From: Gillisella vitis
GTDB lineage: Bacteria > Pseudomonadota > Alphaproteobacteria > Rhizobiales > Rhizobiaceae
Direction of reading: 5' to 3'
Assembly (NCBI RefSeq): GCF_021559775.1
Contig: NZ_CP056050.1
Span: 1 to 64,000 of the forward strand
DNA: 64,000 nucleotides
Both the position numbers and the translations under genes were made by a program. How positions within the stretch are numbered: position 1 is the first letter of the stretch; each line of letters starts with the position of its first letter. The notes under the pieces are model-generated. The model was not told the origin of the DNA. It searched no databases and saw only the letters and a list, made by a program, of their open reading frames with translations. This document shows positions 1 to 64,000 of the stretch, piece after piece.

Positions 1-1098
1 ATGCTGCGGCAGGAAAAATTTCCTCCGAACGCACAGAAGACGCTTCGCCAATTTTCATTGGCGGAAGTCGCGGATTTCGTCGGCGTCTCCCAAAGCTATC
101 TCAAGAAGCTGCACCTCCAGGGAAAGGGCGTCGAGCCGAGCACGACCTCGACTGGCCGGCGCTACTACACCGCGGAGCAGGTGAACGAGCTTCGTCAACT
201 TCTTGATCGGGTGCCGCATCGGCAGGCTCACGAGAAACTCCAAGTCATTGCGGTCGTCAACTTCAAAGGCGGTTCGGGCAAGACAACGACCTCGGCACAC
301 CTTGCACAGTTCCTCGCCCTGAAGGGCTATCGGGTTCTTGCTGTCGACCTCGACCCTCAGGCATCTCTGACAGCGCTTTACGGCATTCAGCCTGAGTTGG
401 ATGAGAAGAAGTCGTTTTACGAGGCGTTGCGTTACGACGAACAACGCATGTCGATCAAAGACGTGATCCAGCCGACCAATTTTCCGAACCTTGACGTGGT
501 GCCGGCCAACCTTGAACTGCAGGAATACGAGTACGAAACACCAATCGCCATGCAGCGAAAAGACTCCACTGCCGGCAAGATGTTCTACACCCGTATCGGG
601 GATGCTCTTGCAGAGGTCGATGATCGCTACGACGTCGTGGTTGTCGACTGCCCTCCCCAGCTCGGTTATCTCACGCTCACCGCGTTGGCTGCCGCCACAT
701 CGGTCCTCATCACGGTGCACCCGCAGATGCTCGACATCATGTCGATGTCTCAGTTTCTTTTGATGCTTGGTGAAATCCTGAAGAGCGTCGAAAGTGTGGG
801 TGTCGACGTATCGCTCGACTGGTTCCGTTATCTGGTCACGCGATACGAACCGACCGACATCCCGCAACAGCAGATGGTCGGCTTCATGCAGTCGATGTTC
901 GCTCAGCATATGATGAAAAACCATATGGTTAAATCGACCGCTGTTTCGGATGCGGGACTGACCAAGCAGAGCTTGTACGAGGTCGAGCGCGCTCAGTTTA
1001 CAGCCGCAACATATGATCGTGCCCGTGAGTCAATGGATGCCGTCAACAACGAGGTCATCGAGCAACTCCAGAAGGCATGGGGGCGTCGCAATGCATAA
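1..1098 (+). CDS. repA: RepA, ParA-family partition ATPase (5' end probably outside the window)
   Basis: RepA is the ATPase and autorepressor of repABC plasmids; with RepB it segregates plasmid copies and represses the operon. An N-terminal helix-turn-helix-like region (residues about 15-65) precedes a deviant Walker A motif KGGSGKTT at 89-96, followed by the DLDPQ and VVVDCPPQ motifs of ParA proteins. The open frame starts exactly at base 1 and gives 365 residues, whereas family members are near 400 and usually carry about 30 more residues before the segment matching FPPNAQKTLRQFS. I therefore read the true start as lying before the window (or across the origin of a circular sequence). It is the first gene of a repA-repB-repC operon. 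Confidence 0.95.
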   Translation: MLRQEKFPPNAQKTLRQFSLAEVADFVGVSQSYLKKLHLQGKGVEPSTTSTGRRYYTAEQVNELRQLLDRVPHRQAHEKLQVIAVVNFKGGSGKTTTSAHLAQFLALKGYRVLAVDLDPQASLTALYGIQPELDEKKSFYEALRYDEQRMSIKDVIQPTNFPNLDVVPANLELQEYEYETPIAMQRKDSTAGKMFYTRIGDALAEVDDRYDVVVVDCPPQLGYLTLTALAAATSVLITVHPQMLDIMSMSQFLLMLGEILKSVESVGVDVSLDWFRYLVTRYEPTDIPQQQMVGFMQSMFAQHMMKNHMVKSTAVSDAGLTKQSLYEVERAQFTAATYDRARESMDAVNNEVIEQLQKAWGRRNA

Positions 1099-1101
1099 CC
1101 C

Positions 1102-1117
1102 GTTGTCAGCCGTACAG
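1102..1117. promoter_or_regulatory. parS-like RepB-binding site between repA and repB
   Basis: GTTGTCAGCCGTACAG lies just after the repA stop. It fits the repABC parS pattern GTTNNCNGCNGNNAAC except at two bases of the last triplet. A near-identical copy (sharing CAGCCGTACA) lies downstream of repC at 3592-3607, the other usual location of rhizobial parS sites. The two-copy arrangement is seen directly; the centromere role is inferred. Confidence 0.6.
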
Positions 1118-1172
1118 ATCGCATTTTTGAGTAATGAAAACAGCTGCATCATCAAATACGGAGTTTGCTTCC

Positions 1173-2159
1173 ATGGCGCGTAAGAACGTGTTTGCGAACA
1201 TCACGTCTGCATCAAGCGAAGGTACAGAGCGCAAGGCAACGCCTGGGTATGCCACCCACGGTGCTTCCAGATCAATGATCAGCTCGCTGAGCGAGCTTCG
1301 GGAAAAGGTCGCGCAAGCCGAACAACATGTCCCCGGCGAAACGATCATTGAGCTTGATCCCGACCTTCTCGAATCCTCCTTTGTCTCAGACAGGATGGGT
1401 GTCGATGATGTGGCCTATACCGAGCTCCTCGAAGCAATCCGGGAGCGTGGGCAGGACACGCCGATACGGGTCCGCCCTCACCCGACGGCGGAAGGTCGCT
1501 ACCAAATCGTCTTCGGGCATCGTCGCGCACGCGCGGCCAAGGATCTCGGGCGCCCCGTCCGCGCAGTCGTAAAAGCGATATCAGATGCAGACCATGTCAT
1601 CGCTCAGGGCCAGGAAAACTCGGCGCGAGAAAACCTGTCTTTCATCGAACGCGCCATGTTCGCCCAGCGATTGGTCGAACTGTCTTATGAAAGGGCGACG
1701 ATCCAGACCGCTCTCTCCGTCGATGCGCCGATGCTGACCCGTATGCTTTCGGTATCTGGTCGCGTACCAACTGAAATCGCGAATGCGATTGGCGCGGCGA
1801 AATCCGTTGGCCGTGATCGGTGGACCGAGTTTGCGCAGCAAATTGAAAGACCGGCAACGCTTGAACTGGCGCGGACGCTCGTTGACGATCCAGCATTCTC
1901 GTCGCTCGAATCGGACGCGCGTTTCGAGTTTCTTGCCAAGGGCATCAAGAAGGCAGCGAAGCCTTCGAAGCGAGCGAGCAATGCTGGCGAATGGCGCGCA
2001 GATGATTCGAGTGTCCGGGCAGAGTTCAAGGGAAGCGGGAAAAGCTTCTCTATCGCGCTGAAAGCTAACGATGCTGGAAGGTTTGGTCGGTTTATTGCCG
2101 AAAACCTCGGTCGTTTTCATCAGGAGTTTCTGAATTCAACTGAAACAGAAGGAAAATAG
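1173..2159 (+). CDS. repB: RepB, ParB-family centromere-binding protein
   Basis: RepB binds parS and works with RepA in plasmid segregation and repression. I place the start at the ATG at 1173 (MARKNVFANI), the usual RepB beginning, rather than the ATG at 1134; this gives 328 residues, normal for the family. A ParB nuclease-like domain (ELLEAIRERGQDTPIRVRPH, then FGHRRARAAKDLG) and the ENSARENLSFIERA segment leading into the DNA-binding helices are visible. The gene follows repA after a short gap that contains a parS-like site, and precedes the ctRNA region. Confidence 0.95.
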   Translation: MARKNVFANITSASSEGTERKATPGYATHGASRSMISSLSELREKVAQAEQHVPGETIIELDPDLLESSFVSDRMGVDDVAYTELLEAIRERGQDTPIRVRPHPTAEGRYQIVFGHRRARAAKDLGRPVRAVVKAISDADHVIAQGQENSARENLSFIERAMFAQRLVELSYERATIQTALSVDAPMLTRMLSVSGRVPTEIANAIGAAKSVGRDRWTEFAQQIERPATLELARTLVDDPAFSSLESDARFEFLAKGIKKAAKPSKRASNAGEWRADDSSVRAEFKGSGKSFSIALKANDAGRFGRFIAENLGRFHQEFLNSTETEGK

Positions 2160-2163
2160 CGGC

Positions 2164-2204
2164 AAAAGAAAAAGGCCCCCAAACGTCGCCGTCGTGGAAG
2201 CCTT
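2164..2204 (-). terminator. Rho-independent terminator of the ctRNA
   Basis: Minus-strand AAGGCTTCC pairs with GGGGGCCTT (nine pairs with two G-U) around a 15-nt loop, followed by TTTTTCTTTT. This is the standard end of repABC ctRNAs. Confidence 0.75.
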
Positions 2205-2218
2205 CCTCATGTCTAAGC
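2164..2218 (-). ncRNA. Antisense ctRNA (RepE/incA RNA) of the repB-repC gap
   Basis: repABC plasmids make a small countertranscribed RNA between repB and repC that limits repC expression and sets copy number and incompatibility. On the minus strand a promoter-like pair (TTGACT at 2253-2248, 17-nt spacer, GATTCT at 2230-2225) would start an RNA near 2218. It ends in a stem of nine pairs (2196-2204 with 2172-2180, including G-U pairs) followed by a U-rich run at 2173-2164. The GAAGGCTTCC and GGGGGCC sequence is typical of this RNA. The exact 5' end is an estimate. Confidence 0.8.
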
Positions 2219-2224
2219 AGCCTG

Positions 2225-2253
2225 AGAATCGCATTTCCATGAATCGCAGTCAA
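2225..2253 (-). promoter_or_regulatory. Promoter of the antisense ctRNA
   Basis: Minus-strand TTGACT at 2253-2248 is a near-consensus -35; 17 nt downstream GATTCT at 2230-2225 is a weaker -10. It lies at the expected distance before the ctRNA terminator. Confidence 0.6.
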
Positions 2254-2313
2254 GAGTCTTTGGCGCCGGTTTGGTGAGCTGATTTCCTTTGCCTTTAGAA
2301 AGGTGAGAGGAAA

Positions 2314-3528
2314 ATGCAAATAGGAAATGTGACGACGCCATTCGGGCGGCGGCCGATGACGCTTGCCTTGGTGAAGGCTCAGCTTTCGACGGCAAACATC
2401 AAGGCGGGTAAGTCCGTCGACAAGTGGAAAGTTTATCGCAGCGCATGCGAGGCGAGAACGACACTCGGTCTGCGTGACCGTGCTCTTGCTGTCTTGAATG
2501 CCTTGCTGACATTCTACCCAGAACAGGAGCTGAGCGAAGAGAACAATCTCGTCGTCTTTCCATCAAACGCGCAGCTGGCGATCCGAGCGAACGGGATCGC
2601 AGGAACGACGCTACGCGAAAACCTTGCTATTCTTGTCGAGGCTGGGCTTATCCAGCGGAATGACAGTCCGAACGGCAAACGTTACGCTCGGAAAGGAAAC
2701 GACGGTGCGATCGAAACCGCCTACGGTTTCAGCCTCGCGCCGCTCCTTGCCCGGGCAGAAGAACTCGCAATCATGGCTCACCGGGTCGCCGAGGAGAGCA
2801 GGCGGCTGCGCGTCATAAAAGAGCGCATCACGATAACCCGCCGAGATATCCGTAAGTTCATCAGCGCGGCGGTGGAAGAAGGCGCGGCAGGAAATTGGCA
2901 AGCTGTCGAAGACGCTCTCGTGTCCGCAATTGCTCGTCTCAAGACGGCAAAGACGGCGGCGGCCCTCGAAGCTTGCCTCGACGAACTGACGTTGATAAGC
3001 GAAGAAGCTGTCAACATGCTGGAAATACAGCTTATTTCTACAGAATCCGATGCCAATGGTAGCGGAAACCGTCATCACATACAGAATTCAAATACCGAAT
3101 CCTTAAATGAACTTGAACCCAGCTCTGAAAATGAGCAAGACGAGAGAATGGTGCCAAACCGGAGATCGGCTGCCGAACCGATAAAGGCTTTCCCGTTGGG
3201 TATGGTGCTGCGGGCTTGCCCACAAATATCGGATTACGCGACAGGTGGCGCAATCTCGCATTGGCGGGACCTGATGACCGCCGCAGTGGTGGTGCGAACC
3301 ACACTCGGGGTCAGCCCGTCGGCCTACCAAGAGGCCTGCGAGGCGATGGGACCCGAGAACGCCGCGGTCGCAATGGCCTGCGTCCTAGAGCGGGCAGGGC
3401 ACATCAATTCACCAGGGGGATACCTGCGTGACCTGACAAGGCGGACTGAAAAAGGCGAATTCTCGCTTGGGCCGATGCTGATGGCATTGCTTCGGACGCA
3501 GGAGGCAGATGGCCGCAAGTCTGCATGA
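2314..3528 (+). CDS. repC: RepC, replication initiator
   Basis: RepC is the only protein needed for replication of repABC plasmids; it binds the origin lying inside its own gene. The 404-residue product has the normal family length, with the conserved winged-helix N-terminal half (WKVYRSACEARTTLGLRDRALAVL, then VVFPSNAQLAIRANGI and TTLRENLAILVEAGLIQRND), a variable acidic middle, and the conserved C-terminal part ending near SPGGYLRDLTRR. The ATG at 2314 follows GGTGAGAGGAAA, a good ribosome site. Expression is expected to be limited by the ctRNA in the preceding gap. Confidence 0.95.
   Translation: MQIGNVTTPFGRRPMTLALVKAQLSTANIKAGKSVDKWKVYRSACEARTTLGLRDRALAVLNALLTFYPEQELSEENNLVVFPSNAQLAIRANGIAGTTLRENLAILVEAGLIQRNDSPNGKRYARKGNDGAIETAYGFSLAPLLARAEELAIMAHRVAEESRRLRVIKERITITRRDIRKFISAAVEEGAAGNWQAVEDALVSAIARLKTAKTAAALEACLDELTLISEEAVNMLEIQLISTESDANGSGNRHHIQNSNTESLNELEPSSENEQDERMVPNRRSAAEPIKAFPLGMVLRACPQISDYATGGAISHWRDLMTAAVVVRTTLGVSPSAYQEACEAMGPENAAVAMACVLERAGHINSPGGYLRDLTRRTEKGEFSLGPMLMALLRTQEADGRKSA
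3050..3115. other. Candidate oriV region inside repC
   Basis: The middle of repC turns relatively AT-rich here, in the stretch coding a low-complexity, serine- and asparagine-rich segment. In studied repABC plasmids the origin lies in such a segment of repC. Position is inferred from that precedent plus composition, not from a recognised motif. Confidence 0.35.
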
Positions 3529-3591
3529 GCCATGGAACGGTTCTGACTCAACAGTTGCCACGGCGCGGCTTCCACTCGTTCAGTCAGCAAA

Positions 3592-3607
3592 ATTGCCAGC
3601 CGTACAA
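3592..3607. promoter_or_regulatory. Second parS-like site downstream of repC
   Basis: ATTGCCAGCCGTACAA lies 64 bp after repC and differs at only three positions from the 16-mer at 1102-1117. Rhizobial repABC plasmids often carry parS after repC (the incgamma region). Confidence 0.55.
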
Positions 3608-3682
3608 ATGGTGGTTTTATTGAATAGAAACATAGATTTGAGAGGTTACCTACATCGTTGCTTGGGTTCCATAGGTGTCATA

Positions 3683-4498
3683 TCAAGCGATGTTCGCTTC
3701 GCCAGAAATGTGCGCAATGACATTCGCATCCAGCAAGATTCCGTGGATTAAAGCGGCTTCCCAGCAGTTCCTTGAACCGCTCTTGACTACGTCGAGGAGA
3801 ATATGGCGTAGCGCGTCCTTGGTGGCAGTGTCATTGAGGCACGCAACGAATTCTTTGGCGTCTCTAACACGCTGCGGATATCCATCGAAAAATGTTTCAA
3901 CTCGGCCGTAGAATTGTTCGCCTAAGACGTTGTCCAGATGGAAGCGAATGATGCTGGTTTCGTCTGCTGACAAGTTTGACATCGGCTCTGCTTTGAAACG
4001 GGGAGCTTCGTAAGGTGGCAGGACCTTCACGGGCCAAATGGCAGAGTCAGCAAGCTTATCGAAATAAGGATGGATGAACCTTTCAGGAGACGTCTCACCT
4101 CGGTAAGTGTCGGCTTTACGCTGACGTTGCACGACCAGCACGCCGGTAAGAGGATCCTCGATAGGATCCTGAATTCCGGAAAATAGCGGCGTGGTAGGTA
4201 ATGGTCCAAAGTGCCCGTATTTTGCGAGCCGCACATAGCGGCAGCATCTCAACCTGCGGGTTCTCTTTATGCGTCGCAATGCTCCATTTCTCTTGCGAGT
4301 GTCATAGAGTTTACGAAGAGCTTTTTGCAGAGGCTTCGAAAATGTCGCCGGATTAATCCGCCACGGATCAGCGGAGAAAAGGATGTAACTGACGTAAGCG
4401 GTCGTCCATGTTTCCTTCGCGTTTTTCCAAGGTCGACGCGCCAGAAGCTGCACGAGTACTGCGTGATCATCCTCAATTGGGGCGTCTAAAACGAGCAT
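3683..4498 (-). pseudogene. HNH endonuclease-like gene (PtuB-like) with two compensating frameshifts
   Basis: The open frame gives 271 residues, but the HNH core is not in it. The second frame (4027-4236) encodes MCGSQNTGTLDHYLP followed by a PACWSCN block, a clear CxxC...DHYLP...CxxC HNH zinc domain. The first frame supplies the N-terminal part (to about residue 87) and resumes at ETSPERFIHPYFDKL. One indel near 4226 and an opposite one near 4110-4120 would restore a single protein of the same length. As written, the catalytic segment is replaced by out-of-frame residues, so the product should be inactive unless the lesions are sequence errors. It starts 2 nt after the stop of the upstream ATPase remnant, suggesting an ATPase-HNH operon of the Septu kind. 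Confidence 0.6.
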
Positions 4499-4500
4499 TT

Positions 4501-4626
4501 TTATCGATCCTCGTTTGCGGCTTTTGGACCAAGAAGGCGTCGCACATATGAGAGGGTCTCCGGGTTCATATCAGCTCCGTAGTTCTCCAGGACCATCTCC
4601 GATGGTTATTTCGTCCCCAAAGGATT
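4501..4626 (-). pseudogene. 3' end of an ATPase-like gene cut by IS3 (Septu PtuA-like)
   Basis: Immediately before the HNH gene the minus strand reads NYGADMNPETLSYVRRLLG to a TAA stop at 4501-4503, a tail resembling that of AAA/OLD-type ATPases paired with HNH proteins. The IS3 element (4627-5896) separates it from upstream sequence. Joining the flanks after removing the IS and one ATT target copy gives a continuous frame (NTIRKWVKSFGDEITIGDG) that runs into the tail after one further small frameshift near 4595. The ATPase core is not present; an IS903-like remnant takes its place. Assignment to PtuA is inferred from gene order and the HNH partner. Confidence 0.4.
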
Positions 4627-4663
4627 TGGACTTGCCCGAAAAAAGTGGAGAGCGAAGGCTTCT

Positions 4664-5533
4664 TCAGGGTGTCAGCTTGAGAGGGATGCTCTCGAACTGA
4701 ATTGGGCTTTTGTAGCCCAAGGAGGAATGTCTTCTTTTTGGATTATAGAAGGCGTCGATGTATTGTCCAATGGCGATTTCAGCTTGGGTCCTTGTTTTGA
4801 ATACAGTTCGCCAAACCAGTTCTGACTTGATTGTCTTGAACACGGTTTCCACCATGGAATTGTCATAGCAATTGCCCTTGCCGCTCATCGACAGGATGAA
4901 CCCGTGGGCTTTCAGAAGCTTTTGGTAGTCGATCGCGCAATATTGACTACCACGGTCGGAGTGGTGAATGACATCCTTCGGCGGTCTGCGGATGGCTATG
5001 GCCCGTCGTAATGCCGTCAATGCCAGGTCCTGCTTCATTCGATCACTGGTGGCCCAGCCGATAATACGTCGAGAATAGAGATCGACAACAATGGCCAGAT
5101 AGAGCCAGCCTTGCGTCGTCCAAACGTAGGTGATGTCAACACCCCACTTCTGATTTGGACCTGTGGCGGCAAAGTCCTGATCCAGAATATTGGGGGTAAC
5201 AGGCCCTTTGTGATCGCTGTCAGTTGTTCTCTTGAATCGGCGTTTCTGCAATGCCTTCAAACCATTGTCATGCATGATGCGAGCAACCCTGTGGCGACCG
5301 ACGCAAACCCCGTCTTCCTTCAGTTCCACCGTCATGCGTGGGCTTCCATAGGTTTCATGTGAGGTGGTGAACTGAGCCCGGATATGAGCCAAAAGAACCA
5401 TGTCCGCCCTTTGCCGCAGGCTTGGTTTGCGTATGTCCCAAGCGTAATATCCGCTTTCACTGACACCCAGAAGCGTGCAGGCACGCTGAACAGGAACATT
5501 GGCCTTCTCTGCCGCAATGACCTTGAATTTCAT
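4664..5533 (-). CDS. IS3-family transposase OrfB (DDE integrase)
   Basis: 289 residues with an HTH_21 region and an rve-type DDE catalytic core. The acidic residues sit in WGVDITYVWT (D), HHSDRGSQY (D) and NSMVETVFKTIKSE (E), and the C-terminal YNPKRRHSSLGYKSP motif is intact. It catalyses transposition of the surrounding element, probably as the frameshifted OrfAB fusion. Confidence 0.9.
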   Translation of the reverse strand: MKFKVIAAEKANVPVQRACTLLGVSESGYYAWDIRKPSLRQRADMVLLAHIRAQFTTSHETYGSPRMTVELKEDGVCVGRHRVARIMHDNGLKALQKRRFKRTTDSDHKGPVTPNILDQDFAATGPNQKWGVDITYVWTTQGWLYLAIVVDLYSRRIIGWATSDRMKQDLALTALRRAIAIRRPPKDVIHHSDRGSQYCAIDYQKLLKAHGFILSMSGKGNCYDNSMVETVFKTIKSELVWRTVFKTRTQAEIAIGQYIDAFYNPKRRHSSLGYKSPIQFESIPLKLTP

Positions 5534-5838
5534 TTCATGGTTTCCTTTGCAAAGAAGGCGGCTGCTTTTTTTAATAAATCGCGCTCCTGACGCAGAATTT
5601 CATTTTCCTTGCGAAGACGCGCCAGTTCCTTGGCAGTATCTTCGTGTGGTCCAGAAAGCAGGTCGGCTTCCTTGTGGGCGCTCACCCATTTCCCAAGCGT
5701 CGAGAGCCCAACGCCAAGATCATCGGATATTGCACGCAACGGCCTGCCGCTGGTGCGCGCAAGTCGGACAGCCTCAGCTTTGAAAGCATCTGTGAACTTG
5801 GCGTGGCGGCCGGGTGAATTCTTCTTCGTGTTCGTCAT
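5530..5838 (-). CDS. IS3-family transposase OrfA
   Basis: 102 residues from the ATG at 5838 (MTNTKKNSPGRHAKF). It has the helix-turn-helix of IS3 OrfA proteins (FTDAFKAEAVRLARTSGRPLRAIS region) followed by a leucine-zipper-like coiled coil (ELARLRKENEILRQERDLLKK). A run of seven A then G (AAAAAAAG, minus strand near 5565) gives a classic A_AAA_AAG slippery site, where -1 frameshifting would make the OrfAB fusion transposase. The stop overlaps the orfB ATG. Confidence 0.88.
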   Translation of the reverse strand: MTNTKKNSPGRHAKFTDAFKAEAVRLARTSGRPLRAISDDLGVGLSTLGKWVSAHKEADLLSGPHEDTAKELARLRKENEILRQERDLLKKAAAFFAKETMK

Positions 5839-5994
5839 AGGGCGAAATCCTATCAAAGGTTAGGGATTCGCTCTTCACTTCTTCCGGGCAAGAACAATTT
5901 GACCCATTTGCGAATCGTGTTTTGGTATTGGTGCCTCACCACGGTCGTGTTGCGGTGGTCAGATTCGGGTTGAGAAACCCTACCCTTTGAATTT

Positions 5995-7046
5995 TCATGC
6001 CACGCGCTTGAACTCTGGGCGGCCAAGGTCAGTCATCTGGTTGATGAGCACGGACGCCAATCTTTGGTTCTGTCGTCTGATTGTCGAAGCTTCTCGCATT
6101 GAGTTTTGTCCCGATGACCGTCTTCCATCGGCCCACCGGGGTCTCGATCCAGCTGCGTTGATTGTAGCCGGTGGATTTCTGCCAGGCCATCCGGCTCCTG
6201 GTCGAGATTTCCGCGATATGACGGTTTCGCGCGGATGGTTTAAGCGTCGATTGCGGGCTAGCAATCGGCAGTCTTGGGAGGCAGAATAATGACCTCGACG
6301 ACCTCACCAAGGCGTGTCGCCAGAAGGTCTCGGGTTGGAGATCCGACATAGGCACCGTCAGCGATAACCTTGGCGATCGGGCTGTCAATCTGGCCAAGAA
6401 GACCAGGCAAGGCTTTCGGATCGCCGACGTCATTCGTGGTCAGCTCCGAGCAAATAAACTCTCCGCTGACAAGATCAAGACCAAAGTGAAGCTTGCGCCA
6501 TCTCTTGCGTTTGACTTTGATTTTGTGTTTGTTTTCCAACCACTCACCTTCACCAAAGACCTTCAGGCCCGTGCTGTCGACCACCAGATGAACAGGGACC
6601 AGGACTTGCCGTTGACCGCCGCATAGGCGGCAATACCTGCCCCTTGCCCCGCCGTGACAAAGTGGAGAAATCCGGAACGGCAATGCCAACGCCCATCAGC
6701 GTCGCAATACTGCGCATCATGCCCTGAGTCTGGCGCAAAGGCTGATCGTAAACAACACGTAAGCTCAGGCACATGGTGATGGCCAAGTCCGAATATTTCG
6801 GCTGGACGCCTCGAGATGTTCGGCACGGCGCTGACCATTGAGAAAGCGCTTCATCGCTTATCCAGACGGTCAAATCACCACGCGGACGAAGGCTTTCATT
6901 ATACGTAGTCCAATTCGTGACCTTATATTTCCGCGTCGGTATCTTGTGCCGACGGTTGTCATTGTGCTTATGCGGCATCAAAAATATCCTACGACCAAAA
7001 ACACTCACCCGATATCAGAAGCCCGGCGGTTCGTGCAACAAGGCCC
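5995..7046 (-). pseudogene. Broken IS903-like (IS5-family) transposase and element remnant
   Basis: Transposase homology is spread over three frames. The N-terminal part starts at MPHKHNDNRRH (6978), the middle (about 6270-6600) contains VVDSTGLKVFGEGEW and VIADGAYVG, and the C-terminal part (about 5995-6250) contains RNRHIAEI and RMAWQKSTGYN and ends GRPEFKRVA at a TGA at 5995-5997. At least two frameshifts separate these blocks. One outer end is recognisable as GGGCCTTGTTGCACGA reading leftward from 7046; I could not find the opposite end. Confidence 0.75.
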
Positions 7047-7399
7047 GTCCAACCTATCAACCCATACGGCATCCGCCATCTATCAGACTTTCCCAGTCAC
7101 TGAGGCGCGTCGGATCCTGACTTCGCAGTGTTAAATTTAGTGCCTTTGATCCGCATCTTCTGCATTTGTAGAACCTCTTGCGCGCACCACAACATGTCGA
7201 TGAGATCAGGATTGAGGCGCCATTTACAAGCCGATTGACATCACTTCGTTACTCTCATAGCTGGGCGCATGAGTGAAAATATCAACTTTTTGCTGATCAT
7301 TTAAATATACTTAAGGTGTTATTGTTAATATATAACCATTTATGCGTGCATTACGCAGACGTGGAAACAAGCTATTAAATCAAAAGAGAGGTTGCGTGA
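7047..7399. other. Intergenic stretch, AT-rich leader of the small membrane gene
   Basis: No convincing gene. The last 130 bases (from about 7270) are distinctly AT-rich and probably hold the promoter of the gene at 7400, although no clear -35/-10 pair stands out. Confidence 0.4.
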
Positions 7400-7774
7400 A
7401 TGAAATTTCTTCAGCGTATTTTTAGTGGCGTACGGCCAATTTATCTCATTAGGTCATATCTGATCAGCCTGTTTTTTTTCGGCTTGATGCTGAGCACGGT
7501 ACTGAATGCCGAAACCAAGACCAGTACACCTATCGGCACAATCGTATTTTCTACGTCGAGCGCGGTTCTATTTCCTTTCGCCAAGCTGGTCTGGGACGAG
7601 CTTCGCGATCTGGCATTTGGGAATAACATAATTTTTATGAACGCGGTTTTTCTGCTCATTCTCAAATTGTTTGTCAACGTCCTGCTGTGGGGGGGCGCGG
7701 TCTTCATTGCGCCAATTGGAATTCTGTACCTATGGTTCCGTACTCGCCAGTCGCAAGATACCGTTGAACTGTAG
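7400..7774 (+). CDS. Small hypothetical membrane protein
   Basis: 124 residues, not recognised. Three hydrophobic stretches are visible: about residues 17-36 (LIRSYLISLFFFGLMLSTVL), 46-62 and 76-112 (the last long enough for two passes), ending in a short polar tail. A good ribosome site (AAGAGAGG) lies 8 nt before the ATG and a hairpin follows at 7818-7837, so it looks like an expressed single gene. Its composition is more AT-rich than its neighbours, suggesting separate acquisition. It is isolated between mobile-element remnants. Confidence 0.6.
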   Translation: MKFLQRIFSGVRPIYLIRSYLISLFFFGLMLSTVLNAETKTSTPIGTIVFSTSSAVLFPFAKLVWDELRDLAFGNNIIFMNAVFLLILKLFVNVLLWGGAVFIAPIGILYLWFRTRQSQDTVEL

Positions 7775-7817
7775 TCCATTTGGCTATTGATTTAATTGCG
7801 CAATTCGATGTGAATCA

Positions 7818-7837
7818 GGGCAGGACGAGTCCTGCCC
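7818..7837 (+). terminator. Hairpin downstream of the small membrane gene
   Basis: GGGCAGGA and TCCTGCCC form a perfect 8-bp stem around CGAG, 44 bp after the stop. The following TTGTCAGATTTTA is only weakly T-rich, so termination strength is uncertain. Confidence 0.6.
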
Positions 7838-7877
7838 TTGTCAGATTTTAGCCCATCTGCGCATCAGCGACGGCATA

Positions 7878-8040
7878 GGCCTTGTTGCACGAGCCCGCTC
7901 TGCGCCATCGTCTGCTTGAGGAAATGGCGCGGGAAGGAGTGGTGCTTGTGACCGAAGGTATCGTGCGCCAGCCGTTCGACATTGATCTGATAATGGTTCA
8001 TGGTTACGAATTCCCGCGGGAGGATGGTGGGCCAATGTGG
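7878..8040 (+). pseudogene. Fragment of a 3-hydroxyacyl-CoA dehydrogenase (FadB/FadJ-like) next to a solo IS end
   Basis: After GGCCTTGTTGCACGAG (7878-7893), which matches the end of the IS903-like remnant, the plus strand reads EGIVRQPFDIDLIMVHGYEF then GGPMW. This fits the C-terminal block of multifunctional fatty-acid oxidation proteins (EEGIA.RPSDIDVV...GYGFP...GGPMF). Only about 50 residues remain and similarity stops near 8040. I read it as a scar left after an insertion and deletion. Confidence 0.5.
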
Positions 8041-8316
8041 GCATCAGGAGACCTGAGAAATAACAACTTTTCACGGTCGCCTTCGGTCATTCCCCAGCCA
8101 AGGTCCGCGCGTGAATCACGGGTCATTCCGCCTCTCACGAGCAGCGCGATGTCGCGGCCATGAGCCCCGCGCGCTCGATCAGATTGCCTCATCAGATTCC
8201 TATTTTGAATCAGAAAACAAGCGAAAGTGGGCGGTTTTTAGAGGTGTCCAACTGGCGATCAAGACATCGTAAACTTAACGTTCCAAGGCCAAGAAAGCGC
8301 GATATTTGCTGGGATC

Positions 8317-8524
8317 ATGCAACGTGAAGGCGAGCGAAGTCTCGCCAAGTATCCTCGTAACTGGTCGGCGATCACAGTCGAACAGTTCGTCGGAGAGGTT
8401 GATGCCTACATCCGCTGGTACAACGAAAAGCGCATCAAGCTGTCGCTCGAATCGCTAAGCCCGGTCGAGTATCGTAAGATACTTGGTATTAACATATGAA
8501 GGAGTCCAACTTTTTATCCGCATC
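8317..8524 (+). pseudogene. 3' remnant of an IS3-family OrfB gene
   Basis: Sixty residues containing ITVEQFVGEVDAYIRWYNEK and SLESLSPVEYRK match the C-terminus of IS150-like OrfB transposases. The catalytic core is absent. GGAGTCCAACTTTTTATCC just after the stop resembles the terminal repeat of such elements. Confidence 0.65.
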
Positions 8525-8548
8525 CCCCAACAGTAGGGGAGGGGCCAG

Positions 8549-9682
8549 CTACAGCCCTGCGGCTTTCGTCAAATTGACCCTGAAACGATCCCTTCTCCGC
8601 TGGTACCTGCGGGTCATCTCGGCTGAGGCATGACCGAGTTGCTTCTGGATATAGCGTTCGTCGACTTCGGCGGAGGAGGCGAGACCGGCGCGCAGGGAAT
8701 GGCCGGAGAATTTGAAGGCGCGTTCAATCTCGCTGAGATCGCCACGAACCCCGGCAGCCAGGGCAGCCCGTTTCACCAGCCTTGCCACTTCCTTATCGTT
8801 CAAACGGTTTGGCCCAATGGACTTGCCTTGTCCTGTGACGCGGCGGAAGAGGGGGCCATGGGCAAGTCTGGCAAAGGTGATCCAGCTTTCGACAGCGACC
8901 ACCGGGCAGGTGGTATCGGAGGATCCGCGGCCGATTTCGACCTCGCGCCAGCCCGTCTTGCCGCGCAGGGTGACGAGCATGCCTTTGTCGAATATTTCGA
9001 TCCAGCCGCGCCCGTCTTCGGTTTGGTCAGGTTTGATGTCGAGACCGACAATTTCGGACCGCCGCAGACCACCGGCATAACCGATCAGCAGCATGGCCCG
9101 ATCGCGGAAGCCTCGCAGCGTTCCCCGATCGAGTGTCTCGATCATGGCAATGATATCCTCGGCCAGTACCGCTTCCTTCTGCATAGGTGGTCGCCCATGG
9201 CTGTTGCGAATGCCGGCCATGACGGTGGCGATATGCCGATCCTTGCGGTCGAGCGAGAGACCACGCTGGGCTTAGTTCCAAGATAGTGATGAGAGGCGCC
9301 GTTCGATGGTTGAGACGGAGTTGGCCTTGGCGCCCCTTTCTGCTGAGCCCGAAGCGCAGGCCGTGATGTAGAGCCCGACTGTTTGGGGATTCGGGGGGAG
9401 GGGGGCCAGGTTCGATCGCCGGCACCACGCTGAGAAATGTTTCCAGTCTGAGGCATAGGCCTTTCGGGTATTTGCGGAACTTGCCGCCTCTACATAACCA
9501 CGGGCGCGGTCGGCAAGGTTGGCGAGATGGGCCTGTGGCTGGTTTACTCCAACAGGAGAGGGGAGGGTACTGTCGTGTCGCACCTGCGGCGCGCAAACAT
9601 CACCCTCAGCCGCCATGCTGAGAGACGGTGCTGAGCTCTCCTGGAGGTAAATTTCGGTGTTTTGCTCGACGATTTGGACCAT
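8549..9682 (-). pseudogene. Tyrosine recombinase/integrase interrupted by an in-frame TAA
   Basis: The N-terminal SAM-like core-binding domain (ANTRKAYASDWKHFSAWCRR) runs from the ATG at 9682 to a TAA at 9272-9274. The same frame continues without loss: AQRGLSLDRKDRHIATVMAG, then the catalytic domain with GLRRSE (Arg), HSLRAG (His-x-x-Arg), QLGHAS and the nucleophile region TRRYQRR. A single base change (a sense codon, plausibly Tyr, to TAA after SLSWN) explains the break; the full protein would be about 377 residues. A 35-bp palindrome lies 16 bp before its start, and DUF1403 and scpB genes lie beyond it on the other strand. It may act in plasmid multimer resolution or element integration. 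Confidence 0.8.
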
Positions 9683-9697
9683 TTCTTTATAATGAGC

Positions 9698-9732
9698 ATA
9701 ATGCCCGATAATGCAAGATTATCGGACATTAT
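9698..9732. repeat. 35-bp palindromic site beside the recombinase gene
   Basis: Arms ATAATGCCCGATAAT and (complement) ATAATGTCCGATAAT match at 14 of 15 bases around a 5-bp centre GCAAG. Size and form resemble a tyrosine-recombinase core site (two binding arms and a short crossover region), though an operator is possible. It sits between the divergent recombinase and DUF1403 genes. Confidence 0.7.
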
Positions 9733-9806
9733 TTCTCACCGACAGGGCGTGCGGTTTTACGCGATATATCTGGCATAAACCGCGCTCATGGTTTATGCTC
9801 TGCCGC

Positions 9807-10760
9807 ATGGATTCGCTTGCGCCAGCCACCGCGCCAACTTTGACATGGTCGCCCCGCCTGCCGAGCTGGACGCGGCCGCGAACGCACGACATCACGGAAT
9901 CTGACGCCTCCTTCGCCGCCGGTATCACGCTGAAATCCCTCGACGATTTGATCCGCACCGAGCCGCCGTGGCTCGGCTGCTGGCGCGACCGCCTTGCCTT
10001 GAAATCAGCCGCTGTCGCGGCCCGAACGCTCGGTCGCAACGAGGAAGAAACCGGTATCCGCGACGCGGTTTTGTTGACGTCCGCAGGTGATGATCCAGGA
10101 CCAGCTGGAAAGCTGTTTCTGGCCACACGAATGCTGGCGCGTCAATCCGGGACTGTCACCACACCGTTCGTTAAGGAGCTTGTCGCGCTGCTGGGGATGA
10201 AGTGGGACGACAGCCTTGCTTCGATCCCCGAGATCGTCGATTCTGCAAATCAGTCCGGGCGAGCAGCACCCTTCGCGGTGGCGGACCTGATAACGGCGAT
10301 CTATGCCGTTCGCCCGGACGCCGAGGTAATGGCCCTTAGCCTCGCCGAACTCGTGCTGGCGAACAAGCTGAAATGGCCGAAACCCGTGCCGCTGCTGTTG
10401 CCCGAGCGGTTTGGCCCGGCGTTCCGCACTATCGGTGGTCGCGGTCGCGTCCGGCCGGGTGAGCCAGCCTATCCGAAAGCAATCTGCCTGGCATTGGTGG
10501 ACGGCGTTGAGGCCGCGCTACGGTCTGCAGTGGACATCGACCGCCGCGCTGCGCGGTTGTTGACCGTCGCTCCGAAAGTACGAACCAAAGGCGCCGAGCC
10601 GGTCATCCGCCGATTGCTGGCCGACGATGCGATCTCAGCCTCGGCGCCTGACAGCACCCTGTCGCGCTGGGCGGCCAACCGGCTGTTCGAGCGACTTGAA
10701 AGTCTTGAGGCGGTGCGCGAACTGTCCGGCCGCTCCGCTTTCCGGATCTTCGGGTTGTGA
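9807..10760 (+). CDS. DUF1403 family protein
   Basis: 317 residues from the ATG at 9807 (MDSLAPATAPTLTW); the frame is open further upstream to 9711, but that part overlaps the palindrome and looks non-coding. Family of unknown function found mainly on rhizobial plasmids beside scpB and a tyrosine recombinase, as here. Predicted largely helical and soluble, with no enzymatic motif that I can see. Its stop overlaps the scpB start region, so the two are likely co-transcribed and translationally coupled. Confidence 0.8.
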   Translation: MDSLAPATAPTLTWSPRLPSWTRPRTHDITESDASFAAGITLKSLDDLIRTEPPWLGCWRDRLALKSAAVAARTLGRNEEETGIRDAVLLTSAGDDPGPAGKLFLATRMLARQSGTVTTPFVKELVALLGMKWDDSLASIPEIVDSANQSGRAAPFAVADLITAIYAVRPDAEVMALSLAELVLANKLKWPKPVPLLLPERFGPAFRTIGGRGRVRPGEPAYPKAICLALVDGVEAALRSAVDIDRRAARLLTVAPKVRTKGAEPVIRRLLADDAISASAPDSTLSRWAANRLFERLESLEAVRELSGRSAFRIFGL

Positions 10761-11461
10761 CTATGACGGGAGCGAGCGCAGCCAAACCATCCCGCCGGAA
10801 GGCGAGCGCCGCAGACGACCGTCTGTTTGATCGGGAGTTGGAGGATTTGCCGGCGGAGATGCGCTGGCGGGAATGGATGATGCGGATCGAGGCGGTGATC
10901 TTTGCCTCGGCCGAGCCGGTCAGCCGCGAAACGTTGGCGCGGGTGGTGGGAAGAGATTGCAGTATCGATCTGCTGATCGACGACCTTGTCGAGGAGCTGC
11001 GAGACCGGCCCTACGAACTGGTATCGGTCGCCGGCGGCTGGCTGCACCGAACCCGACCGCGGTTTGCCGAGACGATCCGCGCGTCTTCGGCGCCGACCAG
11101 GGGAGGGGCCGCCGCGCTGTCAGAGTTCGAGGCGATGGTGCTGATGGCGGTGGGATATTTTCAGCCGGTCACGCGCGGCGAACTGTAAAAGATCTTTGGC
11201 AAGGAGATCAGTCGCGACACCATCGGCAGCTTGCGTGGTTCGGGGTTCATCGGTTCCGGGCCGCGCAGCCCGACGCCGGGTGCGCCGTACACTTACGTGA
11301 CGACCCAGCACTTCCTCTCGGCTTTCGGCATGGAGACCCTGCGCGATCTCCCCAACATCGAGGCGCTAGAGGATGCCGGATTGCTCGGCCGAAACGTCGC
11401 AATGCGCAACGACCAAACTGATGAGGCGCGGGATTCAATCGCTGAAGACGATGGCGAGTGA
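10757..11461 (+). pseudogene. scpB: ScpB-like SMC-kleisin subunit with an in-frame TAA
   Basis: ScpB proteins are winged-helix (kite) partners of the SMC-ScpA condensin. Here the first winged helix (EAVIFASAEPVSRETLARVV) and start of the second (SEFEAMVLMAVGYFQPVTRGEL) are followed by TAA at 11186-11188. The same frame then continues KIFGKEISRDTIGSLRGSGF and FIGSGPRSPTPGAPYTYVTT to 11461, matching the rest of ScpB. A single base change would restore a protein of about 233 residues. No plasmid SMC or ScpA is present, so it may have used the host complex. Start may be GTG 10757 (overlapping the DUF1403 stop) or ATG 10763. Confidence 0.8.
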
Positions 11462-11520
11462 TCCGCGGATGCTGACAGCGGGCCCCCGATGGTTCGAATC
11501 AAAATGGGCGTATAAGCGGC

Positions 11521-12110
11521 CTAGCCTTTCACTCCGTTATCCGATGGTAATGCGGCTGCGGTCGATGAACCGAAATGCACGACGACGAAGCTAGTGCGCT
11601 CGAAAAACCGCATTATCCAAAGGCTACGAATGTCGGAACCGGCACCAAGATTTACGAATGCGTATTGTAGAACGTCGGGTTCGGCATGGTGGTATTGCAT
11701 AGCGTCGATAGTCTCGTCTGGAAGTGTATACCTCATCACGTCTGCAACGATCTCGTCGTCTCATATTGCAGATTGTATGCCGTGAAAATGAGATAGCCCC
11801 CTGACAATCTTTCGCACCGTTCGAAGGATACGTTCGTCTCGTGCCGGATAGATCTTGTAGCGTTCTCCTTCTAGCTCCGGCACCCGCTCCATCAAGGCAA
11901 AGATCTCTCTCGCTCTGCGAGCGCCATCGACCTGTGCGAAGGCTCGGCGGGTGGGGCCATCCCATAATTCAGTTGCCGAGGCGTTGGGTTCTCCGGCTAC
12001 AAGAATGACGTTTCTGAAATGTGCGTCTGTGGGACCACATGTTCACGAGTAGTCAGACGGTACTTGCCGCAAAGCGCGCAATGGTCCCATCGATTCAGTC
12101 TGCCCATAGA
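11521..12110 (-). pseudogene. Hypothetical HNH-like protein, one frameshift and one TGA stop
   Basis: The minus strand begins MGRLNRWDHCALCGKYRLTT then REHVVPQT, a CxxC...TREHVVP pattern typical of small HNH-type zinc domains. A one-base shift near 12020 moves the frame to ILVAGEPNASATELWDGP; after the segment ending LSHFHGIQSAI, a TGA at 11761-11763 is followed in frame by DDEIVADVMRYTLPDE and on to the stop at 11521. The reconstructed protein would be near 195 residues. It follows the SEC-C gene on the same strand. I do not recognise the family. Confidence 0.5.
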
Positions 12111-12213
12111 TCCTCTCTGTAATACGATCTGTGATCGACGGCGGGCCTCACGAAAGCTGGCACGTTTCAGCTTCAAATGCATTCGGTGCGGATGCAACCC
12201 TTGCATCCAGACC

Positions 12214-12863
12214 CTAAAACTGGATCAAGCTCGAGCAGCACTTCTTGAATTTTCTTCCGCTGAGACAAAAGCAACGGTCGTGTGGTCTCGTATGTCTTGC
12301 AATGTCGACGAATACGGCCCCGAGGCTATTCTGGACATTTCGTGCGAGGATCGCCAACTCGTCACGATCAATTGTAAAGGTGTTTCCTATCGAATGTCGT
12401 TCGATAGTTTCCTGCAAAACACCGTAGCCGCGATCCAGGACGACACGCTAGCGAACCTCTCGTGGCTCCTTTTAATGTTAATTCGGCGTTTTTGCCCCAC
12501 GAAGTCATACGTGCTCTTCGGGTCGGGCAGGAAGAGAATTTCACTCTCGCCGTGTACATGAGGCGTTATGTCGACAAACGTGCCTTTCGATTCCCAAACC
12601 GCATGATGTTCTGCCTCAATGAACACATTCGGCCATTCCCAGACCAGCCATCCGTAGACGAGAGTACCGCCTTCTTTGGAAACTCTGGCCATGACGTTGT
12701 TGAAGCATTCCGACGGCTGGGCCATCGGATCAGGCATCACCGGAAGATAACGTGGCTTGGCATCTGGGCTTATTTCTCGACAGAAATCGATTACCGCTGC
12801 GTTGAGAGCCTTCGGCGCGGTGGTGTAGCTATTCTTGAAGAGTTCAGTGCTGATCGCGGGCAT
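12214..12863 (-). pseudogene. SEC-C motif protein with a frameshift
   Basis: The first frame starts MPAISTELFKNSYTTAPKAL and reads to SHERFASV. A one-base shift near 12445 continues it as VLDRGYGVLQETIERHSIGN and ends with CFCLSGRKFKKCC, a SEC-C zinc-binding tail (CxC...CC). The restored protein would be about 215 residues. It begins 57 bp after nucC on the same strand and precedes the HNH-like pseudogene, so the two may once have extended the CBASS transcript. Function unknown. Confidence 0.6.
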
Positions 12864-12920
12864 AGCGGAAGCTCAATCGTATAATGGCGTGGAGATGTCG
12901 TTCGCTTTAGCCGTCGGCGA

Positions 12921-13652
12921 CTAGCTCGGAAGATCTACATCAAGCCAACGCGCATAAGCCCGAATATCGATCATGGGAACAGTCGCCTGCTCCTGCAGCC
13001 GCGCAATCAATTCAAAGAGAAAAGCCGTCGCTGGTTTGCGCATGGGCGTTATCGTATTCTCTCGGTCGGCATCGCGTGCGAAGATTCCATGCGCGGCCAC
13101 GCATCCCAAATCGAGCCGATCGGATTCGTCGCCGTCTGTGAGTGCCCTCGTGAGAGGATCGCCCAAGCCAGGCGACCAGTCACTTTCCAGCGTCAACAAC
13201 CCGCCGATTATGTGCTGCAACGGCTTGGGCGGATATTTTCCGCCAGCATGTGGGATCGGCAAGCTTGTACGATGTAGGGATCGTACGCTCGCGACTTTAT
13301 TTCGGGCATACGCGACCTGTTCGGAATTGATCGACTGCTTGGCCTCGAACACCGCATAAACGCTCTCAGCCGGAATGACGGTTTGGCCCTGAAAGGAAAA
13401 GATGAAGGGTGAATACTGGCGATCGAATACGACGACGTCGATTTGATCGCTGAAGGCACCTGTGCTGTCCACAACGTGGGCAGATGCTGCCTTGTATCGG
13501 GTGGGCAAATAGGTCTGCAACATCTCAAGCCAGACGGCCTCACTAGCTTCGCCCTTCGTTCCCGGATGGCCGAAAGCCTTGCGGGCGCGACCAAGGCGCT
13601 CCTGGATATCGTCATGCAGCTCCGAGAGGAGCGTCTGGATCGACCAACTCAT
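12921..13652 (-). CDS. nucC: NucC, cyclic-trinucleotide-activated DNA endonuclease (CBASS effector)
   Basis: NucC is the effector of type III CBASS: on binding a cyclic trinucleotide it assembles into hexamers and destroys DNA, aborting infection. The 243-residue protein has the family length (about 241) and a near match to E. coli NucC throughout, for example GRARKAFGHPGTKGEASEAV and IDVVVFDRQYSPFIF. Catalytic residues of its restriction-endonuclease fold are present: D72 in QIDVVVFD and E103/K105 in VFEAKQS. It overlaps cap6 by 4 bp (ATGA), so it is translationally coupled as last gene of the operon. Intact by every motif I can check. Confidence 0.95.
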   Translation of the reverse strand: MSWSIQTLLSELHDDIQERLGRARKAFGHPGTKGEASEAVWLEMLQTYLPTRYKAASAHVVDSTGAFSDQIDVVVFDRQYSPFIFSFQGQTVIPAESVYAVFEAKQSINSEQVAYARNKVASVRSLHRTSLPIPHAGGKYPPKPLQHIIGGLLTLESDWSPGLGDPLTRALTDGDESDRLDLGCVAAHGIFARDADRENTITPMRKPATAFLFELIARLQEQATVPMIDIRAYARWLDVDLPS

Positions 13653-14602
13653 CTTGCAACCTTTTCTGCGGGGACTTCGTCTCGGAACGCTGGCGTCGCC
13701 GTCATGGCCTTGGCGATCTGTACCGCGCGCATGCCTTCAACCGGCTTGTTCGGATACGCATCAAGTGCGATGGCCGGGAGCAAACGTTGGGTGAGATCGG
13801 AAAATGTGAAGCCTGGAACATCGCCGGCTGCGCCCGTTGCTTCCACGAGCATGTGTAACTGCTCTTTGGAAACCCCAAGCGGTCCGAGGCGGAGTGAAAG
13901 TATGTGAAGTCGCTGCTCTCGGTTCGGGCGTGCAAACGCTAGAATATCGGCCGCTCGACGCCGCACCGCGGGATCGAGTGCATTAAGCCGGTTCGTGCAC
14001 ATGATGACAGCCGCGGGCAACCGCAGGTTTGCAAGCCGATCAATGCCTCTGATGAAAGCATTGACTCCTGCCCGGTCTTCATGGTGCATCTGCGCGGCCT
14101 CTCGCGACTGCGCCAAGGCGTCGGCTTCGTCAACAAGCAGGATGATACCACCTTTGGCTTTGCGTTCTCCCTTGAGTTTGGCTGCCGCTTGTACCGTGTG
14201 CTCGAACGCAGCCGATAATAGCTGGGTCATCTCGCCGACGCGGCCTTGACCGCGCGTAGCGAGACTGAGCGGAAAGAGAGTGATCTCGATCTCTTCCTGC
14301 CGAGCGACGGCATCCCCAATCGTCTCGGCGAGCTCGGTCTTACCCGATCCGACATCTCCAGCAAGGACAACGAGCGGCGGGCGACGCAGGATGACGTCGA
14401 GCAACGGTCGCGCTTCCGCTGCATGAAATCGAGTAGCCCATTTTTCAAGCCCTTGCGGATTGACCATGAGGCCGAGGATTTTTGCTAGGCGTGACTTTTG
14501 GTCATCAAGACCGACGAGTCGCGCGAGTCGCTCCTGGGGCTCGAAATCAGGATAACTTTGACGGCGTTCGAAGAGTTCATCCAGCCCAGGCATGTTCTGC
14601 AT
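13649..14602 (-). CDS. cap6: Cap6, TRIP13/Pch2-like AAA+ ATPase of CBASS
   Basis: In type III CBASS this ATPase remodels the HORMA protein and so restrains the cyclase. I start it at ATG 14602, which overlaps the cap7 stop (TGATG) and has AAGGAG six bases upstream; an ATG at 14620 is an alternative. The 317-residue product has Walker A GDVGSGKTE (82-90), Walker B ILLVDEADAL (about 154-163), a sensor region MCTNRLNALDPAVRRRA and a small C-terminal AAA lid. Order cdnC-cap7-cap6-nucC matches the E. coli MS115-1 type operon. Confidence 0.93.
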   Translation of the reverse strand: MQNMPGLDELFERRQSYPDFEPQERLARLVGLDDQKSRLAKILGLMVNPQGLEKWATRFHAAEARPLLDVILRRPPLVVLAGDVGSGKTELAETIGDAVARQEEIEITLFPLSLATRGQGRVGEMTQLLSAAFEHTVQAAAKLKGERKAKGGIILLVDEADALAQSREAAQMHHEDRAGVNAFIRGIDRLANLRLPAAVIMCTNRLNALDPAVRRRAADILAFARPNREQRLHILSLRLGPLGVSKEQLHMLVEATGAAGDVPGFTFSDLTQRLLPAIALDAYPNKPVEGMRAVQIAKAMTATPAFRDEVPAEKVAR

Positions 14603-15114
14603 CAGTAGCTCCTTACGCACGAGCGATCGAGTGCCCGACCACCGGCAGAGTAGGTGCGGTCGGAGGCGAAATAGCCGTTCACCGGCGGTTCAGTCCCGGT
14701 GGAACGTTGAAAGGGAAGCCCACTTTTGAAAGCGTCACGATCGCTTTGAGGCAGCGCAAAATAGGCGTCCGTGTAAGCCAAGAAACTGGTGAAAGATGCG
14801 CCGGAGACATCTTTGCCGGGACGAATTTTACCGGGATCGTCGTCATTTGCCGTGCCATTGGCAAGATCGCGCGCGGTGTACTTCAGCGTCGGTTCGATCC
14901 AGGAGCCGTCGCGCTTGAAGCCATAGGTTACAGACGACAGATAGCCCGCCTTCATCATAGCAACGGCCTCGGCCTCATAATCGGCGATGGTCTGATCGGT
15001 TGGTTTGCCATAAAACCGCTGAATGCGTTTAAGGTCAGTCGCAATCTTTACGGCCATGTGGCGCGCATGCGTGACGGTGAATGTTGTGCTTTCTGTATAG
15101 CTGTAGCTGGACAT
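14602..15114 (-). CDS. cap7: Cap7, bacterial HORMA-domain protein of CBASS
   Basis: Bacterial HORMA proteins bind the CD-NTase and switch it on when they sense a closure peptide, presumably from the infecting phage. The 170-residue protein starts MSSYSYTESTTFTVTHARHM and includes DLKRIQRFYGKPTDQTIADY and SSVTYGFKRDGSWIEPTLKY, the signature blocks of the single-HORMA type III systems. Only one HORMA gene is present, as in E. coli MS115-1, not two as in some Pseudomonas operons. It lies 8 bp after cdnC and overlaps cap6. GAGGG precedes the ATG. Confidence 0.93.
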   Translation of the reverse strand: MSSYSYTESTTFTVTHARHMAVKIATDLKRIQRFYGKPTDQTIADYEAEAVAMMKAGYLSSVTYGFKRDGSWIEPTLKYTARDLANGTANDDDPGKIRPGKDVSGASFTSFLAYTDAYFALPQSDRDAFKSGLPFQRSTGTEPPVNGYFASDRTYSAGGRALDRSCVRSY

Positions 15115-15122
15115 TGCAGCCC

Positions 15123-16088
15123 TCAGACCTGGAACGTTGAACCGAAGACCTTCTGCCAGTAGCCGACGGTCAGTTGCTTGTTGGGGGCCGCCAATGCGGC
15201 GTCGATCGCGTCGCCAGCATCGAGCGCGGCATCGACGATGTCGTCCATGTTGGCGCCTGTGTAGAGGCGCGAGACATTGTTCACAGCGTTCACCGGATCG
15301 ATGATCCGCATAGGTTCGGAGAATGAGCCAATGCTGGAGAGCGGATAGTAGTCAGAGAAGGCGATCCGCTCTTTGAGGCCGCTCGTCGCGATGTAGGTGA
15401 AGAAGTGCTGCAGCGCTTCGGGATAGTCGGACAAATCAAGACCATCATCGCAGAGTTTGGCCATGATCAGCTCGATCATGAACGATTTGAAACGGAAGCC
15501 GTCGCGCTCTTGTTTTTGGCGGCGCGCCCAGAATTTTACGAGCCTGACGACCTGGGCAAAATGCTTCTCTTGCGCCTTCTTTCGCTTGCCCGCGAATTCC
15601 AGATGAAGGGGAATGCTGGTCTTGAGGAATGATCCGTCATCCTGGCTCACCAGGTTTCCATACCATTGTGGATCACCATCGTAGAGGATCGGGACGACAT
15701 CGACGTCCAACCCGGATCCGCGGAAAGAGACTGTTACCGAGTAAGTCTGGGGCGTCACCTGATCGGCTGCGAAGTTTGGAAAAGCCTTGCGCAGTCGCTC
15801 GGCGAGGTAAGCGAGCAGGGCGCTCACAGAATGGGGTGCATCAGCACCGCTGATATAGCAGGCAACGTCAATGTCGTTGAGGGAACGCAGTGAAGTTCCT
15901 TTTGCCAGGCTGCCCGAAAGCATCATCTTGCGAAGCGTGAAGTCAGGATGCTCGTCGAGATACGATTCCAGCTTTTCCCGCAGCCGTCGCGCCTGTGCAC
16001 GATATTCTTGCGCCTTATCTTGAGGGAGGTTCACACGCTCCTCAGCAAAGCTCAATATCTCTTGATGCCCTACATGCTCACGGCTCAT
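15123..16088 (-). CDS. cdnC: CdnC, CD-NTase cyclic oligonucleotide synthase
   Basis: First gene of the CBASS operon. Clade C CD-NTases make cyclic tri-adenylate-type signals that activate NucC. I start it at ATG 16088 (MSREHVGHQE) because GGAG lies six bases before it; the frame is open to 16124. The 321-residue protein has the nucleotidyltransferase motif GSLAKGT (59-65), the metal-binding pair D72 and D74 in NDIDVACYI, and a third acidic pair in GLDVDVVPIL (128/130), then an OAS-type helical C-terminal half. All catalytic residues are present. Transcription is divergent from capW. Confidence 0.93.
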   Translation of the reverse strand: MSREHVGHQEILSFAEERVNLPQDKAQEYRAQARRLREKLESYLDEHPDFTLRKMMLSGSLAKGTSLRSLNDIDVACYISGADAPHSVSALLAYLAERLRKAFPNFAADQVTPQTYSVTVSFRGSGLDVDVVPILYDGDPQWYGNLVSQDDGSFLKTSIPLHLEFAGKRKKAQEKHFAQVVRLVKFWARRQKQERDGFRFKSFMIELIMAKLCDDGLDLSDYPEALQHFFTYIATSGLKERIAFSDYYPLSSIGSFSEPMRIIDPVNAVNNVSRLYTGANMDDIVDAALDAGDAIDAALAAPNKQLTVGYWQKVFGSTFQV

Positions 16089-16146
16089 ACCCATCTCCAA
16101 AAATGGCGTGCCCTTGACTTCCAAGCCAAGATACTAGATTCCTGAG

Positions 16147-16175
16147 TTATCCCGATAAGAACTATATGGGTATAA
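16147..16175. promoter_or_regulatory. Candidate CapW operator in the cdnC-capW divergent promoter
   Basis: TTATCCCGATA and TATATGGGTATAA form an imperfect inverted repeat in the 115-bp gap between cdnC and capW, overlapping AT-rich promoter-like sequence. CapW proteins bind as dimers to such palindromes and repress their CBASS operon. The repeat is seen; the binding is inferred. Confidence 0.5.
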
Positions 16176-16203
16176 AAAATGCACCCGTCAAGGAATTATA
16201 TGC

Positions 16204-17097
16204 ATGGTTGATGAGAAGCGTCCATGGACACAAAATCAACGCTTCGAATTCATCGAGTGGAAGCTGTTCTGGGAAGGGGCACTCAACCGAAGTGACCTGG
16301 AGGAAATGTTTCAGATTTCGACGCCCCAAGCGTCCATCGACTTGCGTCGCTATCGGGAATTGGCTGGCGACAACATTGCCTATGACGCAACGGACAAGAC
16401 GTTCAAACCGACAAGCGGTATTAAGCCATCGTTCCTGAGGGTTTCTGCCGACCGGCTCCTGCTACAGCTGCGTGCACTGCTGACGGGTGCTCTTCCAAGG
16501 CGTGAGATATGGTTTCGAGATCTGCCGCCAATCGATATGGCGCCTGATATTGTGCGACATGTGGATCCCGATTGCTTGCGTACCATTCTCGCGGCAATTC
16601 GCTCCAAGCACTCTATCGAGGTTCGCTATCAATCTTTGACCAATTCCCGAATCAGGGAGATCGCGCCTCATGCACTCGCCTTCGATGGCTACAGGTGGCA
16701 CGTTCGTGCCTGGGCGTGCGATCGCGATGATTTTCGCGACTTCGTTTTGACGCGCATTGATCAGATTAAGCCAGGTACACCCGCAGACTTCGATTCTGAA
16801 GACGACCTGGAATGGAACACGGTTGTTTCGCTGGATCTTCGTCCGCATCCCGGTCTAACGGAAGACCAGGCACTCGCCATTCAGCGCGACTACGCGATGA
16901 CCGACGGCCAGCGGGTAATCGAAGTGCGGCTATCCATGGCATATTACTTCATCATGCGGATGAATCTGGATCTTACAGATCTCCCCCCGGCACGGGCTCA
17001 AATTTGTCTGCATAATCTTGAGGCGATTCAGAGCAATATTGGAGCGGCGAGAGCTGGGTCGAAGCGGCGAATCGTTGACCGGAAAAATCGGAAATGA
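16204..17097 (+). CDS. capW: CapW, WYL-domain transcriptional repressor of CBASS
   Basis: 297 residues: an N-terminal winged helix (about 8-75), a central WYL domain (about 125-195, with HSIEVRYQSLTNSRIREIAP and FDGYRWHVRAWACD) and a C-terminal WCX extension. CapW is the known repressor of many CBASS operons; it releases DNA under stress, possibly on sensing a nucleic-acid ligand through WYL. It is divergent from cdnC, the expected location. AAGGAA precedes the ATG by 7 bases. Its 3' end converges on abiEii. Confidence 0.88.
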   Translation: MVDEKRPWTQNQRFEFIEWKLFWEGALNRSDLEEMFQISTPQASIDLRRYRELAGDNIAYDATDKTFKPTSGIKPSFLRVSADRLLLQLRALLTGALPRREIWFRDLPPIDMAPDIVRHVDPDCLRTILAAIRSKHSIEVRYQSLTNSRIREIAPHALAFDGYRWHVRAWACDRDDFRDFVLTRIDQIKPGTPADFDSEDDLEWNTVVSLDLRPHPGLTEDQALAIQRDYAMTDGQRVIEVRLSMAYYFIMRMNLDLTDLPPARAQICLHNLEAIQSNIGAARAGSKRRIVDRKNRK

Positions 17098-17120
17098 GCC
17101 TCGTTTCGCGAGTCGATCGA

Positions 17121-18227
17121 TTATGCTGTTGCGGTGGAGTCCTTGTTGAGGAATCTCTCGAGATCCTGAATGCTCCTCATCACCTCGTCAAAAGTCGGTG
17201 GCGTTCCAAAAATCATTGCCGACATGCGATCATAGTCGGCCGCGAGCTTCCTGAGCATGTCCTCAGTCGGAACCAGTCGATACGAGCCGGGCACTGCTCG
17301 GTCGTAGCGATGGTCGGGAGCGCGGAACATCAGCTCCTTATGTTTCCGGCTCGCTTCAGCGAGTTCATGCATCGATGCGGTGGAGACTCCGTAGTCTCGA
17401 TGGTTCCAGATCTGATGAACGTCGTAGTAGTGGCGTGAATACCGATTGAGATCCGGCACCTTGCGTTCCGGGTCCGCGTCATGCGTCCGCTTCTCGGTCG
17501 TCTCCGTCATAGCGTGCAGAATCAGCACCTTTTCCCAAAAGGTGCGATCTGGCTTCACCGTCATGACATTCGGGACCGAGGGCGGCGGGTCGGCCCGCAG
17601 TTCCGAAGCGATATACGGCACGATCGTGCGTGGCTCAGCTGGCACTGGATCAGGTCGGGCGCCGCCCTCGATTCGGACGGCTGCCTCGACATATCCGCCG
17701 GTAGTATCGAATACGCTCCCGTAGCCAACGACCAGGATATCGAGCGCCTCCTTGTCTCGAAAAGCGTCGTAGCCAAAGTTGAGCGAGAAATGTCCCGGCC
17801 GATCGGCCACCGCCTCGACCTCTTCGATCTCCCGCGCCAACATATCCCGCAGCGGACCCGAGATATACTTCCGGGCCGCCTCATCGACTTCCTCGGCAAG
17901 CGCCTTCTGCTGCTTCGTCACCGAGCCGAGCGCTTCAATATCCTTCTCGAGCGGCACCCCGAGATCCGCTTTGTAGATGCCAATGTCGATGTCCTCCGAA
18001 AATCGCCGGATCAGCCCGTATGCCTTGCTGAGGCTGGTGCCTCCCTTGAAATAGAGACCGACGCTTGCGTCCCGGCGCCGATTGAAGAGAAAATCGAGTA
18101 TCCAACAGACGTAAAGATCCTTCTCGACGTTCTCGGCCCGTGTCTTCAGCTCGGAGGCAGCGGCTGCAAACAGAGAGCGCTGTTCGTCATCGGTCGACCG
18201 CAGGATCTCAATGAACATCGGATGCAT
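17121..18227 (-). CDS. abiEii: AbiEii-family nucleotidyltransferase toxin
   Basis: AbiEii/MenT-type toxins are nucleotidyltransferases that block growth during phage attack; AbiEi neutralises them. The 368-residue protein has the DUF1814 core: YFKGGTSLSKAYGLI followed by RRFSEDIDIGIY, giving the GGTSL and DxD elements of the catalytic site, plus a conserved KPDRTFWEKVLILHAM segment. The start at 18227 overlaps the abiEi stop by 20 bp, so translation is coupled; ATG 18218 is an alternative. It converges on capW. Confidence 0.88.
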   Translation of the reverse strand: MHPMFIEILRSTDDEQRSLFAAAASELKTRAENVEKDLYVCWILDFLFNRRRDASVGLYFKGGTSLSKAYGLIRRFSEDIDIGIYKADLGVPLEKDIEALGSVTKQQKALAEEVDEAARKYISGPLRDMLAREIEEVEAVADRPGHFSLNFGYDAFRDKEALDILVVGYGSVFDTTGGYVEAAVRIEGGARPDPVPAEPRTIVPYIASELRADPPPSVPNVMTVKPDRTFWEKVLILHAMTETTEKRTHDADPERKVPDLNRYSRHYYDVHQIWNHRDYGVSTASMHELAEASRKHKELMFRAPDHRYDRAVPGSYRLVPTEDMLRKLAADYDRMSAMIFGTPPTFDEVMRSIQDLERFLNKDSTATA

Positions 18228-18951
18228 GGTCTTCCTTCACGTCGCCGTCGGGGGTCCGTTCCGTTCGCTCATTCGCCGCGGGAAGGCTTGCGATGATGGC
18301 GTTGACCACCGGATACATCCAAGCTGGCAACGCCTGGATATTCTCGCGGAGGTCCTCGACGATCTCCGGTCGTTGAGGGCTTTTGACGAGATGACGGACT
18401 ATTCCGTGGCCGGCTGCCGTGATGTTCGAACGATCATCCCGAAACCAGCTCAACGCCTGGACGATCCGCATCGCTGGCCGACCTGCCCAGAAGGCCGTCT
18501 TCGCCGCGATACGCTTGAATTCGAGAGTATAGATCACCGGCTTGGAGGCGAACGGATCGCCGGCGTTTGCCTCGATCTCGATCGTGCGCGGATAGGTGTC
18601 CGCGTAGATCGTAGAGCGGGCAGGGACGGCGGTCGTCAACCCGAGATCGTTGGCGGCGGTCATTCCGTCGACCAGCACCCGCAGCTTGTCACGCCGGGCG
18701 ATCGCGTCAATGTAGGAAGAGCGCGGCGGAAACACCATCTTGCCGGTTAGACGACTGGCACCGGGCTTGTCGTACAGGCCACGATAGGGGCGGCGAATGT
18801 CGCCTCGATGGACAAGCCGCTGCAAGGCTTTCTCGACTGCGTTCGGCGTCCCAATGTCGAGAAAGTCCGCCCGCGACCAGACGCCTGCTGGCGCGGCCTT
18901 TTCAATCCGGTCATGAATCCGGTCGAGCGTATCGGATGTGGGATCTGGCAT
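18208..18951 (-). CDS. abiEi: AbiEi-family antitoxin and autorepressor
   Basis: 247 residues with an N-terminal winged helix (VWSRADFLDIGTPNAVEKAL then QRLVHRGDIRRPYRGLYD) and a C-terminal antitoxin domain (DUF6088-like: SSYIDAIARRDKLRVLVDGM). In studied AbiE systems AbiEi also binds inverted repeats in its promoter and represses the operon. Such repeats are present at 18986-19052. It precedes and overlaps abiEii. Confidence 0.88.
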   Translation of the reverse strand: MPDPTSDTLDRIHDRIEKAAPAGVWSRADFLDIGTPNAVEKALQRLVHRGDIRRPYRGLYDKPGASRLTGKMVFPPRSSYIDAIARRDKLRVLVDGMTAANDLGLTTAVPARSTIYADTYPRTIEIEANAGDPFASKPVIYTLEFKRIAAKTAFWAGRPAMRIVQALSWFRDDRSNITAAGHGIVRHLVKSPQRPEIVEDLRENIQALPAWMYPVVNAIIASLPAANERTERTPDGDVKEDHASDVH

Positions 18952-18985
18952 ATCGGGCCTGCTTTCTGACCGAAAATTATATAGA

Positions 18986-19052
18986 AATATTGGTCAGCGA
19001 CAAGGATCTAGTTTCCACTGACCAAAATTTGTATCAAAATATTGGTCAGTGG
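18986..19052. promoter_or_regulatory. AbiEi operator array upstream of abiEi
   Basis: CCACTGACCAAAATTT (19015-19030) and AAATATTGGTCAGTGG (19037-19052) form an inverted repeat matching at 15 of 16 positions with a 6-bp spacer. A third half-site AAATATTGGTCAGCG lies at 18986-19000, nearer the gene. This is the kind of repeat bound by AbiEi for negative autoregulation. Confidence 0.75.
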
Positions 19053-19111
19053 ATGGCGCGCTTTATACCCTCCTGCCGAACGACCAATCGCGCTCCCGAT
19101 GCCAAAGTGTG

Positions 19112-19933
19112 CTAGGCCAAAGCAATCCGCAACTTCATGAGCTGTCGTGCAAAGGGTACGAACAGTTGAAGGTAGGTATAGACCTGCTCGCGATTGGGCG
19201 GCATGGCGCCGGTTGGATGACCGGCTTCATTCCGAGCAATCCTCAACACCGACTGGATCAGGCTGAGGTTCGTATCGAGATCCTCAAAATCCTTCTTCGG
19301 CGTGAGCTGTGATTGTATCGGCTTTAGCGCTGCCTGAAACTTTGTGATGCGGGTGCGAATAAATCCATCTTTCGCCGCCGCGGCGAAAGTATTGGGATGC
19401 TGGGTGCTGGCGCCCGCAATGTCAAGGAGGCGGAGGAACTCGCTCTCGGCGGCAACACCGAGCATCACACATGCGCTCAAAAGACAGTCTGCGTAGAAAG
19501 CCGCGACTGCCTCTTCAAGATAAACGACGGCATCGTTGCTGATATCCGGCACTTCTTTCTTGATGATCGCGATAAAGGAGGCGGTATCGTGAAAACGATT
19601 AGGCGACTGTGAGCCGAGCGTCCGGCTTCCGAAATGGCTCAAGCGAAAGAATGGCCAGTTGGCGTTTGCATTGTCGAGGCCGAGTGTGATGTAGCCCTGC
19701 CTGAAAAGGTCCCAGAAGACATCTCGAACCAGCTCGCTATCGTGGGGATTCGGACGCGTGCCTATCGAACCGTAGACTGAGCCTCCAGCGGTACCATCGC
19801 GCCGGGCGAACACCTCAGCGACACCGGATACCAATGCGCTGAACTGCGACGGTTCGTACTCCACGTTTTCCTTGCCAAGCAGGATTTCGATCACGACCTC
19901 TCGAATTTCTTCGTAGCTATGTGGAACTGACAT
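19112..19933 (-). CDS. HEPN-like domain protein, hypothetical
   Basis: 273 residues from ATG 19933 (MSVPHSYEEI), which has GGAAG upstream; the frame is open to 19975. The C-terminal helical half ends with RIARNEAGHPTG: RNEAGH fits the RNxxxH catalytic motif of HEPN ribonucleases (R about 234, H about 239). The preceding helices (VVYLEEAVAAFYADCLLSAC then VMLGVAAESEFLRLLD) resemble DUF4145-like HEPN proteins. The N-terminal half is not recognised. It is divergent from the AddAB-like pair, and its neighbours are all defence genes, so a defence-linked RNase is plausible but unproven. Confidence 0.6.
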   Translation of the reverse strand: MSVPHSYEEIREVVIEILLGKENVEYEPSQFSALVSGVAEVFARRDGTAGGSVYGSIGTRPNPHDSELVRDVFWDLFRQGYITLGLDNANANWPFFRLSHFGSRTLGSQSPNRFHDTASFIAIIKKEVPDISNDAVVYLEEAVAAFYADCLLSACVMLGVAAESEFLRLLDIAGASTQHPNTFAAAAKDGFIRTRITKFQAALKPIQSQLTPKKDFEDLDTNLSLIQSVLRIARNEAGHPTGAMPPNREQVYTYLQLFVPFARQLMKLRIALA

Positions 19934-20098
19934 GAGCTTCCCATGGAGAAAAGGCGTGTGCGAAATACACAGCATCAGTTTCTACCGATACGAGCCAGCA
20001 TTTCCAATGCTAAATTTCTGTGTTTCAAGCTACGAGAGATCTCGTATGGTAAGCCAGATTCGTGCAATCTAAAGTAGGGGAGAATCGGGAAACAAGAC

Positions 20099-22786
20099 AT
20101 GCATCTCATATTCGGCTTGGCAGCGGATGGTCGAGTTTATCCCGACGCACATGACGCGTCCGGAAGTTTGGATAAGGATGTCGTCGGACCTTTGGGTCTG
20201 GTCCAAACGCTTGAAATGCAGCTCGGAATGCTTGCACCGAGCGTGTCGAAGGCGGTGCGCATTTCGACCTATCTCGCCAAGCTTCGCTCTTGCGGTGGCG
20301 ACCGCTTCTGGGTCTCCTCCTTCTCGAAAGATCCCTGGTCGACGGCGGCAGCAGTCCTCGAGTGGCGCGATATGCTAGTGGGCGGCGGCTGGCGCGGTGC
20401 CGCGATCGGCAGCACCCGGCTCGACGATCTCGCCGCAGTAGAGGCGATTGAGCCGACATTGCCGGCGGGCCTGGAAGACCGCGCCATTGCTTTGCTCGAA
20501 GTCCTCAGGACGCGCCCTGGCCTGAGAATTCGGCAAATCGGTCTGGCAGACCGGCGCGATCTTCTGCCGCCACTATGGGCTCGTATGTTTGCGGCTCTCG
20601 AGGCCATCGGGATCACGATCTTTGACTACGAGCAGCCCGAACTGGCGACAGAGGCCTCAGACCTGCACATGGTGCAGAGGGTTCTGTCAGGCGAGCCCGC
20701 CCAACCACTTGCCGGCGACGGCACTTTCACAATGGTTGAAGCCGATACGGAACTCATGGCGGCTGAAACGGTCGCGGACTGGTTAGCTGCCGTGCCGTCG
20801 GAGGACCTCCACGGAACGGTCATTCTCGCTGCGGACGGTGATACCGCGCTCCTCGACCATGCCTTACGGGCAAGGGGCGTTCCAGCCCTCGGACTCTCCG
20901 CGTCATCGCCTTGGCGCGGAGCGTTGCAGGTCCTTCCTTTGGCTTTTGCCGCCGCGTGGCAGCCCTTCGACCCACGCGTGCTTCTGAACCTCTTCCTCCT
21001 TCCGCGGCCGCCTGTTGCGGCCTGGGTAGCGCGTCGGCTCGCTCGCGCGCTCGGCGAAGAGCCTGGCGTCGGTGGCCGCGTTTGGCGGGAAGCATGGGCG
21101 CAAATCGAGGGTCGCCTGCTCGAAATCAACACGCAGTCCGACGCGGATACAGCGCGCCGGAAAACCGACAAGACGCTGATGGAATGGCAAGCATGGACGG
21201 AGGTCGGCCGCTTTGCGAGAAGCGAGGGGATTCCACTGTCGGAGGCGATGGCGATCTGCGGAAGAGTGACCGCTTGGGCGATGCGTTCGGACGGTGGGGA
21301 GGGCGATCGCTTGCTGATGGCAGTTTCGAATGCTGCAGCCGCTGTGTCTGACGCCCTGAGCCGTCTGGAGCTTTCGGTGATTCCCGCCCTCCTTCTCGAG
21401 CGGGTTGTCTTGCAAGTCCTGTCGGAAGGCGTTCCCAATCCAGGCCATTTCGCGGAAGCTGGCGCTGTTCGTGCCATCAAGGCACCGGGAGCATTGTGGT
21501 CCTCGGCACAGCGCGTCATCTGGTGGAACTTTGTCGGCCCTGGCGAGAAGATCGCCCTCACACCGTGGGATAATGCCGAGCGTGAAGCGCTCATTGCCAA
21601 TGGAGTGGAGATCGAAGCTTCACCAACGATTGCACGCCGGATCGAGGCAGCCCACAGCGGCGTCATCCGGCGTGCTTATGGAAGCGTCATTCTCGTGCAT
21701 CCAGCGCTTGCACGTGATGAGCAGACGACGGTTCATCCCCTGGCGCATCGTTTGCGGCCTCTTTTGAAGGAAAGCGGATCAGCGATCAGCTTCAAGGCCG
21801 AACGGCTGCTGCATGAACCCGATGCTGTGCTTGCCGGCAGGATGCTCGCCCGACAGCTTTCCGAACGCCAAATGCAGCCGCCCGCCGGGGTTCCGGTCTG
21901 GACGATACCGCCGGGAACGACACGCCTTGCCGACACCCGTCGCGAGAGCGCGACTTCGTTGACACGGATGTTGAACTGTCAATTGAGCTGGTTCGCCCAA
22001 GATATTCTCAATCTTCGGCCGGGGCGTTTTGCGGAAATCCCAGGCACGGACCAGCTCTTCGGAAATCTCGCCCACGAGATCGCTCGCCGGCTGCTCCTTC
22101 CGGGCGCGCCACCGGCCGAAGCCGGTATCAAGAGGGAAGCAATCAGGCATTTTGAAAGCCTGCTTCCCGAGATCGCAGCTCCGCTCCTCCAGCCCGAACA
22201 TGCCGGAGAACTCGCGGCCGCTCGCGAAATGGTGCCACGCGCCTTGGAGGCGCTTGTACGCCTGCTCCATGGTCAAGGTTTGGAGATTGTGGGTTCGGAA
22301 CTCGATCGGGAAGGGATCCAAGGGCAGCTGCTCCTTCAGGGCAGGCTCGATCTCCTTGTTCGCCGCGGCGACCGGATCGCAGTTCTCGACCTCAAATGGA
22401 CCCGCTCCGAACGGCGATACAGGGAGGAGGTCGCGTCGGGGCGTGCCATTCAGCTGGCCGTCTATCGCGGGCTTTCGGCAGGCGACGGAACTGGTGCTCC
22501 TGGCGGCTATTTCCTGCTGCGCCAGCGACGCCTCGTTGCCGGCCCAGGCTCCATCCTGACCGACAGCCCGATCGAAGCGGATATCGATGACCTCGCCACA
22601 CTTGGTCATGTGATGAATGACTGGCGTCTGTGGCACGACCTCACCACGTCGGGGACGCTGATTGCCGCCGGTTTCCCGGACACCGCAGATCTGCGCCCCG
22701 CCGGGCTCGCCATTGAAGCAGTCAAGGAACCCTGCCGGTTTTGCAATTTGCGCGGCCTCTGTCGCGTTTACCAGGAGCTCATTTGA
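20099..22786 (+). CDS. AddB-like PD-(D/E)XK nuclease with Fe-S cysteines
   Basis: 895 residues resembling AddB/RexB: a helicase-like N-terminal region without a recognisable Walker A, and a C-terminal RecB-type nuclease. The nuclease motif is GRLDLLVRRGDRIAVLDLKW (about residues 755-774), followed by the Q-x-x-x-Y element of RecB nucleases (IQLAVYRG). Four cysteines fit the AddB 4Fe-4S pattern: one in RMLNCQLSWF and three in CRFCNLRGLC at the C-terminus. It overlaps the UvrD-like gene by one base (TGATG), implying a paired helicase-nuclease complex. A plasmid copy besides the usual chromosomal addAB suggests a DNA-end or anti-phage role. Confidence 0.75.
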   Translation: MHLIFGLAADGRVYPDAHDASGSLDKDVVGPLGLVQTLEMQLGMLAPSVSKAVRISTYLAKLRSCGGDRFWVSSFSKDPWSTAAAVLEWRDMLVGGGWRGAAIGSTRLDDLAAVEAIEPTLPAGLEDRAIALLEVLRTRPGLRIRQIGLADRRDLLPPLWARMFAALEAIGITIFDYEQPELATEASDLHMVQRVLSGEPAQPLAGDGTFTMVEADTELMAAETVADWLAAVPSEDLHGTVILAADGDTALLDHALRARGVPALGLSASSPWRGALQVLPLAFAAAWQPFDPRVLLNLFLLPRPPVAAWVARRLARALGEEPGVGGRVWREAWAQIEGRLLEINTQSDADTARRKTDKTLMEWQAWTEVGRFARSEGIPLSEAMAICGRVTAWAMRSDGGEGDRLLMAVSNAAAAVSDALSRLELSVIPALLLERVVLQVLSEGVPNPGHFAEAGAVRAIKAPGALWSSAQRVIWWNFVGPGEKIALTPWDNAEREALIANGVEIEASPTIARRIEAAHSGVIRRAYGSVILVHPALARDEQTTVHPLAHRLRPLLKESGSAISFKAERLLHEPDAVLAGRMLARQLSERQMQPPAGVPVWTIPPGTTRLADTRRESATSLTRMLNCQLSWFAQDILNLRPGRFAEIPGTDQLFGNLAHEIARRLLLPGAPPAEAGIKREAIRHFESLLPEIAAPLLQPEHAGELAAAREMVPRALEALVRLLHGQGLEIVGSELDREGIQGQLLLQGRLDLLVRRGDRIAVLDLKWTRSERRYREEVASGRAIQLAVYRGLSAGDGTGAPGGYFLLRQRRLVAGPGSILTDSPIEADIDDLATLGHVMNDWRLWHDLTTSGTLIAAGFPDTADLRPAGLAIEAVKEPCRFCNLRGLCRVYQELI

Positions 22787-25700
22787 TGTCGCGACTGACG
22801 ACCATTACCGCTGCGGCGGGCGCCGGAAAGACGACCAGGATCGTCAACGATATCGCAGAGGATGTCTTAGTTCGCACGCCCGAACAGATCCTTGCGACGA
22901 CGTTTACGATCAAGGCGGCAGATGAACTCGTCGAACGCGCCCGCGCCAAACTATTCGAGCAGGGCAAGGCGGACACCGCCGCCCAATTGCTCGGTGCACG
23001 CTTTGGCACCGTCAATGCGGTCTGCAGCCAGATCGTCAACGAATTCGCAATCGACCTTGGCCGCTCGCCGTCGACCAATGTCATCGGCGAATCCAACATG
23101 TCGCTGGTGTTCAGCGTGGCTGCCGATGCAGCGATCGCCGCACGTGCAGAGGTCCTGAACGAGCTTTCCGACCGTTTCGGCTGCAACGATCCGCGTGCCC
23201 CTGGAACCGGGGAGCCGCCGGACTGGCGCCGGACGGTCCGCAACATCGCGACCCTCAGCCGGGCAAACGGAATTGAGGCCGGACAGTTGGCCTTGTCGGC
23301 ACAGCGATCGACGGAGAGCTTTCTAGCATGCTTCCCGCCTCCGGCCGCAGACGGCGCGGACCTGGATACGGCACTGGCTAGCGCCTTGAGGGACGCCGTC
23401 GAAATGCGCCCCGCGGTCGTGAGCAGCACCGGAGCGGATTCGGTCGAGACGATCAGAGCGGCGCATGACCGAATTTTGCGCGGCGAAACGCTGAGCTGGC
23501 CGACATGGGCGCGCCTGACCAAGGTGAAATGCGCGCCGACCAAGGATGGGCAGCCTTATAATCAGGCACTGAGCCGCCTGATCGCTGCGGCGGGACGACA
23601 CAGCGAACATCCGCGGCTCCGGTCCGAATGCGAACAGTTTATCACCGAGACGTTCGATTGCGCAGCCGAGGCGTTGACCGCCTATCAGGATTGGAAGGCC
23701 GAGCGTGGGTTGCTCGACTTCACTGATCAGGAAGCCCTCGCGCTGGAGATTCTGAAGACACCTGACTTGGCCGCAAGGCTCAGGGAACGTATCAGCCGTG
23801 TTTTCGTCGATGAGTTCCAGGACTCAAGCCCCCTCCAGCTTGTTGTTTTCACGCTTCTTGGCGAGCTGGTCGAAGAGAGCACCTGGGTCGGTGATCCGAA
23901 ACAGGCGATCTACGGCTTTCGCGGTGCCGACACCGAGCTGACCCAGGCTGCATTCCTGGGTGCTGGCGGAAGGCCCGAAGACAATCCGGTCCTGTCCAAG
24001 TCCTGGCGGAGCCGAAAAAGCTTGGTCGATCTCTTCAACGCGATGTTCACGCCGGTCTTCGAACGGATGGGACTGCCGGCAGAGCAGCATGCATTTTCGG
24101 ATACAGGCTTCGATAAGCCCTCCGCCGGCTGGTGGTGGCTGATCGGCAAGCTCGAAGAGCAGGCGCAAGCCCTTGCGGAGGGCATCCGGCAATGCCTGGC
24201 TGACGCTGACAGCTGGCTCGTCGAGGACGACAAGCACGATCACCGGCCGATCACGCCGGGCGACATTGCCATTCTTTGTCGCTCCAATGCGGATGTGGGC
24301 CGTGTTGCTGCCGCCCTCAGCCGTGCCGGTCTTCCGGTCGCAGTCGAACGGTCCGGGCTGGCGCGTACGCCGCATGTCGAGTTCGTGCTCGCCGCTTGTC
24401 GGCGCGTGGCCGACGCGACGGACCGCCTGGCACTCGCCGAGCTTGTCCGGTTCTTTGCCGATGACGCCGGCTCCGACGCGTGGCTGGAGGCTGCTACCTC
24501 CGACGATGCCGACACAGCACTGCGCGCCGAAGTGCCAATATCGGACGCGCTCGAACTGCTCGCGGGTCAACTGCTCAATTTCACGCCGGGCGAACTGGTC
24601 GACGCCGTTCTCGCCTTGCCGGCTCTGATGAGCCATATCGAGAGCTGGGGCGATACGGCGATGCGCTTCGACGACCTCGAGGCTCTACGTGGCTTCTCTC
24701 GCGCCTACGAAGAGGAGTGCACAGCATCTGGCTCGCCGGCGACCCTACAGGGGCTTCTACTGGCGCTTGAGGGTGCCGAGCCGAAGCGGCCTCCGAGCCT
24801 TGCCAGTGACGCGATCCAGGTCATGACTTATCACGGATTCGAAGGGCCTTGAATGGCCGATGACTGTCCTGACCGGCCTTTCCTGGGAATCGAAGGCGCG
24901 GCTGTTTGAGCCGGTTGCAGAAACGACAGACGAGCTCGATTGGCGCAATCCTCTATCGGAGCGGTGGATCCGCTTCTGGCCGCAGCCTTACGGCCAAAGC
25001 GGAAAAGGCAGCGCGATCGACGTGGCAGCCGCCAGCTCGCAGATTGGCCGCCGTGCATTGCAACGCGCAGTCGAGGAAGACACGAGGCTTCTCTATGTCG
25101 GCGCTACCCGAGCCCGCGACTATCTGATCTTTGCGCCGCCGGCGAAAGGACCTCTCAGCTGGCTGAGCCTGCTCAATGCGCCTGACGCGGCCGCGCATCT
25201 TGTTCCTCCCCCGATTGACGACAACCAGCTCGGAATCGGGAGCCAGAATTTCACGGTCGATGTGAGGGCTCTTTCAACGAGTGGAGGGGCGGCGGACCGT
25301 GTGACGCCGCGCACCTTCGTTCGGGCGCGAATGATCGAACGGCCGGTTCGCCCGCCGCTGTTCCTCAAACCAAGCGACGCGGAAGGCGGAAGCTGGAGGG
25401 TCGTCGAAAGGGTGGAACTTGGCGGAAGGCTGCCGATAGACGGGATCGCAGATATCACGGCGCTGGGCGAAGCACTTCATTCCGTCATCGGCTATGACGA
25501 TCCGGACCGCGACAGAAACCAGAGGCTCGCCGATGCGACGGCGATCCTGAGCCGTTGGAACGTCAACGGTTTTAAATCGGATGATGCGCTCATCGCGAGT
25601 GACAGGCTGGTAGCCTGGCGCCGCGTCCGATGGCCCGCAGGCACCGGAACCGCGGAGGTGCCTGTCATCGCGCCGGCTGCCGATCAGGTCCTCAAGGGCC

Positions 25701-25924
25701 GCATCGACATGCTGGTCGAAACAGAAACTGATTTCGCTATTATCGACCACAAGAGCTTTCCCGGCCGCTTTGAGCTCTGGGAAGAACGCGCCATTGGTCA
25801 CGCGCCGCAGCTTGCTGCTTATGCAGGCGCCGTGGAGACAATCACCGGACGACGCTGCTCGGAACTCTGGATCCACATGCCGATCGTCGGCGCGCTGTTT
25901 CGCCTCGCTCCTGCTGAAGGGTGA
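22786..25924 (+). pseudogene. UvrD/AddA-like helicase-nuclease with a frameshift at motif V
   Basis: The first frame (22786-24852) has Walker A AAAGAGKTT (residues 9-17), motif II VDEFQDSS, GDPKQAIYGFRGAD and SWRSRKSLVDLF. It breaks where the conserved motif TYHKAKGLEWP should be: TYHGFEG is followed by P and TGA at 24850. One extra base there puts GLEWPMTVLTGLSWE in the next frame, which continues to 25924 with motif VI EEDTRLLYVGATRARDYLI and a C-terminal RecB-type nuclease (GRIDMLVE...AIIDHKSFPG...PQLAAYAGAV). The intact protein would be about 1045 residues, an AddA-type partner of the preceding gene. If the shift is real the helicase lacks motifs V and VI. Confidence 0.8.
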
Positions 25925-26268
25925 GGCGAACGTATCGTCTGCCTGGCTTGATCCAGCGATCGTTCGGCCTATTCGCGCGCCTGTCACGGCGGTTTCTGAG
26001 GGGCAGGTGAAACCGGTTCTGATAGTGGACTAAGAAGGATTTGGGCGTTTTCTGAAAAATACGAATGGTCCGACCGGACAACGACCGGGCCACAATTTTG
26101 TTCATGCTCTTCGCCTTAGATTGGTAGCTAGAGCTCGGAATATCTAACGCAAGACGTGAGATTCCTCTGGATTATAAAAAAGGAATTCGTAAGATTGCAG
26201 AGGTGAGATTGGCCTATATATAGTTGCAAACGACCTTGAAATATTTGGGCAGCATGTAAGGGGCTGGT
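25925..26268. other. Intergenic stretch before the envelope-protein pair
   Basis: No gene supported. It contains the candidate promoter at 26195-26222 and, just before it, an ATTCCT/AGGAAT inverted repeat (26161-26186) that could be an operator. Confidence 0.4.
26195..26222 (+). promoter_or_regulatory. Sigma-70-type promoter for the 26269-27769 pair
   Basis: TTGCAG (26195-26200), 16-nt spacer, TATATA (26217-26222), 46 bp before the GTG start at 26269. Confidence 0.5.
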
Positions 26269-27168
26269 GTGGCAGAAGACGATTCGAAAGATAAGGCTCC
26301 GTCTGGAAAGCCAGAAGGTGACGATCGTCCCTCAGTGCATGTTCATCTTGCACCCGAAACTTCCTCGAAATCGTTCGATGAGCTGACCCGACGGGTCGAG
26401 GCACTCGAAAAAGCGGCGAAAAAGCCATTTTATACAGATAAGAGCTTTTGGATCGGGATCATAACGATTCCCCTCATTTTTGCGGGGGGATGGACCGTGA
26501 AACTAGCCACTGATCGGCCTTTCCTCTTGCGAGAAATCCACCGGCTCCTGGGGACTGAGCCTGCCCTTGTCGCTGCGCTTGATGAGAATAAAAATAGCTT
26601 TAAAGATGCGGTGGTAGCACTCAACAAAGACCGCTTGCCATTGCTAACGACGCTATTCAAGGTCGGGCTTTTGCCGGAGAGAGCACAAAACTTGAGCTGC
26701 ACTCCAGACCCCAGTGATCCCAAGAAAGCAAAGTTCCGCTGCAGTGTGCCAGATGGAGCATTTATCAGCGTCGCCGATGCCCCTCTTCAAGTCGGCGCGG
26801 CGACAAAAGCTGATATCGGAATTGTCGTTAATGTTACCGAAAATCAATATAACGACGACGGATCCCGAAAAGATCAAGCAGATCGAACAGAGCTGCTGGA
26901 AAGCAAGCAATTGATTAGGGTCGCCGTCAACGGCAAGGACCTCACGTTATCCGAGCGCTCTCGCTGGTCGCCCAGGTTGGATTTGGGAGATAAGAAGATA
27001 GGTTTCGCCAGATATACGTTCAGCTGCTTCAAGTTTGGCGCTCCTGATGTGCCGGATTTTCCTATGAACACACTCTCTGTTTCGGTTTCGAATGCAGCCA
27101 GCCGCTACTACTCCATCACCGTCGGCGTTTTGGTATCGGAGCATCGCGATGAATGCGAGAAGACCTAG
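26269..27168 (+). CDS. Hypothetical single-pass membrane protein
   Basis: 299 residues starting at GTG 26269 with AAGGGG upstream. The acidic N-terminal segment (about 1-55) includes a short coiled-coil stretch (FDELTRRVEALEKAAKK). One membrane segment follows (FWIGIITIPLIFAGGWTVKL, about 62-81), then a 215-residue C-terminal domain that would be periplasmic. That domain carries three cysteines and the phrase LDLGDKKIGFARYTFSCF but no family I recognise. The next gene overlaps its end and encodes an exported protein, so the two may form an envelope complex. Confidence 0.6.
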   Translation: MAEDDSKDKAPSGKPEGDDRPSVHVHLAPETSSKSFDELTRRVEALEKAAKKPFYTDKSFWIGIITIPLIFAGGWTVKLATDRPFLLREIHRLLGTEPALVAALDENKNSFKDAVVALNKDRLPLLTTLFKVGLLPERAQNLSCTPDPSDPKKAKFRCSVPDGAFISVADAPLQVGAATKADIGIVVNVTENQYNDDGSRKDQADRTELLESKQLIRVAVNGKDLTLSERSRWSPRLDLGDKKIGFARYTFSCFKFGAPDVPDFPMNTLSVSVSNAASRYYSITVGVLVSEHRDECEKT

Positions 27169-27769
27169 AATGATGCGCGACAGGAGAAGACACGTGTACG
27201 TAGGCTTAATTGCGTGCGGCCTTGCCGTTCCCAACATCCTGTGTGCTCAAAATCTCGACAGCCAACGCCGAGCGCTCGACGTCATCGCCGACACGTCTTC
27301 TCACCTGTGCGAAAACCTCCCATCGAGCGGTGAGGTCGTGCCCAGCGAAATTAGTAGAAACGTTCAGGTGCAGCTTTTTGATTTGTACTCGAAACTTGCT
27401 GCCGCAGGCTTTGACGCAAAAAGTTTTCCCCAGCAGAATTATCAATCAGTTATCGAAAATCAGATCGCCGCAACCTTAGCAAACAATGCGCAATGCGAGG
27501 TTGAGGTCTTTCGTTCGCTGAGTGCGCTGATCATCGCCAAGCCTGCTACGCTGAAACCTTTCTCCGTGACAAGGGAATCGGGATGGCGAGGTGGCGGCGG
27601 AAGTCCCGATCGATGGTGCACCGATCTTACGTCAATATTGAGGGGCGAGAACCCGGGAGCGGTCTTCCGGATCATATCCAAGTCGGAGACTAGCGAAAGC
27701 CGGTGTAAACCGTTTAATTGTCCGCAGTATAATTACGTCTGCACGGTAGAGGTCACACCATCGAAATGA
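27149..27769 (+). CDS. Hypothetical exported protein, partner of the preceding gene
   Basis: About 206 residues. Start at ATG 27149, overlapping the previous stop (GGAG upstream), or ATG 27170. A signal peptide is evident: basic MMRDRRRHVYVG, hydrophobic LIACGLAVPNIL, then C-A-Q where cleavage or lipidation is possible. The mature part has six or more cysteines (HLCENLP, NNAQCEVEVF, DRWCTDL, SRCKPFNCPQYNYVCTVE), suggesting disulfide bonds in the periplasm. Not recognised as any family. Confidence 0.55.
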   Translation: MNARRPRMMRDRRRHVYVGLIACGLAVPNILCAQNLDSQRRALDVIADTSSHLCENLPSSGEVVPSEISRNVQVQLFDLYSKLAAAGFDAKSFPQQNYQSVIENQIAATLANNAQCEVEVFRSLSALIIAKPATLKPFSVTRESGWRGGGGSPDRWCTDLTSILRGENPGAVFRIISKSETSESRCKPFNCPQYNYVCTVEVTPSK

Positions 27770-28058
27770 GTGGGCGGGGTCGCGATCCGGCGTCGACGGC
27801 GAAACTCCATTGGTAGCGAAAGAGGCACTATACGTTGCGCGAGACATCGTTCGAAGATCCTCTTAAAGCGTTTACTTTTAAGCCTCGGTGCAGGATAGCA
27901 TGGAAGGCAAGTGTTCGATCTGGTGTTGATGGGAGTATCCGGGACGAGTTCTCGGCCTCACCAAAAAGTCGTCGATAGCATTCGAATTACTTCGCCATAT
28001 AGTTGCTTTCCGCAGTGATCTTCGCCATTTTACGTTTGCACCGCGTTGGGGGATACGC

Positions 28059-29792
28059 ATGCGCAATGTCAAGGGGACACGCCATAGCCTCCGAAGCTCA
28101 CGGAAGCTATCAATCATCGCACAGGATCCTTCAGTTAGGATTGATGGTCGAATCGTAACAGCGTCGATCGATGTGCCGGCCGAAGAGCTCTTATCCGGCC
28201 CGCGTGGCTATCGGGTCGCGGTCGTCGACTATGACGTGACCGCCAACGCCCTTTATCAGCCGGCAGACCTCCCGTCGGGGTTGGCAGGTGAATATCACGA
28301 TCCTTTCGAGAACGCGTCGGATGAAACCCTTCTCTCCGATCCGCGCTTTCATGCCCAGAATGTCTATGCCATCGCCATGCGCATCCTGGCCCGTTTCGAA
28401 TTCGCCCTTGGCCGCCGGGTCCAGTGGGGATGTGAGGGCCACCAGCTCAACGTTCTCCCGCATGCCTTCGCCGAACCGAACGCCTTTTATTCCCGCGACG
28501 ATCGCTCGCTGTTTTTCGGCTATTTCGAAGGTTTCCCAGACAAAAACGGCGACACGCATACGGTTTTTTCGTGCCTTTCGCACGATGTCATCGCTCACGA
28601 GACAACCCATGCGATCCTGGACGGACTCCGATCGCGCTACCTCGAACCATCCTCACCTGACCAGGGCGCTTTTCACGAGGGGTTAGCCGACGTCGTTGCG
28701 CTGCTGTCCGTTTTCGCGCTTCCCGATGTCGTCGGGGCTGCACTCGATGGAGCGAGTGGCGGGCCTCTAATCGACCAAGAACTTCTTGCGAAAGACAAGC
28801 TTGCCAATTCGGTGCTTTTCCGCCTTGCAGACGAGATGGGACACGAAATGAGCGGGGTACGCGGCTCGGCGTTACGCCATTCCGTCACGCTGCCACCCGG
28901 CAAAGACTACATGGACGATCCCGAGTGGCGCGAGGTCCACAAACGCGGCGAACTCCTTGTTGCCGCCATGTTGCGATCATTCCTGGATATTTGGGTCAAT
29001 CGCCTCAGCCGGGTCGGCACCATCGTTGATGGGAAAAAAGACCGATCACTCATCATCGAGGAAGGTGCACGCGCCGCGGACCACCTATTGACAATGGCCA
29101 TTCGTGCCATCGACTACTGCCCGCCCGTCGACCTTTCCTTCTCCGACTATCTCTCGGCACTCTTGACCGTCGACCGGGAGGTCGTTCCCGATGACCGCTA
29201 TGGCTATCGCGACGCGCTGCTTTCGAACTTTGCGGCCTTCGGCATCTCCCCCAGCAAGCGTTCCGACGTTGACGGCAGCTGGCTGCGCTGCAACGAGGAA
29301 ATGATCTATAGCCGCACACATTTCGATTCCATGCTGCGCGACAACGAAGAGGTCTTTCGCTTCGTCTGGGAGAACCGGAAGGCTCTGGAAATTGGGGACA
29401 TCGGCTATATCGAGGTGCAGTCGGTGCGCCCAAGCGTGAGAATTGCTCCGGATGGTTTCGTCTTGCGGGAAACGATCGCAGAATACGTTCAGGTCCTGAC
29501 TGTAACCGCCGGGGAGCTTCGACAGGATTTCAAGGTTGACGTCCCCGAAGAAATCGAGTTCTGGCGCTCCCTGCGCCTGCTTGGCGGCGGCACGTTGGTT
29601 TTCGACGAGTATGGTCAGCTGAAGTATCAAATCGCCAATCACTTGATGAACGATCGATCCGACAAAAAGCGCCAGGGCGAACGCCTCACCTATCTTTGGA
29701 AACAAGGTTTTCTCGATAGGAAGAAGGACAGGGCCGGCTATTTCTCCGCCCTACATTTGGCGCGCAGTGGTGTGCAGGAGAAGGCGGGATGA
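28059..29792 (+). CDS. Gluzincin-type zinc metallopeptidase (M4-like)
   Basis: 577 residues. HETTH at 180-184 supplies the HExxH zinc site, and HEGLADVV at 206-213 gives the downstream E207xxxD211 of gluzincins (thermolysin/fungalysin type). No signal peptide is seen, so it probably acts in the cytosol, unlike classical M4 enzymes. The C-terminal 250 residues are not recognised and could recognise a substrate. GGGGGA precedes the ATG. Its stop overlaps the MBL gene start (ATGA), making it the first gene of a coupled three-hydrolase operon. Confidence 0.75.
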   Translation: MRNVKGTRHSLRSSRKLSIIAQDPSVRIDGRIVTASIDVPAEELLSGPRGYRVAVVDYDVTANALYQPADLPSGLAGEYHDPFENASDETLLSDPRFHAQNVYAIAMRILARFEFALGRRVQWGCEGHQLNVLPHAFAEPNAFYSRDDRSLFFGYFEGFPDKNGDTHTVFSCLSHDVIAHETTHAILDGLRSRYLEPSSPDQGAFHEGLADVVALLSVFALPDVVGAALDGASGGPLIDQELLAKDKLANSVLFRLADEMGHEMSGVRGSALRHSVTLPPGKDYMDDPEWREVHKRGELLVAAMLRSFLDIWVNRLSRVGTIVDGKKDRSLIIEEGARAADHLLTMAIRAIDYCPPVDLSFSDYLSALLTVDREVVPDDRYGYRDALLSNFAAFGISPSKRSDVDGSWLRCNEEMIYSRTHFDSMLRDNEEVFRFVWENRKALEIGDIGYIEVQSVRPSVRIAPDGFVLRETIAEYVQVLTVTAGELRQDFKVDVPEEIEFWRSLRLLGGGTLVFDEYGQLKYQIANHLMNDRSDKKRQGERLTYLWKQGFLDRKKDRAGYFSALHLARSGVQEKAG

Positions 29793-31075
29793 AACCAAGC
29801 CGCGTAGTCATTACCTCCTATCAAGTAGGGTTCGGCGACTGCTTCCTGCTGTCGTTCGAATATCCGGTCGAAAAACGGCATGTTCTGATCGATTTCGGTT
29901 CAACCGGACTACCCGACGGCGTCCCGAAAAATCAGCTCGACCTGATTGCCGCCGACATCGCCAAACGGACGAAGAATCAAAGGCTGGCGATCGTCGCCAC
30001 CCACCGCCACAAGGATCATATTTCTGGATTCACGACAAAAAAGCAGCGACCTTCTTCGGGAAAGACCATCGCCGACCTGAAGCCCGAACTGGTTCTGCAG
30101 CCTTGGACAGAAGACCCGAAGCTCGCGGTCGATGCCAAAGGCCCTTTGCCGCCAGGAGTGTCTCTCGCCGCCCACCACATTTCCTCGCTTGCAGCCATGC
30201 AGCAAGCCGCCGGGGCAATCTTCAGCGAGGTGAAACGGGTCCGCTATCTGTCGCCTTCATTGCGCCAAGAGCTGTCTTTCATGGGCGAGAACAATCTCGC
30301 CAACCGTGAAGCCGTCGAAAACCTGATGACCATGTCGGCGACCCGCGAATATGCGAAGGCAGGAGATAAGACGGCACTTGAGGATCTGCTTCCAGGTGTG
30401 AAGATCGACATCCTGGGGCCGCCCTCAATCGATCAGTCGGAAAAAATCACCAAGCAGCGCAGCCGCGACCAGGACGAATTCTGGCACCTGATGGCCAATG
30501 CCGCAGCCTCTCTCGGTCCGACCAAGGGGCAGAGGGTTGCGCCGCTCTTTCCCGATTTCACGGTGGAGCGGAGCGGGTCGCAATTTCCAATCGATGCGCG
30601 CTGGATCGTCAGTCAGGCGCGCCGCTTGCGGGCAGACCAGATGCTGCGTCTTGTCCGCATCCTTGACACGGCGCTCAACAATACCAGCCTGATATTGCTC
30701 TTTCGGTGCGGATCGAAGAGCCTGCTTTTTCCGGGCGACGCGCAGATCGAAAACTGGTCCTATGCGCTCAGTCAGCCGACTGTGCGTGAAAAGCTTAGAA
30801 AGGTCGATCTCTACAAGGTCGGCCACCACGGCAGCCTGAACGCCACGCCAAAATCGCTCTGGGAGCTGTTCGACCAGAAGTCCGATGATGACCATGCCGG
30901 CCGCCTTCAGACCTTGATGTCGACGATGGCGCACAAGCATGGCGACGAGGAGCGGCGCACCGAGGTTCCCCGTCAAACTTTAGTCCAAGCACTCGATCGG
31001 CAAAGCGACTTCTTTACAACGCAGAGCCTGAAGGAAAACGAGCTCTGCCACGAAACCGCGTTGGATTTTCCATGA
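29789..31075 (+). CDS. MBL-fold metallohydrolase (ComEC/Rec2-like domain)
   Basis: 428 residues. The N-terminal beta strands (VGFGDCFLLSF, HVLIDFGSTG) lead to THRHKDHISG at 71-80, the HxHxDH metal motif of the metallo-beta-lactamase fold. A later aspartate ligand (LLFPGDAQIENW) and a histidine (KVGHHGSLNATP) complete a two-metal site like that of ComEC-type nucleases. No membrane segment, so it is a soluble hydrolase; substrate unknown (nucleic acid or nucleotide are likely by family). Start and stop overlap its neighbours by 4 bp each. Confidence 0.8.
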   Translation: MKPSRVVITSYQVGFGDCFLLSFEYPVEKRHVLIDFGSTGLPDGVPKNQLDLIAADIAKRTKNQRLAIVATHRHKDHISGFTTKKQRPSSGKTIADLKPELVLQPWTEDPKLAVDAKGPLPPGVSLAAHHISSLAAMQQAAGAIFSEVKRVRYLSPSLRQELSFMGENNLANREAVENLMTMSATREYAKAGDKTALEDLLPGVKIDILGPPSIDQSEKITKQRSRDQDEFWHLMANAAASLGPTKGQRVAPLFPDFTVERSGSQFPIDARWIVSQARRLRADQMLRLVRILDTALNNTSLILLFRCGSKSLLFPGDAQIENWSYALSQPTVREKLRKVDLYKVGHHGSLNATPKSLWELFDQKSDDDHAGRLQTLMSTMAHKHGDEERRTEVPRQTLVQALDRQSDFFTTQSLKENELCHETALDFP

Positions 31076-32205
31076 ACGAAATCTCCACCCCTTCTGCGGC
31101 AGAAGCGTTGGCAGGCGGCCGAAACCTCGTCGTGTGCTGTGACGGAACGTCAAACCAGTTCAGCGACGATCGCACTAATGTCGCCAAGCTTTGCCGTATC
31201 CTACGAAAGGATCGCGGGCGGCAACTTGTCTACTATCATCCTGGCGTCGGCACCAAGGCGCCGCCGGGATTTGTCACAGGCCTCGGTGCCAAGGTTGCGA
31301 AGCTCGCGGGGCTCGCCTTCGGCTACGGGCTGAAGCGCGACATCGTCGATGCTTATGTCTTCATCATGACGCATTTTCGACCGGGCGATAAGCTCTTCGT
31401 CTTCGGTTTCAGTCGAGGCGCCTACACGGCGCGGGCCCTGGTCGCCCTGATCAAGATGTACGGCCTTCTGATGCCTGGAAATGACGCCATGGTTCCCTAT
31501 CTCGTGGACATGTTTTGGGCGATCGACAAGGCGCGCGACAACAGCGAGCGGCGTGACGCCTATTTCAAGCTCGCCGCAGAATTCAAGTCCGAGCTTGCGA
31601 CGCGGGACTGCAAGCCACATTTCGTCGGTGTCTGGGATACCGTCAGTTCTGTCGGATGGATCGGATCGCCCACGGCATTGCCTTACACGCATGACAATCC
31701 CGATATCGCGGTACTTCGTCACGCCGTCGCGCTGGATGAGCGACGCGCATTCTTCCGCACCAATCTCGCTGCGACGCCCAGCGGTCAAGATGTCCGACAG
31801 ATCTGGTTTGCGGGCGCCCATGGCGATGTCGGCGGTGGTTATCTCGAGGCCCAAAGCGGGCTGTCGCGTATCGCCTTGCTCTGGATGCTAGAAGAAGCAC
31901 AAGCGCATGATCTGATCATAGAAGACGCAGCCAAGGCCGACGTTGTCCATCAGATTGCAGTCGATCTGGAAGGCCGCGCGCTAACGGTCCACAACTCGCT
32001 GACCTGGAAATGGTGGGCTGCCGAATATGTGCCGAAGCTCCGTTACGATTCCTCCACTGGTCGCAAATATTGGAGCTTTAAACCCTTCAGCCGTCGAAAC
32101 CCGGGCCCGAACCCGATCCTGCATGACAGCGTTTGGACACTTCCAAACCACCCAATCCCGCCCGGGGCGCGAAAAGCATCCGAGATTTGGCCGCCTGGCA
32201 CTTAG
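31072..32205 (+). CDS. DUF2235 alpha/beta-hydrolase, Tle1-like phospholipase domain
   Basis: 377 residues of the DUF2235 family, whose members include type VI secretion phospholipase effectors (Tle1). The start LVVCCDGTSNQF, the nucleophile elbow FGFSRGAYTARA (S114 in GFSRG) and the downstream FVGVWDTVSSVG (Asp) and FAGAHGDVGGGY (His) give a full catalytic triad. No secretion genes, VgrG or immunity gene are nearby, and it is coupled to two other cytosolic hydrolases, so a cell-internal role, such as membrane attack on activation, is more likely than T6SS export. Confidence 0.8.
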   Translation: MNEISTPSAAEALAGGRNLVVCCDGTSNQFSDDRTNVAKLCRILRKDRGRQLVYYHPGVGTKAPPGFVTGLGAKVAKLAGLAFGYGLKRDIVDAYVFIMTHFRPGDKLFVFGFSRGAYTARALVALIKMYGLLMPGNDAMVPYLVDMFWAIDKARDNSERRDAYFKLAAEFKSELATRDCKPHFVGVWDTVSSVGWIGSPTALPYTHDNPDIAVLRHAVALDERRAFFRTNLAATPSGQDVRQIWFAGAHGDVGGGYLEAQSGLSRIALLWMLEEAQAHDLIIEDAAKADVVHQIAVDLEGRALTVHNSLTWKWWAAEYVPKLRYDSSTGRKYWSFKPFSRRNPGPNPILHDSVWTLPNHPIPPGARKASEIWPPGT

Positions 32206-32314
32206 CGATCCTCAATCGGGCCGATCGCAAGCATTGCCGTCGGCAGCTCATAGAAGTGGCAAAACGTAGACCAGGGGGCTAAACTACCGTCGGTTTTTAC
32301 GCCGGCTTATCTGA

Positions 32315-32355
32315 ACCAGCGGCCTCTCACGGGAGAGGCTCGCTGGTGGCTTTTT
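32315..32355 (+). terminator. Rho-independent terminator after the hydrolase operon
   Basis: ACCAGCG...CCTCTC pairs with GAGAGG...CGCTGGT around ACGG (13 pairs with a small internal loop), followed by GGCTTTTTG. It separates the trio from the nuclease-TPR gene. Confidence 0.8.
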
Positions 32356-32389
32356 GAAGGAATCATCATCAACGGCGTGAGGTCTGTGC

Positions 32390-34582
32390 ATGCGGACGGA
32401 TTATCGGCTCCATGAAATCGACAACGGCGAGTTCGAGACGCTCATCCTTCGCATTTGCACAAAATGGTTTGGTGCGGCGGTAACTCCTTTTGCCGCCGGC
32501 AAGGATGGCGGCAGGGACGGCAAGTTTTTCGGGACGGCCTCGAGCTTTCCCAGCGCGGCGGCGCCCTTCGCGGGACATTTCGTTTTTCAGGCAAAACATG
32601 TGGCTGCGGCCGACCGGTCCTGCTCGGATCGCGACTTCGAACTGCTTCTGAAAAAGGAACATCCCAAGATCAAGCGGCTGATCGCGCTTGGAATCTGCGA
32701 TCACTATGTCGTTTTCACCAATCGAAAATATTCGGCCGGAGCCGACGAGAAGCTCGTCCGCGAACTGCTTGAGCTTGGGCTCGTCTCAGTCACGATCGTC
32801 GGGTTGGAGCGGCTTTCGCTGGCGCTCGATGAGCATCCCGACATCCGAGATCAATTATCCAACCACAAAGTCTCGAATGCGGAGCTGAAAGCCATCTCCG
32901 CCACTTTGGCATCGATCATGGCGGCGGCGCCCTCCATCGAACGGGCATTGATCGCCAAAACGCCAACCGCCGCTCTCCATCGTGAAATTGCCGCGTTGGT
33001 GGGCAGCAATCCCGATGCACCAATCGATGAGCTCCTGGATCGGACCTTGACCTTCGCTGGAAATTACAAGGTGCTGCAGGACGAGATTGGGCGGTTTCGC
33101 ATCACAAACAAACGCGCAAAGGAGTTGGTGGCTGAAGCACAAACCGCTCTTGGCGCGGGAGACCTTCCCCGTGCTCGAAGCCTGTTTCTGGCAGCCATTG
33201 AGGATCGGCGGCTGACGATCGAGGAGGCGGTCGCCGAATATGCGGATCTTCAATTCGGTTATGGCAAGGCAAGCCTCCTCGACAGGGATTGGCGAGCCGC
33301 CGATGCTGCCTTCAAAAAGGCTGCTGAGTACGCCTCATTGGAAAACAGGGCCAACGGTCTGGCGGTCCAGCTGCACTTTGCGGATCAACTGCTCCTCATG
33401 AGTGAGCTGTTCTCCGATCTGGCACCGCTGCGGCACTCGATCGAACTGGCTTGGAGCGTTCTCACCGCGTCGGACCCGGGTGAGTTCGGCGCCACATTCT
33501 CCTTCAAAACGGTCGACGTTCTCCAACGCGCATATTCCGCGCTGTCGCGACGGACGACATCGAAGGAGTCATTGAAGGGCCTGCGCTCCGCGATCACGCT
33601 CTGCCAACGATTTCTCGAGATCGAGTGCCAATGTCTGCCAACTGACGAAAGACGAAAATTCGCGATGAATCTCGCGACTGCGCTCACCAATTACGGTGAG
33701 CGAGACGCTGGTAAAACCGGAAATCGTGCTTTGGCCGAAGCGGTCGCGCTCCTCGATGACATTGCCACCGATGATACGAGGATGGTGGGGAGCATTGGCC
33801 TTGACGTTTATCATGGGAGGGGATGTGCGCTCAAGTTGCTCGCTGAGCGTTCGAAGGGGAAGGTCGCTGCCCGGTACTTCAAGGCTGCAGCAGAAGCGTT
33901 CGAGACCGCAAGCAATATGTACGAAGCTGGATCTGATGATTGGTGTACGGCAAAATCTAATCTCGGGATCGTACTTTGGTCGCATGCGCAAAATCTGGAT
34001 GACCAGCAAGCCATTCCGATCTTGAGGAAGGCCCTCGAGCTGCACCAGGCGGCGCTTGCAGCAACATCATTCGAGGGCGCTCCGTCTCAATGGGCCTGGA
34101 TGAAGCACAATCTTGCCGCAACACGAACCGACCTCGGAGAAAGGTCAGGGGCCGCCGGCCTCTCTGCGCTTGAGCAGGCTCACTGCGAAATCGAAGAGGC
34201 GATCGCAATCAACGGCGGCGACCGGGAATCACTTCAGGCGATATCGGCGTTTATTCTACGGGCCTATATCGTTGCGTTTCAAGCGTTTTACCTGCGATCG
34301 CCTGCAGCCATAGATCGATTGGAAAACGAGGAAAATTTCTTGGAATCTCTTCTCCAGTACATTGATGATGACGCCTTCATCTCAGCTAATCTGCGAAGCT
34401 CGATCACCGAAATGCAAATCCTTCGCGCGGTGGCGACAATACTCGGAGACAATCGGCATGGAGACGATGTCCTGGCGATCGCCACTACAGAGTTGGCTGC
34501 CCGCGGAACGACGCTCAATGCTTTCCCATCCTTTTTGACTCGCCTACTCTTGCGATCCAGCGCTCGTGTCGCCGCTGCATAG
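32390..34582 (+). CDS. Mrr-like restriction endonuclease domain fused to TPR-like repeats
   Basis: 730 residues. The N-terminal 120 residues look like an Mrr/PD-(D/E)XK nuclease: E16 in GEFETLIL, GKDGGRDGKFFG with D43, and FVFQAKH with Q67 and K69. From about residue 240 onward helical pairs recur (ARSLFLAAIEDRRLTIEEAV, RAADAAFKKAAEYASLENRA, KAAAEAFETASNMYEAGSDD), indicating TPR-like superhelices that could sense a ligand or partner. No NTPase domain is visible between them. A terminator precedes it, so it probably has its own promoter, but it is the next gene after the hydrolase trio on the same strand. Confidence 0.72.
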   Translation: MRTDYRLHEIDNGEFETLILRICTKWFGAAVTPFAAGKDGGRDGKFFGTASSFPSAAAPFAGHFVFQAKHVAAADRSCSDRDFELLLKKEHPKIKRLIALGICDHYVVFTNRKYSAGADEKLVRELLELGLVSVTIVGLERLSLALDEHPDIRDQLSNHKVSNAELKAISATLASIMAAAPSIERALIAKTPTAALHREIAALVGSNPDAPIDELLDRTLTFAGNYKVLQDEIGRFRITNKRAKELVAEAQTALGAGDLPRARSLFLAAIEDRRLTIEEAVAEYADLQFGYGKASLLDRDWRAADAAFKKAAEYASLENRANGLAVQLHFADQLLLMSELFSDLAPLRHSIELAWSVLTASDPGEFGATFSFKTVDVLQRAYSALSRRTTSKESLKGLRSAITLCQRFLEIECQCLPTDERRKFAMNLATALTNYGERDAGKTGNRALAEAVALLDDIATDDTRMVGSIGLDVYHGRGCALKLLAERSKGKVAARYFKAAAEAFETASNMYEAGSDDWCTAKSNLGIVLWSHAQNLDDQQAIPILRKALELHQAALAATSFEGAPSQWAWMKHNLAATRTDLGERSGAAGLSALEQAHCEIEEAIAINGGDRESLQAISAFILRAYIVAFQAFYLRSPAAIDRLENEENFLESLLQYIDDDAFISANLRSSITEMQILRAVATILGDNRHGDDVLAIATTELAARGTTLNAFPSFLTRLLLRSSARVAAA

Positions 34583-34765
34583 CTTCTACCGGGATTGAGT
34601 GCCGAAAAATATCGCAGAGCGGCCGTTGAACACTCATCTCAGGAAACTTTCGACCCCTATTGTCATGTTTGTTTGGATCAAGACCATCGCCGCGACCGCG
34701 TTGAGGCGCAGCGAGATGAGAGGCTGTTTGGATTACTTCTCAGTCGCAATCAACAGAAGGCAGCT

Positions 34766-37700
34766 TTAGGGCGAGAGCACGACGCGGAATCTCGCCTGCG
34801 TAGTCTTCAGCAGGTACAGTTCCGTCGTTGCCAAGAGCCGCAGGGCGTCATCCGTGATCGAAGCGACCGAGCCTCCCGGCTGCACGAGAACCATCTCAAA
34901 ATCGAGTTTCGCGCGGCGCGACTTTTCCTTGAAATACGAGAGGTCCTTCATGTTGCCCTTGAGGAAACGGCTATAACCCTCGCGGCCCCAGATTTCGTGA
35001 CGCCTTTTCAAGTCTTGGCAGAGCGTCGGAAGCCCGGCGTGCTTTGCGGTTATGCTCTTCTGCGCCTGACCGCAGACGACATAGAAATTCCGAATATCCT
35101 GGGACACACGACCCTCGTGCGCACCCTTGCAGTGGACAAGGCATAAGCGAATGGTGGCGTCATCGACATCCTTGAGGCAAACAAGGTCAGCAGCTTCGCC
35201 CGCGCCGTCGTCGTTGAAGATAACGTCGAATTCACCCTTGATCTGCTCGAACGTCCGGAATTGGATTGTCTGCTGATCGCCAATCTTGTGCATCGACTCC
35301 TTGTTCAGTTCGATGCCATCCCAGTTCCAGGCTTCGAGTTTCTCCCGCTGGTAAAGCCCTGCGTCGAGCTTCACCGGAATGTGGTAGCAGTTGTAGGAAT
35401 ACGTGCCGTCCGAATAGCGAACGATGAACGGATCCTTCTGGAGGTATTCGTCCAACGCAATTGCTGGCTGCGTACCGTATCGGAAGAAGACGGTCGGGCC
35501 AGATAGGTGATCGTGGCGGTAACCACCGGGGATTTCGTCGCTGATGACGAGCCTGTATTCGGAGGTTGCCTCGTCACACTCGATGCGAAAGACTATCTCG
35601 CCATCCGGGCCGACATCGCCTAGATTCAAGTCTACAGCGAAGACCGGGGCCTCCAAGGACCCGAATATGACATACGGCTTGTCATTGAAGCGAGTTTGCG
35701 CCTGTTCACCCCATTGGGCTGCTATCGGCCACGCCGCGTGTGGTTTCGTCATTCTTTCCGGACGCAAGAAATCGCGGACGATGTTGCTGTCGCTCTCGAC
35801 GTCAGATGTAACCTTTGCCCACGTTGCCGAGGTCCATTCGATCCAGTCGGATATCGATCCGGCCTTCTGCTGCCAGACTTTGCCGCGCCGCTGGGTTCCT
35901 CCCCAAAGAACACGCTCACCGTCCTCGTATCCGAGACAAGCAAGGTTGTTTAGGGAAGATTCGGCCTTCTCAATGCTGGCGAGCCCTTCCGTGACGTTGG
36001 GACCAAAATACGAGGTGAAGCTGATCGCGCCAATGCGTGATGAACCCAGGCTCTTCACCAACGGGAGTTCGACGTTGTTGAGGATGTTGAAGATCGGAGT
36101 TCCTGAAACCAGAGTTGTGTCGTCGTCCGTGACGGCCCTCGCAAGCTTCTCGGATCGCAACACATCGTAGTCGCTTGCGAACAGGCAGAGAGAGCCTGCG
36201 ACCTTATCCCACCTGACAATTAGCAGGTCATAGATCGTGTCGAACACATTCTGGTAGTTGCCCCAGGAGACATCGCTTGACCGGCAAACGACGGCAACGA
36301 GTACGTTGTTGTGCTCACTCAAGGCGTACCAGGTCTCGGACCCTTTCGGGAGCACTGACTCGAAGGCCAGTGGACTCCATTCGGCGCATTTCGTCCGAAA
36401 GAGCTGCGCCGAAAGTGCTGGCCGGAGGTTCCAGAGCGAAAGATTCGAATGGAGATTGCCCGTTTCCTTGAGCGCGAGAACGACGTCTTGGAGCCGCAGC
36501 TCTTGGTCAATCCTGTCCTCGCTCAACCGCTTGATGATGTGATCCCAGTCGGCGCCTTCGGCATAGAGGTCGGCAAGCTTCGCCTCCGCATCGGGATCGG
36601 CGATGTTTATCACGACCGTGGCCTCACCGATCTTCTCCTTGGGTCCTTTGCGGGTAAAGCGACCGATGAACTGCAGGGTCACGGCGAGTGACTTATGTGT
36701 GTCGTGGAGTGCGGCGACCTTCAGGTAAGGCAGGTCGAAGCCTTCCCCCAGCATGTCTACGCAGATCGCGATCCTCGCGCCGTCGGCTCCGCGATTGAAT
36801 AGCTGGTTCATGGCCTCTCGATTGGCGACTGTGCGTCCGGGGCCGGAGTAAACGATCACCGGTTTCAGATCCGGTGCAAGACGTTGGTAGATGCGGCCAA
36901 CGGCTTCCGCGCGATCCTTGGAGGATGTTCGCGCCATCATCAGATGATCGAGCTTCAGGTCGTCCCGATCGTGTCGGAGCGCGGCGATCGCTTCCTTGGC
37001 GATAGCGATGTCGCGCGCCTCTTCGTCACTATATTCTTCGATCGTCCTCAGATTGATGGGCCGATAGTAGTCGGCGGCTTGCGCGTCCCCGAGCTTGTAG
37101 TTGAAGATGATCTTGCCATCGATGCGCTTGCCATCGCGACGAAATGGCGTGGCTGTGAATTGAAGAATCCTTTTTTCCGCAAAATGCTCGCGGACGCCAT
37201 TCCACGTTTTCGCAGTGATGTGATGGGCCTCGTCAACGATCAGATCGGAGCATGCCTCCGCCAGTCGGCGGACTATGGCCGGATCTGAGGCCTCCAGGAC
37301 ATTCGGCAGAGCTACGATGACGTTCGCATTACGAACGATCGAATCCAAATCTTCCATGGATCGAATGCCCGTGGTGATCACCGCGACGCGTGGCTTGGCA
37401 AGCTCGTGGCCGACCACCTGTGCATCGGGCAGAACGCCGAGACCTATGAACTTGCGGGCGATCTGGCTCCGGAGTGTATCGCTTGGCACCAGAACGAGTG
37501 TGCGGCCGAGGCGACGATATACGAGCGTTGCAAGCATCGTCTCAGTCTTGCCAGTACCAGTTGGAAGGACGACGGTCGCTGGTTCGAAGTGCATTCCGAC
37601 CGCAAAGTGGGCTGAGATCGCGTGTAAGGCCCCAATCTGCGGGATTCTTAGGCCAGGCAGATCATGCTCCTCGTCTTCGGTTCGAAAGTCAAATCCGTTG

Positions 37701-38146
37701 GCCCAGGAACTTATGACCTTTTCCGGCGTATCGGCATAAGTCGCCAGGTCTCCAAACGAATCCCATTGGATCTCGAATTCCTTAGGAAGAGCGCTGGGAT
37801 CATCTGCACCTAGCGCGACCACTACCGGAAGAATTGTCTCTATCCGGCGTGCCCCCTTATGGCGAAGAAGTATCTCGCGGTAGGGCGGATCGAGCTTCGT
37901 CACGATGATGTCGTGGCCTTTGAACTCCGAAGGCGAGATCTCAGCTCGCGTTCGCGCACCGCCGAACACGAGCTGGAAGACGCGATTTCCTCCGATCTTC
38001 AAGATGCGTTCGGGAAGTGCCGGGAGGTCGAGTATGCCGCGCCACGTAGCAAATAAGCTCATGTCGACTTTCGGTAGGTTGAGTGATGGATCGTTGATGC
38101 GATTACTGATCGCAGGAAAGATGATATCGAATAGTCGCCGTATCAA
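34766..38146 (-). CDS. DEAD/DEAH helicase with a C-terminal nuclease-like domain
   Basis: 1126 residues from a TTG start at 38146 (ATG 38062 is the safer alternative; the residues between look coding). Helicase motifs of superfamily 2: PTGTGKTE (195-202), DEAH (305-308), FTATPFRR (330-337) and QFIGRFTRKG. Near the C-terminus AADLVCLKD (D987) and LVHCKGA (C1006-K1007) have the D...(E/C)xK form of restriction-type nucleases, so the protein may be a one-chain helicase-nuclease. It is divergent from the DUF2971 gene and convergent with the nuclease-TPR gene. The long gene is free of stops, indicating selection. Confidence 0.75.
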   Translation of the reverse strand: MIRRLFDIIFPAISNRINDPSLNLPKVDMSLFATWRGILDLPALPERILKIGGNRVFQLVFGGARTRAEISPSEFKGHDIIVTKLDPPYREILLRHKGARRIETILPVVVALGADDPSALPKEFEIQWDSFGDLATYADTPEKVISSWANGFDFRTEDEEHDLPGLRIPQIGALHAISAHFAVGMHFEPATVVLPTGTGKTETMLATLVYRRLGRTLVLVPSDTLRSQIARKFIGLGVLPDAQVVGHELAKPRVAVITTGIRSMEDLDSIVRNANVIVALPNVLEASDPAIVRRLAEACSDLIVDEAHHITAKTWNGVREHFAEKRILQFTATPFRRDGKRIDGKIIFNYKLGDAQAADYYRPINLRTIEEYSDEEARDIAIAKEAIAALRHDRDDLKLDHLMMARTSSKDRAEAVGRIYQRLAPDLKPVIVYSGPGRTVANREAMNQLFNRGADGARIAICVDMLGEGFDLPYLKVAALHDTHKSLAVTLQFIGRFTRKGPKEKIGEATVVINIADPDAEAKLADLYAEGADWDHIIKRLSEDRIDQELRLQDVVLALKETGNLHSNLSLWNLRPALSAQLFRTKCAEWSPLAFESVLPKGSETWYALSEHNNVLVAVVCRSSDVSWGNYQNVFDTIYDLLIVRWDKVAGSLCLFASDYDVLRSEKLARAVTDDDTTLVSGTPIFNILNNVELPLVKSLGSSRIGAISFTSYFGPNVTEGLASIEKAESSLNNLACLGYEDGERVLWGGTQRRGKVWQQKAGSISDWIEWTSATWAKVTSDVESDSNIVRDFLRPERMTKPHAAWPIAAQWGEQAQTRFNDKPYVIFGSLEAPVFAVDLNLGDVGPDGEIVFRIECDEATSEYRLVISDEIPGGYRHDHLSGPTVFFRYGTQPAIALDEYLQKDPFIVRYSDGTYSYNCYHIPVKLDAGLYQREKLEAWNWDGIELNKESMHKIGDQQTIQFRTFEQIKGEFDVIFNDDGAGEAADLVCLKDVDDATIRLCLVHCKGAHEGRVSQDIRNFYVVCGQAQKSITAKHAGLPTLCQDLKRRHEIWGREGYSRFLKGNMKDLSYFKEKSRRAKLDFEMVLVQPGGSVASITDDALRLLATTELYLLKTTQARFRVVLSP

Positions 38147-38264
38147 GTATTACGGCAATTTTTGCGCGAGTAATTAACAGAAATCGTCTAGTCGCTTCGG
38201 CGACCTCTTTTGCAGCAGCATCGCCTTGGATATCAAGGCTGAGGAACATGAGGCGGCTTACCTG

Positions 38265-39194
38265 ATGAAACTGATCTTTAAATATTTTTCCGAGGGCGTT
38301 GTCGAACACGTTTTCGTTCGGGAAGACCATGTCGGCTTCAAGTGCAGCTTGCCAAAAGAGTACAACGATCCATTTGAACTTTTCCTTGGCGTTGACCTTG
38401 AACAAAGATCTGACCTCCTGGCGACGTACAGTGAAGTGGTCCAAGAAATCCCGTCGCTGTTGACCACCTGCTTCTCTGAATCACCCGTCGTGACCCCAAT
38501 GTGGGCACACTATGGAAACAATCACAAAGGATTCGTGATCGGATTCGACGTTGCCGAATTGCAAGAGATTTACCCGGACCTCCTAATTCGCGAGATTTCA
38601 TATCGAGAGCGACCGAGTGAGACACTAATCTCGTTCGCGCGGATGGCGGCGCACCGGAAAAAGCCGAGAGACGCGATGGCCCTCCGTAGCGCCGTCATTT
38701 ATCAAGCTTATTTTTCGAAGTATCTGGAATGGAGCTACGAGCAGGAAGTGCGCGCCGTAAATATCGACGAGTATGTCGAGGACGTGAACGGCAATAGGAT
38801 TCTCTATGTCCCTAAAAAATGCGTCGCGGCAATAATCTCCGGAGCCAAGTCTTCCCCGCAGACGATTGATGTTCTTCAAGAGGCTGCACAGGAACTTGGT
38901 GCCGAATTTTTTGTCGCAAAAATAGGTCGCAGCTATCCAGCACCTTATCTGATTACAAGCGGAGATGGCCGCAGAGTGTTTGCGGGCGGGGAGATAGCCC
39001 CTCCGATTGCGGAATGTGCTGAATGCGCGGAGCCGCTGAGAGAAAAGGGAGATCTGTGCCCGTGGTGTTCTATTGACGACGCTCAACGGTTAGAGGCCGC
39101 CTCAAACAATCCTTTCAGGATCTTGGATCATTATGGGCTGCTTGAGGAGTATATTGATGGATATCCTGCAAGGCCACCGAAACCCTATGAGTAA
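38265..39194 (+). CDS. DUF2971 protein with C-terminal zinc ribbon
   Basis: About 309 residues from ATG 38265 (MKLIFKYFSEGVVEHVF); a TTG at 38226 is possible. DUF2971 proteins (function unknown, often in defence islands) show the pattern seen here: KYNDPFE-like YNDPFELFLG, then TTCFSESPVVTPMWAHYGNNHKG in two blocks, and the KYLEWSYEQEVRAV segment. The C-terminal 70 residues add a zinc ribbon (ECAECAEP...LCPWCS). It is divergent from the helicase-nuclease gene by about 120 bp, an arrangement suggesting joint regulation. Confidence 0.75.
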   Translation: MKLIFKYFSEGVVEHVFVREDHVGFKCSLPKEYNDPFELFLGVDLEQRSDLLATYSEVVQEIPSLLTTCFSESPVVTPMWAHYGNNHKGFVIGFDVAELQEIYPDLLIREISYRERPSETLISFARMAAHRKKPRDAMALRSAVIYQAYFSKYLEWSYEQEVRAVNIDEYVEDVNGNRILYVPKKCVAAIISGAKSSPQTIDVLQEAAQELGAEFFVAKIGRSYPAPYLITSGDGRRVFAGGEIAPPIAECAECAEPLREKGDLCPWCSIDDAQRLEAASNNPFRILDHYGLLEEYIDGYPARPPKPYE

Positions 39195-39354
39195 ACTAAT
39201 GATCTATCGAGAGAGCGATGGCTGTCGGGTTCGATATCTCATAGGAGTGGGGCATGCCGAGGCTTCGTCGGCTAGGGAAGCCATAAAGCTCGCTCACAGC
39301 CGCCGACGTCGATTGCCGGTTGACCTCCTCGCTTACGAAGCTCTAATCATATAA
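39187..39354 (+). CDS. Small hypothetical protein coupled to the DUF2971 gene
   Basis: 55 residues (MSKLMIYRESDGCRVRYLIG start), basic, ending LPVDLLAYEALII. Its ATG overlaps the DUF2971 stop (TATGAGTAA), a typical coupling. No family recognised; it could be an accessory or antitoxin-like peptide, which is speculation. Confidence 0.45.
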   Translation: MSKLMIYRESDGCRVRYLIGVGHAEASSAREAIKLAHSRRRRLPVDLLAYEALII

Positions 39355-39397
39355 ATAGACATTGACAGCATCTTTCATCAAAATTTTCAGCGCCTTA

Positions 39398-40331
39398 GAG
39401 CCTGACTCAAAAAGAACTCAATAGACATAGTACCTTGCGAGCCTGCGGGTGAGAATTCGGATGTGGGCGACGAGCATCCAGGCTTCAGCGGAAGCGATTG
39501 ATTTCTCCCAATCCTTGGCCAATCGCCTGCATCTACCAAGCCAGGCGAAGGTGCGCTCCACGACCCAGCGACGTGGCAACACTTCGAAGCCCTTTGCCGT
39601 GTCTGCTCGCTTGACGATCTGCAAGGTGAACTTCGCGACCTTGCGCAATGCGACCCGCAGTTTCGGACCGGCATAGCCGCCGTCAGCAAAGATATGCCTG
39701 AGCCACGGCCAGCGCCTGAGGATGGTTTTGAGAGCCGCCGCTGCACCATCGCCGTCTTGAATGTCAGCACTGTGAACAACGAGCCCCACCATCAAGCCAA
39801 GCGTGTCGACGACGATATGGCGCTTGCGGCCCTTAATCTTCTTGCCCGCGTCATAGCCCGCAATCCCTCCGCTTTCAGTGGTTTTGACACTCTGACTGTC
39901 GATCACCCCTGCAGTTGGTGAGGCTTCCTTTCCTTCCAGCTCTCGCGTCTCCATAACGAGATGATGGTTAATCCGCAGCCACAAGCCAGTCGCTCGCCAC
40001 TCGTAGAAATAACCCTGCACGGTTGAATAGGGCGGAAAATCCTTCGGTAGCATCCGCCATTGGCATCCGGTCGATGCGATATAAAGCAGCGCGTTCAGAA
40101 CTTCGCGCAATTCCGTCTTGCGGGGCCGACCGAGCCTGCTTGGCATCGGCATAAACGCAACGATCAGCGACCACTCCGTGTCCGTCAGATCACTTGCGTA
40201 ACGCCCTGTCCGTCGGCCATATTGGCGACGGGTGAAATCAGTCCAGCCCATTGCGGTCTCCATCGAATCCTAAGCAAATCCGAAGGAACCACAACTGGCT
40301 GATTTCACTCAACTCTTTTTCGGTCAGGCTC
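39398..40331 (-). mobile_element. Intact IS5-family element (IS427-like), 934 bp
   Basis: Inverted ends GAGCCTGACTCAAAAAGA (left) and GAGCCTGACCGAAAAAGA (right, complement) flank one transposase gene. A TA target duplication is present at 39396-39397 and 40332-40333, as usual for the IS427 group. It marks the border between the defence region and the metabolic region. Confidence 0.88.
39418..40263 (-). CDS. IS5-family transposase
   Basis: 281 residues in one frame: DUF4096-type N-terminal half (DLTDTEWSLIVAFMP then WRMLPKDFPPYSTVQGYFYE) and a DDE domain with VIDSQSVKT (D), FADGGYAG (D) and RRWVVERTFAWL (E). Complete and probably active. Confidence 0.9.
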   Translation of the reverse strand: METAMGWTDFTRRQYGRRTGRYASDLTDTEWSLIVAFMPMPSRLGRPRKTELREVLNALLYIASTGCQWRMLPKDFPPYSTVQGYFYEWRATGLWLRINHHLVMETRELEGKEASPTAGVIDSQSVKTTESGGIAGYDAGKKIKGRKRHIVVDTLGLMVGLVVHSADIQDGDGAAAALKTILRRWPWLRHIFADGGYAGPKLRVALRKVAKFTLQIVKRADTAKGFEVLPRRWVVERTFAWLGRCRRLAKDWEKSIASAEAWMLVAHIRILTRRLARYYVY

Positions 40332-40504
40332 TAAGCGCTACGAGATTTACCGGGTCCTCGGTTCAAATCCCTTCAAGGCGACAGAATGCCTACAGGCCGA
40401 CAACAAGCATAAGCCTGATACACGCTGTATTGAATGGTCGCCATTGCAGAAAACAAGGCTGCGGCTTCGTTAAATCCATTGGACTTTATCGAAGCCGCTG
40501 ATAC

Positions 40505-41820
40505 CTAACGGCACCATTTCTCGACGGCAAGCGCGATCGCTTTGGTGCAATCAACAAGATCGCGCACCGAGACGCGCTCGTTGGGCTGATGTGCTTGTGC
40601 CGGATCACCCGGTCCAAAGTTCACGGTCGGTGTTTTACCCAGACCTGTCGGCAACCCGATGTCGCTATGAGCTCCGAAGCCGCTCAAAACAGGTGACAGG
40701 TCTGCTTCGTTAACGGCGGTCTGGAAGATGCCGACGAAGGGATTGTCCGACGGGATTTCGGCGCAGTCGGCGTCAAGGATCCATTCGATGCGGGCAGGGT
40801 GCGCACGCAGATAGGGATCGGTTTGGCAAACATGGGCGATCTGCTCTTCGATCTCGCGCTTGACATGACCGCCGAGCTTGAATTCGTCGTGCTCGCTCGG
40901 CAGGTACCGCGCGTCGACGATGATTTCGCCGCGGCCCGCCTTGAAGACGGGTGTTCGCCGGCGCTCATCTGGGTGGCGATAATCTGGTTAGGCAGGTACA
41001 TCAGCGGATGGTTCTTCTTCGGATCGATCATCCAGCGGCGATTGAGAATGTCGATGCCGTCGAAAATCTGTCGGCAGAGCTGTACGGCGTCGGCCGGGCC
41101 GCTTGTATACTAGGCGTTCGGAGTCAGTTCCGCATGGCCGCCGATGCCATCGATGATGATTTTTCCCCACAGAATGCGGTGGCAAAGCGGGGCGATTTGT
41201 TGGCGGTCGGCTCGGTCATGATGCTGGCATCGGCATGGAAGCCGCGATCGACCATGGCCAGCGACCCCACTTCGCCGATTTCCCTCATCGACGAACGTAG
41301 TGAAGACGACATCCCCCGACAGCGGGATATCGAGTTCCTTGAGAATCTCGACGGCCATCAGCATGCAGGCGACGCCGCCCTTCATGTCGACCGTGCCGCG
41401 GCCGTGCAGGAAGCCGTCCTTGAGAACCGGCTCGAACGGATCGGTGGTCCAGTGTTCGGCAGCACCCGGCGGCACGACGTCAATATGGCCGGTCAGCATG
41501 ATCGAGCGCCCGCCACCGGTGCCTTTCAAGGTGCCGCCGAGATTCGGACGGCCCTCGAATGTCCGGCCCTTGTTGGCGCCGGCGCGGCCTTTGTACTTCT
41601 CATAGAGCGCCGGACCGTCCGGATCCCAGAGGTCGGTTGTGAAGCCGAGCGTCTCTAGTCGCTTCTGCAGATAGAGCTGGCAGTCGCGTTCGCCCGGGCC
41701 GGCGTCTTTGGGGTTCGATTTGACGATCGATGGAAAGGCGACGAGGTCGCTCAGCGTCTTGACGATGCGATCGGCATTCGCCTCAACGCGCGCGGCAATG
41801 GTCTCTTCGATGGACGGCAT
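40505..41820 (-). pseudogene. M20-family peptidase (ArgE/DapE-like) pseudogene
   Basis: From ATG 41820 (MPSIEETIAARVEANADRI) the frame has the M20 motifs LTGHIDVVPPG (His and Asp), GRGTVDMKGG and VDE. It then shifts frame near 41285 (DEGNRRSG should read DEEIGEVG), returns, meets TAG at 41110-41112 (after GHAELTPNA), shifts again near 40945 and ends in a third block, LSGFGAHSDIGLPTGLGKTP, with the stop at 40505. At least two frameshifts and one nonsense codon mean it is dead. It would have hydrolysed an N-acyl amino acid or related amide as part of the decayed uptake operon upstream. Confidence 0.8.
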
Positions 41821-42545
41821 TATGATCTCCAACGTTGGGATAGTCGGTCGGCGAGAAGGACGAAAACCAGCAGGGCGCCGACAATTCCCACCTGCCAAAC
41901 CGTATTGATGTTGAGCTGCAGAAGACCGGTCTTCAGTGTCACCAGCAAGAGCACGGCTGCAAACACGCCGCCGACGCCGCCGAGCATCGCTGCCGTCAGC
42001 GATTCCAGCTCGAGGTTCTGGCCGATATTCGGCCGGCCGCTGCCGAGCCAGGCAATCGACACCAGGCCTGCGGCCCCGGCAAGCGCGCCGCTGAGGGTAT
42101 AGAGGATGAAGCGCACGCGGCCGACCGGGATGCCGACCAGCCTGGCCGAACGTTCATTGAAGCCCATCGCATAGATCCAGCGGCCCCAGGCGGTCGAGAT
42201 CAGCACGACGCCGGCGATGGCAAAACAGGGAATGGCAAGCGTCAGGAAAGGTACCGGAATGCCGAAGGCGACACCGCGGCCCCAGACCAGCAGCCATGCC
42301 GGCACGCCGGATTGCGCCGCGCCGCCGACCGACAGGTCAATGCCGGCGCCGCCGGCCATGATGACCAGGCCCTGTCCGAGAGCGACCAAGGCGAGAATCG
42401 TCGAGAATTGCAGGATGGTGGTTACTGTCCCGAGATTGTAGGCCGCAGGCCTGAGCACCAGCAGGCCGACGATGACCACCAGCCATAGCACGCAGAGCAA
42501 AGTGAGGATCAGGGCAGGACCCCGGAGGTTCTTCAGCGTCTTCAT
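41820..42545 (-). pseudogene. Sugar-type ABC permease (RbsC-like) with an internal deletion
   Basis: The frame is open from ATG 42545 (MKTLKNLRGPAL) for 241 residues, but family members have about 310-330. The break is at GIDLSVGG, which is joined directly to AAQSGVPAW: the stretch that normally holds two to three membrane helices and the cytoplasmic loop between them is missing, apparently about 70 residues in frame. The rest, including the GIPVGRVRF segment that contacts the ATPase, is present. Overlaps its neighbours by 4 bp and 1 bp. Probably non-functional. Confidence 0.65.
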
Positions 42546-43528
42546 GCGCGAGCTCGCAGGAGTTGTGCTAGCGGCAGCCGGTTGGACAGGGCTTCGAAGC
42601 CAAGCACGGCGATGATCAGGACGCCGGTGACGACGGGTTGCCAGAGGGAAGGAACGCCGATCAGCAGCAGCCCGTTTTGCAGAATTCTGAGCAGCAGCAC
42701 CCCGAAGATGGTGCCGACCAAGCTGCACTTGCCGCCCAAGATACTGGTGCCGCCAAGGATCACCGCGGCGATGGCATCGAGGGCCAGCGTGCTGCCGATA
42801 GTCATTTCGACGTTACGGTAGGTGGCAACATAGAAGGTGGCGGCGATGCCGGTTAGGATGCCGCTGATGATGAAGGTCATGAAGCGCACCTTAACGACAG
42901 GGATGCCAGACAGCCGCGCCTTCTCCTCCGAATTGCCGATCGCCAGCAGATAGAGGCCATAAGGCGTCCGCCGCAGGGCCAGCCAGACGAGGAGATAGGC
43001 AAAGGCAATGACGACGGCGGAGATGGGAATGCCGAGTACGGTGGCTCCAAGCAGATTCGTCAGGGTAGGTGGCAGTCCCGACAGCCACTGACCGCCGAGC
43101 AGGACGAAGACGCCGGTGCGGTAGACGCCGAGGAGACCGAGCGTGCCGACAATCGCCGGAACGCGGCCGAGGACAACGACGGCAGCCGTGACGCAGCCGA
43201 GCAGCGCACCAACGATCGGGCCGATAACAAGTGTCACGGCGGGGTTGGCGCCAATCCCAAGCAGCCGGCCGATGGCGATCGCCGCTAGGCCCATGACGAT
43301 GCCGATCGACACGTCGATGCCGCCCATGGCCAGCAGCAGCGTCATGCCGAGGCCGATCAACAGCAGCTCGACGCTGTTGCGCAGCACGGTCGCCGCATTG
43401 CCGAATGTCGCGTAATAGGGGGATGCGACAGAAAAGATGATGATTGACAGGATACAGGCGGCAAGCAGAGACCATTCCCGCCCGTTCATGGAGAAGATAC
43501 CGTTTCCAGTCTGTCGCATCGCTTTCAT
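42542..43528 (-). CDS. Sugar-type ABC transporter permease (RbsC/AraH/LsrC family)
   Basis: 328 residues, full length, with about eight to ten hydrophobic segments and the family blocks GGIDVSIGIVMGLAAIAIG, GNSEEKARLSGIPV and LDAIAAVILGGTSILGG. It was the first permease of an uptake system whose second permease is internally deleted, whose binding protein is truncated and whose ATPase gene is not in the window, so it is probably an orphan in spite of being intact. Confidence 0.85.
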   Translation of the reverse strand: MKAMRQTGNGIFSMNGREWSLLAACILSIIIFSVASPYYATFGNAATVLRNSVELLLIGLGMTLLLAMGGIDVSIGIVMGLAAIAIGRLLGIGANPAVTLVIGPIVGALLGCVTAAVVVLGRVPAIVGTLGLLGVYRTGVFVLLGGQWLSGLPPTLTNLLGATVLGIPISAVVIAFAYLLVWLALRRTPYGLYLLAIGNSEEKARLSGIPVVKVRFMTFIISGILTGIAATFYVATYRNVEMTIGSTLALDAIAAVILGGTSILGGKCSLVGTIFGVLLLRILQNGLLLIGVPSLWQPVVTGVLIIAVLGFEALSNRLPLAQLLRARA

Positions 43529-43536
43529 GTCAGGGC

Positions 43537-44223
43537 TCAGAAGTTGAACTTGTCGACATTGTCGGCCGTGAACACCGCCGGCGGACCGAGCAACAGGATA
43601 CCCTTGGCGGCATCATACTTGACGGGTGCATCGAAGCTCGGAACTTTGTTTTCCGCTTCGAAGACCTTGCCGTCGATCAACTGCTTGCCGGCCCAGACTG
43701 TCAGGTAACCGCGCTTTTCCGGATCCCAGAGGACGGTGAAGCCGAAGGCGCCGCTCTTGATGTAGGACCGCGCCGTATTCGGGCTGCAGTAGCCGGCGCC
43801 GATGACAGAGCCGATCTTGCCGGCCGTTTCGATCGCTTGGGCGACGCCCGGGCAGGTCGAGGAAGCAACGGCGATGATCGCCTTGATGTTCGGATTGGCG
43901 GCCATAAGGTCGCCGGAGATCTGCGCGGCGCGCTCGGCCGTGCCGCCGGCATATTGCGGTGGCAGCAGTTTCAGTTTCGGATATTTGGCAGCGGCTTACT
44001 TCTGCATGAAGCCGATCCAAGCATTGAGATTGGAGGCCGTCGCTTCGCCCGAGACGATACCAATCGTCGCATCCTCGCCGACCCGCTTGACCAGTTCGTC
44101 GACGATCGTCGTGCCGAGGCCTTCGTCAGTTGCCTGGGCGACATAGACGGCGCGGCCGCTGTCCGGGGCATCACTGTCGCTGGTGAACAGCTTGATACCC
44201 TTGGCCTTGGCGCTTTCGACCAC
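43537..44223 (-). pseudogene. Truncated periplasmic sugar-binding protein with a TAA stop
   Basis: Homology to LsrB/RhaS-type binding proteins starts abruptly near 44223 (VESAKAKGIKLFTSDSDAPD), with no signal peptide and about 100 N-terminal residues missing. After NLNAWIGFMQK a TAA at 43996-43998 interrupts the frame, which continues AAAKYPKLKLLPPQYAGGTA to VFTADNVDKFNF and the stop at 43537. The edge lies 20 bp from the aldehyde dehydrogenase stop, so a deletion probably removed the front of this gene and the ATPase gene. Confidence 0.75.
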
Positions 44224-44243
44224 CGGATTTATGAGAGCTTCTC

Positions 44244-45719
44244 TCAGCCGTTCTGCATCACCACCGCCTTGGTATGCAGATAATCTTCGACATGCTGTGT
44301 GCTGGATTCCCTCCCGTAGCCGCTCATTTTATAGCCACCGAATGGGATGACAGGGTCGAGCGCGCCGTAGCAGTTGATCCATACGGTGCCGGAACGAATG
44401 GCCTTCGCCATGACGTGGGCCCTGGCGCCGTCGCGGGTCCACACGCCGCTTCCAAGGCCATATACGGTGCTATTGGCGATGCGGATTGCATCCTCCTGGC
44501 TGTCGAATGGAATGGCGGTGACAACCGGGCCGAAGATCTCCTCCTGGGCGACGCGCATCTCGAAGCCGACATTGCTGAGAACGGTTGGCTGGATGAAATA
44601 TCCGCCGGCAAGCGCGCCTTCCGTCATCTGTTCGCCGCCAGCAGAAACAGCAGCACCTTCGCCGATGCCGATATCGATATAGGAGCGAACGCGATCCATC
44701 TGTCTGGCGGACACGACCGGCCCGATCTGGGTGGCGGTATCCATGCCGTTGCCGACGCGAAGCGACTTTGCAAAGACCGAGACACGCTCGACGAAATCGT
44801 CATAGATCGTTCGCTCGACCAGCAATCGCGATCCGGCGCTGCAGATCTGACCACTATTGCCAAATATGCCCATCGCGGTGCCTGGAACGGCCTTGTCGAG
44901 GTCGGCGTCGGCAAAGACGATATCCGGCGACTTGCCGCCAAGCTCGAGCATCAGCCGCTTGATGTTGCCTTTCGATGCCTCGATGACCTTGCGGCCCGTG
45001 ACATCCGATCCCGTAAATGCCACTTTGTCGACATCCAAATGAGCCGCCAGTGCGGCGCCCGCCGTATGGCCGAAGCCCGGCACGACATTGATGACGCCGG
45101 GCGGGATGCCGGCTTCAAGCGCCAGTTCACCCAGCCGCAGCGCCGTCAGCGGCGCCTCTTCGGAGGGCTTCAAGACCATTGTACAGCCGGTGGCCAGCAC
45201 GGGCCCGATCTTCCAGATCGTCGAGGTCAAAGGGGCATTCCACGGCGTGATCGCACCGACGACGCCGACCGGTTCCTTCAGGGTGTAGCTGAAGACGTCG
45301 CCCGGCAGTGAGTTCGGCAAGGTGCCGCCCTGAATGACCGTACACATGCCGGCGTAGAACCTGAGCATGCCTATCGCCCGCTGCCGGCGTCCGCGTGTGA
45401 AACTGATCGGCGCGCCCATGTCGAGCGTGTCGAGAAGGCTGAATTCCTCGAAGTGCTGGTCGATGAGGTCAGCAAACTTCAGAATGCATTCCTGCCGCTG
45501 AAAAGGCGTGAATTTGCTCCAAGGCCCTTCGAAGGCGCGCCGGGCGGCAGCGACAGCGAGATCGATATCGCGTGCGTCGCCTTCAGAAATGGTCGCGAGC
45601 AATTCGCCGGTAGCGGGATTGCGGGTCTCGAACGTCCGGCCATCGACGGCATCGACGAGCCGACCGTCAATGATCAACTTCTTTACGGAATTGAGCAGTC
45701 CCAAGTCGTGATGGGTCAT
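44244..45719 (-). CDS. NAD(P)-dependent aldehyde dehydrogenase
   Basis: 491 residues, full length. Oxidises an aldehyde to the acid. Catalytic residues are present: N161 (TPWNAPL), E259 (LELGGKSP) and C293 (GQICSAGS), with the cofactor loop FTGSDVTGRK. As last intact gene of the sigma-54-driven operon (monooxygenase, flavoprotein, dehydrogenase) it likely removes the aldehyde released by the monooxygenase step. AAAGGATAG before the ATG is the ribosome site. Confidence 0.92.
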   Translation of the reverse strand: MTHHDLGLLNSVKKLIIDGRLVDAVDGRTFETRNPATGELLATISEGDARDIDLAVAAARRAFEGPWSKFTPFQRQECILKFADLIDQHFEEFSLLDTLDMGAPISFTRGRRQRAIGMLRFYAGMCTVIQGGTLPNSLPGDVFSYTLKEPVGVVGAITPWNAPLTSTIWKIGPVLATGCTMVLKPSEEAPLTALRLGELALEAGIPPGVINVVPGFGHTAGAALAAHLDVDKVAFTGSDVTGRKVIEASKGNIKRLMLELGGKSPDIVFADADLDKAVPGTAMGIFGNSGQICSAGSRLLVERTIYDDFVERVSVFAKSLRVGNGMDTATQIGPVVSARQMDRVRSYIDIGIGEGAAVSAGGEQMTEGALAGGYFIQPTVLSNVGFEMRVAQEEIFGPVVTAIPFDSQEDAIRIANSTVYGLGSGVWTRDGARAHVMAKAIRSGTVWINCYGALDPVIPFGGYKMSGYGRESSTQHVEDYLHTKAVVMQNG

Positions 45720-45767
45720 GGATCTATCCTTTGATTGCGTTGCAAGGCGGGCGATGTGGCTGCCATC

Positions 45768-47033
45768 TCAGGCGAATAGCCCGCGCAGGTGGTCGTTGAG
45801 AAAAATGCCATCGGGATCGATTTCGCGTCGCATTGTCTTGAATGCGTCGTAACGTGGGTAAAGCTTCTCAAGCCGTGCAGGCGTCATGAAATGGTGCTTG
45901 CCCCAATGGGGTCGCCCGCCGCGTCGTTCGAATATCGCATCGACATCGCGAAGCAGGGGCCAGGTTGAAGCCTCCGGCTTGCCTGATACGCCGATCGCAT
46001 AGCCGTCGCGCTCGGCATAGGCGCTGAGATAGGAGTCGTCGGCTTTCACCGGTCGGCTTTCGACCGGATAGGTCTCATCAGGATATTTCGTGAGGAAGAG
46101 ATGGCGGACTTCTGCAAAGGTTTCCTCGTAGTCCGCGAAAGGAACGGCGTATTCCATTTCGCGAAAATTTGGCTCGTAGAGGTTCGGAAAAATGACCGAG
46201 CTGTGGTCGAACTCTTCGCCGGGGCCGAGCTCCGGGCCGGGCTCGCTTACCGGTACGGCATTATAGGTGCGCATGTGGCAGATATCCGCCGCACGGCTCG
46301 CCGTGCTTGGAATTCCATCCGGCAGCACAAAAAGCTCGGCCGATGTCTGGTGTGGCAACCAGAAAAACCAAAATGTCCGGTTGTCCTTCAGCCTTTGTTG
46401 CAAACCCTCGATGCAGTCTTCGACATCAGTATTCCAGGATCGCTTGTGGATATTGTAGGATGGCACGGCCTGCAGCGTAATCGACACGACGATGCCGAAC
46501 ATACCGAGCGAGGTCCGAAAAGCGCGAAACAGATCGCCGTCCTTTTCCGCTGTCGTATCGAGAAAACTGCCATCTGCCGTAACTATGCGGGCAGCCACCA
46601 TTTGGGCTGAAAGGCAGGGCAGGGTGATGCCGGCCCCGTGGGTGCCGGTAGCAAGGGCGCCGCAAATCGACTGCGTATCGATATCGCCCTGATTGTTCAG
46701 CGACATTCCCTTGGTGCGCAGATACCGGCTGAGATCCCCGACGGTAATGCCCGGCTCCACCGTGACCTGGTATTTTTCGAGGTCGACCGCAGTCACACCG
46801 GCAAACTGGCTGAGATCGATCTGAACCCCGGGCGTCGCGACGATCGGCGGATTGGAATGGCCCCGGCCGGAGGCTCGGACCGGCAGGTTAAGCGCGCGCG
46901 CCTTCAGCACGGCCTGGCGTACCTCCTCCTCCGTGCGTGGCTGCGCCAGATGGCGCGGAACGAAATTCTGCTCCCCAAACCAGTTCCACCAAAGTTTGCC
47001 GGGTTCAAGTATACTGTTCTCGCCAATGGACAT
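45768..47033 (-). CDS. FAD-linked oxidase, aldonolactone-oxidase-like (VAO fold)
   Basis: 421 residues from ATG 47033 (GGAG seven bases upstream); the frame is open to 47066. PCMH-type FAD domain with LPVRASGRGHSNPP and the flavin loop QSICGALATGTHGAG, then an ALO-type C-terminal domain ending RPHWGKHHF...YPRYDAFK...DPDGIFLNDHL, a typical L-gulono/D-arabinono-lactone oxidase tail (HWGK motif). It would oxidise a hydroxyl or amine-bearing substrate with O2 or a carrier. Located between the monooxygenase and aldehyde dehydrogenase genes in one operon. Confidence 0.85.
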   Translation of the reverse strand: MSIGENSILEPGKLWWNWFGEQNFVPRHLAQPRTEEEVRQAVLKARALNLPVRASGRGHSNPPIVATPGVQIDLSQFAGVTAVDLEKYQVTVEPGITVGDLSRYLRTKGMSLNNQGDIDTQSICGALATGTHGAGITLPCLSAQMVAARIVTADGSFLDTTAEKDGDLFRAFRTSLGMFGIVVSITLQAVPSYNIHKRSWNTDVEDCIEGLQQRLKDNRTFWFFWLPHQTSAELFVLPDGIPSTASRAADICHMRTYNAVPVSEPGPELGPGEEFDHSSVIFPNLYEPNFREMEYAVPFADYEETFAEVRHLFLTKYPDETYPVESRPVKADDSYLSAYAERDGYAIGVSGKPEASTWPLLRDVDAIFERRGGRPHWGKHHFMTPARLEKLYPRYDAFKTMRREIDPDGIFLNDHLRGLFA

Positions 47034-47062
47034 GATCTGTCTCCAATTCTGTGATGTCTTGC

Positions 47063-48172
47063 TCAAGCTGATCGCTGGAGCGGCTCTTCGGCCAACGCCG
47101 CATCGACAATTGGCATGACCTTGTTGGCCAGCAGCTCCATGGACTTTCGCATCACGGCCTTGTCCGTCCAGTCATGGGCGGTTAGCATCAGCGTTTCGAA
47201 CGGGCCTACCTCTTCGCGGAATGCGAGGATCTTGCGGGCTACCGTTTCCGGACTGCCATAGATGACGAAATTGTCACGGACCATTTCGTGGGTGATCGAT
47301 TCCACCGGCGTGTCGGGATGGGGGGCGAGAAGACCGGGGGCGCCGAGACGTTCATAGACCGTGAACATGTAGTCGTAGTACCAGTCAAAGGCGCCGCCGC
47401 TTGTTTTGACATAGGCTTCCGCCGCTTCGTCCGTATCGGCAACGAAGATGCTCCGCGCCACTCGCCAGGCAGATCCATCGGGTGTCTTGCCGAGCTTGTT
47501 CATTTCATCGACGTAGGTCTCCCAATGGGTCTTGACGACCCAGGATGCGACGAAGTTGGCGGAAATCGGCATCATGTCGCGCTGGGCGGCGACGCGGATC
47601 GAATGCGAATTCGGACTGCTGACGGAGAGGGCAAGGGGCGGATGGGGCTGCTGATAGGTCTTTGGAAGCGAGCCGACTCCGAGGTCTGGCCACATGTTGT
47701 CCTTCAGCTGCACGTTCCAGTATTTTCCTTTGATGTCATACGGAGCGTCCGTGGTCCATATCTTCAAAAGCATGTCCAGAGATTCCATCATCATTTCCGG
47801 CCGATTCGCATCCACCATGCCGAAGGCCTCGAAGTCCGAGCCGAGCGCGCCTGTTCCCACCCCAAGAATGAGCCGCCCCTCCGTCAGGTGGTCGAGCAAT
47901 GCGATATGGGAGGCAGCCATCACGGGGTGGTAAAGCGGCAACGGCAGCACGCCGGTGCCGAGCTTGATATTCTTGGTCTGCTTGGCGATGAAAGCCAAGA
48001 ACATCATCGGCGATGACACCTGCTCAATTTCGCAAGTATAGTGTTCGCCCATGAAAAACTCTGCGAAGCCGAGCTCGTCTGCCAAAATCACAGCGTCGAT
48101 GTCTTCCTGCAGGGTCGCGTGGTAATCGCGGTTCATATTGTGCATTGGCATCATAAAGAAGGAGAGTTTCAT
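47063..48172 (-). CDS. Luciferase-like FMN-dependent monooxygenase (LLM class)
   Basis: 369 residues of the bacterial luciferase-like superfamily: GFAEFFMGEHYTCEIEQ, KLGTGVLPLPLYHPVMAA and GRLILGVGTGALGSDFEAFG are the TIM-barrel flavin-binding blocks. Such enzymes use reduced FMN from a separate reductase; a reductase gene lies at 50607 in the divergent unit. First gene of the operon 48172 to 44244, with a perfect sigma-54 promoter 39 bp upstream of the start. Substrate unknown. Confidence 0.9.
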   Translation of the reverse strand: MKLSFFMMPMHNMNRDYHATLQEDIDAVILADELGFAEFFMGEHYTCEIEQVSSPMMFLAFIAKQTKNIKLGTGVLPLPLYHPVMAASHIALLDHLTEGRLILGVGTGALGSDFEAFGMVDANRPEMMMESLDMLLKIWTTDAPYDIKGKYWNVQLKDNMWPDLGVGSLPKTYQQPHPPLALSVSSPNSHSIRVAAQRDMMPISANFVASWVVKTHWETYVDEMNKLGKTPDGSAWRVARSIFVADTDEAAEAYVKTSGGAFDWYYDYMFTVYERLGAPGLLAPHPDTPVESITHEMVRDNFVIYGSPETVARKILAFREEVGPFETLMLTAHDWTDKAVMRKSMELLANKVMPIVDAALAEEPLQRSA

Positions 48173-48210
48173 TGCACATCCTCATGCGTTGGTGTCCTGA
48201 CGACACTCAC

Positions 48211-48225
48211 GCAATGACCGTGCCA
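48211..48225 (-). promoter_or_regulatory. Sigma-54 promoter of the monooxygenase operon
   Basis: Minus-strand TGGCACGGTCATTGC is a perfect TGGCACG-N4-TTGC (-24/-12) element, 39 bp before the monooxygenase ATG. Confidence 0.9.
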
Positions 48226-48317
48226 CCGCGATCCACCAGCCCTAAAGGCGTGTTTGCAGGTTATTTCAGCTTCTCCGGCTTGGATACGGAACCGCAGGCG
48301 TCTCGCGTAAGCGAAAC

Positions 48318-48350
48318 CCAGTCTCATTTTTGAAAGCCTTTGAGACGGGC
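48318..48350. promoter_or_regulatory. Candidate activator site (UAS) for the monooxygenase operon
   Basis: GTCTCA (48321-48326) and TGAGAC (48341-48346) form an inverted repeat, about 95-120 bp upstream of the -24/-12 element, the usual distance for an enhancer-binding protein. The same hexamer recurs at the other three sigma-54 promoters. Confidence 0.5.
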
Positions 48351-48492
48351 CTATGCGTTTCGGAGAACTGGTCGCCGGACTGGCGTAAATGACGGCACGC
48401 CATTTCCTTCAAATGTAATTGCACATCTTGACGGCAAGCATTATTGCTGCATAAATTATGGACAACCCGCTGGCGACCGAGGGGATTCTTCC

Positions 48493-50445
<1,953 letters not shown>

Positions 50446-50461
50446 TCCATTCATCTCCACG

Positions 50462-50500
50462 GTCTCAACGCTGCACGCTTCCGTCTCAACACTAAGACGG
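50462..50500. promoter_or_regulatory. Candidate UAS for the flavin reductase operon
   Basis: GTCTCA occurs at 50462-50467 and 50483-50488, and CCGTCT (50481-50486) pairs with AGACGG (50495-50500). The cluster lies 50-90 bp before the -24/-12 promoter. Confidence 0.5.
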
Positions 50501-50549
50501 ATGAGATGACTCTCCGCCAAACACCTCCCTTCTGCATCTCCGGAACGAT

Positions 50550-50564
50550 TGGCATGGCCTTTGC
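50550..50564 (+). promoter_or_regulatory. Sigma-54 promoter of the flavin reductase operon
   Basis: TGGCATGGCCTTTGC fits TGGCA(C/T)G-N4-TTGC, 43 bp before the GTG start at 50607. Confidence 0.85.
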
Positions 50565-50606
50565 GTGATTAAACGCAGAGATAAATGCCGTCGAAGGAGA
50601 TCGAGC

Positions 50607-51119
50607 GTGACCCAATCAGAAATGTTCAAACAGGGGATGCGCCGGCTAGCGGCCGGTGTATCGATCATAACCACGTTTGAAGATGGCCAGCCGCATGGGT
50701 TTGCCGCGACCTCCGTGACGTCGGTTTCCGCCGATCCGGCGCCGCTGCTGCTGGTCTGCGTCAGCAAGACAGTCTCGTGTCATGACACGATCATGCGGGC
50801 CGGAAAATTCTGCGTCAACGTGTTGCGAGAGACGGATATCGAAACGGCCAGATTGTTCAGCTCCGCTGAATTTCGCCAACGGCGGTTCGCGCTATGCGAC
50901 TGGCAGACACTGTCGACCGGCGCGCCTGTCCTCACCAGCGCGCTGGCCAATTTCGACTGCCGCGTCCACCACGCCATGGAGGTGCAAACCCATACGGTTT
51001 TCTTCGGCCTTGTCGATGAGATCAAGCTTTTGGGCGAAGACGTGCATCCGCTACTCTATGTGAATGGCCAGTTCGATGGACTGCGCTCGGTTGTTCCGAC
51101 AGTGGCAGCAGGATCGTGA
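50607..51119 (+). CDS. Flavin reductase (HpaC/NtaB-like)
   Basis: 170 residues from GTG 50607, chosen because AAGGAG lies 8 nt before it. Family blocks: FKQGMRRLAAGVSIITTFED, GFAATSVTSVSADPAPLLLV and GKFCVNVLRE. It reduces FMN or FAD with NAD(P)H and hands it to a partner monooxygenase, most likely the luciferase-like enzyme in the other sigma-54 operon. Its stop overlaps the start of the oxidase gene. Confidence 0.9.
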   Translation: MTQSEMFKQGMRRLAAGVSIITTFEDGQPHGFAATSVTSVSADPAPLLLVCVSKTVSCHDTIMRAGKFCVNVLRETDIETARLFSSAEFRQRRFALCDWQTLSTGAPVLTSALANFDCRVHHAMEVQTHTVFFGLVDEIKLLGEDVHPLLYVNGQFDGLRSVVPTVAAGS

Positions 51120-52390
51120 CAGTGGTATCTGGCGAAGGTCAGGCGAAACGCGTCGTGGTGATCGGCGGCGGCGTTGTCGGCGTATGCGCTGCCAGCTGGC
51201 TGCTGCGAGACGGTCATGCGGTCACGATCGTTGAGCCTGGGCAGATCGGGCGGGGCGCATCTTACGGGAATGCCGGATGCTTCAACCCATCATCCGTGGT
51301 GCCGATGTCGATGCCTGGCAACCTCATAAAGGTCCCCGGATGGCTGCTGGATCCTCTGGGGCCGTTATCCATCCGCTGGTCCTATCTTCCCACCATTGCA
51401 CCATGGCTCATCCGTTTTCTACGCTCGGGAACCCGCGACAAGGTCGAAGCGCAAGCGCGCGCACTGGGCGATCTGCTGCGCGATTCCGTCGGTGTCTATC
51501 GACCCCTGATCATCAACGCTGGTGCCCAGGCGCTGGTCCGCCAGGACGGTCATCTCGTGGTTTACCCGAAACGCGCCGATTTCGAAGCGGATGCGCTTGC
51601 CTGGAAGCTGAGACGGGACAACGGGATTGCGTTTACGGTACTCGAGGACGAGGCGCTGTGGCAGCAGGAGCCAGCTCTGGCCCATTCCTGCAGGCTCGGC
51701 GTCTTCTTTCCCGACAATGGGCACACCGTCAATCCCAACCGGCTCGTCCAAATGCTGGCGGACGCATTCCTGCGTGACGGCGGCACGATCCTTCCTGCAG
51801 CTGCGCAAGGCTTTGAGATGGAGGGTGAAAGAATTCGTGGCGTACGGACAGACCGCGGGTTGGTGTCCTGTGAAATGGCCGTCATTGCCACCGGCGCCCA
51901 CTCGAAAATATTCACAAGACAGCTTGGCGATCATATCCCGCTGGATACGGAGCGAGGATACCATATCGTGGTGCCTTATTCTGATCATATGCCTCGCATC
52001 CCGATCATGGATACCTCGGGAAAGTTCGTTGCAACACCCATGGAGGGCGGCTTGCGTATTGCGGGGACGGTTGAATTTGCCGGGCTCGATGCCGAGCCCG
52101 ATTGGAAGCGCGCGCACAAGCTTTTGACACTCGGTCAACGCCTTCTGCCGGAACTTCCGACTATCGATCCGAGGGATGCCGAGGTCTGGATGGGATTTCG
52201 GCCAAGCATGCCGGATTCCCTGCCGGTCATTGGGCGATCGCGCCGCACTGGGGATATTATCTACGCCTTCGGACACGGCCATGTCGGCATGGCGGGCGGC
52301 GCCCAGACCGGATTGCTGGTGGCAGATCTGGTCGCGGGCCGCGCGCCGCGCATTCCCATTGCCGCATTTTCTCCAGAGCGATTCGGATGA
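51116..52390 (+). CDS. FAD-dependent amine/D-amino-acid oxidoreductase (DadA-like)
   Basis: 424 residues starting at GTG 51116, overlapping the reductase stop. The N-terminal dinucleotide motif is VVVIGGGVVGVCAASWLL; family blocks include GRGASYGNAGCFNPSSV and the C-terminal WMGFRPSMPDSLPVIGRS and FGHGHVGMAGGAQTG. DAO-type enzymes deaminate D-amino acids or secondary amines such as iminodiacetate and glycine. Being co-transcribed with a flavin reductase, it probably finishes breakdown of an amine product of the monooxygenase. Confidence 0.9.
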   Translation: MTVVSGEGQAKRVVVIGGGVVGVCAASWLLRDGHAVTIVEPGQIGRGASYGNAGCFNPSSVVPMSMPGNLIKVPGWLLDPLGPLSIRWSYLPTIAPWLIRFLRSGTRDKVEAQARALGDLLRDSVGVYRPLIINAGAQALVRQDGHLVVYPKRADFEADALAWKLRRDNGIAFTVLEDEALWQQEPALAHSCRLGVFFPDNGHTVNPNRLVQMLADAFLRDGGTILPAAAQGFEMEGERIRGVRTDRGLVSCEMAVIATGAHSKIFTRQLGDHIPLDTERGYHIVVPYSDHMPRIPIMDTSGKFVATPMEGGLRIAGTVEFAGLDAEPDWKRAHKLLTLGQRLLPELPTIDPRDAEVWMGFRPSMPDSLPVIGRSRRTGDIIYAFGHGHVGMAGGAQTGLLVADLVAGRAPRIPIAAFSPERFG

Positions 52391-52619
52391 GCGCCCATGG
52401 TTGAAAAAGCTCGAATTTGGTCCAGCGCGAGTCTCACGAAAAAGACGCGACGCGTCATCTTTGCGACAACACGTATCTGCCCCAACATGCAGGGGATGAG
52501 ATCGAATTCGCCTCGGCCACGGTATCAAAATGAAACTCATTTGGAAAATCAGAATGATAGCAAAAATGCCCGAACGGCGGCGGCCACAATCGTTCGCTCA
52601 GCTATCCTGAAAGGGTAGC

Positions 52620-52634
52620 TGGCACGCATGTTGC
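52620..52634 (+). promoter_or_regulatory. Sigma-54 promoter of the PotD-like uptake operon
   Basis: TGGCACGCATGTTGC is a perfect TGGCACG-N4-TTGC element 41 bp before the ATG at 52675. A GTCTCA hexamer lies at 52431-52436. Confidence 0.9.
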
Positions 52635-52674
52635 AGCATGTCTACCGTTACAAAAACCAACAGAGGTGAACACA

Positions 52675-53781
52675 ATGAACACCGCCATTTTTAAAAAAGC
52701 CATTGATAGACGCACCATGCTGAAAACGGGCACCGCCGCTCTGACAACGGCACTCTTCGCGCCCAACCTCATCCGTCCGGCGCAAGCCGCCGAGACGATC
52801 ACCCTGCTGACGTGGGAGACCTATCACGACGATGACTGGATCGCCGAATGGGGCATGGCCAACAACACCGACGTCAAGGCCGTGCGTATCGGTTCCGAAG
52901 ACGAGCTTTTCTCCCAAGCATTTTCGGGCGCCGTGCATGCTGACGTGCTCTATGTCGAGACCGGCTCCTTGCCGCGTTTCAAGGAAGCCAACCTTATTGC
53001 CAAGATCGATCCGGCTGCCATGGCCAACACCGCCAATATCAGCCCCTCGCTCGATTGGAAAAAATATGTGGGCGTCGGCGGTGAAACCATGGGCATTCCC
53101 TATAATTGGGGTACCCAGCCGCTGATGTTCGACGCCGGCCAGGTCACTAAGATCGATACATGGGCTGTTCTCTGGGACAAGGCCTATGCAGGCAAGGTCA
53201 ACATGTTCGACGATTGCACCATGACCTTCCCGATGATTGCCCTTTATGTCGGCGCGAAGGATCCGTTTAACTTGACGGAAGCCGAATTTACCGCCTGCAC
53301 CGAGGCGCTCAAGGCGTTGCGCCAGCAGATCCGCGTTATCGCGCGCGGCTTTGACGATGCGACTGCGCTCTATGCCGCCGGGGACGCCATACTCGGCTAT
53401 TGCCAGAACGTCGCGGTGGTCAGCTCGCTGCAGGCGAAAGGCAAGAATTTTAAATATTCGCTGCCGAAGGAAGGCACGCCGACATGGATCGATTGCGCCT
53501 CGATCTCACCCCAGGGCGCCCGCCCTATCGTCTACAAGTTCCTCAACGACAATCTGTCGCCCGAATGGCAGTCGCGGTTCATCACGAAATCGACCAATAA
53601 CGGCATCCTGACAGCGGATGCGGCACGCAAGGCTGGTGTCAAGGATGATTTGCTGAAGATGACCAACGTGCCGGATTCGGAAGCCGCAGGCTTCTGGGAA
53701 AAGATGGTGATCTTCCAGCGACCGGAAGACCTCGACCGCCGGCTGCAGATATGGAACGACTTCAAGTCCGGTACTCTCTAA
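52675..53781 (+). CDS. ABC substrate-binding protein, spermidine/putrescine-type
   Basis: 368 residues from ATG 52675 (AGAGGTG upstream; an in-frame GTG at 52666 is less likely). The leader has a twin-arginine-like motif (DRRTMLK) and ends LIRPAQA before AETITLL, suggesting Tat export. The mature protein has the PotD-type opening LLTWETYHDDDWIAEW and PYNWGTQPLMFD hinge block. It captures a small, probably amine- or amino-acid-like ligand in the periplasm for the transporter encoded next. Confidence 0.88.
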   Translation: MNTAIFKKAIDRRTMLKTGTAALTTALFAPNLIRPAQAAETITLLTWETYHDDDWIAEWGMANNTDVKAVRIGSEDELFSQAFSGAVHADVLYVETGSLPRFKEANLIAKIDPAAMANTANISPSLDWKKYVGVGGETMGIPYNWGTQPLMFDAGQVTKIDTWAVLWDKAYAGKVNMFDDCTMTFPMIALYVGAKDPFNLTEAEFTACTEALKALRQQIRVIARGFDDATALYAAGDAILGYCQNVAVVSSLQAKGKNFKYSLPKEGTPTWIDCASISPQGARPIVYKFLNDNLSPEWQSRFITKSTNNGILTADAARKAGVKDDLLKMTNVPDSEAAGFWEKMVIFQRPEDLDRRLQIWNDFKSGTL

Positions 53782-53803
53782 ATCTGCCTGGAACGACGGA
53801 GTA

Positions 53804-54889
53804 ATGACGATGCCCCAGCCAGCATATGAAAGCATTCTCTCCCTCGATGGAGTCGACAAGACCTATGGCCGGTTTGGCAAACCGGCCCTCGATCGCGTTT
53901 CCTTCGATGTCGCCCCCGGAGAATTCTTCTCCATCCTCGGCCCGAGCGGATCTGGAAAGACCACAATCCTTCGAACGATTGCCGGTTTCGAAACGCCGGA
54001 TCGTGGCCGTGTGATGATGTCCGGTGAAGATGTCTCGAACATCCCGCCCAACAAGCGGAATGTTCGCACGGTCTTCCAAAGCTATGCGCTGTTCCCGCAT
54101 ATGTCCGTCATGCAGAATGTTCAATACACCTTGCGCATGCAGGGGATTGGCAAAAGCGAGCGGCTGATCGAGGCTGAAAAGGCGCTTGATCTCGTCGAGA
54201 TGGGCAGCTTTGCCGCGCGGCTGCCGCATGAGCTCTCAGGGGGGCAGCGGCAACGTGTCGCTCTGGCACGCGCCATCGTGTCGAAGCCAAAAATTCTTCT
54301 TCTCGACGAGCCGCTGGGCGCGCTGGACCTGCGGCTTCGCCAACAAATGCAGCACACGCTGGTCTCCTTGCAGAAGGAACTGCAAATGGCCTTTGTGTAC
54401 GTGACGCACGATCAGGGGGAGGCGCTCTCCATGTCCAACCGCGTGCTGGTCATGCGCGAGGGCCGCATCGCCCAGCTCGGCAAGCCGCAGGATCTGTATT
54501 TCGCCCCGAGGTCGGAATTTGTGGCGCGATTCGTCGGCAATTCAAACATGTTGCCGGTCGATTTTGTCCGGGAGGGGGAAACATGCGTCGCCATGATCGG
54601 CGGGGTGCGTTTTCCCGGCATCGTCAGAAACGAGCCGAGAAGCGGCAGGATCGCGGTGCGCTACGATGATGTCACTGTCGATGCCGAGGATGGCAGAACG
54701 GTACCCGCCACGCTCGCAGGCATCGTCGACAACATCCTGTTTCTTGGTACGACCCTTGAGGTGAACGTGCGCTGCGGCGATCAGATGATCCTGTCCAGCA
54801 TCCCCGCGACCCAAACGACAAGGCTGACCAGCGGCCAGCCCGTCAGGGTCGGTTTCAATCTCAGCCAGGCGCAGGTATTTGATGTATAA
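53804..54889 (+). CDS. ABC transporter ATPase, PotA-like
   Basis: 361 residues: Walker A GPSGSGKTT (about 47-55), Q-loop VFQSYALFPHMSV, signature [14 protein letters not shown], Walker B KILLLDEPLGALD and the H-loop VTHDQGEA, then a C-terminal TOBE domain (about 280-361). Energises the polyamine-type importer. Starts 22 bp after the binding protein; its end overlaps the permease gene. Confidence 0.93.
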   Translation: MTMPQPAYESILSLDGVDKTYGRFGKPALDRVSFDVAPGEFFSILGPSGSGKTTILRTIAGFETPDRGRVMMSGEDVSNIPPNKRNVRTVFQSYALFPHMSVMQNVQYTLRMQGIGKSERLIEAEKALDLVEMGSFAARLPHELSGGQRQRVALARAIVSKPKILLLDEPLGALDLRLRQQMQHTLVSLQKELQMAFVYVTHDQGEALSMSNRVLVMREGRIAQLGKPQDLYFAPRSEFVARFVGNSNMLPVDFVREGETCVAMIGGVRFPGIVRNEPRSGRIAVRYDDVTVDAEDGRTVPATLAGIVDNILFLGTTLEVNVRCGDQMILSSIPATQTTRLTSGQPVRVGFNLSQAQVFDV

Positions 54890-56615
54890 TGCCGTCGAAA
54901 CACGTGGCTTCGTCCTGCCCTATGCAATTGGACGGCGCTTCCTTCTCAAGCTGAATTTCGCGCAGGCTCCATTGCTTGCCTGGCTTGGCCTGATCGTCGT
55001 GTTGCCCAATCTGCTGCTGATCGCCACCAGCTTTCTTGGCATCAGCAAAGGGCGGATGATCTTCGCTCCGACCCTTGCGAATTATGCCCGACTTTGGAAT
55101 TCAAACGGCTTCTGGCATCTGCTTGCATCGACGCTGGAATTCAGCCTGGCAGCCAGCCTTTGTGGCGCGCTGCTCGCCTATCCCATGGCCTATTTTGTCG
55201 CCCGGATGACGCTGCGGCACAAAAATCTCCTTACGGTGCTCGTGCTGATGCCGCTATGGATCAGTTTGCTGATGCGTGTCTTTTCCTGGCGTCTCATCCT
55301 TGGCCAGAGCGGTTTGCTGAATTCGCTGCTCGTCACCACCGGTATCTTAAATCAGCCATCGCCGCTCTTCCTCTACACGCCCTTTACCGTTATTCTGACC
55401 TTCGCCTATATTTCGGTGCCCTACATTTTTATTTCGACGCTCAATGCCTTCGAAAAAATACCGACGTCCTTGATCGAGGCTTCGCAGGACTCAGGCGCGA
55501 CCGGTCTGCAGACCTTCTCCCACATTGTCTGGCCATTGACGCGCCGCAGTCTCGCCATCGGTGTCAGCCTGGCCTTTCTTGTGACGGTCGGCGACTACGT
55601 GACGCCGGCCATGGTCGGCGGTATCGATGGAACGACGCTCGGCGTCCTCATTTCCTCCCAGTTCGGAATGGCCAACAACTGGCCCTTTGGTGCGGCCGCG
55701 TCGGTCGCGTTGATCCTGAGTGTCGGAATTGTTCTTAGCGTTCTGCTATGGCTTTGCCCGAGCCGCGGCGTTTTCAGCGGCGACGAAGCGCCTGCAATAC
55801 CGCACCCGTTGACAGGGGAGGGCGGCGTCCACTGGCCTACGTTTGCGGGATCGATCGGCTATGGTCTTGTCATTGCCTTCCTTTACGCGCCGCTTGTGCT
55901 GATGGTGATATTTTCCTTCGGGGCCTCGACGGTGCAGTCTTTTCCCATCACCGAATTCACGATGAAATGGTATGCCGATCTCGCCGACACGTCAGGTCTT
56001 CTCATGGCGGCGCAGAGATCGCTTATAGTTGCGGTCTCGGTCGTCTTTTTTTCCTCGACAATCGGCACCGCATTTGCCTTGGCGCTCCATTTCCGGCCGG
56101 TCAGGGGTTCGCATGCGATGGAACTGCTGCTGGCGCTGCCACTTGCGATGCCCGCCGTGGTTCTGGGAGTGGTCATGGTTCTCGGCACCGAATTACTGGA
56201 TATTCCATCCGGCCTGGTGCGCACGATCATCGGGCAATCCAGCTTCGTCATGCCAGTCACATTGATGCTGGTACTGGCCCGGCTGCGGCGGCTTGACCCG
56301 ACGCTGGTCGAGGCGTCGCTCGATCTCGGCGCCGGACGAATCAGCAGCTTTCTTCACGTGGTGTTACCGTTGATCAAAGGCGCTGTCATTGGCGGTGCAC
56401 TGCTTGGATTGACCCTTTCCGCCGACGACGTGATGGTGACCCTCTTTCTTGCCGGGCCCTCGCAGACGCTGCCGATCTGGGTCTTCAACCAGATGCGCTT
56501 CGGTTTTACACCCTCGGTGAACGCGGTCTTCACTGTCCTTGGGATGCTGTGTTTGACAGCCGTTATCGTTGCCAGTTGGATTGCCGCAAGCGGACGGGCA
56601 AAGAAATTGGCTTAG
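54882..56615 (+). CDS. Fused ABC permease (PotB-PotC-like in one chain)
   Basis: About 577 residues, roughly twice a normal permease. The N-terminal half (1-295) matches PotB (SLIEASQDSGATGLQTFSHI with the EAA loop), the C-terminal half (320-577) PotC (TLVEASLDLGAGRISSFLHV), joined by a short linker near SGDEAPAIPHP. About twelve membrane segments in all. The natural fusion gives a single-chain membrane domain. I start it at ATG 54882, overlapping the potA-like stop. Confidence 0.9.
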   Translation: MYNAVETRGFVLPYAIGRRFLLKLNFAQAPLLAWLGLIVVLPNLLLIATSFLGISKGRMIFAPTLANYARLWNSNGFWHLLASTLEFSLAASLCGALLAYPMAYFVARMTLRHKNLLTVLVLMPLWISLLMRVFSWRLILGQSGLLNSLLVTTGILNQPSPLFLYTPFTVILTFAYISVPYIFISTLNAFEKIPTSLIEASQDSGATGLQTFSHIVWPLTRRSLAIGVSLAFLVTVGDYVTPAMVGGIDGTTLGVLISSQFGMANNWPFGAAASVALILSVGIVLSVLLWLCPSRGVFSGDEAPAIPHPLTGEGGVHWPTFAGSIGYGLVIAFLYAPLVLMVIFSFGASTVQSFPITEFTMKWYADLADTSGLLMAAQRSLIVAVSVVFFSSTIGTAFALALHFRPVRGSHAMELLLALPLAMPAVVLGVVMVLGTELLDIPSGLVRTIIGQSSFVMPVTLMLVLARLRRLDPTLVEASLDLGAGRISSFLHVVLPLIKGAVIGGALLGLTLSADDVMVTLFLAGPSQTLPIWVFNQMRFGFTPSVNAVFTVLGMLCLTAVIVASWIAASGRAKKLA

Positions 56616-56625
56616 TCGCTCGCAG

Positions 56626-56654
56626 CTCCAGCCTTTGCGTTATCTCCGCTGGAG
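56626..56654 (+). terminator. Hairpin after the PotBC-like gene
   Basis: CTCCAGC and GCTGGAG form a perfect 7-bp stem with a 15-nt loop. There is no T-run, so it may be an RNA-processing or attenuating stem between the two transport units. Confidence 0.35.
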
Positions 56655-56717
56655 GTCCAGACGCACTCACCTCCGCGTCGCGTTTAATAGATTGAATTAA
56701 AAAGATTTAGGACGATA

Positions 56718-57643
56718 ATGACGAACCTTTCCGATCTTCGACGATCCCGGTTGCACGAGGCCAAGGACTCGCCAATTGCAACGTTGCGAGGGTCAAATTC
56801 GGGGGCTCGGTTTACGAGACAGTTAGTGCGCTTGCGGTTTCCGTCCTGGGCCTCACCTGCTTTTATCGTGGGTGGCCTCGTCGTTCTGTTTTGGCTGTTC
56901 GCAATGGTCTTTCCGCAGGCCTTGTCGGCCTATGATCCACTTCTCATTGTCGGGCGTCGTCTTCAGGCCCCGAGTGCCTTGCACTACTTGGGTACCGACG
57001 CCCTTGGTCGTGACGTGTTCAGCCGCACGATGTACGGCGCGCAGCACTCTCTGCCGATTGCGTTGATCGTGGTCATCAGTGCAGTTGTGATTGGCGCTGC
57101 TGCCGGCTCGATCGCCGGCTACAAGGGCGGGCTTGTCGGCGCGGCAATCATGCGGCTGGTGGACATCACCTTGTCCTTCCCGCCGATCCTGCTGGCCATG
57201 GCGGTCGCAGCGTCGCTCGGGCCGGGATTGGGCAATGCCGCCATCGCCATGGTCGTGGTCTGGTGGCCCGTCTACGCGCGGCTGGTGCGCGCTCAGGTGC
57301 TCGAAGTTCGGGAGCGCGAACATGTTGAGGCCGCTGTGGCGGCCGGTGCCAGCCATTTCCGCATTCTGACAAAGCATATTTTGCCGCTGTGCTGGATGCC
57401 GGTTCTCATCAGCGCAACCATGGACCTCGGGCAGGTCATGCTGCTTGCCGCGTCACTGAGCTTCATCGGTCTTGGCGCGATGCCGCCGACCCCGGAATGG
57501 GGCGCGATGATTACCGACGGCGCCACCTATTTCTACGACTGGTGGATCGCTTTTGGACCTGGAATGGCCATTCTTACCGCCGTGCTCGGGTTCAATTTCA
57601 TTGGCGATGGTCTGCGTGACTATCTTGACCCGAGGTCGTCGAA

Positions 57644-57647
<4 letters not shown>
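56718..57647 (+). CDS. Dipeptide/oligopeptide ABC permease (DppC-like)
   Basis: 309 residues, six membrane segments, with the DppC N-terminal block ([40 protein letters not shown]) and the EAA loop [20 protein letters not shown]. Forms the membrane channel with the DppB-like protein encoded at 62941. Overlaps the ATPase gene by 4 bp. Confidence 0.92.
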
Positions 57648-59722
<2,075 letters not shown>

Positions 59723-59754
59723 CGAAGGAGCGCGTGATGATGGGCGAAATATAG

Positions 59755-60927
59755 ATGGACTTTGATCGGGATGATCGACTTCAGGGCTTTGTCCAAAGCG
59801 GCTACGAGACGGTGGCTGAGGCGTTCCGGGCCAATTTCCAGCAGCGCGGCGATCATGGCGCTGCTTTCGCCGCGGTTGTCGATGGCAAGCCGGTGATCGA
59901 CATCTGGGCCGGCTCGGCCGATCGCGGCGACCGCCGCGCTTGGGATGCCGACACGATAGCGGGAATTTTTTCGGGGACCAAAGGACTTGTGGCGACGTGC
60001 CTGCTTTTGCTGCTCGAACGCGGTCAGCTGGACCTCGATCTGCCGGTCTGCACCTATTGGCCGGAGTTCGCAGCTCATGGTAAGGATTGGATCCTCGTTC
60101 GGCATCTTGTTTCGCATCAGGCCGGATTGCCGGGACTTACGACGCCGGTGACGGCGGAGGAGGCGACGGATGACGTTCGCATGGCGCAATTGCTGGCCGA
60201 CCAGGTGCCGATCTGCAAACCTGGAACGAAATTGCAGTATCACGCGCTGACGTTCGGCTGGCTCTGCGGTGAGCTCGTTCGCCGCATCGATGGTCGCAGC
60301 ATCGGCCGGCTTTTTGCAGATGACGTCGCCCGTCCCCTGAGCCTTGATGCCTGGATAGGTCTTCCCCTGGACCAGGAGAGCCGGGTGGCTGTGCTTGAAC
60401 GCGGCCCGGGCTTCGGTATTGATACGCAGGCGTCATCGGCAAGCGATCGCGTCGCCTGGTCGATTTGGGAGAACCCCCGCCGATTTTCGGTGGATCCCAT
60501 GCCCGCAAATACAAGGTCCTGGCGGGCGGCGGAAATACCGGCCGGCAATGGCGTCGCGTCTGTGCGGGCTGTCGCTAAGCTCTATGGATGCCTGGCCCGG
60601 GGTGGAGACATAGACGGAACGCGTATCTTGCAAGCCATCACGATAGAAAAGGGCAGGCAACGCCTGATCATTGGCGTCGAGCCGTATCTCGGCCAGCAGC
60701 TTGCCTACGGCGTTGGGTTTCAGCTGCAGACGAAATCTCGCATTTTTGGAGAGCCGGAAATTGCCTTCGGTCATGATGGGGCGGGTGGCTCCATGCACGG
60801 AGCCTGGCCGGAGCTTAAAACGGGATTCTCCTATGTCACGAACACCCTCATGAGGTCTGAAGCTGGAGATCCTAGGTCAAACGCTCTGCTCGCCGCACTT
60901 CATCGCTCGGTATGCGCACGTGCTTGA
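59755..60927 (+). CDS. Beta-lactamase-fold serine hydrolase (EstB-like)
   Basis: 390 residues of the class C beta-lactamase/esterase family: nucleophile motif SGTK within GIFSGTKGLVA (S about 74, K about 77), a tyrosine motif YHALTFGWL and the C-terminal HDGAGGS. It may hydrolyse an ester or amide of the imported compound in the cytosol. The ribosome site AAGGAG fits ATG 59737, but that frame (MMGEI) meets TAG at 59752-59754 directly before the ATG at 59755. Translation may reinitiate there, or the original start has been lost to a point mutation. Confidence 0.82.
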   Translation: MDFDRDDRLQGFVQSGYETVAEAFRANFQQRGDHGAAFAAVVDGKPVIDIWAGSADRGDRRAWDADTIAGIFSGTKGLVATCLLLLLERGQLDLDLPVCTYWPEFAAHGKDWILVRHLVSHQAGLPGLTTPVTAEEATDDVRMAQLLADQVPICKPGTKLQYHALTFGWLCGELVRRIDGRSIGRLFADDVARPLSLDAWIGLPLDQESRVAVLERGPGFGIDTQASSASDRVAWSIWENPRRFSVDPMPANTRSWRAAEIPAGNGVASVRAVAKLYGCLARGGDIDGTRILQAITIEKGRQRLIIGVEPYLGQQLAYGVGFQLQTKSRIFGEPEIAFGHDGAGGSMHGAWPELKTGFSYVTNTLMRSEAGDPRSNALLAALHRSVCARA

Positions 60928-61071
60928 TTTACTTACCCCTATGATGAGGTTTGCTTCGGAGCGGCACAAACCAGTCGCAAAAGTGAGACTGGAATTCTGC
61001 AATCGAGACTTGTCAGGGCAAGACCGCGCGTCTTTGGGGCGCGACAGCTGGAATCCCAGCCCGCCATGGAG

Positions 61072-61086
61072 TGGCACAACCATTGC
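61072..61086 (+). promoter_or_regulatory. Sigma-54 promoter of the dipeptide-binding protein gene
   Basis: TGGCACAACCATTGC matches TGGCACG-N4-TTGC with one change. It lies 99 bp before the start at 61185, with TGAGAC at 60984-60989 upstream. Confidence 0.75.
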
Positions 61087-61184
61087 AGTTTCGTTGCTGT
61101 TCATTGCGCAGGTTCTTGAAGGACCAAGCCTGATGCGGGTTACACCCAATGCCGAACGAAAGATTCAAAGAAAAGAAGGGGAAA

Positions 61185-62810
61185 ATGATGAAGGAAATCT
61201 GGAACTTGCCTTATCTGCGACTATCGAAATTATCGGTTGGCGGTCTTGCCACCGCCGCGGCGCTGTTCGGGGCGACCCTCGGGGCAGTTCCTGCATCGGC
61301 CAAATCGCTTGTGATCGCGCGCGATATGGACATGAACTCGCTGGATCTGCATCGCGCATGGTGTGAGTCATGCATCATTTACAACAATGCCGTCTACGAG
61401 GGCCTCCTGACTCTCGACGCAAACAATAAGCTGGTGCCGGTAATCGCCGAGAGCTGGCAAGTCAGCAATGATCTCACGACATTCACCTTCAAGATCAATC
61501 CGAAGGCTACCTTCTCCGACGGTTCGAAGGTCGAGGCAAAAGACGTTAAATGGTCCTGGGAAAGACTGCAGAATATTAAGGGAAACGCCGCCGAACTGGC
61601 AGAAGCCATTGCTTCGGTGGACGCCCCTGATCCGGCGACCGTCATCGTAAAGACGAAAGCACCCAATTCGGAATTCCTCAACGTCCTTACAGCGACCTAT
61701 TTCGGTGTCATCAATCGTCGTGTCGCCGAAACGGAAGGCAAGGCCAATGCGGGTCCCGACGCGGCAAAGTCGGATTCGAGCGAACCATGGTTCTTCTCGC
61801 ATTCGGCCGGCGCCGGGCCCTTCGTGCTCGAATCCTATGAACCAGGCTCGGAACTCAGGCTCAAGCGCAATGAGCACTACTGGCGCAAACCTGCAAATGT
61901 GGACGAGGTGATCATGCGCCAGGTCGGCGATACGGTTGCGCAGGCGCAGCTGCTTCAAAGCGGCCAGGTCGATATCGCCATGCAGGTCGATGCCGAGACT
62001 GCAAAGACGCTCACCTCACCAAATGTAAAGGTCGAATCGGCTCCCTCATTCAACTTCATCTATGTGGCCATCGGTCCTGGCGCCGTCGCCAATCCATTTC
62101 CCATGACGATGGAGATCCGCGAAGCGATCTCCATCGCGATCGATCGCAAGTCGTTGATCGACTTTACGGTTGGCGAGGGCAATGGCGAGCTTATATCCGT
62201 GCCTTTCCCGATCGGCTTTCCTGGCGCCAGCGGACATGCAATTCCGGAATACAATCCGGAAAAGGCCAAGGCGATGCTTGCCCATGCGGGCAAGGCGGAC
62301 GGTTTCACGCTCGACGCCACTTATCCGCAGCTCAATGTCTATGGTGTTGATCTGTCGATCATGATGCAAAAAATCCAGCAGGATCTGGCCAAGGTAAAGA
62401 TCACGCTGGACCTCAAGCCTGTCGAAATGTCCGCATGGCGGCAGCGTGTCAGCGGCGACCATATTCCCTTCACCGGAGCTTATTATTCCCCGGATTTCTA
62501 CGGGACTTCGCAGTTCGTCCAGACCTTCGGTCTGGCGGAGGGAACCCTGTGGTACAAACGTGGCGGCGCCGAGCGTGATCCGTCGTACCTCCTCCCCGAA
62601 AATCTCAAGCTGATGGCCGAAGCCCTGAAGGCGAAGCCGGCGGACGCGGAAAAAATCTGGTTCAAGATCGGCGAGAACATCAAGAGCGACAACGTCATTC
62701 TGCCGATGCTCAGCCCGAATCTCATGCTCACCTATGGGAGCAAAGTGCACGGTGTGCGCAATTCGGCGATCTGCATCCTGCCGCTGTATGACGTTTCTAT
62801 CGAAGATTGA
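61185..62810 (+). CDS. Dipeptide-type ABC substrate-binding protein (SBP family 5)
   Basis: 541 residues from ATG 61185 (GAAGGGG just upstream); the frame is open to 61149. A Sec signal peptide ends ALFGATLGAVPASA before KSLVIARD. DppA/OppA-type blocks: YEGLLTLDANNKLVPVIAES, TFKINPKATFSDGSKVEAKD and FVLESYEPGSELRLKRNEHYW. Binds a peptide-like or other organic ligand in the periplasm. It starts the second part of the split dipeptide system and is followed by dppB. Confidence 0.92.
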   Translation: MMKEIWNLPYLRLSKLSVGGLATAAALFGATLGAVPASAKSLVIARDMDMNSLDLHRAWCESCIIYNNAVYEGLLTLDANNKLVPVIAESWQVSNDLTTFTFKINPKATFSDGSKVEAKDVKWSWERLQNIKGNAAELAEAIASVDAPDPATVIVKTKAPNSEFLNVLTATYFGVINRRVAETEGKANAGPDAAKSDSSEPWFFSHSAGAGPFVLESYEPGSELRLKRNEHYWRKPANVDEVIMRQVGDTVAQAQLLQSGQVDIAMQVDAETAKTLTSPNVKVESAPSFNFIYVAIGPGAVANPFPMTMEIREAISIAIDRKSLIDFTVGEGNGELISVPFPIGFPGASGHAIPEYNPEKAKAMLAHAGKADGFTLDATYPQLNVYGVDLSIMMQKIQQDLAKVKITLDLKPVEMSAWRQRVSGDHIPFTGAYYSPDFYGTSQFVQTFGLAEGTLWYKRGGAERDPSYLLPENLKLMAEALKAKPADAEKIWFKIGENIKSDNVILPMLSPNLMLTYGSKVHGVRNSAICILPLYDVSIED

Positions 62811-62831
62811 TGGTTGCGCTTCCTGACAATT

Positions 62832-62855
62832 GCGACCGTGGCCTTCCTGGGTCGC
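62832..62855 (+). terminator. Hairpin between binding-protein and permease genes
   Basis: GCGACC and GGTCGC pair around a 12-nt loop, 22 bp after the stop. Without a T-run it is more likely an attenuator or RNA-stabilising stem, which often makes binding protein more abundant than permease. Confidence 0.35.
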
Positions 62856-62940
62856 GGTCGGTCAATGTCGGCTAAATCTGTCATTACCCGGCCGCATATG
62901 CGATAGTGATGAACGTCAGAAAATTCCATGCGAGGGACTA

Positions 62941-63954
62941 ATGCTGAACTACATATTGAGGCGTGGGGTTGCGATGCCCTTCATCTTGCTCGGCATCATC
63001 ACGATGGCCTTTTTGCTGACCACCATCACCAAAGGCGATCCACTGACGGCCATCGTCAGCGAACAGCAGATGAACAATCCCGAAATCGTCGCGGCGGCGA
63101 AAGCCCGCTGGGGCCTCGATCGCAGCTTACCCGAGCGGTACTTCATTTATGTGGCCAATCTGGCAAGGGGCGATATGGGCACCTCCTTCGTGACGCGCCG
63201 GCCGGTGTCGCAGGACTTGATCGCGCGCTTTCCAGCCACGTTGGAACTTGTGATCGCCGCGATGATAATTGGTGCGACGACTGGCGTCGTGTTCGGTGTG
63301 CTGGCAGCCTATTACCGGGATTCAGCCATCGACCAGGGTGCGCGGCTGTTTTCCCTCTTCGGATCTTCCGTTCCGATCTTCTGGCTGGGTCTAGCGCTGC
63401 TTTTCGTGTTCTCTGTGCATTTCCAGCTATTGCCCGGACCGGGGCGGCTTGACCCTCGCATATCGCCGCCGCCCTTCGTCACGGGCTTCATGACTGTGGA
63501 TTCGCTGCTGGCAGGGAATCTGGCAGCGTTTGCAGACGCCCTTCGCCACCTTGTTCTGCCGTCGCTCGTGCTTGGCTGGACGGTCGCCGGAACGATTTCC
63601 CGCCTTGTTCGTGCAAACATGCTCGAGATCATGGAGCGCGAGTTTATCCTGACGGCCCGCGCCAAGGGGGCCGGTGAATTGCGCGTCGTTTTCAGGCACG
63701 CGTTTCGCAACATTCTGGTGCCGGTCCTGACTGTCGTCAGCTACACCTTCGCTTATCTGATTACCGGCGCCGTGCTCACGGAAGCGGTGTTCGGCTGGCC
63801 TGGTGTCGGCAGCTACGCTGTGACGGCCGCCCGTTCATTGGATTTCCCGGCGATCATAGGTGTTACCATCGTTGGCGGCGCCATGTTTTTGATTACCAAC
63901 CTTTTGACGGATATCGCCTATGTCTTCGTCAATCCGCGCGTCCGTCTGACATAG
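62941..63954 (+). CDS. Dipeptide/oligopeptide ABC permease (DppB-like)
   Basis: 337 residues from ATG 62941 (GAGGGA upstream). DppB-type: N-terminal helix MLNYILRRGVAMPFILLGII, GLDRSLPERYFIYVANLARG with the following GDMGTSF, and the EAA loop TARAKGAGELRVVFRHAFRN. About six membrane segments; complete at its C-terminus (VNPRVRLT). It pairs with the DppC-like subunit at 56718 although the two are separated by the hydrolase and binding-protein genes. Confidence 0.93.
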   Translation: MLNYILRRGVAMPFILLGIITMAFLLTTITKGDPLTAIVSEQQMNNPEIVAAAKARWGLDRSLPERYFIYVANLARGDMGTSFVTRRPVSQDLIARFPATLELVIAAMIIGATTGVVFGVLAAYYRDSAIDQGARLFSLFGSSVPIFWLGLALLFVFSVHFQLLPGPGRLDPRISPPPFVTGFMTVDSLLAGNLAAFADALRHLVLPSLVLGWTVAGTISRLVRANMLEIMEREFILTARAKGAGELRVVFRHAFRNILVPVLTVVSYTFAYLITGAVLTEAVFGWPGVGSYAVTAARSLDFPAIIGVTIVGGAMFLITNLLTDIAYVFVNPRVRLT

Positions 63955-64000
63955 ACGATGTACGGGATGCAGCAAATATTGGAACAAACGTCTCACGATG

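Follow-up and report, generated by a model that had tools for sequence, protein, structure and literature searches.

In Rhizobium etli CFN42, IntA and the attA and attD sites join and separate plasmids, as described in the available portions of two reports (PMC4928290, PMC3224233). The role of attA/attD in cointegration has been published, and the arms of the att palindrome, according to the same portions of the first report, are those found in the DNA examined here (PMC4928290). In S. meliloti, an XerD-like recombinase and the PapAT toxin-antitoxin lie downstream of repABC on pSmeLPU88b, for which the accessible part of the account proposes dimer resolution (PMC10194956). As far as these sources extend, a recombinase beside repABC and an att palindrome with equal arms are not new (PMC10194956, PMC4928290). 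The sequence-only reading had called the function of the present locus undescribed. This does not hold for a recombinase by repABC with dimer resolution, which had already been published; regarding the coupling of DUF1403 with ScpB, our literature coverage, which misses most subscription papers, contained neither DUF1403 nor a plasmid ScpB with repABC.

The window, the whole stretch of 64,000 nucleotides analyzed in the present study, belongs to plasmid pAvCG678b (NZ_CP056045.1) of Agrobacterium vitis CG678 (100% over 3,501 bp). repABC occupies positions 1–3528 (+); repB and repC are annotated in the public record, and the repA frame, 1–1098, served as the RepA query. A recombinase frame at 8549–9682 (-) contains a single internal stop, TAA at 9272–9274 (-), in codon 137. 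Its N-terminal, core-binding side before the stop (9275–9682, -) is an open frame with a weak match to Phage_int_SAM_1 below the cut-off (E 0.0046), and is 76% identical to the uninterrupted recombinase of the co-resident plasmid C5. The catalytic part after the stop (8549–9220, -) matches Phage_integrase (PF00589; E 8.4e-16). A pattern search of this part found GLRRSE, GKTG, HSLR, and LGH..Y, which we take to be the motifs of a tyrosine recombinase, and the catalytic residues R, K, HxxR, H, and Y were matched both here and in the C5 copy. Across a palindrome, an uninterrupted DUF1403 protein of 317 aa is encoded at 9807–10760 (+; PF07183, E 2.2e-147), followed by a plasmid-type scpB at 10763–11461 (+). 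The single internal stop of scpB, TAA at 11186–11188 (+), is codon 142 of 232; the parts before (10763–11185, +) and after it (11189–11461, +) both match SMC_ScpB (PF04079; E 2.5e-15 and 5.8e-9, respectively). The order recombinase, DUF1403, scpB and the two stops, at 9272 and 11186 with the frame running on, had been claimed from the sequence alone; sequence, translation, and Pfam bore this out, with one internal stop per frame.

Both stops are identical in VAT03-9 (NZ_AP023282.1), which was sequenced independently and differs from the window at 0 of 1,156 bp in the recombinase region and at one position in the scpB copy. Therefore, the stops are not sequencing slips. The gene table of pAvCG678b omits both broken genes; pseudogenes never appear in that table. 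A second, uninterrupted DUF1403–ScpB copy is present on pAvCG678b at 358360–360014 (-), beyond the window. On sequence comparison, the locus represents a module that is widespread on plasmids and has decayed here.

Similar to the R. etli system, the window has a tyrosine recombinase downstream of repC, a palindrome with the arms CCGATAA..TTATCGG a short way upstream of this gene, and, as comparisons of related plasmids show, exchange between DNA molecules or segments at the site. However, the window recombinase is not an orthologue of IntA, with which its catalytic part shares only 29% identity (184 aligned columns), and the site centre is TGCAAGA rather than the GCATTAC/GCAGTAC of the IntA att sites. 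Near 11 of the 48 cassettes, a separate IntA-type gene is present. In the 84 kb fetched from R. etli p42a, which carries IntA and att, no match to DUF1403 or ScpB was obtained; we read the gene at 1339–2487 of p42a as intA from its position and an att-like palindrome. The placement beside repABC resembles that on pSmeLPU88b, and toxin-antitoxin genes are annotated between the recombinase and DUF1403 at three loci (L078, L080, and L159); in contrast, the part of the pSmeLPU88b account available to us names no crossover site, DUF1403, or Scp protein (PMC10194956). Cre/loxP and Xer/dif offer a second comparison. The loxP and dif sites share with the present site a palindromic core and a short centre, and further likenesses are conservative exchange and, in our scan, one site per contig, whereas the present recombinase forms its own subfamily and has an additional operon and a second dyad beside the site.

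The module is widely distributed on plasmids. The divergent arrangement of the recombinase and DUF1403–ScpB recurs, far beyond chance, in Rhizobiales and Rhodobacterales, where it is plasmid-borne and frequently next to repABC. Absence of this order from other replicons, which would have counted against the earlier proposal, was not seen, and the search for intact copies and their flanks returned copies on plasmids, often adjoining repABC. Uninterrupted recombinase frames of 378 and 381 codons are present on C5 and pAvCG678a (C3), respectively, and the C5 region is also present in VAT03-9 at 100.0%. DUF1403 matched 671 of 72,556 plasmid records. In an evenly sampled scan of the class, it was found in four of 385 genomes including this one (three above the cut-off), and is therefore rare across the class. 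Among viral contigs, 33 pattern matches included no DUF1403 relative. The recombinase occurs without DUF1403 at some sites (L169 and L176), DUF1403–ScpB copies on the trb side had no recombinase in the fetched flanks, and one C3 copy of DUF1403 has no site. Since each occurs without the other, the recombinase half and the DUF1403–ScpB half need not adjoin. In the window plasmid, accessory defence genes come after DUF1403–ScpB.

The palindromic crossover site (9704–9726), with the core CCGATAAT GCAAG ATTATCGG at 9705–9725, lies between the recombinase and DUF1403. Palindromes with up to two mismatches number only four in the 6.02-Mb genome, each at a DUF1403 copy. For counts of site position, rep side, and motifs, we used 60 of 63 genome loci, with L070, L073, and L074 dropped as fragments; in 51 of the 60, the site is located at -100 to -102 relative to DUF1403 with up to two mismatches, and it lies upstream of DUF1403 with up to one mismatch in eight of ten distant plasmids. 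A pattern scan of 247 family genomes revealed 31 exact sites in 26 genomes, never two per contig (many contigs are not whole replicons), while the backward control gave 0. Of these exact sites, 30 were fetched with their flanks; 24 have a DUF1403 frame extending into the right flank (22 under a stricter cut), and 24 have a recombinase to the left. Of 48 loci, 23 have rep genes on the side of the recombinase and none on the side of DUF1403. A second conserved dyad, GCGGTTT-N19-AAACCGC (9751–9783), stands between the site and DUF1403. It was retained, with up to one mismatch per arm, in 39 of 46 upstream regions including one of Rhodobacterales (shuffled mean 0.06), and is a candidate operator or accessory sequence. 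Sequences neighbouring the IntA sites are reportedly not needed, according to a 2013 paper.

These features bear on whether the unit may be an integrative mobile element with the palindrome as its attachment site. A tyrosine recombinase adjoins the site, defence genes follow DUF1403–ScpB, and a further palindrome with one or two mismatches, several of them IntA-type, was found in the fetched stretch of eight of 63 genome loci. However, most loci have a single palindrome, and the recombinase keeps to the rep side rather than the variable side. We consider this explanation improbable.

Comparisons between strains located an exchange at the palindrome. The ~20.5-kb rep-trb core of pAvCG678b is inverted relative to that of pRvVAT039b, with the crossover within 24 identical bp at the palindrome (9707–9730). 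The accessory sides across the inversion show one mismatch in 17,519 bp and one in 6,988 bp. pAvCG678b (C4) carries two sites in inverted order, the second with one mismatch, and this pair would invert rather than resolve. Homologous recombination between the two inverted DUF1403–ScpB copies, which are 78.5% identical over 1,681 bp, might also generate such an inversion. However, the crossover fell in the palindrome despite four longer identical runs within the genes (38, 38, 31, and 26 bp), which were not used; the DUF1403 proteins were carried over without change, under accessions shared by CG678 and VAT03-9; and a family-wide break in history, described below, occurs at the same place. Homologous recombination is accordingly a very improbable source. 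Since the recombinase gene of pAvCG678b has the same stop in both strains, an outside enzyme most likely made the inversion, and the uninterrupted recombinase of a co-resident plasmid (C3 or C5) would be the most likely candidate. At a second junction, the C3 sequence to the right of the site matches the trbI side of pRvVAR0630b (98.0% identity, 1,456 bp), and that to the left matches pAtS4e (95–96%). The site centres of pRvVAR0630b differ between its rep side and trb side.

The histories of the two sides were compared across loci. The linkage scan was initially run with 20 rows, namely, 19 hand-picked loci with a directly adjacent recombinase and the window; L049 was then dropped from the 19-row run. 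Distance correlations among these 19 cassettes were 0.81 and 0.71 within the sides (P 0.0005) and -0.10 across the site (P 0.72). To check the choice of loci, L012, L023, L043, L054, L061, and C5 were added, again without L049, and the result was unchanged among the 25 cassettes (0.87 and 0.65 within the sides, -0.16 across). L065 and L068, with a fragmentary DUF1403, were excluded from these runs. A Mantel test was performed on loci in which DUF1403, ScpB up to residue 141, and a 223-aa part of the recombinase were all uninterrupted and close; of 34 such loci, 31 remained after removal of three near-duplicates. In this test and both linkage runs, the histories of the recombinase and DUF1403–ScpB were uncorrelated. 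Some values do not fit: the recombinase side correlates with the 40 bp directly preceding DUF1403 (r 0.51), individual pairs of scan windows across the site reach +0.20 in the 20-row run, and the correlation between DUF1403 and ScpB at the protein level was weak in the Mantel test (0.245, P 0.04).

Since these histories are uncoupled at the palindrome, the earlier description of a cassette must be abandoned in the sense of one inherited block, and tight co-adaptation between the recombinase and DUF1403 is disfavoured. Furthermore, because both the inversion crossover and the break in history fall at the palindrome, it is, by these comparisons, a joint for site-specific recombination that has been active in nature. 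The same lack of correlation is expected if DUF1403–ScpB is an independent segregation or regulatory operon with its promoter beside the site and a merely positional linkage to the recombinase. Uninterrupted trb-side copies without a neighbouring recombinase and the separate clade of plasmid ScpB also agree with this, whereas the near-fixed distance between DUF1403 and the site and the retention of the intervening dyad in most upstream regions do not. We regard an independent operon as possible, but less likely than not.

The reading that we favour, with a probability of roughly 60%, is that the locus is a decayed module in which the recombinase gene and the DUF1403–ScpB operon diverge from a palindromic crossover site, and that its task would be resolution near the rep genes. 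The recombinase would cross over at the palindrome between the two. Its normal role may be Cre/lox-like or IntA/att-like, namely, resolving multimers and cointegrates of a large low-copy plasmid, and putative multimer resolution is the likeliest role. The backbone and accessory halves would be reshuffled as a by-product. The suggestion of a plasmid maintenance function in the sequence-only reading thereby retains some ground: the genes recur together on plasmids, often by repABC, and sequence comparisons show exchange at a site within the unit. Alternatively, the recombinase may mainly fuse co-resident plasmids for transfer in the manner of IntA, with a non-transmissible plasmid riding a conjugative one and multimer resolution not being its task. 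The arms equal those of attA/attD, whose role in cointegration is on record (PMC4928290, PMC3224233), C4 and C5 share the core site exactly, and in all five genomes that have a pair of exact sites the 7-bp centres agree (shuffle P 0.0006, with no control for relatedness). Nevertheless, the catalytic part has diverged widely from that of IntA, and a single site per contig, close to the rep genes, also fits a resolution system. We consider plasmid fusion as the main task to be possible, but rather unlikely.

Genes for symbiosis, crown gall, and catabolism reside on large repABC plasmids, whose mosaicism is striking. A fixed place at which backbone and accessory parts change partners may offer a testable route to this mosaicism, and the joint, with repABC on its backbone side, predicts where plasmids sharing a cell fuse or flip. 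We also speculate that alphaproteobacterial repABC plasmids in general use the palindrome as a swap joint, at which the backbone (rep, trb, and recombinase) would be re-paired with accessory arms headed by DUF1403–ScpB, while a plasmid-dedicated ScpB and a catalytically silent Fic-fold protein on the dyad would use host SMC to hold or choose sites. This broader proposal is doubtful; if true, a condensin subunit has been recruited to control site-specific recombination.

Within the favoured resolution module, the role of DUF1403–ScpB is less firmly indicated. DUF1403 may bind the conserved dyad adjoining the site, and together with plasmid ScpB may make the reaction selective or tie it to host SMC-ScpA in segregation. 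ScpA had no match on any plasmid of the genome; its single match is on C1. The plasmid ScpBs examined group in a single clade, which a branch of 2.44 changes per column separates from chromosomal ScpB. The trb-side plasmid copy resembles chromosomal ScpB in passing the Pfam cut-off over the whole profile (110 bits over 2–160); in contrast, its 64.5 bits fall below the 89.2 cut-off of the NCBI equivalog TIGR00281. An ScpB lineage confined to plasmids and retained together with a recombination site across Rhizobiales and Rhodobacterales raises a question for condensin biology.

DUF1403 lacks the Fic motif, but may have a Fic fold and a C-terminal winged helix. In two low-confidence models (mean pLDDT 58.0 and 54.6), the best 17 rows (Z 6.5–11.0, next 4.3) and the best 12 rows (Z 5.4–6.6, next 4.9), respectively, were all Fic; helical models reach such Z values by common arrangement. 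For the C-terminal 50 columns, hhalign gave an alignment to RHE_PE00001, which we group with DUF1612, at a probability of 77. The DUF1612 family was reported as a remote Fic with a winged helix in the available portion of its account (PMC2686095). The Fic motif HxFx[DE]GN[GK]R was present in none of 16 diverse DUF1403 proteins and none of 18 RHE_PE00001 proteins. The window DUF1403 matched no NCBIfam model, a PDB sequence search with its alignment gave nothing up to E 10, and PADLOC defence models did not match DUF1403 or plasmid ScpB at E 0.001. The shape of the operon raised the idea that DUF1403 is an ScpA-like kleisin; the models are helical, and their best rows are Fic with no kleisin among the rows shown, which, with the empty PDB search, somewhat disfavours it. 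The median dN/dS of DUF1403 was 0.16 (55 pairs from 11 loci, L049 dropped).

The recombinase (8549-9682, minus strand), DUF1403 (9807-10760, plus strand), and scpB (10763-11461, plus strand) genes, as well as the in-frame TAA stops at 9272-9274 (recombinase) and 11186-11188 (scpB), were all located by sequence, Pfam, and translation where the sequence-only reading had put them. The window spans the initial 64 kb of pAvCG678b (NZ_CP056045.1, 370,902 bp), a plasmid of Agrobacterium vitis CG678, with repABC at 1-3528 and the recombinase gene 5 kb past repC. Both stops are also carried by pRvVAT039b, a related plasmid of strain VAT03-9: the 1,156 bp surrounding the recombinase stop show 0 differences and the scpB copy shows 1. 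The stops are genuine and common to the two strains. Between repC and the cassette (6258-7008, minus strand), overlapping frames resembled decayed transposase fragments by eye.

The interval separating the recombinase from DUF1403 contains the palindrome CCCGATAATGCAAGATTATCGGA (9704-9726). An att palindrome for IntA has already been published: Rhizobium etli attA is printed as TCCGATAAGCATTACTTATCGGA, the arms of which are identical to those of the window palindrome, whereas the centre is different (PMC4928290). Palindromes of the attA type were also present in the p42a and p42d records (fetched loci L075:2596 and L077:5744). The pattern CCGATAAT-N5-ATTATCGG, with two mismatches or fewer, occurred at four places in the 6.02-Mb genome, each adjoining a DUF1403 copy: one on contig C3 (pAvCG678a), two on C4 (pAvCG678b), and one on C5. 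At this threshold it was absent from C1 and C2 in the whole-genome search, and a fifth copy of DUF1403, located at about 496 kb of C3, lacked it. The dyad GCGGTTT-N19-AAACCGC (9751-9783), between the site and DUF1403, was kept in 39 of the 46 regions (mean of 0.06 after shuffling) and may serve DUF1403 as an operator or the site as an accessory sequence.

Comparison of aligned plasmids shows that strand exchange has occurred at this palindrome. A second DUF1403-ScpB pair of pAvCG678b (358360-360014) adjoins trbI in inverted orientation, and the two pairs are swapped in position between VAT03-9 and CG678: WP_071205482 and WP_071205481, trb-side proteins in CG678, are encoded on the rep side in VAT03-9, where WP_071204878 occupies the trb side. 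The switch point lies within a stretch of 24 bp (9707-9730), in and beside the palindrome, that is identical in all four junctions aligned. In this comparison, which covered 45 kb of the VAT03-9 plasmid (locus L011) against 64 and 31 kb of pAvCG678b, two stretches of L011 each aligned with 1 mismatch: 1-17519 to window 27225-9707, and 38014-45001 (6,988 bp) to the accessory side beyond the other site. The inverted segment is the rep-trb core, 20.5 kb long as the difference between the two site positions on the circular record. Longer identical runs (38, 38, 31, and 26 bp) lie within genes of the two DUF1403-ScpB copies, and homologous recombination could have used them as a substrate. PADLOC reported a CBASS-like set (12921-16124, minus strand; a NucC-type effector, a TRIP13-like ATPase, a HORMA protein, and an oligonucleotide cyclase), which lies on the joint's accessory side. 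It also reported an AbiEi/AbiEii toxin-antitoxin pair (17121-18951).

A second junction was found on pAvCG678a. To the right of its site, 1,456 bp were 98.0% identical to a stretch of pRvVAR0630b (strain VAR06-30) that comes after trbI, not after a recombinase; the left side was 96.2% identical to pAtS4e of strain S4, reaching 7 bp beyond the site core. As in pAvCG678b, sites in inverted order flank both ends of the rep-trb core of pRvVAR0630b, and their centres differ. In locus L126 (NZ_AP023275.1 140000-180000), the rep-trb core has a recombinase-site-ScpB copy at one end and a trbI-side site at the other, in inverted order and with unlike centres. That a tyrosine recombinase performed the exchange follows from the family. 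In pAvCG678b, it likely acted in trans, since the plasmid's own recombinase gene is interrupted by an identical stop in CG678 and VAT03-9, and uninterrupted relatives exist on C5 and C3 of CG678 and, in VAT03-9, on the C5-type plasmid.

For cassettes that the recombinase directly adjoins, correlations of pairwise distance were computed between 250-bp windows or 500-bp blocks. Neighbouring 250-bp windows to the left or to the right of the palindrome gave r of about 0.3-0.8; at the palindrome itself r was -0.1 to -0.2, and window pairs further apart across it gave -0.25 to +0.20. In 500-bp blocks of 19 cassettes, correlations were 0.81 left-left, 0.71 right-right, and -0.10 left-right (permutation P 0.0005, 0.0005, and 0.72, respectively); with 25 cassettes, these were 0.87, 0.65, and -0.16. 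At the protein level (31 loci), recombinase and DUF1403 were uncorrelated (-0.096, P 0.75), and DUF1403 and ScpB were weakly correlated (0.245, P 0.04), below the values for halves of the same gene (DUF1403, 0.51; recombinase part, 0.79). In fine mapping, recombinase-side history was lost within about 40 bp of the site. A 40-bp window ahead of DUF1403 is an exception: alignment columns 64-104, counted rightward from the site (about 9767-9806 in the window), correlated with recombinase-side history (r 0.51), which its neighbours did not.

DUF1403 was matched in 671 of 72,556 plasmid records and at 63 genome loci. The site stood at -100 to -102 of the DUF1403 match start, with two mismatches or fewer, at 51 of 60 genome loci (exact at 38, one mismatch at 9, and two at 4). 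The gene order recurs on other replicons: in ten distant plasmid regions sampled from Sinorhizobium to Roseobacter, DUF1403 always adjoined ScpB, the recombinase was next upstream in six (two with an intervening VapBC pair), the site was present with one mismatch or fewer in eight, and rep genes were in view in five. The recombinase lay only past a transposon in L083, and L084 was truncated by the record start. When 48 loci were surveyed with A. vitis Rep proteins, over 8 kb upstream of DUF1403 and as much as 8 kb downstream, 23 had rep genes on the recombinase side and none had them on the DUF1403 side. A separate scan of 247 family genomes yielded 31 exact sites in 26 genomes, none sharing a contig, and 0 matches to a backward control pattern. 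At the 30 exact-site loci fetched, a DUF1403 frame reached the right flank in 24 (22 at a stricter cut) and a recombinase was on the left in 24. Centres agreed in five of five genomes with two sites (shuffle P 0.0006, relatedness uncontrolled). In genome G545, two exact palindromes (L172 and L187) share the rare centre TGCAAAA, with neither recombinase nor DUF1403 within 1.5 kb on each side. A second, IntA-type recombinase (62-89% to p42a IntA) was about 1.4-7.5 kb from DUF1403 in 11 of 48 cassettes (L013, L015, L033, L036, L054, L057, L058, L061, L065, L066, and L068), several with att-like palindromes. VapBC separates the recombinase and DUF1403 on some plasmids, including an octopine Ti plasmid (L078:4104-4765; L080:4029-4687; L159:8252-8653, VapC alone annotated). 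Species currently classed under the name Brucella (grignonensis, haematophila, and pecoris; L020, L048, L049, and L051) carry the module as well.

The selected role of the recombinase would most likely be multimer and cointegrate resolution. DUF1403-ScpB may act as an accessory factor or else as an SMC-linked segregation module. The plasmid maintenance function had been proposed as undescribed. An incomplete coverage of the literature returned no published account of the coupling of the recombinase to DUF1403-ScpB, of the plasmid-only ScpB clade, of the conserved dyad, or of evidence for exchange at the site in nature. The recombinase beside repABC is already known: that layout and a dimer-resolution proposal appear in PMC10194956.

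The CG678 genome has one chromosomal and four plasmid ScpBs and a single ScpA match, which is chromosomal. In a 53-row tree, all 23 plasmid ScpBs fell on one side of a fully supported branch of length 2.44, with 30 alphaproteobacterial ScpBs from sampled genomes, taken as chromosomal, on the other. DUF1403 is under purifying selection (median dN/dS 0.16, 55 pairs from 11 loci, median dS near 1). DUF1403 had a single uninterrupted match covering at least 88% of its length at 47 of 60 loci; the recombinase had one at 34 of 60, where contig ends and absent recombinases were scored as interrupted. AlphaFold2 models of DUF1403 were weak (mean pLDDT 58.0 and 54.6), and Foldseek returned no significant match. 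On a second structural look, the best 17 rows for the first model (Z 6.5-11.0, next 4.3) and the best 12 for the second (Z 5.4-6.6, next 4.9) were all Fic proteins, values that the tool warns helical models reach through a common arrangement. The DUF1403 C-terminus of L087, one of two proteins scanned, gave a borderline hit to NCBIfam RHE_PE00001 (E 0.01); the window's own DUF1403 gave none. Profile comparison aligned 50 C-terminal columns of DUF1403 with RHE_PE00001 (probability 77). RHE_PE00001 and DUF1612 are one family. Published work describes DUF1612 as combining a winged helix with a remote Fic-like domain (PMC2686095). A motif search found no Fic motif in DUF1403. Because the Fic-like model rows and the sequence hints agree and the Fic motif is absent, DUF1403 is perhaps a DNA-binding pseudo-Fic protein, a lead rather than proof.
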